A stretch of DNA of 64,000 bases. It comes from Xiphophorus maculatus (taxonomy: Eukaryota > Chordata > Actinopteri > Cyprinodontiformes > Poeciliidae). Below the pieces are notes generated by a model. It made no database searches and was not told the origin of the DNA. It saw only the letters and a program-made list of their open reading frames with translations. The DNA is taken from NCBI RefSeq assembly GCF_002775205.1, contig NC_036461.1:10267015-10331014 (forward strand), in the 5' to 3' direction. Position numbers and translations under genes: made by a program. Within the stretch, counting starts at the first letter, position 1, and the number at the start of each line of letters is the position of its first letter. Of this stretch, positions 1-64,000 are shown in pieces.

Positions 1-3000
1 GCTTTTGGTTTAACTTTAGCCTTCTTAAACCACTCTTTGATAGAACAGCTTCCTCTCTCATTTTATTAGAAAGGAAGTGAAAGACTTTAATGTTCCTGCA
101 AAGTCATTGTAATTCAAAATGCTAAATGTTCCACCAGTAACTGAAGCCTCCCTGATTCACAGTGTCAAAAACAGGCCCACACCAAAATACCACCAGTAAC
201 ACAAAGTCTGTGTGAAAACAGAGTGGTTAAGATTGCTAAATTAAAATCGTTCCATTGCCTTTCAAAGCACTTTTACTCCCTAAAAGGTTGAGCTTTGCCT
301 TGTTCTCCCACAAGATATATAAAATTATATTTTGTATAATGAAAATGTTGAAAAAAAATCCCTAATGTCTTCTTATGTTTATCTCAATGTTATTTGCATC
401 TTTTCATGTTAAATGTAGCTCTATTTTGGGTTGAAACATTCATAAGATGAGTCTACATAACACTAGAAACTAAAATAGTGCTTTAGCTTATTTGGTACTA
501 ATTTATTCCCACATATAAATTTGGGAATCTTACCTTTTAGCTTTGGAAGTATAGTGTTAGTTTTGCCCTTCAAACGAGAAGTATATTGATAATAAATTTA
601 AGTATACTTTTGTTGAAGTACAGATTATTGCTTCAATTAAGCTTTGAGCTGTTATTCATAGTAAACTATGTATGTAGATCTAGTTTAAAGTACATTGCAT
701 GACAAAAGTCCTTCCACCTCTTGAACTTTTGTCACATTTGCAGATTTTATTTGTAATAACTCTAGAAAACTATGCACAAATTTCCTTTCACTTTAAATAT
801 CCATAATTCACAGTAAATATATAACACTAACTACTTTGAAGTATGTGGTTGTGATGAAATGTAAAATGTTTCAAGGCGTACAAATACTTTGCCAGAAACT
901 GCAGCTCAATATTTCCTGTGCAGGCCTGACAGTCATTGATCATCTTCTGCAATTTTAGTTATACAGTAAGCTTTCATCTACTGTGGGAGTGGTTTCTGTG
1001 AAATAACCTTGATATCATAGTCAATAACAACACTTGCTGGTCTCTGTCTATTTAAATTGCCAGGCAGAAATTACAAACAAACAAACAGATTATCAGATTT
1101 ATGGCAGCAAAATCACCAGATTTATGCCCCGAGACAAAGGATGGTGTCATCTTGTGTTTTGCTTGCCAGCAGTGAGATTTGCCAGAGTGTTTCTGACAAT
1201 TACGGTGCAGTTATCTGAACATGCCAATAGAACACAGTACACAAAAAATAAAGGCTTTGTAAATAAATGTTGTACCACAAAAAAATAGATATATAAATAA
1301 ATAATAATATACAAATATTTAGTCCGCTGTATGTAACTGTATCTTTTTTCAATGAAATTGTCAATTCATGAAGTTGATCTGCGACTTTGCCAAAGTGAGC
1401 TCATTCCTTCCTTTCTTGTTCTTCAGATTTACCCCTGGAATTATTTGGTGAAGAGTGCCTGAGCAACTTTGAAAAAGGAGTAAAGAATAGCTTATTTCTT
1501 CCATTTATTTTTTTATCTTCATCTTTACCATCCATTTAAAACAAAATTTGTAGTTGTTTCCAACATCCTTTGAGGAGTAGTCAAGAATGTGAACTCTGAT
1601 TTTTTTTTTAACATCACACCTTCTTCCTAATTGCAAAGGACTTCACTATGATCCCTTATCATCAGCTGTTTAGCTTAACTTCCATCAACTCTTCCTTTTA
1701 TTCTCCCAACTTTTCTCACAGTAGTGTGACTCATCTTCACAGTTAGGCCTTCATTGTTACATAGGCCCATGGTCTATAATCTGTTTGGTCCTCTGATTCC
1801 CACCCAGATTCTTCACACCTCAGTGTGACTCTATTTCCCCCGCCCCCACATCTAAAAGCAGAATAACTGACCATTACCACATACTTTGCTCTACACCACT
1901 TCCCTTCTCTCACTTTGCTTTACTGTGTCTAGTCAGCTTGCATCTGTTTCAAGGTCCAGGATAAGGTTTCTGTTCTGAGGTCAGTGACCCACAAGAAGGA
2001 CTGAGTTAATGGGTCACAGGAACAAGGGAGACACCCCCCACCTGGCAGCAGGCGCTGATGTCATGGCAGGATGCCTCAGGGATGGGCTGCACGCTGGTGA
2101 TATCATAGCATGCTTGAAGACGTGATGGATGAGTGACAGATTGGAATGGGGGTGTGAATGCATTCAGAGATACATGGATGGCAGCGACATGGTAATGCAA
2201 TGTGATGAAATTTAGAAACATCCGAGATAATTAGCTTTTATCCTGAATATCTTAACATAAAGAAATTTTAAAAAAAAGTAGCAAAGATCTTCCCCTTTAA
2301 TGTAATCTGAGGTGATTGCTTTGTTTTCCTGGGTGGAAAACTCCAGAGTCGACCTCTTAGCTGGTTCTCTGATTAAGACACTCTTGATTTATGGTAAATA
2401 AACTATTATTTGAATAGTATCCACATTTTTATTGCTTCTTTAATTACAAAATTCCAAACCAAATAAATGCAAAGAATGGAACTGGTGGGATTACAGGCTG
2501 AAACATGCAAATTCAATAAAAACAGGTGCTTTGGACAAGAAGACACCATCGGAGATCCCACATTCCAACACAAGGCTAAACCTGCTCCTCCTTCTTCTCC
2601 TCATATTCTTCATCTGAAACTCTTAAGACTCGCAAACACTTTGATTACAAGATCATTTTACTCTGCCCGGCCAAGGGTGAAACATTACTCTAAGTGACGT
2701 CTCTGCTAGATAGTTATAGATTGTGCCTTATGGAGGATGAGGTCATCCAGCAAATGTGTAACTGCAATGCCTCAATGTCACTTTTTTTAATTGGAAAGAC
2801 TAGCAAGGTCTAATCTCTTGTGTGCTAAGATTGCAATCTCTTCAACAGGATTAGACATGACATTCATACCTAGTTTATATAAATATAGAAATATCTAGCT
2901 GATTTTTTGGTGCGTATGTAGTCATACGCAGATCAATTGACCTTAGAAATTACAAGTTCAAGGAAAGGGTAAGGGAGCTCGGTTTTAAAGTTTGTGTGCA

Positions 3001-3630
3001 CACAAAACTACTGTGTTCTACCATGAAGTGCCAGAATTTCCACCAGTTGTCTTCTTGGGAATCTCCATGGCTGGAACAGCAGCAGCTGCCGAGCCGCCAG
3101 ACAAACAACAAAATTCATTGGGGAAGTTTTCCAAAACAAATGCCGACCAGACAGCTCTCCAATGCTCCAGCTTGACAGAAAAAGATCCATTAAAGGACAT
3201 CAAATATTCATCTGTCATACGGCACAGAGTTTGTGGCTTTCTATCCGCAGTGCTTTGTAGCTGCTACATAAAACAACAAAAAAGCCTGAGAACAATAAAA
3301 TATCTTTGGCTGTGCCTGATATAACCCTTGGAAACAAATGTGGATTTTTTTTATTTAGCAACAAAAATACACATATTACTCAAATGACTCACAATAGCAA
3401 TCATAGTCTTTATTACCAGGGTAATTCATTAAATATTTTGATTCTTTAATGACAAAAAGAACTGCTTAATGGTCAGAAATCTTGATTTTTTTCCCCTTGT
3501 GTCCACATTAACCCATCAATATTAAGCTCATTGTGAGAAGCTAATGATGAAGACAACAATGACATCACCACATTGCTCAATGACTCCAAACTGTCAATAA
3601 AAACTCCATCAATTAATTAAACCTGGACAA
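1..3630. other. Intergenic, no recognised gene
   Basis: AT-rich sequence with several short open frames, the longest near 2992-3324. None has recognisable protein motifs, a matching splice pattern or low-complexity-free homology to anything I know. A short stretch near 700-760 resembles a decayed Tc1-type terminal sequence, but it is too short to call. I see nothing else that can be supported. Confidence 0.5.
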
Positions 3631-3639
3631 CTCAGACCA

Positions 3640-4480
3640 TGACCATATCTTAAATTTCTATTTTTCTGCTTGCGAGCTGCTAATTGGCTTTGCAGCCTCC
3701 AGGCTCAATCTTAAGACTTGTTCAACTTGTTCACAACAACAAGAAGGTTGTGTTGTTTTAAATGATCAGACACAGTGAGTTTATCTATACTTGATCAGAT
3801 TTCCAATTTTTAATAAATATTGAAACATTTATAATTTCTTACACCCAAATTTGTCAGACCAACAATAGCCTTTGTAATATTTAAGCCTATGCTGTGTTAA
3901 ATATTTCATCATCTGTACTGGTAGCACCAGCTGTCAAATCTTCACCAGGAGGCAGCATTAGCACATTTTTCACACTGCAGGTTCATATGAAGTTCATCTT
4001 CTGTAATCCACCTCTCCCTGTGCCGACCCTTTCTGCATGTTTATCGAGTGGCCTTGAGGTATAAAACCCATTTCACACTTCTGTCAAAACTGGTCAGTGA
4101 TACTTCATATATACAAACACCTGCCAATAAGCTAATATGGTCACTGTTGACTGGGAACCTTATGATATTTAAGAAAATGAAATAGTCTCCTGAAATCATA
4201 GAGAAATGTTATAAAATACACTATTCTTGATTTCAAGATATAAAAGTCTTTTAATTATTACAAACCTTGTAAAAAAAAAACATAAAAAGACTTTTTTCCA
4301 ACAACTTAAAACAAGAAATTTGACCAGTGATTCACCATGTGACTATATATCTCAAATGTACAGTATAGATTTATTAGAAATACCTGTGCTAATGTATTCT
4401 CACGGTTTCACCAAGAATCAAAGCCATTGCTGTAAAAGCAAACATATAGCATGAAGGGCCAAAGGGCCACAGTCCAGTAC
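3640..4480. repeat. Upstream copy of an old segmental duplication
   Basis: This block matches 26365-27060 in the same order and orientation with many substitutions and small indels. Shared landmarks are a TTTCTGCTTG / CTTTGCAG stretch, TTCACCAGGAGGCA followed by ACATTTTTCACACT, AAAACCCATTT and TTATTAGAAATAC. It lies upstream of receptor gene 1, and its partner lies upstream of receptor gene 3, so both were probably carried along when the receptor genes duplicated. No open frame is conserved between the copies, so it is treated as non-coding. Confidence 0.7.
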
Positions 4481-5510
4481 ATTAATAAATAATTTATCTA
4501 TTTATTCAGTATATGTCATCATTTTAATAAAATATCTCTTACTCTTCAGCAGTCAATCATGATGTGTAATCTGTTTCTTATAAACAGATTACATATTGTT
4601 TTAAAGTTATAAAGATTTTTTTCTACTGCAATTCATAACATTTCAAATTAACATCTGATATAGTTATTTTAATTAAGTTCAGTTCAATACTTTATTAATC
4701 TCAGAAGGGAATTAAATAACTCATACCATCCAAGCTTCTTCAAAGATTCAATGTAAATGGTGGTTGTGGGCAAGCAAGAAGCATATCATGTATTTCTCTA
4801 TTATTTCACATATGAAAAAGCCTCTGATTAAAGATACTCCACTGATGGAATACAGTCTCATTAAGACATAGTCAGTGTTCTCCATTATGTTCTTCATGTT
4901 ATGAAGCGTTCATTTTGGAACAATCATCTCTAGAGGCTTCAGAGCAATCCTCGGAACAGAACCGACCTTCTTTGTCAGCATGTTGGATCTTTTTGGAGTC
5001 AGTGACTCTGAGGCTGCTTGTGCTCTCCACAAAAGAAGTTTAGCAGACTTTTTCAAAGATATATAGCAGAGATTTAAGGTTTTAATCTCCCACTTGAAAC
5101 ACATGAAAAAATAAAATACTTCAGACTTGTCTTAGACTAGTGCTCAAAAGTCTTGGGACATGACTTGCCTGAGACTTGGGTCTTATTAACCGACTTTATG
5201 GAAGCTAGTGTGTGAGCAACAAAATGCTACTGTATGCCATCTAAATGCACTTGATTACTGTCTAGTGATATTGGTAAATTATAGGCTACTAATGGCTCAT
5301 ATAAATCAGTTAATGTTAACTGTAGCCTTATAAAAAAGGCAACATCAATGTGTCATCAGTGACAGGTGTTTGTGATTTCATTTACTTTTGGGTTTGTCTT
5401 TAGTACTTTTGAGTTCCTTATTATTGTACTTTGCATGTGTTAGTTTTTTCCCTGGTTCAACACACCTGAATCAAATGATGGCTTGTCCAGGCCCTTTGCA
5501 GAACACATGC
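4481..5510. other. Intergenic, no recognised gene
   Basis: No supported coding sequence. A short tract at about 4676-4715 (CAATACTTTATTAATCTCAGAAGGGAATT) is the kind of 3' tail seen on fish LINEs/SINEs, read on the minus strand, but there is not enough to assign a family. Confidence 0.4.
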
Positions 5511-5516
5511 TGAGGA

Positions 5517-5546
5517 TATTTGGCTCCTTGGCCAAGGAGCCAAATA
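5517..5546. repeat. 30-bp perfect palindrome
   Basis: Two 15-base arms (TATTTGGCTCCTTGG and its exact reverse complement) meet with no spacer, centred between 5531 and 5532. It contains TTGGCCAA at the centre. It could be a remnant of a transposon end, an extrusion-prone site or chance; nothing around it decides this. Confidence 0.85.
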
Positions 5547-5739
5547 AAGCTGCTTCACCAATGGCAAATCTCACTAACCAGCGTATGTCTGGTTCAGTTC
5601 TCATTTGGAAAAAAATACTTGTAAACATCACTGATATGTAGCACCTGGGTGTGAGTAGTGAAATGGCAAAATTTCTTCAAGGACAGTCTGAACTGTGCTT
5701 TCTTACAGTATTTGTGGCATCATGTTTCCATCCCCATTA

Positions 5740-6130
5740 CAGTCCGGTGTTTAGGTGAAGCCCGAGGCATCAATACTCCTCTATCCCATCCACTTTGAAA
5801 TATGAAGTTTCTCATGAAATCTATAGATATCTGCTTTGCTTTGTCAAAATTTAAGATTAAATGATTGTTCTGACACCATGTCACAAAGTGTTCCACCAGC
5901 TCTCTATACGAAGGATTTGCTCATCTGAATACTTCTTCAGATGACAGAACTCTGTCTTGTATTGGAGGCTGGAAGGCTAAGATGTATAGAGTGAATAGTG
6001 ATACTTGGAGGAGATTTCCTCTGGTTCTAATGTGCACAAGCCTTAAGCCTCACAAACTGTTCAGTCATTTGTGCTGTGGTGACGAAAGAGGATGACAACT
6101 GCGACACAGATGTGGTAGATACTGGGATGA
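5740..6130 (-). mobile_element. Decayed LINE reverse transcriptase fragment (Rex/Babar-like)
   Basis: On the minus strand, 5810-5912 reads ELVEHFVTWCQNNHL then ILNFDKAKQISIDFMRN. This fits the post-YADD segment of fish Rex/Babar-type LINE reverse transcriptases, where F-V-x-W-C-x-x-N-x-L-x-L-N is followed by K-T-K-x-x-x-x-D-F-R-R. Just upstream on the same strand (5950-6020) is SLFTLYILAF, resembling the FLFTLYTSDF segment that precedes the YADD motif in these elements. Stops and frameshifts interrupt the rest, so this is an old dead piece. The family name is inferred from motif memory. Confidence 0.6.
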
Positions 6131-6464
6131 GCTGAAACAGCCTAACAACACATCAGCATATCACCTAGGAAAAGTAAATATAACTTCACACGCATGCCAA
6201 AGTCCTATGCAACCAAGCCCGAAATATTCCACAGAGAAAGACATAAAAGATAAAGCTGCATCTATAACATAGATGGCATGGGTTTTAGAAAGACAACTTT
6301 TGGCAAATACTTTGGCTTTTAGAATTAACAAGTAATTTAATAATTATTCTGACCTAAAATTTATTTAGTCTTTTTAACAGGGTGTGCAATTAGATGAAAA
6401 TAAATGCACTATATGTTATACAAATAGAATATTTACACAACCAGCTTTTTAAATTTTTGTATTG

Positions 6465-6492
6465 TTTTTTTTTTGGGGGGGGGAGGGGGGGG
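6465..6492 (+). repeat. Poly-T/poly-G homopolymer tract
   Basis: Ten Ts are followed by nine Gs, one A and eight Gs. This G-rich tract could form a quadruplex on the + strand and is also a likely site of sequencing-length error. Confidence 0.8.
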
Positions 6493-6564
6493 TTAGAAAT
6501 GTGGGAATTTTCTGTGTTTTTTTAATCATTTCCAGTGTACTCCTCATTTATTAGGAGAACAAAT

Positions 6565-6700
6565 AGACAACTGTCACCATGTTCAGCTATGAATCAAGCC
6601 TTTCTCTTTCAAAATACTGTTGAACTTTGGCAGCTATTTGTTTACTTCATTTGCATCACATCGCTCACAGAGATCCGGGGAATGTTTAATCATGTAAAAC
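6565..6700 (+). promoter_or_regulatory. Conserved block upstream of receptor gene 1
   Basis: The segment with CAACTGTC, TGTTCAGCTATGAAT, AAGCCTTTCTCT and TTTACTTCATTTGCATCACA is found again upstream of gene 2 (13970-14100) and gene 3 (29155-29290), in the same order and on the same strand. It holds an octamer-like ATTTGCAT here and in the gene 3 copy; the gene 2 copy has lost it. Distance to the start codon is about 1.3 kb. It is better conserved than its immediate surroundings, so a promoter, a 5' non-coding exon or an enhancer are all possible. Function is inferred only from conservation between paralogues. Confidence 0.4.
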
Positions 6701-7201
6701 TATCCGGCAGAGTGGACATACTTTTTAGATTTCTGTTACAAAAACAAGTGCGTACATTTAAATTGATTGCAGAGAAGAGTGATGATATTTGTTAGCAACA
6801 TATTGCTTCATACAACAGCTGTTAAATGCAATGCAGTGAAACAGCATTTCTCCCCCAGATTTCTTGTTTTTTTACTTTTTTGTCACACATATATGTCGCA
6901 GGACATAAAACCAGACCACTAAGAAATTCAAAACAAGGGGTTTTCAAATTACAATTTCATCTATTGGGGGAAAAAATTAAACTTAGCAGACAATAAGTGA
7001 GAAGCAGTTACATTTCAGTCATGCTGAAAGTCTTTGGAGCATGAACAGCTGATTCCTGCAATTATGCTAAGTCTTCCAAGTCTTGAAGCATTAAAAGAGC
7101 CACCTTTAAAAAAAAGATAGAAACACAGGTATTACTTTAATATGTTTTTAAGCATGCCTCTTGTAAAAAGCATGAACTCCAGCACCATTCCAATCAACCT
7201 T

Positions 7202-7364
<163 letters not shown>

Positions 7365-7982
7365 ATTATACAGTAATAATATACTGTATAATACACACAT
7401 ACACACATATGTGTATGTGTCAAGGAGGGAGTTTAAACAGATGGGGAAACAGATCATAAAGTTGGGACAAATTATTATTATTCAGCTGAACTAACATGGC
7501 CATGGCACACAGAAAGTGTGTTTCTATAGCGTAAATCTACTTTAAAAAAAAAGAAAAAGATTCCTTCACTATAAAGAGAAACAAGCTAGAAAAAAATGCT
7601 TAGTTCCAATAAAATTTGTTATTAATTCTTGTAAGCAATGTTTAGCCCTGCTAGATTGGCATTACAACGCAAAATTAAAAGCTTGGGCGCTATAATACTC
7701 CTTGGAAAACAGATAACTGATAGGTCAAACTAACAGAGGCTGCCTTTCATCTCCACTTTACAAAAATAGGCACAGAAAAAAAAAACCTCTTGTGGAACAC
7801 TGACGCATCATTTGCAAGTGAAATAGTATTTTTATGACACCACATAGGTGTCTACACTTGGTAGAAAAAGGCAATGCACATTTCATCTGAATCATGTAAC
7901 AAACACAGCTGTTCATGAAAGCAGGACTTAAACTTATATTATCTGCCTTTGACCAAATTAATTTCTTCTGTATGCTCTGAAA

Positions 7983-10900
7983 ATGTCACCACTGGTTGAT
8001 CAACATCGCTGGATGTTGGTTTTAAAGATATTTATCGTCTTTTTGGGGTTTGTGTTCCAGAACTTCTTTTGCGAAGCCACAGGTAAGTGATGAAACGATA
8101 CTGCTGATGGATATGTATTGTTTAGCGTTATTGGTTCATTGATTCAGCTGGTGTTTCTTACAGATGGAAGTTGGATCAAAGACATGCTGTTTATCAGCCC
8201 TGATACTCCAGCAGAGATATACACCTATCATGGAAGTTTCCCATCAAGTAAGTTTGGCTATACAAATATGAAATTCTGTCCTTCTTAAAGTAAATATAAC
8301 AAACACAAGCAAATACACTGTGGTTTTGTGTGTGTATGTGTTTTTAAGATGTCATCTTTAAAGAGAAGAATAAAACTAACCTGTGTTTTAACATCCCGGC
8401 AAACAAAACATACTCAGGTACAGTTTTCCTGGTCCATTTTGGAAATAACTATGACATTTTGGTGACTAAATGTTTCTGGTTGAATGTATTTTCAGACTGT
8501 TGCAAGAATTTCAACTGCAACACAACAGTAATTCGGCACAACAGCAACATTTACCATCTGAAACTATCTGAAACGTCTCTACAAAAGCATGACGTTGTAT
8601 TGCTGCTGAACACATCTTACAATTTCTCATGTTTGCCATCAATGTTGTACAATTCAAGAGGCAAGTCATTTGTTTATGAACAGCAGGGCAAGGTTGCCCC
8701 CTATTGGTGATAAAGTGTATATTGCTCCTTTCATCATTATATGAATTCATTTTAAAATAAAACATCTTTATTTCACCTTCAGGTTTTATCCTAAGTCTGC
8801 ACAAGTGCTTAAAACCAGGTAAGTCTGTCCATCAGCATAAGGTTTGTTAGCAACAATATTGCTCCTAACAAGGTCTTATGTTTTGCTTTAAGGTTTCAAG
8901 AATATCAGACTGAGTAATGAGGGCCTTTGTGTACAAAATCTGACCAGTCAAGAAGAACAATGTCACGGTAATGTTTGCATTTATAAGTGAATTTAAAGCA
9001 AATTTCTAACACATATTATTAACAAGCTGTGCATGTATGTGTGTGTGCGCCTGCAGGTTCAAAAGAGACTGAATATATTGTTAAAATAAAACAATGCACA
9101 AAAAATGTAACTTGTACGCTACCAGGGAAGCAGGCAGAGACAACCTTAAACATCAATGTTTCAGGCACACCTATAAATGCAGCAAAAGCAGCGTAAGTCA
9201 ATTTTTAATCTCAATAATGCAAAGATGACAAGCAAACTACAGGCTCTATGTGTCACTACGTCAGGAATATTACTGTCGACTAATGTTAAATTATTATTTT
9301 CAGGAATATCATGAATAATCTTGCTTCCACACTGAGTCTGATGGGCAATGCAAGCACAGCAGAGATCAAAATGGGAAATGTCACTGGGGTGATTGCTAAG
9401 TTGCCAAAACAGAATCAAACAAGCATGAACTTTGGTTTCACATCAGATGGGAATGTAAATGTAAGTAGTGCTTGTTGACACGAGAAAATAGAGAAGTAAT
9501 CACAAATATATATCTATCATCTGAGTTCTTCTAAACAAGCTCTGCCTGTAACAGATTCTCCAGGAAAATGATGTGGTGATGGGCTTCTCTAGAAGTGTTT
9601 ACCTTCCTAAAGAAGCCAGTGAAATGGCAGTTGAAAACAATGGATCATTTGCTGGAGTTTTGCTTTTTCCAGATATTCCTGAGGTAAAACCCAAAGATGA
9701 CCTTGCTTTGCTAAAAGTCAGACATAGTAATTTAATATCAACTACATTTCATTCTCAACAGATTGACCAGAATCGTTCCCTTTTCCAAAACGAAATGATG
9801 GGAATTGAAATGGGAGCAAACATATTTAATCTCTCACAAACCATCAACATTCAGTTCACTAATATGAACACGGTAAATATGTTAACAAGTTTCATACTAA
9901 CTTTTAGTTAAACAGATTAAGACTGATTTTTTTTTTTTTTTTTACCCTGATACAGACTGGATTAAATGCCACTTGTGTATCATGGGATGGAGAAAATAAT
10001 AATGGTAGGTTGCTTCAATTTATGCAAATTTAAAAGGTGTCTTATGAAGTTTTGAACGGCAGGCTCAGGAATGGTATTGAAAGATATCAGTTGATTTAAC
10101 TCAACTTCATTTTAATGTCTCAAAATATGTAGACTGGAGATTTACTAGTTGACTTAAGTGAAAAAGAAAATCAGTCCTGTGATCTTTTAATTATAGTCTG
10201 AGCTATTTTTTTATTTGAATGAAAGAAATCTTACCTTTTTACTTAATGCAAAATTTCATAATGTTTTGTCACTGACTGCTCACTTGCATGTGAATGTAAC
10301 GGCAGAAGAAATAAAATTTAGGTCAGTGTCAAATTTTATCCCATATTGTTCTCATCTATGAAAATCCAATAATGTCTTTTCTTTGTGTTCCTATTGTCCT
10401 TCAGGGACTGAAGCAAACTGGACCACAGAGGGCTGTCTGACAACAGAAGTCAATGGCAGAATTACATGCAACTGCTCTCATCTCACATTTTTTGCTATTC
10501 TCATGGTAAGAAGATTCTATACAATATTTTAAAGTCACTTTTGACATTTTTGTGATTTATTAAATACACTTCTTTATTTCGAACCAGTCACCGTTACCTG
10601 GTGGCAAAGATGGTAGTAATTCTAATGGAATTATAAGTTCATCTGACTTGAAAACCCTGACCCAAATCACAAAGGCTGGCTGTGGCATATCCTTGTTCTT
10701 CCTGGGCGTGGCTCTCTTCATGCATTTTTTGGTCAGGTAAAAATATCAAAGAGTCTGCTTTTTGATATTAATTATTCCTCTCTGAACCATGTTGTTAACA
10801 CAAACCAATTCGCTTCACAGGAAAAATAAAGCCAGTGAGGCTGTAAAGATCCTCATGAATCTCTTTGTCGCCCTGTTCCTCCTGAACCTTTGCTTCTTGA

Positions 10901-11844
10901 TAAATGAGTCAATCGCTAAACTGAAGGTCTTAGCAGCTTGTGTGGCAATGGCAGCGACTCTGCACTACAGCATGCTGGCCACATTCACATGGTTCTTCAT
11001 TCAGGCCTTGCACCTGTACTTCAATCTACACCAGATCTCCACAGACATCAAATATTACATGTGTAAGATTTGCAGCACAGGATGGGGTAAGAAATCCGAG
11101 GATAAAACATCAGTTTGAGTAAACGCTATAAAATCAAGAAGAAAAATATTTGTATTTTTCAGTAATAGATAATATTTGTTCAGTTGTTCCAGCTGTGGTG
11201 GTTGTTGGACTTCTCGCTTCGAGCAAATATGATTTCATTGAAGTTGTTGGTGACAATGGAACCTCAGTGTCTATGTAAGGAAACATTAAATATATACTGG
11301 ATTTTAAATTTGATTGTCTTTCTCTAGAATAATTGCATTTCTGTCATGACTTTCAGGTGCTGGATCCCTGATCCTACAATCCACACAGGAGTGAACATTG
11401 GTTTCTATAGCATTGTGTTCGTCTTCACCTTAACAGTTTTTGTAGTAACTGTTGTGCAGATCAAACACTTTTCATCCAAAAAAGAAAAAACCCAAGACAT
11501 CTCCACCAAGAAAAGATTTTTCTCTCTTCTGGGTCTTTTCTGCCTCTTGGGCATCACCTGGGGATTTGCTTTTTTCAGCTACGGCCCTCTGCTCCTTCCC
11601 TCCTACTACATCTTCACCATCCTTAACTCCTTTCAAGGTAGGATGAAACGTGACTATTAATATATTTGAATTTCACAGTAAATAAAACTGGAAAATGAGT
11701 AAAACAACCCATTCTGTGTTTGCAGGATTTTTCCTGTTCGTCTACTACTACTTTTCAAGCAGGGTGATTATAGACGATGTTAAACAATCTAAAAGCAGCA
11801 GTGGGGCCACCGAAAATGTGTACACATCATCTTCCCATGGATAA
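7983..11844 (+). CDS. Adhesion GPCR gene 1 (ADGRG-like), 17 exons, 705 aa
   Basis: Cell-surface receptor of the adhesion GPCR class, predicted to self-cleave at the GPS and to be activated by its tethered Stachel peptide. Exons: 7983-8082, 8164-8247, 8349-8417, 8496-8660, 8783-8818, 8893-8967, 9057-9192, 9304-9460, 9555-9683, 9762-9872, 9956-10004, 10405-10505, 10588-10736, 10821-11086, 11184-11274, 11357-11637, 11726-11844; they sum to 2118 nt with no internal stop. The start opens a signal peptide ([19 protein letters not shown] core) that ends near residue 32 and matches exon 1 of genes 2 and 3. Residues 33-222 form a Cys-containing N-terminal region with several N-x-S/T sites. The GAIN domain spans about 222-404 and ends in a GPS with CVSW, a downstream Cys, CNCSHLTFF and cleavage motif H396-L397-T398. 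Seven TM helices follow, with the TM3 Cys (LAACVAM), the ECL2 CWIPD and the class motif LNSFQGFFLF. The tail ends NVYTSSSHG. Intron 4 has a GC donor. The ADGRG assignment rests on GPS/7TM resemblance; the exact orthologue is not known to me. Confidence 0.93.
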
Positions 11845-11965
11845 GTTACTCAGTCCTTGGTTTCTCTCACTAATATTGACTTATTGTATATGGAAAATTG
11901 GAGTTGTCATTTGAAAAGTTAAAGAGAAGTTGTTGAGTCAATTGGGTTTTAACCACATTTCTAGA

Positions 11966-11971
11966 AATAAA
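11966..11971 (+). terminator. Polyadenylation signal of receptor gene 1
   Basis: AATAAA lies 122 bases after the stop codon of gene 1. It is the first canonical hexamer downstream. A second AATAAA near 12419 is an alternative. Confidence 0.5.
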
Positions 11972-12554
11972 ACTTCAAAACATTTTCTGCTGGACTTTGG
12001 GTGTTGAGTTAAATGCAGTAGATGTGAAGTATCTCCTTTGGTTGCACTTTTAAAATAGCCCAGACTGAAAATCTTTGGGTTGAGCTGAAAAGATCTGTGA
12101 GCAAAGATTTTCTCAAAATCTGAGGGGATTTTGGCAAAGGAGAGTGAACAGATATTTCCAGGTCAAGGTGTCCCAATAAACTTTGACCTTAAAGACTCAG
12201 AATATTTCTTTGTAAGGGATGTTATCTTGTCTTTCAAGTGAGTTGTACAGGTTGTAAAAAAGGTTGTTTATATGGAACCTCTGAAGACACTGAAAAAGAA
12301 AAATTAACCATGCCTAATATTTGTTTAAGTTACCAACAAGAGTAGTTTGGGAGACAAATAATGGTCTTGAAAATGTATTCACCGAGTTACAGATTGTTGA
12401 AATCTAAATGTCATTTTCAATAAACTGCTTACTATATTTGTTTTGTTTCTGGCTTCTATTTCTATTTTAACATTTTAACTATGATCTGCTAGCATGTAAT
12501 GTCTTTGGATTTTGATTAAGTGTGTAAACATGTAAACATCAGTAATACTTTTAT

Positions 12555-12650
12555 AACAAATTTATGTCAGATCATGATTTCTTGATTAATGTTAAGCTTG
12601 TCATAACAAAGATATTTTTGTTTAGGTTAATGACAAGTTGTCATAAAGTA
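12555..12650. repeat. Possible left half of a dispersed repeat
   Basis: The stretch with TGTCATAACAAAGATATTTT and AATGACAAGTTGTCATAAAG resembles motifs at 13590-13745 (TAACAAAGACATTTTG, AATGACACTTTATGACA, TTCATGTTCATGACAGG). The two may be parts of one degraded DNA element separated by about 1 kb. The matches are short, so this is tentative. Confidence 0.25.
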
Positions 12651-12685
12651 CGGGGCAATCCAGGGGACATGGGAATTTTTTTTTT

Positions 12686-12793
12686 ACTTTTGCGTTCCCT
12701 TGCAAAATTTTTGCATTCCCTCGCAATACTTTTGTGTTCCCTCATAATACTTTTGCGTCCCCTCACAAAAGGTTTTGCGTTCCCTCGCAATAA
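12686..12793 (+). repeat. 24-bp minisatellite, about five units
   Basis: Units follow the pattern TTTTGCGTTCCCTCGCAATAC with small changes (GCATTCCC, TGTGTTCCC, GCGTCCCC). The tract lies in the gene 1-gene 2 intergenic region, right after a poly-T run. No reading frame or structural role is evident. Confidence 0.8.
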
Positions 12794-13589
12794 TCTACTG
12801 ATCAGTTATGCGGCATAATTGAATACTGTAAGCCCTTCTTACAGTGGTCGCCGTACTTTCTGCCTTAATACAAGGTTATGTGAGGTTTTTCCATGTATGT
12901 TAATATCCCCTTGTGAAATATCTGACATTTTATATATTTTTCTTTAGTATAGAAAGGCACCACAAGCCTATGATATAAACAGAAACTTTCCGTAGGAAAG
13001 AAATAAAAATACATCCAAACTATTTGGACTATTTCTGAGTTATTATTGCGGGGTAATAAGTCATCTGACAGTTTTAATTGTGTTTCTGTTGTGTTTGTAG
13101 TCTGAATGGTTTAAAGGGCTGCTTTCAGTGCAGTTCCATCTTAGACTTAACAGGCATAAACATGCAGTAAAAAAATCGATTTTCAATCAGTTTTTTGCAC
13201 CAAACAGTTAATAATAACAAACCAGTTTTCACTGAGGCTCTGTAAGAGCCATATGAATGAAATAAGTAATTATTGATATGACAGGAGCACGCGACTTTGA
13301 CACTTGGGTGGTGGGCGTGGCTGTCATCAAGTATGAATGGGAAGGTTACTGGCGTGCTGGCTTTGTTTTGTATGAGGAAGCGGGTGAGCGGGGTGGTCAG
13401 TTCTTGCAAAGTTTGGAGCATGATAATCAAAATGGAATAAATAGATAATTGTGACAGAACAAAGAAGTAGTTTTTAGTTGATTGATACATGGACAGATGA
13501 GATTCCTCGAGTTAACCCAGTGCGGCCCTTTACCACAATTATTTTGCCGTGTTTTATAATAATAAAAATGTTTTATTGCCCCTCAAGGG

Positions 13590-13745
13590 CTCCGTAACAA
13601 AGACATTTTGAATAATGGCAACTTTGTATTAAAAGTGTCATTATTTACTGAATGACACTTTATGACAACAGTCATAAACATTCATGAAGATTTATTCATG
13701 TTCATGACAGGTATTATGTCATGCTTATGATGACGGGTCTTATTC
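13590..13745. repeat. Possible right half of a dispersed repeat
   Basis: This region is rich in TCATGA-type short inverted motifs (ATTCATGAAGATTTATTCATG, GTCATGCTTATGATGAC). It resembles the tract at 12555-12650 and looks like the end of a degraded non-autonomous DNA element. I cannot name the family. Confidence 0.25.
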
Positions 13746-13969
13746 ACAACTCGTGAAAGTTTGTGTTTTGATATCAACTTATTGGAAAGAGTTGCAAAGT
13801 AAAACCAAAAAAAACTATCAAGGATTGGATTATTTTCCGATGTTGGTTAGCTTTATAAGAACAACACATCACGAGGGCAGCATTTAACTTCCTCTTACTA
13901 TAGTTCAGTTATTTTAGGAGTATTTTAAGGACTTCAACAGAAGTCTTCTTGTAACACAAAACACAAACA

Positions 13970-14100
13970 GGCAACTGTTGCCATGTACAGTTATAAATGA
14001 AGTCTTTCTGCTCAGCAAGATCCAAATACAAATAGATGTTAATGCACTGCAGCAACTATATTTGTTTACGTCATTTCACTCACACCACTTTTTAAGGAAG
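13970..14100 (+). promoter_or_regulatory. Conserved block upstream of receptor gene 2
   Basis: This is the paralogous copy of 6565-6700 and 29155-29290, recognised by GCAACTGTTGCCATGTACAG, TTATAAATGAAGTCTTTCT, CAGCAAGATCC and TTTGTTTACGTCATTTCACTCACACCACTTTT. It ends about 500 bases before the gene 2 start codon, closer than in the other two genes. The octamer ATTTGCAT present in the sister copies has become ATTTCACT here. Confidence 0.4.
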
Positions 14101-14606
14101 TAGTTAATGCTTGACCAAATGAACCTTTAGCAGCAAAATGGTTGAATTGTATGTTTCGATTGTAAACACCAGTTCAGGCATTAAAACAACATAAATTATT
14201 TATGGTTGTTAATTAAATTAAACAATTACTTTTGATAACTTCCAGATTGCATAGCTTTTTACATGACAGACATGAAACACTCAACGGTCAAAATGGAAGG
14301 AAATGGAAACTGTGGATCATAACTAATTTGCATGTCACTTTTAAAACATACTACAGTTTATAACAAACAAGTCTGTAACAAAACAGACCCTCTGTTAAAA
14401 GTTTTCCACTCTGTCATCATGTTTATTTGCATGTTAAATAATACAAAAGGATAATGACGCCACAGAAGATGTGTTGTGGTAGTGATGAACTATTCAGACT
14501 CAATATGTGTCATACAACAGAAGCAACCGCAAACTGAGGTGCATTTAAAAATTACATATATTTTCAATTTGTGATTTAACTTCATGCTCCTGCTCATTTT
14601 TTTAAA

Positions 14607-17600
14607 ATGCCACCATTGGCTGTAAATCATCGCTGGATGCTTGTTTTGAAGATTTTTGTTCTCTTCTCTGTAATTTTGCTTCTGAACCACTTTTGTAAAG
14701 CTTCTGGTAAGTAACAGCAGGTTTTAAAGATTATTCTGTCAGTACTAGTATGTGTTTGATTTGTAAAGTTATTTTATTTTATTTATTTATTTATTTATGT
14801 TACAGGCAGCAAAAAAAAACACAGTCTCAAAAACATACTTTTTCTCAGTGTGGAAGAAATTCCAATTGATCCTCATTTTCCATCAGGTGAGATGGACCGT
14901 ATGCAAAAAAGGACTGCGGACATAACAATTTCCAAGGAAAAAATGTGTATATCTTATTTTGTTAATGTTTTTTTAGTTGTTTTTTTTTTTAAATTATTTG
15001 TCTGTTCTTTTTTCTGTTTTTCAGATGTTGTCTTTAAAGAAGAAAACGGAACTCACCTTTGTTTTAACATTCAGGCAAACCAGTCTAATGCGGGTACAGT
15101 TTTCTTATGTCTGACCTATCATCAGCTTCCTGCAAGTCAGTTTTCCATTTTCACCAGTAAATGATGAGGATTTTTTTTTCTTTTCTTCAGGTTGTTGTGG
15201 CATTGAAGATTTCGTCTGTCGCACCAATATAGTTCGGCTCAATGTCAGCACTTACAGCCTGACTGTCAGTAGAGAAATTCTACTCAAGCACGACATTGTT
15301 GTGTTACTGAACCCAATGAGCAATTTTTCATGCATGTTCTCACAGCTCCACAACTCAACAGGTACAAACGGTGGCCTCAATATCAAAACTAAATCTCCAA
15401 GTGATTAAAACCTTAGATGATCATATTCCCTCATACACTGAGTGCCTCAACTTCTAATCTATTTTGTTTGAATATTTTACCACTTAGAATTCATTCTCGA
15501 TCTTCATAATTGTTTGAAGCCAGGTAACTACATCCTGTTGCTACATCTCTAAACTTTGTAGTACAATAGCTCTTAACTTGTTTTATTCTGATCTCAGGTG
15601 GCAGGAACATTAGAATCACTCTGGATCATCTATACCAAAATCAATATAATGATGCGCAGACTTGTGAAGGTATTCTAGATTTTAAGTTCCAATAATATTT
15701 TAGTAAACATTTTGTTCACAAAATGTGGTCACTTGTGTTTGTGTCTGTGCATGTGCTTTAATTCACAGATAGTGATAAGTACATGTTCAAGTTTGGATCT
15801 AAAATAACATCCATTGTGAAAATCATATCTTGTGAAACGTCAGACTCAGCTGGGATTCAGCAGCCGCTGAATCTAACTTTTCCGTACTCAAACAATGTCA
15901 TGACTCTACAGGAGGCAGTGTAAATATCTTTTATTAATGGGGAAAATGCAAGGATGGCATGCACACTAATGGAGCTGCTTTGCATTAGTGCAAGATAGTT
16001 GAGTAATGTGAGAGGTCACTAATCAATTTTGTTTTTTATTACAGAACTATTATGAATAATTTCAGTTTCTACCAGGATCAGATGGGAGCTTTCAGAACAG
16101 CTTTTATCAAAATAGGCAACGTCACTGGGGCAATCACTAAACTGCAACCACAAGATCAAAGCCAAACTGCATTCAACTTTGGCTTCACAGCAAGTGGGGA
16201 TGTGGAAGTATGCAGCTTCAGTTGATTCAAGAACAGAAAGAGAAAAAACAAGAGTTTATAAGAGTTCTAGTTAATTCTAATGTCTCTTTGTCCAAGATTC
16301 TGAAGGAAAGGAACAATGTGGATATGGACCTTGATGTACAGATTCAATTCTCTAATAATGCCAGTGAAATGGCAGTAAATAAAAATAGCACGTACGTTGG
16401 AGTTCTACTTTTTCCAGGAATGACCAATGTAAGAGCAAATTGGTTCTGAGTATGTAATTATTTATTTGAATAGAAATATAAATTTTAAATATTTACTATA
16501 TTTGTCTTGTAACAGGTGGACCATGATGGATACTTTTTCAATAAAAAAGTGCTTGGAATTGAAATGGGAGCAAACATACTCAAATATTTGCTAAGCATCA
16601 ACATTCACTTCAACAATGTGAACCTGGTAAAGATATATTTGATATTAATAATAAACTTTATTCTGACCAAAAAAAAGAAGTTAACTCTCTTTTTATCTGT
16701 TCTATTCTCCCTTCATTTTTATCCTTTTCAGAGTGGCACAAACATGTCTTGCATGTCATGGGATGGTAAAGGTAAGAACATTGTTTAGAATTGATTTAGA
16801 ATTTCACATCAACTGTGTCTAGTGAAAGGACAAAAAAGTAAAGTTATGTCCTTTCCAGCACATGCTGGATTGTGGTAAGCTACAAACCAGTAGCTCAGCG
16901 AATGTGTGTGTGAATGGGTAAATGACTGGATGTAGTGTGAAGTGCTTTGGGGTTCTCTGGACATGATAAAGTGCTACACATGCCATATAATGATATAATT
17001 AGGTGGATAGAGCAGTGCAAGGCAAATAATGCTTGTTAGTGCTGGTGTACCCTCATGTTGTATTGCACGTCATTGTATCTCATGTACAGCTATGGTTTCT
17101 ATGCAGGCTAACTCATTTGATGAAAAACATAGTTTTATCTTGTATTAAGTTCATTTAGGGCTTAATCTAATATGTGGACTCTGTGGAGTCTTAGTTGTTA
17201 TATATATTTTTTTGTTTTAAATGTGATCTTTTTCTAATTTCATGGTCATGTATGTGTCTTCAAAAAGTCTACTAACTAACTAACTAGTGCCTTAGCAAAA
17301 TAACTCAGCTTGTGTGGCTTGTTCACTGTGAAATCAAAGTCTTCTCTGGGTATGACTGATAGGTTTATTTTGTCACAACCTGCAAAGAATCAGCCAGAGA
17401 CAGAGATTAGGTTTCTTTTAATTTCTTTTCTGCAGAATAGGAGAATTGAGAACAGACGCGACGAATCGCTGTCAAACACTGTCTGGACTCAATTCTGCCA
17501 GTTCTTTCTTTGCATTTCTCTTTATTGTATAGAAAAAGGAGGTTGGGCTTCTTCACACAGTCACACAGAGAATTGACCAACCGTCTTTACATTCTGGAGC

Positions 17601-20600
17601 CTCCTATGGACATGCCCTTACAAGGGCATGTGACTGACCACAACTAATCAGTTACATATGGAACTAATAACACATGAATGTTTAACGTTTTTAGCTTCCA
17701 AGCAAACATCCTAAACAAAGTTAATAATATACTACTCTACAAAAGAAAGAGAAGTTAAGTAAATATAAAAAGAAGAATAATAGAGTAATAATATGAAAAG
17801 AATAATATGAAAGAATAATATGAAAGAATAATATGAAAACATAACTTGTAAAATAAACTCATGAGTAAATGAACAGGAGGATAATTTTCCTAACAATGAC
17901 CAATGTCTTTATCAACCCACAAGCTTTGATTAATGCATTTTTAATGGATGGAAACATTGTATGTGCTCCTGTTCCAGAACCTGGGATGAAAATTTGGAAG
18001 TTTTAAAGTATAAGTGCCTTGTGAAAAAGTTGTAGTGAAGATTATTTTCAGTATGACATGTTGGCACGAATTGACAACTTTTACACAGCTATCTAGCTTA
18101 ATAGTGGGATGAAGTCTACTTTTATCTTCTCTTGCTGTTTTATTGCTGTACACCAGGGGATGATCAAATCTGGAGCACAAATAACTGCAGAACAAACCAG
18201 GTTAATGGCAGCATCACCTGCCAATGCTCCCATCAAGCATTTTTTGCAATTGGCATGGTAAGGTTTATCTGTAATTTCAGTTTATTGAAGCTACTGTTGT
18301 ACTGCTGACATTTGGTGCAATAGGATTAATACAATCTCTTTTTTTGTAAATCAGACAGTTACACTTAAGAAGATGGATACTTTTTCGTGGATCATACCAG
18401 AGATAAGCCTTAATGACACCTTAAGTAGTCCTTTGAACCCAGCGCAAGCAGTGTAAATATCTTTTATTGCTATTGTATAGTTTAGAAAATATACTATGCA
18501 TGTAGTATATTTTAGGAATTATACTATATAACTGGAACTGTGATATTGTCATTAAGTGGAAATGTAGATAATTGAAAGTACTTTTGTTTCCATTACAGGA
18601 CAATAATGAAGAAATTAGACATATACTTTGCAGAGATGAACCAATCCAAGACGGCAAAAGTACAAATAGGCAATATAACTGGAGTGATTGCTAAGCTAGA
18701 AGATAATTCAACTGAAATGAAATTTGGTTTCACGTCAAACGGAGATGTAAATTTACACACCTTCAAATTTAGAAAATATCCAAGAATTATATGTCACTTG
18801 AGTTTCTCTGTTTATTTGTTTACTAATGTTTATTTGATATAGACTATAGGTGGTGAAAGCAACAGAGTTGATAATGGCGTTATGACAGAAATTCACCTTC
18901 CTCAGGAAGCCATTGCAATGGCAATTAAAAACAAAAGAAAATATGTTGGTGTCCTCCGTTTTCCAGAAATGCCTATGGTGAGACCAAATTTCATCTATCT
19001 CTTTCTCTCTCTCTATACGTATATAGGTATATATACTGTATATATACTCTGTATATATACAGTATATATATATCACAAGAGTATTTTTCTCTTAACAGAA
19101 TAACACAAATGAACTTTATAATAATGAAGTGATTGGAATTGAAATGGGAGAAAACATAACAGGTTTGAATCAAACCGTCAACATCCACTACAGTAATTTA
19201 AAAAAGGTAAATCGAGAAACATTTTTCTGAGATCTGTTAACAATTGTTTTACACAGTTATCAACAGTTATTAATAGTTCAGGATTTTTTTGTTGTTGTAA
19301 AGTTGTTGCTGAAATTATGACATTGACTATTAACTACTACTATTATTACTCTGACATAATAATATTTTAAAAATATTATTTTTTAAATATTTAATTATTA
19401 TTATTTTTTAATCCAAAAGGATGGCTCTGGAGCTGTTTGTGTATCATGGGATGGCACAAATGAAACAGGTTATAAACTTTTCTGTTTGACTCATTCTAAA
19501 CCTTTTAGATAATTTTTCTACAAATTTCAAAACCTTGGCCATTTCTTTGGACTGTGAGCTTTTTGCTTTTGCATATTTTAATGGAGACTGTTTAGGATTT
19601 ATAAGGTGCATAAAGGATGGATCACTTTCCAATCAATTATATTTAGCTAAACATTCAAAGAAATGATTATATGCTGTATGTTTCTTGGAAATAAAATTTA
19701 TTTAATAGTAAAGTATGCTAAAGGTGGAGATTGCAGGAGCAGTTAGAGTTCTAAGGAACAATTTTATTATTAGACCAATGTGGTTGGGCCTGTGGCTTTT
19801 ATAAGTGTGATTTCAAAACACCAGGCAGTTTTTGTAAAAAAAAAAAAGTTGATTATTGATCATCTTCATGCACCTTGGGAATCAGGAACATTGTGCCATT
19901 AACATCTTAGATTTTAGCAATAAAGTAAAAAGAAATATAAGAACTATTCAATAATTCTACTATATTGATACTGGAGAAAAGGAGCTTAGTAAACAAGCAA
20001 TGAAAATTCGTACCTACACTAAGTAAGCTGAAACCTTTACTCTAGATTTATTTGTCTCACAAGAGTTTTAAGAAAGAAACTCTTCAAGTTTCATTGCTTG
20101 AAATTCTGAGTTGTACTTCTGAGCGCTACTTTTAGGAGCAGAGTCTTCAACAGGAATTTTATTCAATAGAAAGACAAATTCATCCATATGGTCTTATACC
20201 TGTTTGCCCTCACAGTTTAATAATTGAATAGCAAGACAAATTCATATTCAGAATCTGACTTATATTGAGCATAATATTAAAATCATAGAAACACTAATAA
20301 ACTGATTTGTACACTATGGGGTATGAAGTTGCTTTGACTATTCTAAAACGGACACTTTGAGGTGATATTATATAAATGCAATTGTACAAGAAAAGTCATA
20401 TCTGAGGTATTTTATGCTACAGCAGAAAGCAGCAGGATGCATCTTTCAAAAAATCCACGCTGTGCCAATTTGTTGTTTATTGGATGTAATGATGCTATAT
20501 ATCATGTTTACAGGCTAAAATTACATTTGATAATTTTAAAAACAAATTTTTGTCATTACATGGGCACTCCAATTTGTCAAAACAGAGCTATTACTTAGAC

Positions 20601-23600
20601 ATGTCTCAGTTATAAATGTCATTAAGTGTGATCGTAAACCTGTGTGTCCCTGCTGTCAACAAGGGAACCATACAGACTGGATCATTGAGGGTTGTAATAC
20701 AAAGATCGATAATGGAATCACATGTGAATGCAGTCATCTCACATTCTTTACCTATCGGATGGTAAGATGATTCATGTAGTATCTGTTTTTTTATGAGTAA
20801 ATATGACATTTCACACTTTTGACTAAAAATGTTGTATTTGCTCAAAATCAGAAACGTTCAACTGCCGAAAGTACCGATTCAAACAAAGAGGAAGAAAAAA
20901 CATCAGGAAAAACACCTGAAAAAACCCTATCCCTTCCAGCTCCAGCCAATCCGCTGAATTCAGATGAAGCAGCGTAAATATTTAAATTATTAATGCCATT
21001 GATGCAAAAATAAGACAAACATCCACAGATACCAGTTCACGTCATTTTAACATGGTTCATTTTTTTACAGTTTACTGAAAATATGTATGTTTCCTCCTAA
21101 GAAATTTCATGAAGAATCTGAACTCCTTTCTGGAACAGATGGGAAATGTCAGCACAGCAGCCATTCAAATGGGCGGCATTTCTGGGGTCATTTCTAAACT
21201 GCCACAACAAAACCAGACAAAGATGGACTTTGGCTTCACCTCAGCTGGTGATGTAAAGGTACACAGCTTTCATGCAAGACCGGTGGTAACAGATTTATAA
21301 AAGCTACAAATGACTTTATTTTCTCATAATACTTGTTTGTGACAGATTCTCAAGGAAAGCAATAACACTGGCTTTGCTCGGGCAGTTCACTTTCCAAAAG
21401 AAGCCAGTGAAAAAGCTGTAAATAGAAATGGATCATTTTCTGGAGTGCTGCTTTTTCCAGATATTCCTGAGGTGAATTCAAAAGTCTATCTTATTATTGT
21501 AAAATATAGTTATTATTAATCACACTGTTTTATCTTTCAACAGCTTAACAAAACTAGTTACTTTTTCAACAATGAAATGATGGGGATTGAAATGGGAGTA
21601 AACATATCTAACCTCTCTGAAACCATTGACATTCACTTCAGTAATGTGAACACGGTAAAAAAGAAAAGAAAAAGAAAGGTGGTGTCATAATTACCTGTAG
21701 TTGGAGAGAATAAATGTTCTGATTTTTCTGTTTTTCTGTCTTGATGCAGACTGGATTCAATGTTTCTTGTGTATCATGGGATGGGAGAAGTAAAGATGGT
21801 ATGTTAGTTCAGCTTAAATTAAGTTTATTTTATAAATGCATTTTTAATCTGACTCAGCAAGATGGTGTCAAGAATTCAAGTTCAAAAGTTCAATAAAACA
21901 TTGTCATTTTGTTGAAACAAGGTCTTAAAATGTTTAAAGTGAAATAGAAATTAATGACCTGTACCTTCCAGGAAAACCTAATCTCCTTTAACTGAACAGC
22001 AACCAACTTGCTGTTTTGAAATTGAAGTTACGTTTACACAAGGAAACTGACATTATTTTCAAATATTGATTGGCAAAAAAGACAACTTAGAGTTAACTGC
22101 AGCTAACATGCCAGGCCATGCCCATGTACTTTTGATGCTTAGTTTCCATTTCACCACCATAGACCTTAATCCATGTCCGTCTCCCATGATCAAAGTGCTC
22201 ATGTAATACATAACTCATCAGAAATTGTACTAACCAGGTTAAGTAGTACAACACAGCACTATACTGTCTTTATTTTTTTTTTTGTTAATTGGCTGTGCAT
22301 GCATAGAATAATCCCAACAGATGGGCATTCTGCACATGTGCTCTTTTACACCTGCAGAATACTCCACACCTCTGCGGGGGTGGTACAGAAATATTTCACT
22401 CTGAGACCTGGTTTCAAAAATTGCCAGTATGAGAGACTCCAGTCACTAATGACTAGTGTCAACAAGTGACTGTATTTTTTTTTTTTTTTTTACAAACAAA
22501 AACTGTTATGGTTTAACTGAAGAATGGCTCTGTGTAATTGGAGCATTCATAAACTGGAGCTTTATGGTTAAACTTTAAGTCTTCCATTGAATACAAACCA
22601 GTAAGCACAATCTAGGCATCAAAATATCTGTTTAAAACTACTTTAAAAACTGTGTTTTGCCATATGTGTCATTTGTGTGTAACTACGTCTAGTCTCATGC
22701 TTTGTCTTTTTCTTGTTTATTAGGTGGTATAGCCAAGTGGATCACAGATGGCTGCCTAACAAATGAGGAAAACGGCAGCATCACATGCCAGTGCTCTCAT
22801 CTTACATTTTTTGCCATTCTCATGGTAAAATAATGAATATGCAACTTCTTCAAAGCAATTTGATATATTTATGTTTTTTGTTCTTGTGAGGCTCAAAATC
22901 ATTCATCTGGCAGATTTTAGCTTTGAGGTTGGAAGGCATCCTTGCCATCACCCTAGTCTTTAGGTTCCTCCATAAAATCTCGATGGATTCAAGTTGGGAC
23001 TTTGGCAAGGCATTCCAAATGTTAGATTACTTCATGCCAGAAGAAACATGTCTGTCAAATTAAAGAATTCTGAATATTTATATATTATACCAAAATCTGC
23101 TTGGGTGAACACAAATTAATGTAATACTTTAGGGCAGTGGTTCTCAAACTTTTTTCAGTGATGTACCCCCTTAAAAATATATTTTTAGTCAAGTACCCCC
23201 TGACATGGGCAAAACATTTTTGGAATTAAAAAGAGGTACAGTGCTGTAAAATCACTGTCTGATTTATTAAAGCCAAACAACTTATATCAGTGAACCTGAC
23301 AAATACATCCATATTGCAAACATTGCATGGTTACACAAAAAAGAAAAACAGAAGACGGTGACCACCAGGAAGGTATAAAACCAGTCAAACCGTTTTATTT
23401 TCAAGGATATTAAACTAAATACTGAATATAAAATTCAGTGCATGAACACACATTTATATTTTATCGAACTTTTTACAAAATAATTTTTCCCAAGACTTAT
23501 TATGAGGAGCCTACTGATTTTTTAAAGATATTTTGAAAAGCTTCACGTACCCCCTGCAGTACCTCCACGTACCCCCAGGGGTACATGTACCCCCATTTGA

Positions 23601-24927
23601 GAACCACTGCTTTAGGGCTTAGCTTTACCTCCTGCTTGAAACCAATTATCAGACACCAGTGGTAATACTGACAAAATAAGCTATTCTAATTTAAAAGCAC
23701 ACATTTCTATGCAGTTTTTAAGCTATTTTTGACTTGTTTTCCTGTTGAGTAATTATGTTTTCCTGTTTGAAACCAGTCAGGTACTGAGAAGATCAGCTCC
23801 TCCGACTTAAAAACCCTGACCCAAATCACAAAAGCTGGCTGTGGTATATCCTTGTTCTTCCTGGGTGTGGCTCTCTTCATGCATTTTCTGACAAGGTAAA
23901 AATATAAAGAGGTCTGCTTTTGATTTGAATACTCCTCCTATGATATGTGTGTGTTTTACCACAAACCAATATGCCTTACAGGAAAACTAAAGCCAGCCAA
24001 GCCATAAAGATCCTCATGAATCTTTTCATAGCCCTTTTTCTCCTGAACCTTTGCTTCTTGGTAAATGAGTCAATTGCTAAACTGAAGATCTTAGCAGCAT
24101 GTGTGGCGATGGCATCAGTTCTGCACTACAGTATGCTGGCCACATTCACATGGTTTTTCATGCAGGCTTTGCATTTGTACTTCTACGTGTTCAGAATCCC
24201 TACAGACACCAAATATTACATGTACAAGATTAGCATCACAGGATGGGGTAAGAGAAATACACACAAAACTTTAATTGGTTTGTCTGTAGATTATTATAAC
24301 TAAAAGACATATGGTTCAGTTATTCCAGTTGTGGTGGTTGTCGGACTTCTTGCTTCAAGCAAATATGGTTACATTGACATTTCTGATGACAATGGAACAT
24401 CAGTAACTATGTAAGTAAATATTTCAAATACATTAGATTTTATGTCTGATTATTGTGTGACAAAATAATTGCTTTTCTTTCATAACTTCCAGGTGCTGGA
24501 TTCCTGATTCTACAATCTACTTAGGTGTAAACATAGGTTATTATGGCATTGTGTTCATCTTCACTTTACCTATATTTGTGGTAACTATAGTGCAGATCAA
24601 ACAGTTTGTACCTAAAGAAGCAAAAGCCCAGGAATCTACCAAGAAAAGGTTGTTCTCTCTTCTTGGTCTTTTCTGCCTTTTGGGCATCACCTGGGGATTC
24701 GCTTTTTTTAGCTACGGCCCTCTGCTCCTTCCCTCCTACTACATCTTCACCATCCTTAACTCCTTTCAAGGTAGGCCTAAAAGTGACATTTTAGGCTAAA
24801 TGCCTAGGAAGTAACAGAAACAAAATAACCAATGCATTCTGTGCTTGTAGGATTCTTCCTGTTTGTTTACTACTACTTCTCCAGCAAGGATCCTTCCAGA
24901 GGACAGCAAGCAAACCAAGAGCAGTAA
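14607..24927 (+). CDS. Adhesion GPCR gene 2 (ADGRG-like) with three tandem GAIN/GPS domains, 29 exons, 1119 aa
   Basis: Exons: 14607-14706, 14806-14886, 15025-15093, 15191-15361, 15488-15523, 15598-15669, 15769-15919, 16045-16207, 16297-16428, 16516-16626, 16732-16771, 18157-18257, 18355-18452, 18599-18746, 18843-18977, 19099-19206, 19420-19468, 20664-20761, 20852-20973, 21102-21258, 21346-21471, 21544-21654, 21750-21798, 22724-22824, 23777-23895, 23982-24247, 24320-24410, 24493-24770, 24851-24927; they sum to 3360 nt in one open frame. Order: signal peptide, N-terminal Cys-containing region (to about residue 227), GAIN1 (227-409, GPS H401-Q402-A403, not a cleavage motif), GAIN2 (410-621, H613-L614-T615), GAIN3 (662-843, H835-L836-T837), then 7TM (from about 850). 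The two inter-GAIN linkers are single exons. TM3 Cys, CWIPD and LNSFQGFFLF are present. The C-terminal tail is frameshifted relative to genes 1 and 3 and stops early at NQEQ. It could instead be two truncated genes plus one intact gene, but unbroken phases and the absence of internal signal exons favour one transcript. Confidence 0.88.
16045..18257 (+). other. GAIN cassette 1 of gene 2 (exons 8-12), degenerate GPS
   Basis: Five exons encode the first GAIN/GPS. Typical GAIN landmarks appear in order: [61 protein letters not shown], then W, C and [13 protein letters not shown]. All four GPS cysteines are kept, but the cleavage triplet is H-Q-A rather than H-L/I-S/T, so autoproteolysis is predicted to fail. 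The intron before the GPS exon (16772-18156) is long and holds repeat-like sequence. Confidence 0.85.
16772..18156. other. Large intron of gene 2 with probable repeat insertions
   Basis: Introns at the same position in genes 1 and 3 are 400 and 890 bp; this one is 1.4 kb. It includes a LINE/SINE-like tail (GAAGTGCTTTGGGG near 16940), a GC-richer block at 17310-17640, a 10-base inverted repeat with a 2-base spacer (17620-17641, arms ACATGCCCTT/AAGGGCATGT), and a short-unit repeat of AATAATATGAAAG (about 17785-17840). An LTR fragment is possible for 17310-17640, but no paired ends were found. Confidence 0.35.
18355..20761 (+). other. GAIN cassette 2 of gene 2 (exons 13-18), cleavable GPS
   Basis: A linker exon (18355-18452, ending PLNPAQAV) and five GAIN exons repeat the gene 1 GAIN pattern: [84 protein letters not shown]. 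The H-L-T triplet is intact. The first GAIN exon has lost the donor used by its homologues (GT became TT after GATGTAAAT) and appears to use a GT six bases upstream (18747), dropping two residues without changing phase. Confidence 0.85.
20852..22824 (+). other. GAIN cassette 3 of gene 2 (exons 19-24), cleavable GPS next to the 7TM
   Basis: The linker exon (20852-20973) encodes a Lys/Glu-rich stretch ([15 protein letters not shown]) ending NPLNSDEAA. The GAIN exons have the same lengths as in gene 1 for most positions (157, 111, 49 and 101 nt). Motifs include [57 protein letters not shown] and [13 protein letters not shown]. This is the membrane-proximal GAIN, so its Stachel sequence is the one positioned to act on the 7TM. 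Confidence 0.88.
23127..23617. mobile_element. hAT-type non-autonomous element with 8-bp target duplication
   Basis: The element occupies 23135-23609. Its ends are inverted repeats, CAGTGGTTCTCAAA at the left and, at the right, the near-complement TTTGAGAACCACTG. It is flanked by a perfect 8-base duplication CTTTAGGG at 23127-23134 and 23610-23617. Eight-base duplications and CAG-GGTTCTCAAA ends are typical of hAT transposons. It sits inside the intron between the GPS exon and the TM1 exon of gene 2 and carries no transposase frame. Confidence 0.9.
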
Positions 24928-25299
24928 CCTTGCCACACAGAATGTGTACACATCTCCTTATGGATAAGTTACACGTTATTTCCTCCCTTTCTCCTATTTA
25001 CTTTCACCAAAAATAACTTTCATTTACCTATGTTCAATAACTACAGAGAGCTGACAACTTGGACAGTACATGTATTTAATCATATTCCCAAATGAACTTC
25101 TAAGTCTTTGCTTGTGTAGCTTTATTACCAAGGCGCCATTTTAATGTCTGATATAAGAGACACCATGTTTCGGAAGTTGTACAGACATCAGAGGACAGCG
25201 TTTCATTTCTGAGGTTGCTAAAATGGTCTAAAGAGTTTTCTCTCTCTGTCTGACTCTTTACAAAAAGTGAAAATAGCAACTGTTTCCTGTAATGCAGTT

Positions 25300-25640
25300 C
25301 TTAGCCGCTTCTGAGATTAAATTAGGGTTTTCTTCCTTTGGATACACTCCTGGAAGTTGTCAGTTTGGAGGATTCCATGATTCAAAAAAAGCCCTATTTT
25401 ATATTGTACGTGAAATCTCAAAGCTTCAGTGGAATGCAAAGTGTGACTGATCAGTATGTTAAATGTGACCCTTTTACAACTGGCTGAAAGATGCTAGGAT
25501 GCAAAGAGGGAATCAAGCTGAAGGTGTGTGCACAGTGTCATTGACCAACCTCAAATCAGTTAGTTTGTTGCATGACTGCAAATAATTAACTTGAGCTGAA
25601 AGACAAGAAATTCCTCACCATTACCTGCAGTATAGCTAAG
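25300..25640. repeat. 3' flank block shared with gene 3
   Basis: It aligns with 55185-55560. Shared pieces are AAAGCTTCAGTGGAATGCAAAGTG, ACAACTGG, CCAACCTCAAATC-GTTAGT, TGTTGC, TTACCTGCAG and the same intervening order. It marks the downstream limit of the segmental duplication that made genes 2 and 3. Confidence 0.75.
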
Positions 25641-25778
25641 AGAATGTTCCATACTTAAAGTTATTCTCCAAAATGCAACTGCTTATTTATTCAGATTTTA
25701 CTTATAGCAAGTAACATGTTCACATTTAAAATAGGACTCTGGTTTTATAAAACAAAAACATTAATAATGGGTACAGTG

Positions 25779-26160
25779 CCTTGTAAAAGTATCCTTACCC
25801 CTTGAACTCCTCTACATTTGTCACATTACAACTACAAACTTCAAAAAAGGTTTGTCAAGCAGCAAGAGTATCTACATATTTACATATACACAATATACAT
25901 TGTATATTTTTAATACTATTATATTAAAAACAGACAAAGAAAAAGTGGCACAAACTGATGATATTTAGTTTTTTGATAAGCAAATCTCTTAAGAATTTAA
26001 GTCTGAAAAGTGTGGCATGCATTTCAGACTTGCATCACAGGATGGGGTAAGAGAAGTACACATAAAACTTTAATTGGTTTTGTCTGTAGATTATTATAAC
26101 TAAAAGACATGTGGCCTCGTTTACTCTGAAGATCTCTACTAAGAATTTTCTCCTGGCTCT
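25779..26160 (-). mobile_element. Tc1/mariner-type terminal relic
   Basis: It begins ACAGTGCCTTGTAAAAGTAT, CCTTACCCCTTGAACT and TTTGTCACATTACAAC, the terminal sequence of a very common fish Tc1-type element. It continues to AGTCTGAAAAGTGTGG and CATGCATTTCAGA, a subterminal piece of the same family. The transposase interior is missing. A receptor-gene fragment (26031-26113) interrupts it. The orientation given is uncertain. Confidence 0.65.
26031..26113 (+). pseudogene. 83-bp fragment of an adhesion GPCR gene (TM4 exon end plus intron)
   Basis: From GCATCACAGGATGGGGTAAG to the shared ATTATTATAACTAAAAGACAT, this matches gene 2 at 24233-24314 with only a handful of differences. It covers the end of the TM2-TM4 exon and the start of the following intron. 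No neighbouring receptor exons exist here, so it is an isolated patch rather than a decayed gene. Confidence 0.85.
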
Positions 26161-26364
26161 CATTGATTGTCTGGGAGAAGGTGGAATAGTCTGATTTTTA
26201 ATAACAATGTAATGACAGTTTTAACAAATATGTAAAAAAATATATATATATTTTTTTTTGTAAAATTACACATTCCTGCTTTAACACCAAAGTGTAAGTA
26301 AAAACATCTACCATCTAACTATAAATTCAGCTAGACAAATTAGATTATGGCCATGTATTAGATG

Positions 26365-27060
26365 TATTTATTTCTGCTTGTGGGTTGGTTATTATCTTTG
26401 CAGTCTCACAGGCTAAGCTGTAAAACTCCAATGAGGATCTTTAAATGGGCTAAGTCACCCACCAATATCTGGTCAAAAGAAGTGTAGTTTAATTAACTTT
26501 GATCATGTCACTAAATATTTAAAATAGTTGAAATACAAAGACCATAAAAAAACCAAAAACAGCACCAAACATTATAACATTCAGTCTGAGACAAATATTC
26601 AATCTTACTTGTAGCTGGAGCTCTCAAATTTTCACCAGGAGGCACCATTGGCACATTTTTCACACTTCAGGTTCATGCAAAGCTCACGTTAGGTAATCCT
26701 CTCCCTCTGGCAGCACTTTCTGTTTGCAGACTCAGTAGCCCTGAGGGAGAAAACCCATTTTACATTGGTGTTACCTTATGTATGTAAACACCTACTAATA
26801 AGTTTATATGGTTGCTGAAAGACTTCTTATATTACAAAAGATTAAACAGCGCTGTAAAATTACTAGACAATTTTAACAAAATACACCAGTCTTGATTCAA
26901 ATATTCATTGGTTTTAATCATATTATATAAATTCTGACCACAAACAGTATACTTTGGGATTTCTGTTTTAGACATGCACGGTAGGTGTATTAGAAATACT
27001 TGCCTTAATGTCTTTTTCCACATCCAACCAGCATCAAAAATTGTTTTTTTGAGGAGCATA
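26365..27060. repeat. Downstream copy of the segmental duplication block
   Basis: Partner of 3640-4480 (see that entry). It lies between genes 2 and 3 and probably formed the upstream flank of gene 3 when the gene block was copied. Confidence 0.7.
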
Positions 27061-28655
27061 ATTGTTAATAGTTCATCTCTTTTTTATTAAAAAGATCAAA
27101 GAACCAATAATATGGTAGTAAAAATGGATGCAGGAGATGCTTGTAACAACAGAGTGCCAGGTAAACTGCTTTTGCTACCATTTCTACAGTATTTTGTTAT
27201 TACTACAGTATTTTGTTAATACTGTAGTAATGTAAGGATAATATTACCCAAACATATTACCCTTTGCAGGTAAAACAGGTAAAGTTGTAAGCCACACCCT
27301 TTTGGTTTCATAATTCCAGGTATCTGTTCTGAAAGCGCTCAAGGCTCAGGATCTCAGTGGAGTGGATGAACTTGTACAATGTGAAATGACGAAGGGATAT
27401 ACGATAGGAGAGTTTGTTTTTGCATGTTTGTTGCACAATTAACATCTGTAAGAGGCTCGCCACTTGCATACATTTTAGCCCACCTGTTTACTTCCTATGT
27501 TTTGTTGCCTGTATGCATTTCTTTATTTAAATGTATTTGTAGATTTGAATTTAAATTTTTATTACACACTACTTGTATAGACCAGTTTGTGAATGCAATG
27601 TTTGACAGAAGCCAATGTAAATTAATGGGCTGCATTTTGTTTGTATCTGTCCTTTCAGTTTCACCCTGTCTAAACAAATAAATGGATAAAAAAAATTCCT
27701 GTCCTCAGCTACTGATTGGAGATAGGTGTTATCCTTCATATGTAGAAAAAAAGACAAAAGTCAAACATGTGAAGAGAAAAAAATCATCAGACCATCGACT
27801 GTCAATATGAGTTAAGTTTAGTAGCATTCATCTGATCAGGGCACATAGGTTTTGTGTATTCAGCGGGGTACCAGTGCTACAGACTGCAAAATGGAGGCAT
27901 CATTGTTGAAAGGTATGTAACTTGTAGTTGCCAATAGAGTTACAGTCAAGAAGAGACAAAAACACAGGACATCAGTTCTCTGAAGAGGGAGGAATCGTGT
28001 CAAAAGGAAGTGGTAGCCAAGTTAGACCAGACAGTTTAGGATTACAAATTTGCTTTCAGGGAGCAGATGTAAATTAAATGGCCACATTTTGATTGGGCTT
28101 TTTGTTAGCTCCTGTGTCATGTACTTTTCCAAAAAAAAAAAAAAAAAAAACTGCAGAAAGTTTCCACCAACATCCAACTGTAGCTGTTGTTGGGAGTCAG
28201 GATTATGGAAACCAAAACTGCTGTAGCAACCTCACATGTTGACATAAAAATGATTGGGAATCAGATCTCATGGAATTATAATTAATAATAATTGTAATCA
28301 ATAATTTACTATGAATTAAATTATTACTAATATTTAAATTATTTAGTTTAACCAGGGCACCAATTCCAGTATCTCTTAGGGAGGGAAGGGTTACACTGGT
28401 TACACTGATTTTAAGGTACAGATAGAGCCATTAACCCCATATGATAAAACAAACAACAAATAAACACAACAGTGGTGAACCTATCTAGTGTGATGCTTTA
28501 TGTCTAATTTCCCAAATAAATGTCCAGCCACCAGTTTATAACCCATAGCTCTAGTGAACTCTGTTCTATGGCAGAACAATAATCTAAAGCTTACCAGCAA
28601 GTCCACCTTTAAATGGCTCAGAAAAGAAAAAAAAAAGAAAGCTTTGTTGTTCAGT
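27061..28655. other. Intergenic, no recognised gene
   Basis: Only short open frames are present, none with recognisable motifs. A poly-A run of about 20 bases lies at 28131-28150. I see no exons matching the receptor family. Confidence 0.45.
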
Positions 28656-28985
28656 GAATGCCCAAACTTAAATCCATTGAGATGCTACTGCACATCCTTA
28701 AAAACACTGTATAAAGAAACCTAAAATGTGGGTGAATAAAAACATTTTTCAAAAAAGAGAGGGACAAAATTAATCTACTGCAATGGTATTGACTGATTGC
28801 CAGTTATCACAACCATGTAATAGCAGTTGTTACTGCCTACAATGGCACAGCCAGGTTTATGGCCCACTTACTTTTTCCACTTAGTGCCAGACTGGATTGG
28901 AAAGTTTTATTGCCTTAATAAATACAACCAGAATTTACTCAGGGCATCGTTTCCTGATGTAAAAAAATGTTTCATGATCTGAAAC
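28656..28985 (+). mobile_element. Tc1/mariner-like element, 3' remnant
   Basis: The + strand keeps the order of the C-terminal transposase region and 3' end of fish Tc1-like elements: a CCAAACTTAAATCCATTGAGATG segment corresponding to the P-N-L-N-P-I-E-M motif, then TATCACAACCATGTAATAGCAGTTGTTACTGC, then the non-coding TTACTTTTTCCACTTAGTGCCA end. Substitutions and indels break the frame, so it is inactive. Confidence 0.6.
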
Positions 28986-29154
28986 ATTGAAATGTGACCA
29001 CTTTTTTAAAAAAATGGGCAAATAACTACGGCAATGTGAATTATATGCATGTCATGAGTGAATATACCGTTAATGCATTTATCATGCTTTTTAGCAGGTC
29101 AGGGAGACATTGCTGTTTTCACAACTGATTCCACTGTAATTCACATGTTACTCC

Positions 29155-29290
29155 AAACACAACTGTCCTCTTGTTCAATTATGAATTAAGCCTTTCTCTG
29201 CAGCGAGATCCAAAATGCAAACAGGTGCTCTCAAACTTTGGCAGGAATTTGCTTACTTCATTTGCATTGCACCACTTTTAAGGAAACTCT
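29155..29290 (+). promoter_or_regulatory. Conserved block upstream of receptor gene 3
   Basis: Third copy of the upstream block: CAACTGTCC, TTCAATTATGAAT, AAGCCTTTCTCTGCAGCGAGATCC, AAACTTTGGCAG and TTACTTCATTTGCATTGCACCACTTTTAAGGAA. It contains the octamer-like ATTTGCAT. It lies about 1.9 kb from the start codon; removing the L2 insertion at 29880-30592 brings this to about 1.2 kb, close to the spacing at gene 1. Confidence 0.4.
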
Positions 29291-29879
29291 GAAAATGTGA
29301 TCACGCAAGGCTCAAGCTGTGGCATGGATGTGCTGAGTAGGTTTATTCTGTCAATGAAAGTTAGTAAATTCAGATCCCCTGCAGTGGGTTAAATGGATCT
29401 CTAACAAGTGGATTTGTTAGAGATTCATTACTTTTAATTAAATGTGTAAGGTAGATGGCATTATCATATAAATGAAACAAAAAATGCCATCTATGTGCTA
29501 GAAAAATACATGTTTGACTTGTATTACTCATCACATCGTTTTTTAGAAAACAGCATTTTTTGGCAGTCCAATCTTTATATTCAAATCTTAAAATATGTTT
29601 GTGCCCTACAGAGACGGGGGTTCTGTCAGATTCTTAGATCAGCAGAATAAATGATGAATGGGTAATGCAATTATATTTATTGCCAGTGCAAGGATGTGAA
29701 CAATGCTTTTATTTTAATATAAAAATAAGGCCACCTATTAAAGCCCAAGGATAGAAAGATTGGAGGGCAATTCAAGCTTAATCAATTTAGAGACCACTTC
29801 CATAAAATGTACATGTTTGTAGTAAGAAAAAAGAGCTTATACAAACTTCTCTTGCGGTACGACAACTTCCAAAGTATTC

Positions 29880-30592
29880 ATGGCATGGTTGGCTTTAATA
29901 TAAAGTCGGCCTTCTATCACCTGAAGAACATTTCCAGGATTAAAGGACTAATGTCTCAGCCAGATCTAGAGAAACTCATCCATGCGTTCATCTTCAGTCG
30001 TATTGATTATTGCAACAGCGTCATCACAGGTCTGTCCAACAAATCAATCAAACAGCTGCAGCTGATCCAGAATGCTGCTGCTCGCGTTCTCACTAAAACC
30101 AGGAAGATAGAGCACATAACACCAGTTTTAAAGTCCCTCCACTGGCTCCCTGTAGCTCAAAGAAAAGACTTTAAAAAACTGTTGTTAGTTTATAAATCAC
30201 TGAATGGCTTAGCACCACAATACATTCCAGAACCTTCCAGACCTCTCAGGTCTTCCGGTTCTGGTCTGCTCTGCATCCCCAGAACCAGAACCAAACAAGG
30301 AGAAGCAGCTTTCAGCATCTATGCACCACAAATTTGGAACAAACTTCCAGAAAACTGTAAAACAGCTGAAACACTGACTTCTTTTAAATCTCAACTGAAA
30401 ACCCACCTGTTTAGAATTGTATTTGAAATGTAATAAATTACAAATTTATTGATGTAACATGACTTAATGATTCTTTCTATATTGCATTGTGATTCTGTGT
30501 TTGTAATGATGTAAAGCACTTTGAAATGTCTTGCTGCTGAAATGTGCTATACAAATAAAATTTGATTGATTGATTGATTGATTGATATATGC
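29880..30592 (+). mobile_element. 5'-truncated L2-type LINE
   Basis: An open frame reaching 30433 encodes the C-terminal part of an L2-type reverse transcriptase: HAFIFSRIDYCNSVITGL, LQLIQNAAARVLTKTRK, HITPVLKSLHWLPV, FKKLLLVYKSLNGLAP and SFKSQLKTHLF. The 3' end has GTAAAGCACTTTGAAAT and TGCTATACAAATAAA followed by about five TTGA repeats (30573-30592), the usual L2 tail. The 5' half is missing, as expected of incomplete target-primed insertion. Confidence 0.9.
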
Positions 30593-31166
30593 AGATTGGT
30601 ACAATGCAATAAAAACAATTTATTTGACCATTATGCAACCATCAACGCAAAGTCTTTTTCTGCTAGATTTATTAATGTTCCATCACAACCCCAGTGCAAA
30701 TTTACATAGACTATAGACCTGTCTACTGTGGAAATCTATTTCTTTTAAAAATGCTTATTTTGCTATGACAAGGAACAGATAAGGAACATAAGCAGCACTA
30801 CAAACAATTATGTGCAATAGAAAAACTGGATTTCTTAGAGGCGGATTCTTGGATAATAGAAATCAAATGAGGTCTTTGATGATAATCCAAAACATTTGCA
30901 TTGCAATCCTGGCATCTGCGAGACACCAAAAACCCCCAAAAATAGACAACACAGACTCTGTAGTCATGCTTAAATTTGCAAATTAAAACAGACTGAATGG
31001 CAATGATGCCACAACAGGTTTCTGTTTTGATAACGCCAGACAATACCATTTTTGATCTAAACCATGTCGCAGAAGCAGCTACACACTTAAGTGGGACTTA
31101 AAATATAAAAAGTCAAGCTGTAGTCAAGTTATTTGTTAATGCAATCTTGCCTACTTACTTTGAATT

Positions 31167-34100
31167 ATGACAGAGTTGGCTGTAAACACTCGATGGATAT
31201 TTGCTGTTGTGAAACTTTCTCTACTTTATGCAACTTTGCTCCAGGACCATTTTTGTGAAGCTTTATGTAAGTAATAAAAGTTGAATTGAGATCATATAAT
31301 TCTTTACATTTACAATTATTTTCTTTCAACAAATACTTTTTAATTAGTTTTGGTACTATGTTTTTAAGTGTTGTTTCTTTGCAGGCACCAAGACAGGAAC
31401 CAGGATGAAAAACATACTGTTTATTTCTCCTCAAAATATTACGTTCAATACTACTTTTCCAACAGGTGAGCTTGGATTTACAGTGACAATAGTGTTTACA
31501 AGAACAGTTACAGTGAAAAACCAAATTAAATGTTTTGCATTTGGTATTTTTCTATATTGCAGATGCTGTCTATATAAATGAGAATGGAAATAGGCTGTGT
31601 TTCAACCTCCAGCAAAATAATGCAGGTGCAGTAGCCAAATATTATTATTTTCTTCAATGTGATCATGAATGTATCCATCTTCTTAAATAAGTGTTTGTGT
31701 CTGTCCATGTTGTTGAATGTCTTCATGAATTGAGATAACGTTTTTTGAGAACTAGTTGATGCTGTTTTTTACAGTGCCAACTTTGATTTTAGGAACTGGA
31801 GATTGCTTGTCCCCTTGCATTAAACTAAACTCTAGTGTCATCAGCCCGGCTTTAATACAGTACAATAATACAAGTTGAGAAGCTGTAGATATGTATTTGT
31901 ATATATCAGAATGTTGTGGTGGCGAGTTATCAACTTGAGCCAATCCTAATAAACCTAATTTAGTTTCTGGTCAGCAATTAGCAGGCACAGCATTGCTGAC
32001 AGATATGTTATTGTATTTTCAGGTTGTTGCTTAAGTAAAGATTTCGACTGCAGTCCCAAAATAAGTTTGGCTGGTGATTGTTACAGACTAACGCTGAGTG
32101 AAGCAGCATTACGCAACCAAGATGTTGTTGTGTTACAGAATCCAACATATAATTTTTCATGTATGCCATCAACGTTCTACAACTCAAAAGGTACTGTTTA
32201 TGAAGTTCTTTTTGAACTAAAGCAGGGAGAGTGTCCCTTGAAAATAATTACATGTCTTTGCTGTTTTCAATGTCAATGTTCTCTCTTTATGCAAAGGGTC
32301 TTTCTTATACTTTGTTTCAGGTTTAATGCTGAACATTCACAACTGCTTAAAAATGGGTAAAGTCACGAACACAGATTTGGCACAAACAATGCCTGAAGTA
32401 TCCATACCCCTTGAACTATCAAAAATGTTTATGTTACCACCATGAACCTTTTCTATCTTACAAATCTTGCAAATTAAAATTGTATTTTACTGAGATTTTG
32501 AGTGGTAAGCAACAGGAAGTATACCACTGGAATAAAGTGATGCGGTTTTCAATTTTATTTAAACAAAAATTTAAAAGTCTGCTTTGACTGCAATTATAGT
32601 GAAAAAAATTGCATTCTGGATTTTGATCAGTATATTCCTACATATGAATATGATCGGACCTTGATTCCATGTTTAGGGCTGTTGTTCTGCTGAAAGGTGA
32701 ACCTCTGTCCCAGAGGTTGCATTCTTACCACAAATTTAAGAATGCATTCTTAAAGTCGCATTCTTACCACAACTTTACAGATTAGAATACTTTACAGATG
32801 GTTGCATTGTTTTCCTCAATAAAAGAACTTAAATATTTTTGAATCCTGGTCTCCCTGCACTTTTGCTATTGTTAAAATCTTCATTTTTTTATCTGTGCCA
32901 TACTATATCTTCACATGACATAACATCGCTGAACAATGCTCTGTGAGATTTTCAAAGTCTGAGGTTCTATTTTAGACTTAATAATGCTTTTAAACTTCTC
33001 TGCTACTTTTACTTTGACCTGTCTATCTGCTTTGTTCTATGGTCTCTGAGAAGAAGTTTGTCCATCAGCATTTTTGTCTTTCTGAGGCCTACACATAACA
33101 ATTGGATTTATGCTAAGATACATGGGTGGACACTTTTTACTAATTAGGTAAAGGCATTTGAATTGTACAGGACTTTATTTAAGAATATTATAGTGAAGGG
33201 GGATTCATGTGCAAACAGCACTTTGGATCTCATTATTTATCAAGTTTATAAACCACACATCATTTTTGTCCACTTTAACAACCCAGTAAACTACATTTGG
33301 GTCTGAAGAGAGAGAATTTTCAAGGGGTATGAAGACTTATATGCAAGGCACTTTCTCTTCATGTACATTTGCATGCAAAGTTACTTTACATATATTTTGT
33401 AAAGTTTATAACTTTATTTTTTCTTGCATTTTAAGGTGGACTGACCATTAGACTTGGCCTGGATCAGCTGTTTGGAAATTCAACATCTGAGAAACTGATA
33501 TGTGAAGGTATTTCATATCAGTGCCTTTGAAGAATTTTCTAGTAAGCCTTTGATAAATGTTTACTAGAAACATTTATTAATGTTTTCATATAAATAGATA
33601 CATGGCCAAAATTCAGGATCAAATCTTGTCGAAACAACAAGGAAACTACTACTGCATCCTGGAGCACCATAAGCAATTTGGTTTCTCTAACAACTAATGT
33701 GGTAAGATGACCTTGGTCATTTTTATTTCTAGAAGACAACTAGTATTTCACACATAAAATTATTTTTAAAAATAAGTATAAAACATTTTTTATACTCTAG
33801 AGTCCAGACATTACCACCTACAAACAATAGCACTTCATCAGGAATTGCACAACCGGAAAGTTCTAACACAACCTCAAATTTCAGCACCTCAAGCAGTTCA
33901 GTTTCTCAAACAAGTGATATGGAAAGATTTTGATCATTTTTATTATTGAAAGAACTAGTATTTCACACATCAAAGTATAACTATAGAAAAACTTTTATAC
34001 TTAGATATTACCACCTACAAACAATAGCACTTCATCAGGGACTGCACAACCAGAAAGTGCTAACACAACCTCAAATTTCAGCACCTCAAGCAGTTCAGTT

Positions 34101-37100
34101 TCTCAAATCAGTGATATGGTAAGATTCTGATCATTTTTATTTTTGAAAGAACTAATATTTCACGGATCAAAAACAAATACAATATGGTAGGGGTGCATGG
34201 TATAACTGTATTAACATCAGCATTGACTGATATTAGTTATTTTTAAACATAGTGGTACAAAACTGGAACAATATCAACAACTGATATTCATTTCCAACTT
34301 GTTTCCATATGTTTCTGGAATGGAGGAGGTTAGTTATGTGGTATTCCTTTGGTCAAGTGATAGTGATGGAGCGAAGGATTGTGGAAAGTTAAGCTGAAGT
34401 AGAGAACAATGGTGAGGTAAACATTGTGGTCGTGTTTTCAAGGTGTCGAAATGGTGTAAAATACACATAATACTGTATGTCTAATATCAATAAATATTAA
34501 TTATCAGCAATACCAACAATAGTTGTATCGAATATTGGCTCAAATTCTTATATTGATGCATTCCTACAATATTTTATAGCCAATCATCTACGACAACTGC
34601 ATTTCATCAGGAACTACAGGACAAAATAGTTTGTTTACAACCTATACTTTTATTTTATTTTTAAGTTATTTGGTACATCAACCTCTGTCATTTTAATATT
34701 GAGAAAAATTACTAAAATTTCACAAATTAAGTTTAAATACAATTTTTATGAACGAGGCTTCCGAAACTACAAATGACAGCTATCCATCAGGGAACGCGGA
34801 GACAGAAAGTTTATTTGCAAGAACAACTTTCAGGCACTTGAGCAGATATTTTTCTCGAACAGGTAATTTATTTAGGCTGATCTCTGAAATTGTTATGTTT
34901 GGAAGATACAGGTAATAATTAACCAATGAAAAAGATGAATATGATCTTCTATACACTAGACATTGCCACCTAAAGACAACAGCACTTCAACAGGGACTGT
35001 ACAGACAGAAAGACCACAAACAACCCTAAATGTCAGCAATTCAAACAGATCTGTTTTTCCAACAAGAAATTTGGTAAGTTAGCCTCTGTAATTTTTATTT
35101 TTGAAAGAAAATACTTCACACATCAAAACTAAATACAATCTTTTATGAACTAGGCTTTCATTCATACAAACAACACCACGTGATCAGGGAGTTCAACCCA
35201 TAAGACTTTGTTTACAATTTCAAATTTCAGCAACTCAACAATTTCTGTTTCTTAAAAGACTTCTTGCAAAGTCTTACAAAAATTGTAAGACTTTGTTTAC
35301 AATTTCAAATTTCAGCAACTCAACAATTTCTGTTTCTTAAAAAACCTATATGGTAAGATGATGTCAAGAATTGTAATGTTTTCAAAGACAATTAATGATT
35401 CACAGATGAAAAATGTAATTTTTTTTATAAAGTAGACATCACCACAATTAAATGATAGCATTTAATGAGAAACAACACAGAAATAGTTTGTTTACAACCT
35501 CCAATTTCACTGTGTCAAGAAGTTCCATGTCTAATAAATATTTGGTAAGGTGATTTCTATTTTATGTTGAAAACTAAGAAATATTACACACATCAAAATC
35601 AATAACTCGTTTTATACACTAGACATCATCACCTACAAAAAACAGCATTTCAATGGGGACTGCACAGTCAGAAGGTCAAGAAACAAGCCCCAATATCAGC
35701 AACTTAAGCAGTTCTTTTGCACAAACAACTCACTTGGTAAGTTGACCTCTGTAATTCTTATTTTTGAAAGACAATCAACAAAATAAATAAGAAATGTGAT
35801 CTCTGATGAACTAGACTTCCAAAAGTACAAGCAACAGCACTTTTCCAAGAACAACAGACAATGACAGTTGGCTTAGAACCTCGAATTTAAACTCATCAAG
35901 CAGCTCAGTTTATCAAAAAAGTTATTTGGTAAGGTCATATGTGTACTATTCATGTTTGCTGGACAACTAAAGTTTCACATTACAAATTTAAACAATCTTT
36001 TCTGAACTAGACGTCAGAACCTGCAAATGAAAGCACTTCATCAGGTGCAACAGACCAAGAAACTTTGTTTACAACCCCAAAATTCAACACCTCCAGCAGT
36101 TCCGATTCTCAAACAAGTAATGAGGTATAAGAATCTATGTAACTCTTATTTTGAAAGACAATTAATACTTCACAAATCAATTGTAAACATACTCTTTTAT
36201 GAACCAGGCTTCAAAACTGTCAGAAAACATCACTTCATCAGACACTTCAGACCACAATGGTTTGTCTACAAGCCCAACTTACAGTAGCTCTAGCAGTTCT
36301 GGTCTTCAAACAGGTTATTTGGTAAGGCGATTTCCATATTTTCCTTGTTTGGTACACAATTAGTAATTCATAAACTTGAAAATACAATCTTCTTTAAACA
36401 GGCTTCAGAAAGTACAAACAGCATCAATTCATCAGGGAATATAGATAAAAATGGTTTGTCTACAAGCGGGACTTTCAACAGCTCCAGTAGTTCTGTTTCT
36501 CAAACAATTCACTGGGTAAAGTAGTTTTTGTACTTTTCATGTTTGGTAGATAACTAATGTTTCACACATGAAAAATTTAAATAATCTATTATGAACTAGA
36601 CATTGCCACCTGAAAGCACTTCAACAACTGCAACAGACCAAGATGGTTTTACAGGCCAAAATATCAGCACCTCCATCAAATCCGCTTCTCCAACAAGTAA
36701 TGAGGTAAATTGATCTCTATGATTTTTATTTCTGAAAGACAATAATTCACACATCAAACTGAGGTTGCTCTTTTATGAACAAGGCTTCCAATCGTACAAA
36801 TGACACCACATCATCGGTGAGTGCAAGTCAAAATACTTTGCTTACAACTTCAAACTCAAACAGTTATGCTTCTCATAAGTTATTTTGATAAGATGATATG
36901 TGCAATTGTTTTTCATCAAAAACAATTATTGTTTCAATAATAAAAACTTACTTTAATCTTTTATGACCTAGATGTCACCACCTTCAAATGAAAGCACTTC
37001 ATTAGAAACAACAAATACAGATCATTTGTTCACAACCTCCAATTTCAGTGACTCAACAAGTTCTGTGTCACAAAAATATTTGGTAAGGTGATTTCTATTT

Positions 37101-40100
37101 TATGTTGAAAACTAAGAAATATGACACACGTCAAAATCAATAACTCGTTTTATACACTAGACATCATCACCTACAAAAAACAGCATTTCAATGGGGATTG
37201 CACAGTCAAAAGGTCAAGAAACAAGCCCCAATATCAGCAACTTAAGCAGTTCTTTTGCACAAACAACTCACTTGGTAAGTTGACCTCTGTAATTCTTATT
37301 TTTGAAAGACAATCAACAAAATAAATAATAAATGTGATCTCTGATGAACTAGACTTCCAAAAGTACAAGCAACAGCACTTTTCCAAGAACAACAGACAAT
37401 GACAGTTGGCTTAGAACCTCGAATTTAAACTCATCAAGCAGCTCAGTTTATCAAAAAAGTTATTTGGTAAGGTCATATGTGTACTATTCATGTTTGCTGG
37501 ACAACCAAAGTATCAAATTACAAATTTAAACAATCTTTTCTGAACTAGACGTCACAACCTACAAATGAAAGCACTTCATCAGGTGCAACAGACCAAGAAA
37601 CTTTGTTTACAACCCCAAAATTCAACACCTCCAGCAGTTCCGATTCTCAAACAAGTAATGAGGTATAAGAATCTATGTAACTCTTATTTTGAAAGACAAT
37701 TAATACTTCACAAATCAATTGTAAACATACTCTTTTATGAACCAGGCTTCAAAACTGTCAGAAAACATAACTTCATCAGACACTTCAGACCGCAATGGTT
37801 TGTCTACAAGCCCAACTTACAGTAGCTCAAGCAGTTCTGGTCTTCAAACAGGTTATTTGGTAAGGCGATTTCCATATTTTCCTTGTTTGGTACACAATTA
37901 GTAATTCAGAAACTTGAAAATACAATCTTTTGTGAACTAGGCTTCAGAAAGTACAAACAGCATCAATTCATCAGGGAATATAGACCACAATGGTTTGTCT
38001 ACAAGCCCGACTTTCAACAGCTCCAGTAGTTCTGCTTCTCAAACAATTCACTTGGTAAAGTTGTTTTTCTACTTTTCATGTTTGGTAAATAACTAATGTT
38101 TCACACATGAAAAATTTAAATAATCTATTATGAACTAGACATTGCCACCTGAAAGCACTTCAACAACTGCAACAAACCAAGATGGTTTTACAGGCCAAAA
38201 TATCAGCACCTCCATCAAATCCGCTTCTCCAACAAGTAATGAGGTAAATTGATCTCTATGATTTTTATTTCTGAAAGACAATAATTCACACATCAAACTG
38301 AGGTTGCTCTTTTATGAACAAGGCTTCCAATCGTACAAATGACACCACATCATCGGTGAGTGCAAGTCAAAATACTTTGCTTACAACTTCAAACTCAAAC
38401 AGTTATGCTTCTCATAAGTTATTTTGATAAGATGGTATGTGCAATTGTTTTTCTTCAAAAACAATTATTGTTTCAATAATAAAAACTTACTTTAATCTTT
38501 TATGACCTAGACGTCACCACCTTCAAATGAAAGCACTTCATCAGGAACAACAAATGCAGATCATTTGTTCACAACCTCCAATTTCAGTGACTCAACAAGT
38601 TCTGTGTCACAAAAATATTTGGTAAGGTGATTTCTAGTTAATGTTGAAAACTAAGAAATATTACACACATCAAAATTAATAATTCGTTTTATACACTAGA
38701 CATCATCACCTACAAACAACAACATTTCAATGGGGATTGCACAGTCAGAAGGTCAAGAAACAAGCCCCAATATCAGCAACTTAAGCAGTTCTTTTGCACA
38801 AACAACTCACTTGGTAAGTTGACCTCTGTAATTCTTATTTTTGAAAGACAATCAACAAAATAAATAATAAATGTGATCTCTGATGAACTAGACTTCCAAA
38901 AGTACAAGCAACAGCACTTTTCCAAGAACAACAGACAATGACAGTGGGCTTACAACCTCGAATTTAAACTCATCAAGCAGCTCAGTTTATCAAAAAAGTT
39001 ATTTGGTAAGGTCATATGTGTACTATTCATGTTTGCTGGACAACTAAAGTTTCACATTACAAATTTAAACAATCTTTTCTGAACTAGACGTCAGAACCTG
39101 CAAATGAAAGCACTTCATCAGGTGCAACAGACCAAGAAACTTTGTTTACAACCCCAAAATTCAACACCTCCAGCAGTTCCGATTCTCAAACAAGTAATGA
39201 GGTATAAGAATCTATGTAACTCTTATTTTGAAAGACAATTAATACTTCACAAATCAATTGTAAACACACTCTTTTATGAACCAGGCTTCAAAAATGTCAG
39301 AAAACATCACTTCATCAGACACTTCAGACCACAATGGTTTGTCTACAAGCCCAACTTTCAGTAGCTCAAGCAGTTCTGGTCTTCAAACAGGTTATTTGGT
39401 AAGGCGATTTCCATATTTTCCTTGTTTGGTACACAATTAGTAATTCAGAAACTTGAAAATACAATCTTTTGTGAACTAGGCTTCAGAAAGTACAAACAGC
39501 ATCAATTCATCAGGGAATATAGACCACAATGGTTTGTCTACAAGCCCGACTTTCAACAGCTCCAGTAGTTCTGTTTCTCAAACAATTCACTTGGTAAAGT
39601 TGTTTTTCTACTTTTCATGTTTGGTAAATAACTAATGTTTCACACATGAAAAATTTAAATAATCTATTATGAACTAGACATTGCCACCTGAAAGCACTTC
39701 AACAACTGCAACAAACCAAGATGGTTTTACAGGCCAAAATATCAGCACCTCCATCAAATCCGCTTCTCCAACAAGTAATGAGGTAAATTGATCTCTATGA
39801 TTTTTATTTCTGAAAGACAATAATTCACACATCAAACTGAGGTTGCTCTTTTATGAACAAGGCTTCCAATCGTACAAATGACACCACATCATCGGTGAGT
39901 GCAAGTCAAAATACTTTGCTTACAACTTCAAACTCAAACAGTTATGCTTCTCATAAGTTATTTTGATAAGATGGTATGTGCAATTGTTTTTCTTCAAAAA
40001 CAATTATTGTTTCAATAATAAAAACTTACTTTAATCTTTTATGACCTAGACGTCACCACCTTCAAATGAAAGCACTTCATCAGGAACAACAAATGCAGAT

Positions 40101-43100
40101 CATTTGTTCACAACCTCCAATTTCAGTGACTCAACAAGTTCTGTGTCACAAAAATATTTGGTAAGGTGATTTCTAGTTAATGTTGAAAACTAAGAAATAT
40201 TACACACATCAAAATTAATAATTCGTTTTATACACTAGACATCATCACCTACAAACAACAACATTTCAATGGGGATTGCACAGTCAGAAGGTCAAGAAAC
40301 AAGCCCCAATATCAGCAACTTAAGCAGTTCTTTTGCACAAACAACTCACTTGGTAAGTTGACCTCTGTAATTCTTATTTTTGAAAGACAATCAACAAAAT
40401 AAATAATAAATGTGATCTCTGATGAACTAGACTTCCAAAAGTACAAGCAACAGCACTTTTCCAAGAACAACAGACAATGACAGTTGGCTTACAACCTCGA
40501 ATTTAAACTCATCAAGCAGCTCAGTTTATCAAAAACGTTATTTGGTAAGGTCATATGTGTACTATTCATGTTTGCTGGACAACTAAAGTTTCACATTACA
40601 AATTTAAACAATCTTTTCTGAACTAGACGTCAGAACCTGCAAATGAAAGCACTTCATCAGGTGCAACAGACCAAGAAACTTTGTTTACAACCCCAAAATT
40701 CAACACCTCCAGCAGTTCCGATTCTCAAACAAGTAATGAGGTATAAGAATCTATGTAACTCTTATTTTGAAAGACAATTAATACTTCACAAATCAATTGT
40801 AAACATACTCTTTTATGAACCAGGCCTCAAAAATCTCAAAAAACATCACTTCATCAGACACTTCAGACCACAATGGTTTGTCTACAAGCCCAACTTTCAG
40901 TAGCTCAAGCAGTTCTGGTCTTCAAACAGGTTATTTGGTAAGGCGATTTCCATATTTTCCTTGTTTGGTGCACAATTAGTAATTCATAAAATTGAAAATA
41001 CAATCTATTGTGAACTAGGCTTCAGAAAGTACAAACAGCATCAATTCATCAGGGAATATAGACCACAATGGTTTGTCTACAAGCCCGACTTTCAACAGCT
41101 CCAGTAGTTCTGTTTCTCAAACAAGTCACTTGGTAAAGTTGTTTTTCTACTTTTCATGTTTGGTAAATAACTAATGTTTCACACATGAAAAATTTAAATA
41201 ATCTATTATGAACTAGACATTGCCACCTGAAAGCACTTCAACAACTGCAACAAACCAAGATGGTTTTACAGGCCAAAATATCAGCACCTCCATCAAATCT
41301 GCTTCTCCAACAAGTAATGAGGTAAATTGATCTCTATGATTTTTATTTCTGAAAGACAATAATTCACACATCAAACTGAGGTTGCTCTTTTATGAACAAG
41401 GCTTCCAATCGTACAAATGACACCACATCATCGGTGAGTGCAAGTCAAAATACTTTGCTTACAACTTCAAACTCAAACAGTTATGCTTCTCATAAGTTAT
41501 TTTGATAAGATGATATGTGCAATTGTTTTACTTCAAAAACAATTATTGTTTCAATAATAAAAACTTACTCTAATCTTTTATGACCTAGACGTCACCACCT
41601 TCAAATGAAAGCACTTCATCAGGAACAACAAATGCAGATCATTTGTTCACAACCTCCAATTTCAGTGACTCAACAAGTTCTGTGTCACAAAAATATTTGG
41701 TAAGGTGATTTCTAGTTAATGTTGAAAACTAAGAAATATTACACACATCAAAATTAATAATTCGTTTTATACACTAGACATCATCACCTACAAACAACAA
41801 CATTTCAATGGGGATTGCACAGTCAGAAGGTCAAGAAACAAGCCCCAATATCAGCAACTTAAGCAGTTCTTTTGCACAAACAACTCACTTGGTAAGTTGA
41901 CCTCTGTAATTCTTATTTTTGAAAGACAATCAACAAAATAAATAATAAATGTGACCTCTGATGAACTAGGCTTCCAAAAGTACAAGCAACAGCACTTTTC
42001 CAAGAACAACAGACAATGACAGTTGGCTTACAACCTCGAATTTAAACTCATCAAGCAGCTCAGTTTATCAAAAAAGTTATTTGGTAAGGTCATATGTGTA
42101 CTATTCATGTTTGCTGGACAACTAAAGTTTCACATTACAAATTTAAACAATCTTTTCTGAACTAGACGTCAGAACCTGCAAATGAAAGCACTTCATCAGG
42201 TGCAACAGACCAAGAAACTTTGTTTACAACCCCAAAATTCAACACCTCCAGCAGTTCCGATTCTCAAACAAGTAATGAGGTATAAGAATCTATGTAACTC
42301 TTATTTTGAAAGACAATTAATACTTCACAAATCAATTGTAAACATACTCTTTTATGAACCAGGCCTCAAAAATCTCAAAAAACATCACTTCATCAGACAC
42401 TTCAGACCACAATGGTTTGTCTACAAGCCCAACTTTCAGTAGCTCAAGCAGTTCTGGTCTTCAAACAGGTTATTTGGTAAGGCGATTTCCATATTTTCCT
42501 TGTTTGGTGCACAATTAGTAATTCATAAAATTGAAAATACAATCTATTGTGAACTAGGCTTCAGAAAGTACAAACAGCATCAATTCATCAGGGAATATAG
42601 ACCACAATGGTTTGTCTACAAGCGGGACTTTCAACAGCTCCAGTAGTTCTGTTTCTCAAACAAGTCACTTGGTAAAGTTGTTTTTCTACTTTTCATGTTT
42701 GGTAAATAACTAATGTTTCACACATGAAAAATTTAAATAATCTATTATGAACTAGACATTGCCACCTGAAAGCACTTCAACAACTGCAACAAACCAAGAT
42801 GGTTTTACAGGCCAAAATATCAGCACCTCCATCAAATCCGCTTCTCCAACAAGTAATGAGGTAAATTGATCTCTATGATTTTTGTTTCTGAAAGACAATA
42901 ATTCACACATCAAACTGAGGTTGCTCTTTTATGAACAAGGCTTCCAATCGTACAAATGACACCACATCATCGGTGAGTGCAAGTCAAAATACTTTGCTTA
43001 CAACTTCAAACTCAAACAGTTATGCTTCTCATAAGTTATTTTGATAAGATGATATGTGCAATTGTTTTACTTCAAAAACAATTATTGTTTCAATAATAAA

Positions 43101-46100
43101 AACTTACTCTAATCTTTTATGACCTAGACGTCACCACCTTCAAATGAAAGCACTTCATCAGGAACAACAAATGCAGATCATTTGTTCACAACCTCCAATT
43201 TCAGTGACTCAACAAGTTCTGTGTCACAAAAATATTTGGTAAGGTGATTTCTAGTTAATGTTGAAAACTAAGAAATATTACACACATCAAAATTAATAAT
43301 TCGTTTTATACACTAGACATCATCACCTACAAACAACAACATTTCAATGGGGATTGCACAGTCAGAAGGTCAAGAAACAAGCCCCAATATCAGCAACTTA
43401 AGCAGTTCTTTTGCACAAACAACTCACTTGGTAAGTTGACCTCTGTAATTCTTATTTTTGAAAGACAATCAACAAAATAAATAAGAAATGTGATCTCTGA
43501 TGAACTAGGCTTCCAAAAGTACAAGCAACAGCACTTTTCCAAGAACAACAGACAATGACAGTTGGCTTACAACCTCGAATTTAAACTCATCAAGCAGCTC
43601 AGTTTATCAAAAAAGTTATTTGGTAAGGTCATTTGTGTACTATTCATGTTTGCTGGACAACTAAAGTTTCACATTACAAATTTAAACAATCTTTTCTGAA
43701 CTAGACGTCAGAACCTGCAAATGAAAGCACTTCATCAGGTGCAACAGACCAAGAAACTTTGTTTACAACCCCAAAATTCAACACCTCCAGCAGTTCCGAT
43801 TCTCAAACAAGTAATGAGGTATAAGAATCTATGTAACTCTTATTTTGAAAGACAATTAATACTTCACAAATCAATTGTAAACATACTCTTTTATGAACCA
43901 GGCCTCAAAAATCTCAAAAAACATCACTTCATCAGACACTTCAGACCACAATGGTTTGTCTACAAGCCCAACTTTCAGTAGCTCAAGCAGTTCTGGTCTT
44001 CAAACAGGTTATTTGGTAAGGCGATTTCCATATTTTCCTTGTTTGGTGCACAATTAGTAATTCATAAAATTGAAAATACAATCTATTGTGAACTAGGCTT
44101 CAGAAAGTACAAACAGCATCAATTCATCAGGGAATATAGACCACAATGGTTTGTCTACAAGCGGGACTTTCAACAGCTCCAGTAGTTCTGTTTCTCAAAC
44201 AAGTCACTTGGTAAAGTTGTTTTTCTACTTTTCATGTTTGGTAAATAACTAATGTTTCACACATGAAAAATTTAAATAATCTATTATGAACTAGACATTG
44301 CCACCTGAAAGCACTTCAACAACTGCAACAAACCAAGATGGTTTTACAGGCCAAAATATCAGCACCTCCAAAAAATCCGCTTCTCCAACAAGTAATGAGG
44401 TAAATTGATCTCTATGATTTTTATTTCTGAAAGACAATAATTCACACATCAAACTGAGGTTGCTCTTTTATGAACAAGGCTTCCAATCGTACAAATGACA
44501 CCACATCATCGGTGAGTGCAAGTCAAAATACTTTGCTTACAACTTCAAACTCAAACAGTTATGCTTCTCATAAGTTATTTTGATAAGATGATATGTGCAA
44601 TTGTTTTTCTTCAAAAACAATTATTGTTTCAATAATAAAAACTTACTTTAATCTTTTATGACCTAGACGTCACCACCTTCAAATGAAAGCACTTCATCAG
44701 GAACAACAAATGCAGATCATTTGTTCACAACCTCCAATTTCAGTGACTCAACAAGTTCTGTGTCACAAAAATATTTGGTAAGGTGATTTCTAGTTAATGT
44801 TGAAAACTAAGAAATATTACACACATCAAAATTAATAATTCGTTTTATACACTAGACATCATCACCTACAAACAACAACATTTCAATGGGGATTGCACAG
44901 TCAGAAGGTCAAGAAACAAGCCCCAATATCAGCAACTTAAGCAGTTCTTTTGCACAAACAACTCACTTGGTAAGTTTGCCTCTGTAATTCTTATTTTTGA
45001 ACAACAATCAACAAAATAAATAATAAATATGACCTCTGATGAACTAGGCTTCCAAAAGTACAAGCAACAGCACTTTTCCCAGAACAACAGACAATGACAG
45101 TTGGCTTACAACCTCGCATTTAAACTCATCAAGCAGCTCAGTTTATCAAAAAAGTTATTTGGTAAGATCATGTGTGAACTATTCATGTTTGCTGGACAAC
45201 TGTAATTTCTTTGTAAAGAAATAACTGACATATTATACATATAAATACATTTGTTTGAAACTAGCCCTCTCAACCTGCAACATTGGCGACTACAACATCA
45301 AGCCCAACTTCTGGTTTGGTAAGATGACATCTGTCATGTCTCTGTAAATAAATAACTGACATATTCCAGATATAAAAACATTTATTTCAAACTAGCCCTC
45401 ACAACCTGCAACATCGGGGACTACAACATCAAGACCAACTTCTGCTTTGGTAAGATGATATCTGTAATTTCTTTGTAAACAAATAACTGACATATTACAC
45501 ATATAAAAACCTTTGTGTCAAACTAGCCCTCTCAACCTGCAACATTGGCGACTACAACATCAAGCCCAACTTCTGGTTTGGTAAGATGACATCTGTCATG
45601 TCTCTGTAAATAAATAACTGACATATTACAGATATAAAAACATTTGTTTCAAACTAGCCCTCTCAACCTGCAACATCGGGGACTACAACATCAAGCCCAA
45701 CTTCTGCTTTGGTAAGATGACATCTGTCATTTCTTTGTAAATAAATAACTGACATATTACCATACCATACCATACCATACCAACTTTATTTATAAAGCAC
45801 TTTAAAACAACCACAGCTGATACAAAGTGCTGTACATCAAAACACAACATAACAATAAAAAAAACATAAAATAAAAACTTACAGTTTAAAAACAAAAACA
45901 AAAAAAAAAAAAACATACAATTTAAAACTAGATCCCGCTAGAGTTAAAAGCCAAATAAAATAGATGGGTTTTAAGACGAGCTTTAAAAGTGGACAGTGAA
46001 GGGGCCTCCCTGACCTGCAAAGGCAAGTTGTTCCATAATTTGGGGCCCATGACAGAGAAAGCCCTGTCCCCTCTGAGCTTCCTTCTTGATCTCGGTACCT

Positions 46101-49100
46101 CCAAAAGCAGCTGATCTGCGGACCTAAGAGACCGATAAGGTATGTATGGGTGAAGAAGCTCAGAGAGGTAAGCCGGGGCAAGATTATGTAGTGATTTAAA
46201 AACAAACATAAGAATTTTAAAATGAATTCTAAAATATACCGGCAGCCAGTGAAGTGAGGCCAGGACAGGGGTCACGTGTTCCCTCTTTCGAGTTCCTGTC
46301 AGCAGTCGTGCAGCAGCATTCTGTACTAGCTGCAGACGTGAGAGCAGCGACTGACTAACTCCCAGATAAAGTGCGTTACAGTAATCCAATCGAGTTGAAA
46401 TAAAAGCATGGATCACTGTTTCAAAATGCTGCCTGGAAAGAAAAGATTTCACTGACGCCAATCGCCTTAAATGATAAAAGCTGGACTTAACCACGGCTCT
46501 GATTTGGCTATCCAATTTAAAATCACTGTCCACCTTAAAACCAAGATCTGTAATAACAGGTTTAAAATAAACCTCCAAGGGTCCCAGGTCAACAGAGGAG
46601 GACTCACAGGAGCCACTGGGTCCAAACACCATCACCTCTGTTTTGTTTTCATTAAAATTTAAAAAGTTCAAGGCCAACCAAGCTTTAATATCACCTAGAC
46701 ATGCCAGGAGATGTTTGATAGAATGTACATCCTTTTGCTTCAGGGGCAAATAAATCTGACAATCATCAGCGTAACAATGAAACGAAATCCCATGTTTCCT
46801 GAGGACAGAACCCAGAGGCAGTAAATAAAGAGAGAAAAGCAGTGGGCCCAGAATGGAGCCCTGTGGGACGCCATAAGGCATTGAAGCAGTAGATGATTCA
46901 GAGTCACCAATCTTGACCGAGATTGTTCTCTCCTCCAGGTAAGACCTGAACCATTTAAGAACAGTGCCACCAATACCTACAACGTGGTTTAATCGTGATA
47001 TTAAAATGTCGTGGTCTACTGTATCAAAGGCAGCAGTTAGGTCAAGTAAAATCAGAACAACATGGTTACCAGAACCACATGAAAGAAGGATGTCATTAAA
47101 AACTCTTATTAAAGCAGATTCTGTGCTATGAAGAGTTTTAAAACCTGACTGGAAAACCTCCAGAATGCCATTGTAATCTAAAAACTGTTTCAGCTGACAG
47201 TACACAAGTTTTTCTAAAACCTTAGAAAGAAAAGGCAGCTTCGAAATAGGCCGATAATTAGCCAGAACAGTTTGATCAAGGCCAGGTTTTTTAAGCAGTG
47301 GTTGCACTACTGCATGTTTAAAACTAGCAGGGACCACACCTGATGACAGACTGCTATTTATAATTGCAAGAACAGGCTGCCCTATGCTAGATAAGATATC
47401 TTTAAAAAATCGTGGAGGGACAGGATCACGAGGGGAGCCTGATGGCTTAATATGGCCAACCGCGTCCTCTAAAAGTGCGACAGTCACAGGCACAAACTGA
47501 TCGAAAGCAGCCGAGCGAGGGACCAAAACAGAGGGGTCAGAGTCAGGAGCTGTGATAAGAGCCCTGGTACTACCAACCTTTTCAATAAAAAAATGCAGAA
47601 AATCATCACACACATCAGGAGAAGCTGAAGAAAGGCAGTAGAGAACTGAGTGGCAGTGGAAGGGTTAATAATCCGACAGCGCCGAGCAGCAGCGCGAGTT
47701 TTAACTGCAATTGGTGTCAAACTGACATTGAATAAAACAGGCAGGTGATCCGAGAACACGGAGTCACAGATTTCCAGGTTAGTCACAGGCAGACCACAGG
47801 AAATGACCAGGTCCAGTGTGTGTCCGTGCTCATGTGTTGGGCTGGATACAGCCTGCACCAAATTAAAAGAGTCCAGAAGGCTTAAAAAGTCCTTCACCAG
47901 AGGTTTATCAGGACAACACACGTGTATATTGAAGTCTCCAACAATAAGAACATGTTCATAGTTAGTTATAATCCCAGATAAAAAGTCAGAGAAATCGTTT
48001 ATAAAATCCTTATTATATTTGGGGGGCCGGTAGACGACAGCACAGAAAACTGGGTTTACGTGTCTCATCTCAAATGCCGTAAACTCAAAGCTGGGGAAAG
48101 ACGTCTGTAGAAAACACTGCTTACATCTGTAGTCCTGTTTGTAAACAGTCGCTGTGCCTCCCCCTCTTCCCGAAGCCCGTGGTGAATTAAAATAAGAACA
48201 GTCCGCTGGTAAAAGCTCAGATAGAGCACTGGACTCACCAACACTCAACCACGTCTCAGTCACGCACAGGAAATCCAGGTCTTGGTGACTAAAAAAGTCC
48301 CGAAGAATAAAAGTTTTATTCCCAAGCGATCTGGCGTTTACCAGACCAATCCTGACAGGAACTGGATCATGGGCTTCGACAAGCCGGGAAACCCGACACA
48401 GCGGTCTCAGGTTTTGGAGACACTGTCGGCGCATGTTGAGCCGGGAAAGGCAAGGGCGGCGGTGCAGTGGGGCCTCAACGCCGACCACGGGCACCAAGCA
48501 GACATCAACGGGATCCAAGAAACGCCGAGGCACCCGAGAGCCTAAAAATGATCCATACGATGATCGGGTAAAAGGAGAGCAGTGCGTCAGATAAAATTTC
48601 AGCTTCACCAGCCGGCCGCTTCGTCTACCACGACGACGTCTCCTCCGTGGAAGCAGCGCAGGAACCCGGAACAGGTGACTCGGAATCTCCGACAAAAGCG
48701 GGGGCAGGGATTGTTGGCCAGCAACATCAAATAACATCATATCCTGGACCAAAGGTTGGAGGTCTAGTAGTGTGTTGCGATCATACACCAGCAGAGACTC
48801 AGTTTCGTAAATGACACAGGTCAGAAACAGTACCAACATGATCAAACGAGAGAATGACAGACACGCAGCCATACACACCGGCGCCATCTTGTCCTCCACG
48901 CTACGAGCTATGACACTATATATTACACAAATAAATTGTAATTTTTATATTACACAAATAAAAAACCTTTGTTTTAAACTAGCCCTCTCAACCTGCAACA
49001 TCGGGGACTACAACATCAAGCCTAACTTCTGCTTTTTTAAGTGGATTTCTATAATTTCTTTTCAAAGAAATAACTGACATATTGCACATATAAAAACCTT

Positions 49101-52100
49101 TGTTTTAAACTAGCTCTCTCAACCTGCAACATCGGGGACTACAACATCAAGCCTAACTTCTGCTTTGGTAAGTGGATTTCTATAATTTCTTTTCAAAGAA
49201 ATAACTGACATATAACACATATAAAAACCTTTGTTTTACACTAGCCCTCTCAACCTGCAACATCGGGGACTACAACATCAAGCCTAACTTCTGCTTTGGT
49301 AAGTGGATTTCTATAATTTCTTTTCAAAGAAATAACTGACATATAACACATATAAAAACCTTTGTTTTAAACTAGCCCTCTCAACCTGCAACATCGGGGA
49401 CTACAACATCACGCCTAACTTCTGCTTTGGTAAGTGGATTTCTATAATTTCTTTTCAAAGAAATAACTGACATATAACACATATAAAAACCTTTGTGTCA
49501 AACTAGCCCTCTCAACCTGCAACATCGGGGACTACGACATCAAGCCCAACTTCTGCTTTGGTAAGATGGCATCTGTAATTTCTTTGTAAAGAAATAACTG
49601 ACATATTACATATATAAAAAACATTTGTTTCAAACTAGCCCTCTCAACCTGCAACATCGGGGACTACAACATCAAGCCTAACTTCTGCTTTGGTAAGTGG
49701 ATTTCTATAATTTCTTTTCAAAGAAATAACTGACATATAACACATATAAAAACCTTTGTGTCAAACTAGCCCTCTCAACCTGCAACATCGGGGACTACGA
49801 CATCAAGCCCAACTTCTGCTTTGGTAAGATGGCATCTGTAATTTCTTTGTAAAGAAATAACTGACATATTACATATATAAAAAACATTTGTTTCAAACTA
49901 GCCCTCTCAACCTGCAACATCGGGGACTACAACATCAAGCCTAACTTCTGCTTTGGTAAGTGGATTTCTATAATTTCTTTTCAAAGAAATAACTGACATA
50001 TTACACAAATAAAAAACATTTGTTTCAAACTAGCCCTCTCAACCTGCAACATCGGGGACTACAACATCAAGCCCAACTTCTGCTTTGGTAAGATGACATC
50101 TATAATTTCTTTTCAAAGAAATAACTGACATATAACACATATAAAAACCTTTGTTTTAAACTAGCCCTCTCAACCTGCAACATCGGGGACTACGACATCA
50201 AGCCCAACTTCTGCTTTGGTAAGATGACATCTGTCATGTCTCTGTAAATAAATAACTGACATATTACACATATAAAAACCTTTGTGTCAAACTAGCCCTC
50301 TCAACCTGCAACATCAGGGACTACAACTTCAAGCCCAACTTCTGCTTTGGTAAGATGACTTCTGTCTTTTCTCTTCAAATAAATAACTGACATATTTTAC
50401 GTATAAAAACCTTTGTGTCAAACTAGCCCTCTCAACCTGCAACATCGGGTACTACAACATCAATCCCAATTTATGCTTTGGTAAGATCACTTCTGTAATT
50501 CTTTGTAAAGAAATAACTGACATATTGCACATATAAAAATCTTTGTTTCAAACTAGCCCTCACAACCTGCAACATCGGGGACTACAACATCAAGCCTAAC
50601 TTCTGCTTTGGTAAGTGGATTTCTATAATTTCTTTTCAAAGAAATAACTGACATATTACACAAATAAAAAACATTTGTTTCAAACTAGCCCTCTCAACCT
50701 GCAACATCGGGGACTACAACATCAAGCCCAACTTCTGCTTTGGTAAGATGACATCTGTCATGTCTCTGTAAATAAATAACTGACATATTACACATATAAA
50801 AACCTTTGTGTCAAACTAGCCCTCTCAACCTGCAACATCGGGGACTACAACTTCAAGCCCAACTTCTGCTTTGGTAAGATGACTTCTGTCTTTTCTCTTC
50901 AAATAAATAACTGACATATTTTACGTATAAAAACCTTTGTGTCAAACTAGCCCTCTCAACCTGCAACATCGGGTACTACAACATCAATCCCAATTTATGC
51001 TTTGGTAAGATCACTTCTGTAATTCTTTGTAAAGAAATAACTGACATATTGCACATATAAAAATCTTTGTTTCAAACTAGCCCTCACAACCTGCAACATC
51101 GGGCACTACAACATCAAGCCCAACTACTGCTGCATCAAGCACTACCACTTCTTCAACACCTCTGTCCAGTATGTCGCTAGATAATAACCCGAACTTTAGT
51201 TCTAAGGAACAGAATCAAACTGAGAATGCTGAGAATGCAGCGTAAGTATATCTGTCAATAAATTCTATGACCTAAGAATATCATAATCAGTAGTAGATGC
51301 TGCATTACAAGGAGTGTTAAATTGTCAGGACATATAATTATGTTTTGATGAAAATCTCATTTTATGTTACAGAAATACCATGAGTAAAATTAATATTATT
51401 GCGGAGTTAATGGGCAATAGGACCACAGCAAGAATCACAATTGGTAAAATTCAAGGAGTGTTTGCTAAACTGACACAACAAAATCAGAATAACAAGAACT
51501 TTGTCTTCGCATCAAATGGAGATGTAAAGGTACACAGCCTTATTTATACAAGAAAAAAAAACACATCATCAGCCATGATACAGTACACATGTATTTGTAA
51601 TAATCTGTTTGTTATAGATTTTATCAGAAAGCAACAATTTGGCGACAGACTACACTCTATCAGTTCATCTTCCAAAAGAAGCCAGTGAAATGGCCGTAAA
51701 GAAAAATGGCTCCTATATTGGAATTTTGCTTTTTCCAGAAATTCCTAAGGTAAAACAAAGGATCAGCTATTTAAATAAAATAGCTGAGATAACTGCTGGT
51801 TCCCTTAGAACCAGCAGTTTTTTCATCAGTCCATTCATAACAGTGTTTTACACTTAACAGATCAACGCAACAAGTTATTTTTTTAATAATCAAATCCTGG
51901 GGATTGAGATGGGAGTGAACATATTTAACCTTTCAGAGACCATCAATATTCAGTTCAGTAACGTGAATACGGTAAGAGATGCTAAACACTTTCAGAATAA
52001 CCTTTTGTTGGACACAATAAGAGTTCAGATATTTCTTCGTCTGTTCCACTACAGACTGGACGGAGTGTTTCTTGCGTTTCATGGGATGGGAGAAGTAACC

Positions 52101-54402
52101 AGCCAGGTTGGTTCAAGAGTCTTATTGTGTTTCTAAGCAGAGGCTCACAAATGCCATTTCTAGATTTTAGCTTATTTGACTCACCAAGAAGGTGTTTATC
52201 CATCCATCCATATATGCTTGTCTCAGGGATGAAGAGTTGAATTTAATGTCTCAGGAAATTAAATTCAAGATTTTAATGAAACCTTTCCTTTTCTTCTTTT
52301 GTCAGATGTTTTAATGTAAAAGGGCATGTGATATTAAAGAAATATTAGTCTGGTTAGTTGGCTTCCTTCTATTTATCAGCCAACACTGTACTTATGTATG
52401 TATATGTATGTATGTATGTATATACTGTATATACTGTATATATATATATATATATATACTGTGTGTGTATATGTATGTATATTATATAGCAATATAACAT
52501 GATGTATTTTGGTTGTTGTTGAGATGTTCAGATGTGTTTTATGTGCATCATGTCTTCCCAGTTTAAGATAGTGCAAGATGAATTTTTACATGTGCATTTT
52601 CTTTGGTGCATTGGTCCCAAACCTTCATGCACTGTGGGATCTAAACACACTGCCTCTGCTTTGTGACTCCTCTCCCTCCTACAGAGAGAGTTGTTACTTT
52701 AAAGACAGATGAGAAAGACAGGAGTCAGCAAAAGTTTGATTTATTTTAAATTATATTGTCAATACAGTATTTAATGATAATATTGCCATTGATTTTCTTA
52801 TATTGTGTAGTCTAATACATGCACTAGAGACTTATATTGTTACACCTGCTTTTTATTTGTGAGTGGCCACTGCATTATTCTTATATGCACAACAACTCAG
52901 ATATGTGAAGAAGTGCTGAACTTTCTCCCACATCTTTCTCACCTTTCTGGTACATTTCAGTCATATCTAATTACTTTGATCCCTACTGGCCACCAGGTGG
53001 CGCACACAACTGGATTACAGATGGCTGCAAAACAATGGAAGTCAACAGCAGCGTCATATGCCAATGCTCTCACCTTACCTTCTTTGCTCTTATTATGGTG
53101 AGTCATTTTTATGCATTTTTTAAGAACACCATGTATATTTTTCATGTTTACTAAGCAAATATTGTTGTTTAAACCAGTCACCAGGGAATAAAAATATTAG
53201 TTATTCTGACTTGAAAACCCTGACCCAAATCACAAAAGCTGGCTGTGGCATATCCTTGTTCTTCCTGGGTGTGACTCTCTTCATGCATTTTCTCGTAAGG
53301 TAAAAAAAAAGAAGAAAAAAAGGTCTGCTTTTGATTTAAATTCTACTTATAGAAGGGTATTGTTAACACAAACCAATTTGCTTCACAGGAAAAATAAAGC
53401 CAGTGAGGCTGTAAAGATCCTCATGAATCTCTTTGTCGCCCTGTTCCTCCTGAACCTTTGCTTCTTGATAAATGAGTCAATCGCGAAACTGAAGGTCTTA
53501 GCAGCTTGTGTGGTGATGGCAGCGGCTCTGCACTACAGCATGCTGGCCACATTCACATGGTTCTTCATGCAGGCCTTGCACCTGTACTTCAATCTACACC
53601 AGATCTCCACAGACATAAAATATTACATATGCAAGATTTGCATCGCGGGATGGGGTGAGAGCTCCAAATAGTTCAAATTTACTGTGATTTGTTTGTCTGC
53701 AGATTATAATCACTAAAAGAAAATGTGTTTTTTCTCTGTTTAGTCATTCCCGCTCTGATTGTGATTGGACTTCTTGCCTCTAGTAACTATGGTAACGTGG
53801 AAATTTCTGATAATAATGGGACTTCAGTAAACATGTAAGGATCTTATGAAGATAATTTAAGTCACATACTTATGCTTCAGATTATAAAATAATCAAATCT
53901 CTCTCATGACTTCCAGGTGTTGGATCACTGACTCTACATTACACTTAGGAGTGAACATTGGTTACTATGGAATTGTGTTCATCTTCACTTTAACCGTATT
54001 CCTTGTAACTGTAGTGCAGATCACTAAATTTGCATCTAAAGCAGACAACAGGGACAAAATTTCTACCAAGAAAAGGTTTTTCTCTCTTCTGGGTCTTTTC
54101 TGCCTTTTGGGCATCAGCTGGGGATTTGCTTTTTTCAGCTACGGCCCTCTGCTCCTTCCCTCCTACTACATCTTTACCATCCTCAACTCCTTTCAAGGTA
54201 AGCCTAGAACTGAAAGTGAACCTCTTCAATTTCAGACTAAATGTCTGAAAAGAAAAAATAACCAATACATTATGTGCTTGTAGGATTCTTCTTGTTCGTT
54301 TATTACTACTTCTCCAGCAGAATTCGTCCAGAGGACAGAAAACTATCCAAGAACAGCAGCCGCGCCACAGAGAATATGTCCATCACATTTCCTTATGCAT
54401 AA
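31167..54402 (+). CDS. Adhesion GPCR gene 3 (ADGRG-like) with giant mucin-like stalk
   Basis: N-terminal exons: 31167-31266, 31385-31465, 31563-31625, 32023-32190, 32321-32356, 33436-33507, 33598-33701 (208 codons, ending in phase 0). Then come the Ser/Thr-rich exon arrays, all phase 0-0. Then 51081-51241, 51373-51529, 51618-51749, 51861-51971, 52055-52106, 52997-53097, 53178-53299, 53389-53654, 53744-53834, 53917-54197, 54284-54402 (530 aa and stop). The signal peptide and N-terminal Cys region match genes 1 and 2. The GAIN has [39 protein letters not shown] and [12 protein letters not shown] with cleavable H-L-T. The 7TM includes the TM3 Cys, CWITD and LNSFQGFFLF; the tail ends MSITFPYA. 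With about 46 exons in array 1 and 19 in array 2, I estimate about 2800 residues. The stalk should be heavily O-glycosylated and extended, holding the N-terminal domain far from the membrane. Which array exons are spliced in is inferred from splice sites only. Confidence 0.85.
32387..33352 (-). mobile_element. Tc1/mariner-type element, internally deleted
   Basis: It lies in the intron between 32356 and 33436 of gene 3. The left end CAATGCCTGAAGTATCCATACCCCTTGAAC and the right end CAAGGGGTATGAAGACTTATATGCAAGGCACT are inverted versions of each other. Inside, GGGCTGTTGTTCTGCTGAAAGGTGAACCTCTG is the antisense of the usual transposase region. The frame is broken by many changes, so it is inactive. 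Confidence 0.75.
33808..35560 (+). other. Degenerate left edge of array 1: two good exons among dead ones
   Basis: Six array-type exons can be recognised. Those at 34005-34118 and 34960-35073 are intact (38 codons, phase 0-0). The others are damaged: 33808 has donor GA instead of GT and runs into TGA; 34757 has no donor in phase 0; 35154 has an in-frame TGA; 35437 has an in-frame TAA. A 379-bp element (34188-34566) also interrupts this zone. Because every exon is symmetric, skipping the dead ones keeps the reading frame. Confidence 0.7.
34180..34574. mobile_element. hAT-like MITE in a gene 3 intron
   Basis: The element spans 34188-34566, begins TAGGGGTGCA and ends TGCATTCCTA, an imperfect inverted pair typical of hAT-like MITEs. 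The flanking octamers are CAATATGG and CAATATTT, a probable 8-base target duplication with two mismatches. The interior is AT-rich with no coding frame. Confidence 0.6.
35623..45161 (+). repeat. Array 1: higher-order repeat of mucin-like exons (8-exon unit of 1539 bp, six copies plus two exons)
   Basis: The basic unit is about 192 bp: one exon of about 38 codons plus a short intron. Eight diverged types (A to H) form a unit of 1539 bp (the first is 1538). Type A starts at 35623, 37161, 38700, 40239, 41778, 43317 and 44856. In the fourth unit: A 40239-40352, B 40431-40544, C 40627-40740, D 40824-40937, E 41019-41132, F 41217-41321, G from 41401, H 41589-41699. Acceptors are mostly CTAG and donors GTAAG/GTAAA. 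Each exon is phase 0-0, rich in Ser/Thr and Asn, and most end S-S-S-S-x-S-Q-T-S-x-L-like, with many N-x-S/T sites. Type G is broken in every unit. One unit adds about 262 residues; the six units plus the last A and B (45048-45161) add about 1650. The role is inferred as a mucin-like stalk. Confidence 0.92.
45928..47613 (-). CDS. L2-type LINE reverse transcriptase region
   Basis: This 561-residue frame codes for the reverse transcriptase that copies LINE RNA at the target site. Motifs in order: [48 protein letters not shown] (catalytic Asp), [30 protein letters not shown] (the YADD active site), [39 protein letters not shown] and [10 protein letters not shown]. It continues the endonuclease frame after a one-base shift; the first Met given is not necessarily a true start. 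Compared with the truncated copy at 29880-30592 it is far better preserved. Confidence 0.9.
   Translation of the reverse strand: MCDDFLHFFIEKVGSTRALITAPDSDPSVLVPRSAAFDQFVPVTVALLEDAVGHIKPSGSPRDPVPPRFFKDILSSIGQPVLAIINSSLSSGVVPASFKHAVVQPLLKKPGLDQTVLANYRPISKLPFLSKVLEKLVYCQLKQFLDYNGILEVFQSGFKTLHSTESALIRVFNDILLSCGSGNHVVLILLDLTAAFDTVDHDILISRLNHVVGIGGTVLKWFRSYLEERTISVKIGDSESSTASMPYGVPQGSILGPLLFSLYLLPLGSVLRKHGISFHCYADDCQIYLPLKQKDVHSIKHLLACLGDIKAWLALNFLNFNENKTEVMVFGPSGSCESSSVDLGPLEVYFKPVITDLGFKVDSDFKLDSQIRAVVKSSFYHLRRLASVKSFLSRQHFETVIHAFISTRLDYCNALYLGVSQSLLSRLQLVQNAAARLLTGTRKREHVTPVLASLHWLPVYFRIHFKILMFVFKSLHNLAPAYLSELLHPYIPYRSLRSADQLLLEVPRSRRKLRGDRAFSVMGPKLWNNLPLQVREAPSLSTFKARLKTHLFYLAFNSSGI
47600..48899 (-). 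CDS. L2-type LINE N-terminal and endonuclease region
   Basis: The frame starts at 48899 with a hydrophobic N-terminus ([17 protein letters not shown]), then [14 protein letters not shown] and an Arg-rich segment ([10 protein letters not shown]). The apurinic-type endonuclease follows: [21 protein letters not shown] (catalytic Glu), [30 protein letters not shown] (GDFN motif), LDLVIS and SDHLPVLF (SDH motif). After about 47600 the frame drifts into non-homologous residues and stops at 47484, while the correct continuation lies in the overlapping frame. A single one-base indel explains this. Confidence 0.88.
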
Positions 54403-55184
54403 GCTCCTAATTTTTCAATGTTTTGTTTCTCTCACCATCGTGAACATGGAAATGTATTATGGCAAAATTGAAATCTAATGCCAAAAGTACTTCAGTTCAG
54501 GATTTTTTGAGTTAAAAACCAGTTGAATATATTATTTTTATTTTCTGCTGATAACAATATTTTTCAATCCATAGAACTTTTCTGTAAACATAACGGATAT
54601 TTTAATTCTCTGTGAACATAAATATACCACAAGGACATTACTACTTAATATGCTATATTTTGTACACTGGTCTTCAGTTATGCTAATACCAGCACCATGG
54701 TTACTTGACTTCAAAATCGATATTTATTTTTCAAAGCCACATGTTGGAAGTGAGCACATACAAACCCACACAAATTCAGCTGCAGCGCTCCTTTCAATCT
54801 ATCAATGACCACAGAGGTTGTGATCGTTTAAATTGTGTAGCTTTGAATATTCCCCTTTTGTCTCTACAGACTGTTGAAAGTAGAAGTTTATTTATTTTCT
54901 GCTAAAGCTAAAATATCAGACTTAGACAAGTTTAAAATGAGATGATTGAATTAGAAGTCCTTTTACCTGCGGCGGAAACAAAGTGGGGCAAATAACTGCT
55001 CTGGAAAACTATCCTGGTTCCAGGAAAATGTCCTAGTGCACCGTCAAACACCTTTTTGGTTATATAAGATTTGTGAGATTGTTTGGACACTAGAGGGTAG
55101 CATTTTACTGTTGAGACAACTTTCTCTGCTTTGCATGCAACATAAAAAGTCTACGGTCCTCAGCTGCTGCTGATCTGGTTTATC
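54403..55184. other. 3' flank of gene 3, no recognised gene
   Basis: This AT-rich region should contain the 3' untranslated region of gene 3. I found no canonical AATAAA close to the stop codon, so the transcript end is not placed. No coding sequence is supported. Confidence 0.4.
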
Positions 55185-55560
55185 TTCCCTCAGATGAAGA
55201 GATGGAGAACTCTTCTGCAAGTCATTAGTCTGGATGACTCCATGTTTCAATGAAAGTCTTGCCTTACTTTCTATATGAACCCCAAAGCTTCAGTGGAATG
55301 CAAAGTGAGAATGATTAGTAAGATAAATATGACCATTTTACAACTGGTGAGCATGTCAAATGAGAGGAAGATGGTAAAGCACAAGGTTGGGGGGTGAGGG
55401 AAGCTGGAGGGGTGTGCATAGAGTCGGGGGGCCAACCTCAAATCGGTTAGTCTGTTGCGTGCCTGCAGATAATTACCTTGAGCCGACAGAGCAGCTTCCA
55501 CTGGCTGACAAGAAATGACCTCATCGTTACCTGCAGGAATAACATCCCTTAGAGGACGTT
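55185..55560. repeat. 3' flank block shared with gene 2
   Basis: Partner of 25300-25640, in the same order and orientation relative to the receptor gene. Together with the 5' block pair it shows that the duplication extended beyond the genes themselves. Confidence 0.75.
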
Positions 55561-57118
55561 ATTCACTTGAAACCATTTGCCAAAATTTAACTCTGTTAGG
55601 TGAATCCATCTTTAAGCAATATTTGAATACTGAAACTGGATCCTTTTAAACCAGAACATTTACATAAAATGGCAACAAAAACAAGAAAGAAAAATAGAAC
55701 TAGAGGCGTCAGGTTATTTATCTCATCTTTGTTAAAATGTTTTTTTATTTGCTGTCAATGTATATATATAAATATTCTTCAGCAAAACCTTTGCATATTG
55801 CAGCAGGTAATGCATAATTTGCACTTTTCTTCAAGAGATTCAAAACAGCTTGTATTGCCACAAAGATACGCACATCCAAAAATTCACTATAGTGGGTTAT
55901 GGGCCAAAGATGTCAAAAGTGGAAATAAGAGAGATAGAACTTCACATCAAATAAAGCTCCAATGTTAATATATTATATTTCACTTTGGTGACAACTTACA
56001 TGTATTTATATCATTTTTCTGCTGCTGTAATTGTTGGAGCATGTATTGTCATTATTAAGTTAGATTGATTTTTACTTTTTTAAGACTCAATCAGAAAGGT
56101 GTAACTCAGATATTCAAGGATGGTGTTTATGATGCTTTATTGTCCGACCATCTTCTTTGTTTTTACATTAATTATGTATACATGCAGTTGTGACATATAT
56201 TTTGACATAATGCCCTTTTTGTTTTTATTTGTAAAGATTTGCTTTTTGTAAAAATGGAATAGATTTTCTCTCTTTTTCACAGGACAAAGTCTCAGATTTT
56301 TTATATTTTACATTTATGTCAAATCTTTTATAAACACACACTATGCAGAATAAATGTCATGTAATAAAATGTGATTTCCTTAAGTAGGAAATTGCACTTT
56401 TAAGTTGTATTCAATGTGTAGGAGAGACATTCATGAAAGATTTATTTATCTATGACTGGTTAATCTTGTAAATGACCATGGCGTGTCAGAGAAAAACTAG
56501 GGTAATTACTGCCATGCACATGTGATTTGTGCTGCTCTAAATGAGGCTTTAGAGAGAGCACAGCAGGCGTCTGTGGTGTACCTGCGTGTGTCCATACGTC
56601 GAGACCTCGGCTGTAAACCGAGACTGCCGTGCAAGCTTAGATTACAAATCAAAGCCCTGTGGTAAAACATATATGTCAACAAATGCATCAATATCAGAAG
56701 AAGCAGACGGTTGACGTGGCAAAAAAGAAATGAACTGCTTTTCACTCAGCCTAGAAATCAGTAAAAGTTCTCACACACATTTGGAATGTGGTTTTATTGG
56801 GGGGGTTTCAGATCAATTCATCTCTAAGAAAAATCTGAAAGGGCGCCCGCATCTGGGAACGTCAGTTTAGATGATTTCATAATAAGGCTAGTGAGGAATG
56901 TACAATATTCACGCAAGGCCATAAAAGTTTTACAAGAGTGAAAATGTGGCTGCGAGAATGAAGTTTTAGCATGTATAGATGAGTTTCCCTTAGTGGAGCG
57001 AAACTGAGCAAACACTTATAATTACTCTAAGTCCCAAACCACAGACGTAGTTTTGAGAAAACTTGTACGCATCTCCAGATTTTATGACACGCCAAGAAAG
57101 ACACACACAGTAAAAGAA
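55561..57118. other. Intergenic, no recognised gene
   Basis: Short open frames only, with no motifs or splice structure that I can support. No receptor-family exons appear on either strand. Confidence 0.45.
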
Positions 57119-58310
57119 CAGTGCCTCGTAAAACTATTGACACCTCACATATTTCATAAGAATTGTGTGTGATAGAGCAATATAAAACTGCACAATTATG
57201 AAATGGAAGGGAAATTATTCCACACTTTAGTTGTTCCAAATAAAAATTTAAGATGTGATCTGCATTTGTGTTTTCCCCTTTAAACAAAATATCCCTTAAT
57301 AAAATGAATTGTAGCCCTTTAAAATCACCTCCCCCTCTCCTTTATTATAACACTGCAATGCACAGTTTTATGCTTTCAATTATATAAGGCACTTTGAATT
57401 GTCTTATTGTTAAAATGTATTATACAAATAAACATCTATTGCCTAAATAGAGTCCACTTGTATGTAATCTAATCTCAGTATGAATGTAGCTGTTTTAAAA
57501 AATCCTCAGAGATTTGGTGACTCTGGAGGAACTGCAGCTCAGGTGGGAGAATCTGTTGAGATGATCGCTTGTCTTTACAAATTCAGACTTAAAAAAAAAA
57601 GTCAAGATGTTAAAATAACAAAATAACAGCCGGTTCTGTGTTCAGAGTGGAAGGTGCTCAATTTGCAGGTCAGATCGTAAAAAAACTTTTAGGCCTTGTT
57701 GAAGAGCACTGTGGAGGAAAACTAGTATAACCAGTATAACCTTAAATATACTGTCTGACTGTGACATGATGGTGGCAGAGTCATGCTGTGGTGAAATTTT
57801 TTCTTAGCAGAGAAAAAGAAGCTGGTCAGAGATGATGGGATGACAGATGGCAATAAATACAAAGCGATGCCAGTAGAAACCCAGTTATTGGCTAAAAACA
57901 TTTGAGATTTAGATGGAGAATCACCTTCCAGTTGGACAACAACACAAACATATAGGTAGAATCACAATAGAATGGCTTTGGTCAAAATGTATTTACATGT
58001 GACATGGCTCAGTCAAAGTCCAGACCAAATTTTAATGGCCAAACTTAAAATTCTTTGTTCACAGATGCTCTCCCACCAGCTTGACTAAACTTCAACTATT
58101 GCAAAAATGAATTGGTAGAAATTTGAGTCTATAGATGTGAAAAACAGAAAATGCTGATTTAGGGGTTCGGTATTTTATTCTGAAAATTAATACCACATAT
58201 CCTTTACTCTCTACTTAACAATGTGCTGTTTTGAGTTTGGACTATCACATATTTCTCCAAAAGACATTCAATTTGATGGTTGTAATGTGACTAAACACGA
58301 AAAAGTTACA
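57119..58310 (+). mobile_element. Decayed Tc1/mariner-type element
   Basis: It starts CAGTGCCTCGTAAAACTATTGACACC (terminal sequence). It retains in order GTGACATGATGGTGGCAGAGTCATGCTGTGGTG, GAAGCTGGTCAGAGATGATGGGATGAC and CTCAGTCAAAGTCCAGACCAAATTTTAATGG, corresponding to the transposase region around S-Q-S-P-D. It ends GGTTGTAATGTGACTAAACACGAAAAAGTT. Stops and indels are frequent, so there is no working transposase. Confidence 0.75.
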
Positions 58311-58560
58311 TTTGCATGAAAACTGTAAAGGCAAAAGGGAAGCAAAGGTGCTGGAGGTGACAAGATCATGAGGCAATTACTGTACACTGTACATGTCTTC
58401 AGTAGAGACAGCAGTTAACTTCCACACAATGTCAATAAATCTACAACGAATCTGTTCCAGTTTCCCTGTAACGAGAGACAATTAGTTTTAAAAGAAACAT
58501 GAAATAAGATCATTTCAAGTCACAGCTCAGAGTTTGGATAGAAAAAAAGACATTGTGTGA

Positions 58561-58614
58561 GGGTGTGTGGACGTGGGCGTGTGTGTGTGTGTGTGGGTGT
58601 GTGTGTGTGTGTGT
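58561..58614. repeat. (GT)n microsatellite
   Basis: An imperfect GT repeat of about 54 bases with a few G and C interruptions. Confidence 0.9.
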
Positions 58615-61600
58615 TTTTATTAAACAAAGTCTGAGGCTGAATCCTGGAGCATAAAACAAACTTGTAAATCTCAAATGACCTATAAAGCTTGTTACTCTGT
58701 TCCTGGAAGCTTGCGTGTCAAGAGAAAATATGATTAGTTCAATACAGCGAGCATATCTTGACAGCTATTTTCAATTATACTCAAAAACTGACATTTATGA
58801 AACAAACAAAAACAAAAATCTCTTGTCAGCAAATATATAGGAATTCAAAACAACTTAAAACTGGACTTTTTTCTTCCTATGTTTCCCTACTTCGATATTA
58901 TCGGCGGATCCAGGCATTACTTTAACTGCGACCTCCTCCTTCTCGCTCCGTTTCAAAATGATTTATGTCTGTGAAACCCTGTTCGAGAAATTAATGTGGA
59001 CTTTGTAGCGTCTGGTTTCCCCCGCAAGCTGCAGTAAAATCAGATGGAGAGCCAGGAGAGGGGCAGCGTTTGCGTGACTGCAGAGTGGGGGAGCAGGCGG
59101 CTGCGAGCCTCAGCCAAGGGGCACCTGTGAGCTTCCCCCTCCACCTACACGCATGTTATGATGTGGCCCCAACATTTAAAGCTCTCAGGCTGATAGGTTT
59201 GAGGGCCCATATTTAAGTGTGCAGATTTATGAGGGGTGACTTCAGCATATCGGAGAACCTGTGCTACTTTTGCAGGATGGACTAAATGAGGCTCGTGAAT
59301 TTCAGAGCTGAGAAAGAAATGTTAAAGTGCCTTCGGGTTACGGTCATAATCTGGAGAAACTCTCAAACGGCGCACTGATTTTTTTGTTGTTGATGCCTGA
59401 AAAGCACTTGACTGTGATGAACTGTCTCGCGTGAGACCTAGAATCTGGTTTTGACCTCCTTTGTTGCAGTTCATCAACATCTTTCATCAATTTGGGAGAC
59501 GTGGAGGACGCCGAAAGCGGAGGGGTCAGGAAAGGGGAGTAGGAGACGAAGTGAGGGGATGACTGGGTGAAAATATTCAGGCAGATAAGTTGACCTCTGG
59601 GTTTTAACCTTTCTCTTCCTGCAGTTTCCTGTCTGTTCTTTGCACGTCATGTGCAACAGCAGGAAGGATCATACCCTCTTCACTGTCACGAAATGGGCCT
59701 CTCCTCATCCCTCCCACCCTGCAGTCTCAGCTGCTCTTCATCAGCCCCATCAATCGCTCACCACCTTGTTAAGCATAAGCCCTGATACACAACGAGGAGG
59801 GAGTCCAGAGGATCTCACACACAGTCAGAGCTGCCTATCAAATGTAGCAATTAACTGTAAAATAGTCGCTCTATGATGACATTCAGACTTACAAATTCCG
59901 ATTTTTTATTTCAGGATTCAGTTTTGTGAGATAATTTATTTTTTAGCTAGCACAAGAAATGTGACCCAAAAAGGAAATCTAAAGGTTTCTCTATGCGGAA
60001 CAGCTTTTATCACTTCTTGCAGCTGCTTCTGCAACTACCTTTTTTCCTTTGAATAAAAACTTTTGTGTCTTTCTTTTTTCTACTGTTTAGGAAATTTATC
60101 CTAATCCTGATCTGTTTGTTCCAATTTATGTATGTTCTTATGCAGACTCTGATGAGTAAATCAGGACATCCTGGAACATAGACATTGTCTGGTTGGATCA
60201 CCTCATAAAACTAAAATCTCCTTAAGTTTTCCCTTAAAAGGAATGCCAGTAATAGGCCAACAAGTTTTAAAATAACACATGTTACCATTAAGAATGTTCC
60301 AAAACCTTCAATAATGGTCTTCTATGTAACATTAAACTGCCTCAAAAAATGCTAATTTAATTTTATACATAAAATATTCAACATTTACTTTAAAAATTTG
60401 TTTGATTCTTGCTGAATTTTAACTGACTTTATTCACAGTTCCATTCTTTTTTGTTATTTTAATCATTTTTAACATTTTTTTCTATCCCTTACAATTTTTT
60501 GTAAGGGCTTGTCCTTTCTTTCTTCCAGGACTAAAGTAAAGCTAATTGGACACCTTATTTTTACAGATAAATTAACAATTTGTCACTGGGAATGACATAT
60601 TTTTGGCTTATGAGTAATTAAGTTTTAGTCACTGATAATGTTGGTAATGTATCATGATTAACTCTTGCATGAAGATAAATTTACAATAAGAAATGTTCCG
60701 GCTTCCAGCCCTTCAATTTTTTTTCTTCCCACAACCATCCAGCGGTAAAAGCTGCTGTCAGCACCATAAGTGATCTCACTAGTTGTCTCTTTATTTAAAC
60801 ATTTGTTGGACATTGCAGTGTTGAAATCTTTAGTAACATGCAGCCACACTTATGATTGCCTGGCTTTAAGCAGTTTTGCTGTGTTCCAGCAGCTTACAGC
60901 TGTCTGTTGGCGCCAAGAGGGGGATGTTGACAAGTCGGATACTTTTGCAGCTTTCTAACATCTTCTTTGGTGCATTAGATGAAAAGCTTTTCAGTCTTCA
61001 GGTTAAACCCAGAAGTGGCACCAACTTGAGGCTCTGAAACATGCGCTCCCTTTTAGGGAAGTGGTACTACTGGTTAGCGCCAAATCTTGTTGTGTTCTCA
61101 TAGCCATCCTTCTTTGTACAGGCATATAAAGAAAATAATAATAACAGAAGGCAGCTCAGAGCATATTGTTTATTGTTATACACTATGAAAATGAAACCAC
61201 AACTGAAACTTTTAAACAGCTGTGTATAATGTAATTTGTGATTTCTAAAGCATTTTAAGAAGAGCCTTTATAAATAAAGAGTTGTCAAAAATTGCCTCCT
61301 TATATCTATTGAAATTTATGCATTCCAGTATTTTTTTTTTTCATTAAATCATCTTTTGTTTTAAGCAGCAGCTGACAGAAATATTTCTTTTTGATGGAAG
61401 ATTTAAACAGACCTCATAACTTGCAATTGGATCCCACACTACGGGAGATGAAAGCTAAGAATGTAAAGCTGTCTGGATTCACTCACACTGCACTTTGTTT
61501 GCTTGCATCGACCGAGCTGTTCAAGCCTTTCAACTTCACACTCATTTTCCTCACAGAAATGATGCAGACTTTCCCACAATGATAAAGAGTTTCTTGCTTG

Positions 61601-64000
61601 TTGACATGATGAAGCAAAATACGATAAAATCCTGGCCCTTGTTTTGTTATGTAAGTAGTGTGCACAAAAGCAATATTTATGAAGCATTTAGGCTTATTAG
61701 GACAACAGCCATTTTATCGACTGGTAATGGGGCTGGGCACTGATAAAATATTTTATAATTCGCAATCATTTAAAATAATTTGGGTAGTTTAAAATTGAAT
61801 CTACTTTTATGTAACTATCAAAAACATTTTCCTCTCATTTCTTATTTCATAAAATAATAATAATCAAAGAAGGAATTGGTTTGAGATTAGGGCTTGAAAT
61901 GTGATCAAAATGGTAAAAAATGTTTCCTATGCTTTTAAAAGATGTTATTTAAGCTATTTTCCCTTACAACCATGATTTGCTGTCCATGGATCAAAATACG
62001 TGTCTCAAACAGCAGTATTTTTAGGGATAAAAGCATGTGTAGCAGGACAGCACAGCAGTTCATCCATCACTTTCTTTGCTTCACCACAGAAAAATGCTTC
62101 AAATAATCCCAATGTTTCAGAACTGCATATCCAGCCTGCTTACTTTATATAACTTTGTTTCTGATGTGTTGTTGGAAACAAAGTTTGCTATTATATGCAC
62201 CTTTGCTAAAAGGATGTGACATCAGTGCATTTTTGATCCACTGGCAAGAAAGGCTCAGTATTAAGACGTTCCACTTGCTTGCAAGTTTACTTTAGCATTA
62301 CTGCTGCTAAACTGCTTAAACCAAGTAAATGCTAAATTCTTCATTTAACCAAGTGTTCTCATCAATAAGTCATTGGACAGTTCTTAATTTTTGCTATGTT
62401 GAGATATTATTTCATAATTTACCCTATTCAAACATATTACTCTTACCATTTTCCTGAGTAAAAAAGTATCTTTAATTTTTCACATGAGCAGAAAATAATC
62501 CATTCATGATTTAAGAGCTACTTGCATGTCTTTTGTCTCCTGGCAATATGTCCATAATGTATTTAAGTCAAAACCTAAGCCCTAGAGGTTTCATTTCATG
62601 TCAGCTATTCTTTTGCACAAACATATTAAATTTCTTCTGTTTTTTTTCAACTTGGACCCTGTAATGATCCAACAGTGATTCTCATTACACAACCAAGGGC
62701 GAGAGTATATTCTGTAAATAAATGAACTAAGATCACACAAGGAGATAAATACGGAAAGCATCCAGTCTCGTGCCAATCCCAATCAGCTCTTGTTTGCGTT
62801 TGTGTGTTTGCATTTAAGTTAGTGGCAGTTTAATGTGAGGGACCACCGGAATAGTTTGTTTCCCGGAACTGTTGTTTCTTTTATTTTATTTTTTTTCATC
62901 GTCTACAAGACTAATTTTTTTAATGTCTCTTATTTGTCATTTAAGGCAGTCTCAGTGCATAAGGATGTGGCGTTTCGAAGTAATTGTACAGTCACAGTAT
63001 GTGGTCCAGGTCTTTTACAAAATGTCTTGTACAAACCACAGGATTAAAGCTTGATGAGTGTTCATTTAAAGCAAATAAATCTTCGGAACATGCTTCTTTG
63101 AAATTTGCGTTTTCATTGCATTCAATCTCAGATGCATTTTGTCCCATGAAGCAATGTGGGATAAAATGCCGTGAATGCCATGATATGAAGCAATTTAATC
63201 AATTACTTTTATATAATATGAAAAATTCACTTCTCTATGCTCAGAATCCAGGTTGGGGGTATTCCTTTTTTCGGAAAATCCCTGTTGAGCCTAGTGTTTC
63301 TGTTTACAAGATCTAAAGCATGACTTCCAGCTTCCAGAGCCAAACTGCTTCAAGTGATTCCATGTCAGGAGAGGTACTGACTGAAGTCATGTCAGAGGTT
63401 AATCTGCAACATACTTTTGATTATATGGGGTTGTGTTATTCTGCTTTCCTAACACTCTGATTTATGGGCCTCATCTTGCTGCTGGTCGCTGTAGCTGCTG
63501 CAGCTGAATCAGATGCTTCTCAATGTGCAACTGGGACTTTAACTGGTGCACGTGTTAAAAATCACCCAGGTAAATAATAATGAGGAAAGAAAACTTGCAT
63601 GTGAATGCACTAAACTGTCTCACTTGGGAATTAGCTACTCGGATGGTAATAATTACACTCTTTTTTTTTCAAGGTGTAGGACCCTGAGTTAAAACTAAAA
63701 CTTCAAATTTAAAGATTTATTCTAATTATCTGCACCACTGCAAAAACACAAAGTCTGAACAAATATTTGTTCTCTAGTTTCCAGTACAAATAAAACAAAA
63801 CTATCTGACACATAACGTTTCATCAAGAAATGTGAGCTTCTTTTAGGCCAGTTATTTAAGAATGTTTTTTATTGGTATGCAATAGTCTAATCTTAAATGT
63901 CTTCTTGTTATTAGCTGTAAGTAGAAAATAACAAGAAACAGAATGAAACCATTAAAACATCGGTTTGTGTTTCACATAGTGAATTCAGTCCCTGAAAAAT
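58615..64000. other. Intergenic, no recognised gene
   Basis: The zone near 58900-59800 is less AT-rich than its surroundings and could belong to the regulatory region or an untranslated exon of a neighbouring gene outside the window, but I find no coding exon. The rest is AT-rich with scattered short open frames (the longest about 110 codons at 62984-63316) lacking motifs. Confidence 0.4.

Follow-up and report, generated by a model that had tools for sequence, protein, structure and literature searches.

As judged from its sequence, the 64,000-nt window analysed here from the platyfish (Xiphophorus maculatus) contains an ADGRG-type adhesion GPCR gene, and the stalk of this cell-surface receptor appears to be encoded by two tandem arrays, which together hold about 70 very short exons. 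It is probable that the stalk of this one gene is built from phase 0-0 exon arrays, and their copy number would then set the length of the tether. The features are listed in Table 1.

The first array extends from the start of exon A1 (35623) to the end of exon B7 (45161). It contains six complete units of eight exons, followed by two further exons, A and B. The order A-H is constant in all six units, giving 50 mini-exons (7 A, 7 B, and 6 each of C-H). The A copies begin at the first position of each unit and of the partial unit; the steps between them are 1538 bp once and 1539 bp five times. Self-identity over the span was 0.92 at a lag of 1539, 0.90 at 3078, and 0.87 at 4617. All other lags from 10 to 6499 gave at most 0.36, except the multiples of 1539 and the lags one less than these (0.37-0.46), the latter because the first unit is 1538 bp. 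The exon types share about 65% identity on average (~35% apart), and the units are 97.1-99.6% identical in pairs (0.45-2.9% apart; 7 to 43 differing positions). In higher-order repeats, monomers are 20-40% diverged and the copies less than 5% (thresholds as given in PMC9584774); both values of this array lie within these limits. It also shows a homogenised interior and divergent edges, which is a second criterion of such repeats. The sequence-only reading had described eight diverged exon types in fixed order at 1538-1539 bp spacing, organised like a satellite higher-order repeat. This was borne out, and its coordinates were exact.

The exons are 114 bp (A-E), 105 bp (F), 33 bp (G), and 111 bp (H) in length, and all are phase 0, open, and bordered by AG and GT. 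When one unit was scanned as a circle, seven segments looked like exons (open, 102-117 bp, between AG and GT), compared with a mean of 0.38 and a maximum of 4 in 1000 first-order Markov sequences. The 1,714 residues of the first array contain 46% Ser+Thr, 100 N-X-S/T sequons, and no Cys. The second array contains 53% Ser+Thr, and both arrays are mucin-like by their high Ser/Thr content. The earlier description of phase 0-0 Ser/Thr-rich exons was confirmed for all 50 mini-exons in 35623-45161. However, neither the ancestral donor nor the frame has survived in type G. In unit 4, which was examined closely, type G measures 103 nt up to the site of the ancestral donor, a length that is out of frame, and GATAAG stands at that site. 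The sole candidate found in all six G copies is a 33-bp exon using an upstream GTGAGT donor; type G persists as this possible exon or is skipped. The claim that each exon comes with splice sites of its own holds readily for seven types, but not for G. The proposed step of 262 residues matches the sum without G, and becomes 273 residues per unit once the 33-bp G is counted. The wording of eight equivalent exons per unit is not supported, because type G has decayed.

Table 1. Features of the receptor gene and its exon arrays (positions in the 64,000-nt window).
Feature	Position	Strand	Remarks
Exon 1, putative signal-peptide exon	31167..31266	+	start ATG; donor GTAAGT; signal peptide judged by eye
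N-terminal region, exons 2-7	31385..33701	+	AG/GT borders and frame; borders by eye, paralogues as guide
Exons 2-7	31385-31465, 31563-31625, 32023-32190, 32321-32356, 33436-33507, 33598-33701	+	
Older diverged array edge	33808..35544	+	two intact exons and at least three degenerate ones
Intact edge exons	34005-34118, 34960-35073	+	114 bp each
Degenerate edge exons	33808-33921, 34757-34870, 35433-35544	+	donor GAAAG; donor lost; stops (in order)
Unit 1	35623..37160	+	1538 bp; 24 private variants
Unit 1 exons A-D	A 35623-35736, B 35815-35928, C 36011-36124, D 36208-36321	+	
Unit 1 exons E-H	E 36402-36515, F 36600-36704, G 36784-36816, H 36972-37082	+	
Unit 2	37161..38699	+	1539 bp
Unit 3	38700..40238	+	1539 bp
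Unit 4	40239..41777	+	1539 bp; representative for comparing types
Type G candidate exon, unit 4	41401..41433	+	33 bp; donor GTGAGT
Other G copies	36784-36816, 38323-38355, 39862-39894, 42940-42972, 44479-44511	+	33 bp
Unit 5	41778..43316	+	1539 bp
Unit 6	43317..44855	+	1539 bp
Partial unit	44856..45161	+	exons A7 44856-44969, B7 45048-45161
Second array, block 1	45265..45711	+	four 54-bp phase 0-0 mini-exons; 131-bp period
LINE-like element within second array	45758..48946	-	approximate boundaries; class assigned by eye
Second array, block 2	48983..51004	+	sixteen units: fifteen intact 54-bp mini-exons, one (48983) with broken donor
Last stalk exon and GAIN-domain exons	51081..52106	+	PDB sequence match to ADGRG2
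Exons of 51081..52106	51081-51241, 51373-51529, 51618-51749, 51861-51971, 52055-52106	+	
GPS exon, CQCSHLTFF	52997..53097	+	Pfam GPS PF01825, E 1.9e-11
Seven-transmembrane exons and stop codon	53178..54402	+	Pfam 7tm_2 PF00002, E 1.7e-30
Exons of 53178..54402	53178-53299, 53389-53654, 53744-53834, 53917-54197, 54284-54402	+	

Pieces of the unit were 64-86% identical to the upstream edge (33601-35540) in blastn. The LINE-like element that splits the second array was recognised by two antisense ORFs (578 and 486 aa) and by a 3325-bp step in the 131-bp spacing. The second array and the older upstream exons were absent from the sequence-only reading.

An 89-exon model (31167-54402) encodes 2,870 residues, of which 2,132 form the stalk, including both arrays. 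All 88 introns are GT-AG and the frame is open across the 89 exons; this open frame is partly built in, since the borders were picked by eye and the broken exons (at the upstream edge and at 48983) were omitted. All 71 stalk exons are phase 0-0. Residues 1-182 of the model match residues 1-183 of the paralogous protein P0001 at 46%. The GAIN domain was seen by alignment to ADGRG2 (7xke) over residues 331-710 of the array-free core protein; no separate GAIN family match was found in Pfam. The CQCSHLTFF stretch is presumably an HLT-type cleavage motif. The first nine PDB sequence matches are all ADGRG receptors (G6, G2, G2, G3, G2, G2, G4, G5, and G1) and the tenth is ADGRL3; the best solved relatives are ADGRG6, ADGRG2, and ADGRG3. 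The predicted product has a class B2 7TM region and a GPS, and is placed to the ADGRG subfamily only. The model supports the earlier proposal that the first array sits in a receptor stalk. The gene is distinct from Adgre5, an adhesion-receptor melanoma modifier of Xiphophorus (PMC11797068). Scans of the window for RNA families and tRNAs found nothing.

The divergent edges and the incompatibility of 53 of 190 informative site pairs among the units support exchange between units. The 5' unit and the 3' partial unit are the most diverged. Units 1-6 carry 24, 9, 2, 2, 2, and 3 private variants, respectively, and A7-B7 differs from the other A-B segments at 7-14 positions in 306 bp, compared with 2-7 among the others. 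On the 5' side, high identity stops near 35540, where a degenerate H exon ends, and the 3' junction lies within an intron. The site pairs and diverged edge units agree with the exchange between units proposed earlier. The companion proposal, that copy number may change without touching the frame, is supported by the 71 phase 0-0 stalk exons, the intronic 3' junction, and the 5' limit at the degenerate H exon. The copy number might be an assembly artefact, since short reads could not resolve an array of this length and near-identity. However, the units differ from each other, each has private variants, and the edges are graded; plain assembly duplication is disfavoured because it would give identical copies. 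We consider an artefact very improbable.

Alternatively, the array might consist of former exons that now form an intronic satellite in decay and are spliced out, so that the receptor has only a short stalk or lacks one. Decay is visible in type G and in the exons of the upstream edge, and there is no sign of purifying selection among the recent unit copies in column variability, synonymous and non-synonymous changes, or nonsense counts. Variable columns number 34 of 819 in exons and 29 of 720 in introns (Fisher P = 1). Six of the changes are synonymous and 28 are non-synonymous, against an expected synonymous share of 25.5% (P = 0.33). None is a nonsense change, as could easily happen by chance (P = 0.27). 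The second array gave 15 of 54 variable columns in exons and 26 of 78 in introns (P = 0.57), excluding m4 (LINE-cut), m5 (broken donor), and m21 (long terminal exon). The pairwise distance in the same set is lower in exons (0.057) than in introns (0.125), but was not used as evidence because the numbers of variable columns do not differ. Codon positions have diverged equally among types A-E. Selection at the amino-acid level was rejected as evidence for function, because codon positions, synonymous/non-synonymous counts, and exon-versus-intron variation among recent copies show none.

The deep comparison of the types, however, suggests a frame constraint. Seven types are open in frame 0. In a simulation of neutral divergence, assuming a star tree starting from the majority consensus, five types stayed stop-free with P = 0.010 or 0.020, depending on base composition. 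The exon gaps between types are 6, 3, and 3 bp (3/3 multiples of three), versus 2/7 of the distinct intron gaps; the gap and stop tests exclude type G and the alignment column holding only its extra base. G, the one type without its donor, is also out of frame. Type identities in the MAFFT alignment are equal in exons (0.645) and introns (0.641), and only frame-related measures differ. MAFFT was used in place of a loose gapped pairwise alignment, which was uninformative (exon mean 0.69, against 0.65 in shuffles; intron mean 0.72, against 0.67). That types so far apart have kept their frames open, their gaps frame-preserving, and their borders GT-AG argues against a spliced-out satellite.

Related proteins bear on the same question. 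A profile made from nine exons detected the mini-exon in 3 of the 120 homologous proteins listed, all from Poecilia (P0005, P0006, and P0007). Among the accepted Poecilia exons, G had the lowest score, 7.6 bits, and the best scores in five block-shuffle rounds reached 5.2. Nine Poecilia stalk peptides were cut by eye: seven best match one array type (F twice, G, C, D twice, and E), and two have no clear match. None of the nine corresponds to type A, B, or H. The Poecilia G exon is intact. A Ser/Thr stretch in Fundulus P0012 is a look-alike without a match to the profile. Among the Xiphophorus proteins seen, the nearest orthologue is the 500-aa P0003 of X. couchianus, which begins downstream of the repeats. 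No Xiphophorus protein with the array was found among the matches listed (best 120 of 137 in one search); each search scored at most 8000 candidates, with eligible lengths up to ~1,694 aa. The repeat-free X. couchianus protein would fit a satellite, but the Poecilia protein models contain homologues of the exons, and we regard the satellite as improbable.

The mini-exons might instead be optional cassettes, with transcripts taking a variable subset, and genomic copy number would not directly be stalk length. Since all 71 stalk exons are phase 0-0, any subset would stay in frame. Array donors have 5-7 matches to the nine-position donor consensus, with a mean of 6.2. This is below the C-terminal exons (6.6, or 7.0 without the donor-less last exon), but near the N-terminal exons (6.4). 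The predicted P. mexicana isoforms X1 and X2 have different F-type exons followed by the same G exon. However, these isoforms are database predictions, and spliced aligners may be misled by repeated exons (PMC10632439). Variable cassette use seems rather unlikely, although less so than a satellite.

The preferred reading, a stalk whose length follows the copy number of its exons, may be explained as follows. A mini-exon of ~38 codons with its ~80-bp intron would have been duplicated and diverged into types. The eight-exon block would then have become the unit of exchange, and blocks would have been multiplied and homogenised by unequal crossing-over or conversion. Because every exon is phase 0-0, in-register exchange would add or remove 262-273 residues with the frame intact. 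The product may be a glycosylated, extended tether linking the N-terminal domain to the GAIN/7TM module. Mucins extend 2.5 Angstrom per residue (PMC10687090). At this value, one block would span ~65-68 nm and the whole stalk ~0.53 um, and copy number would therefore set tether length. More tentatively, swordtails and platyfish might segregate a length series of one receptor. Unequal exchange of eight-exon blocks would change the tether in ~65-nm steps and leave the ligand-side domain and GAIN/7TM unchanged. These would be natural mechanosensor alleles distinguished by tether length alone, with the second array as an 18-residue fine adjustment alongside.

Coding or exon-bearing repeat systems that are precedents for the array include NBPF, CR1, nebulin, LPA KIV-2, and the schistosome mucins. 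Nebulin is a muscle protein with exon borders inside its domains, and differs in this from the platyfish array. It expanded mainly by blocks of seven domains with the exon pattern repeated per block (PMC1553488), and blocks with a constant exon pattern are also seen here. The NBPF Olduvai (DUF1220) triplets, or 3mer HORs, are likewise coding higher-order repeats. Their ~1.6-kb monomer has two exons, with HOR copies ~1.6% and monomers ~18% apart (PMC9584774). However, NBPF is a primate gene family in which each repeat comprises three monomers of two exons; the platyfish receptor stalk has eight one-exon monomers of ~195 bp per 1539 bp. The long homologous repeats of CR1 (CD35) show length polymorphism (PMC6121509), but are four repeats of folded complement-binding SCR domains, compared with six repeats of Ser/Thr-rich mini-exons. 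The LPA kringle IV type 2 VNTR has an exon-bearing unit in 1 to ~40 copies and alters protein length (PMC11462820). Its 5.6-kb unit holds two exons of one domain without an eight-type order, and its polymorphism is known, whereas the platyfish array comes from one assembly. In SmPoMuc of Schistosoma mansoni, a mucin repeat on a 27-bp exon with introns is repeated in tandem up to 20 times, and the number varies among individuals (PMC2576457). SmPoMuc is a multigene family with one exon per ~1-kb repeat, and its authors found no gradient from centre to edge, whereas the platyfish array edges diverge. ADGRG4 (GPR112), an adhesion GPCR of the same subfamily, likewise has an extremely long mucin-like stalk and is a proposed mechanosensor (PMC10687090). 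The word exon is absent from that paper, and it therefore gives no exon-array origin; the platyfish stalk is an exon higher-order repeat. Among the papers listed by literature searches, largely seen as titles and abstract starts, none was recognised as describing this array.

According to the abstract of a 2026 preprint, every mucin has its variable tandem repeats in one large exon (PMC13345508). The mucin-like stalk described here looks built of ~70 separately spliced exons, with the coding and intronic parts homogenised jointly. Automated annotation may drop such stalks, because the X. couchianus protein begins after the repeats. The array is a within-gene record of an exon block turning into a unit of exchange. 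It might provide a test of whether stalk length matters for tethered-agonist receptors, and DNA copy number could set the reach of the receptor.

Autocorrelation over 35623-45161 and the exon listing both bore out the six 1539-bp units of eight mini-exons described in the sequence-only reading. Identity fell from 0.92 at lag 1539 to 0.90 at lag 3078 and 0.87 at lag 4617. Lags of 1538, 3077, 4616, and 6155 gave 0.37-0.46 because the first unit is short, its period being 1538 bp owing to a one-base gap in one of the introns of unit 1; all remaining lags gave 0.36 or less. Exon types were taken from a listing of open segments bounded by AG and a donor-like GT. The series A-H occurs six times and ends with a further A-B pair (A7-B7), giving 50 exons in phase 0-0 throughout. 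A scan of one unit for exon-like segments 102-117 bp long, a range that excludes the shorter type G, gave 7, versus a mean of 0.38 and a maximum of 4 in 1000 first-order Markov sequences built from one unit.

Features of the receptor gene, its two mini-exon arrays, and the neighbouring region
Feature	Position	Strand	Description
(AT)n microsatellite	7206-7360		77.5 copies, 5' of first paralogue
First paralogue	7962-11841	+	tandem copy, one GAIN-GPS-7TM
Gene 2, upstream paralogue	14580-24964	+	X. maculatus P0004, 1031 aa; also P0001, P0002
Reverse-transcriptase-like ORF	29729-30433	+	234 aa, just 5' of receptor gene; probably a LINE remnant, judged by eye
Receptor gene model	31167 (ATG) to 54402 (stop)	+	89 exons, 2,870 residues, uninterrupted translation
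Receptor exon tally			7 N-terminal, 2 intact older mini-exons, 50 array 1, 19 intact 54-bp, 11 C-terminal
Array 1 exon lengths			A-E 114 bp each, F 105, G 33, H 111
Second array, first block	45265-45711	+	four 131-bp units
LINE-like element	45758-48946	-	long antisense ORFs; array units flank both sides
Second array, second block	48983-51004	+	sixteen units, 3' of LINE-like element, first with broken donor
54-bp unit, first after LINE	48983-49036	+	donor lost (TTTTTTAAG)

This array 1 lies in the stalk of a predicted ADGRG-type adhesion GPCR. The introns of the model are all GT-AG (88/88), with consistent phases. The borders were picked by eye with the paralogues as guide, and broken exons were omitted; the openness of the frame is therefore in part built into the model. 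In Pfam, the array-free core protein matched 7tm_2 and GPS, and its first PDB matches were ADGRG6, ADGRG2, and ADGRG3. Poeciliid fish supplied the best-scoring database proteins; P0001 (X. hellerii) and P0002 (Poeciliopsis), both among the first, relate to gene 2. The receptor gene itself was matched at 98% by the X. couchianus protein P0003, over 500 residues, and at 85-87% by Poecilia proteins. Since the protein searches covered proteins up to about 1,694 residues, a full-length Xiphophorus model of the receptor may exist. The predicted stalk has 2,132 residues, with 47% Ser+Thr and 108 N-glycosylation sequons.

Each of the eight exons had been described as having its own splice sites. This holds for seven types, but type G lacks an ordinary donor and frame. 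In unit 4, type G has GATAAG at the donor place of the other types. Its stretch up to that place is 103 nt long, which is not a multiple of three, and alignment with the sister types opens gaps of 9 and 2 bases. The exon listing of array 1 held no full-length G candidate in the other five copies. With an in-frame TCG/GTGAGT inside type G (7 of 9 donor consensus positions), the exon would end at 33 bp and keep phase 0. The P. mexicana isoforms X1 and X2 have a full-length G exon of 35 residues, identical to the conceptual G reading here at 23 of 34 positions. Given GATAAG, the lost frame, and the full-length P. mexicana exon, type G probably started out as a normal mini-exon and decayed in this lineage. 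The earlier value of 262 residues per unit agrees with the predicted sum when G is skipped, but the gain would be 273 if the short G is used.

Units 4-6 have 7-11 differences from one another; compared with these three, unit 3 has 15-18 differences, unit 2 has 27-30, and unit 1 has 40-43. Private variants in units 1-6 number 24, 9, 2, 2, 2, and 3. The A7-B7 pair has 7-14 differences from the other A-B pairs over 306 bp, versus 2-7 among those. High identity begins at about 35540 on the 5' side, and the mini-exons 5' of the array edge are 64-86% like the unit, several being broken. All four combinations occurred in 53 of 190 informative site pairs among the units, which therefore points to exchange or repeated mutation. 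With its mosaic sites and an interior homogenised relative to the diverged edges, the array is compatible with repeated rounds of unequal exchange or conversion between units, in line with the crossing-over proposed earlier. In blastn of the array unit against the window, no significant match was found beyond the receptor gene. The P. mexicana order F-G-C-D is that of the cycle here minus H, A, and B, and the F exons of the two isoforms differ, sharing 26 of 35 residues. Such an ordered set of types is thus older than the split of the two genera, and more than one cycle of types probably also preceded it. The near-identical blocks would be younger than the split.

Directly 3' of array 1 is the second array, whose 131-bp units each carry one 54-bp phase 0-0 exon encoding an 18-residue peptide or a near variant. 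The junction lies within an intron, about 40 bp 3' of the end of exon B7. The second array also expanded in blocks: units 18-20 repeat units 14-16 with 0-1 differences, and unit 9 equals unit 11; units 8 and 10 have 1 difference, and units 1 and 3 have 2. Its donor-less unit is a second example of a mini-exon able to die with the frame undisturbed. By eye, P. formosa P0007 has one extra copy of the 54-bp-type peptide 5' of the last stalk exon, and none was seen there in P. mexicana.

The exon types are about 65% identical, and seven are still open in frame. Gaps among these seven are of 6, 3, and 3 bases; in the introns, 2 of 7 distinct gaps are multiples of three. When neutral divergence was simulated on a star tree, starting from a consensus of the five 114-bp types, the probability of all five being stop-free was 0.010 with intron base frequencies and 0.020 with exon base frequencies. 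Nine peptides were cut by eye from the stalks of predicted Poecilia proteins; seven best matched one array type (C, D, E, F, G) and two had no clear match; types A, B, and H were not found among the nine. Identity between types is equal in exon (0.645) and intron (0.641), and the codon positions of types A-E diverge equally. Among the recent units, variable columns were as frequent in exons (34/819) as in introns (29/720; P = 1), 28 of the 34 exonic changes were non-synonymous, as by chance (P = 0.33), and it was unremarkable that none created a stop (P = 0.27). The picture may be one of selection on frame and length and hardly on sequence, fitting an unfolded glycosylated stalk. A recently relaxed array would show the same picture. 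Isoform prediction of repeated exons from short reads is described as prone to alignment error in one report (PMC10632439).

The window contains at least three ADGRG-type genes. Gene 2 has three GPS-like motifs before a single 7TM, so it apparently has three GAIN-GPS modules in series; Pfam found 3 GPS stretches in P0004 and 3 in P0001. A literature search by phrase found no paper on tandem or multiple GAIN domains. In tblastn of P0004 with gene 2, seven of ten pieces (each above 88%; 409 aligned residues over the ten) were 100% identical; of the other three, one is an apparent exon-edge overrun, one carries a single mismatch, and one falls on the paralogous gene. A second X. maculatus protein, P0011, matched the first paralogue less cleanly, in pieces at 96.3, 97.1, 91.9, 100, and 97.6%. 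On these matches X. maculatus is probably the source of the DNA.

Coding higher-order repeats are already known. According to the respective reports, NBPF/Olduvai triplets show a divergence pattern like array 1 and also contain exons (PMC9584774), CR1 (PMC6883348) and nebulin (PMC1553488) expanded in seven-domain blocks, LPA KIV-2 has an exon-bearing unit with length polymorphism (PMC11462820), and schistosome mucins have a 27-bp exon in tandem repeats (PMC2576457). As far as the papers listed in the literature searches show, a mucin-like adhesion-GPCR stalk with eight one-exon monomers per block and an adjoining second mini-exon array is a new form of these known repeats.

The ADGRG4 paper (PMC10687090) gives a mucin pitch of 2.5 Angstrom per residue and proposes that the ADGRG4 stalk is a spacer passing force to the GAIN domain. 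At this pitch, the fully extended stalk is predicted to reach about 0.53 um, each unit contributing 65-68 nm. The copy number of units would set the tether length of the receptor, and a tether of this kind is judged its most likely function.
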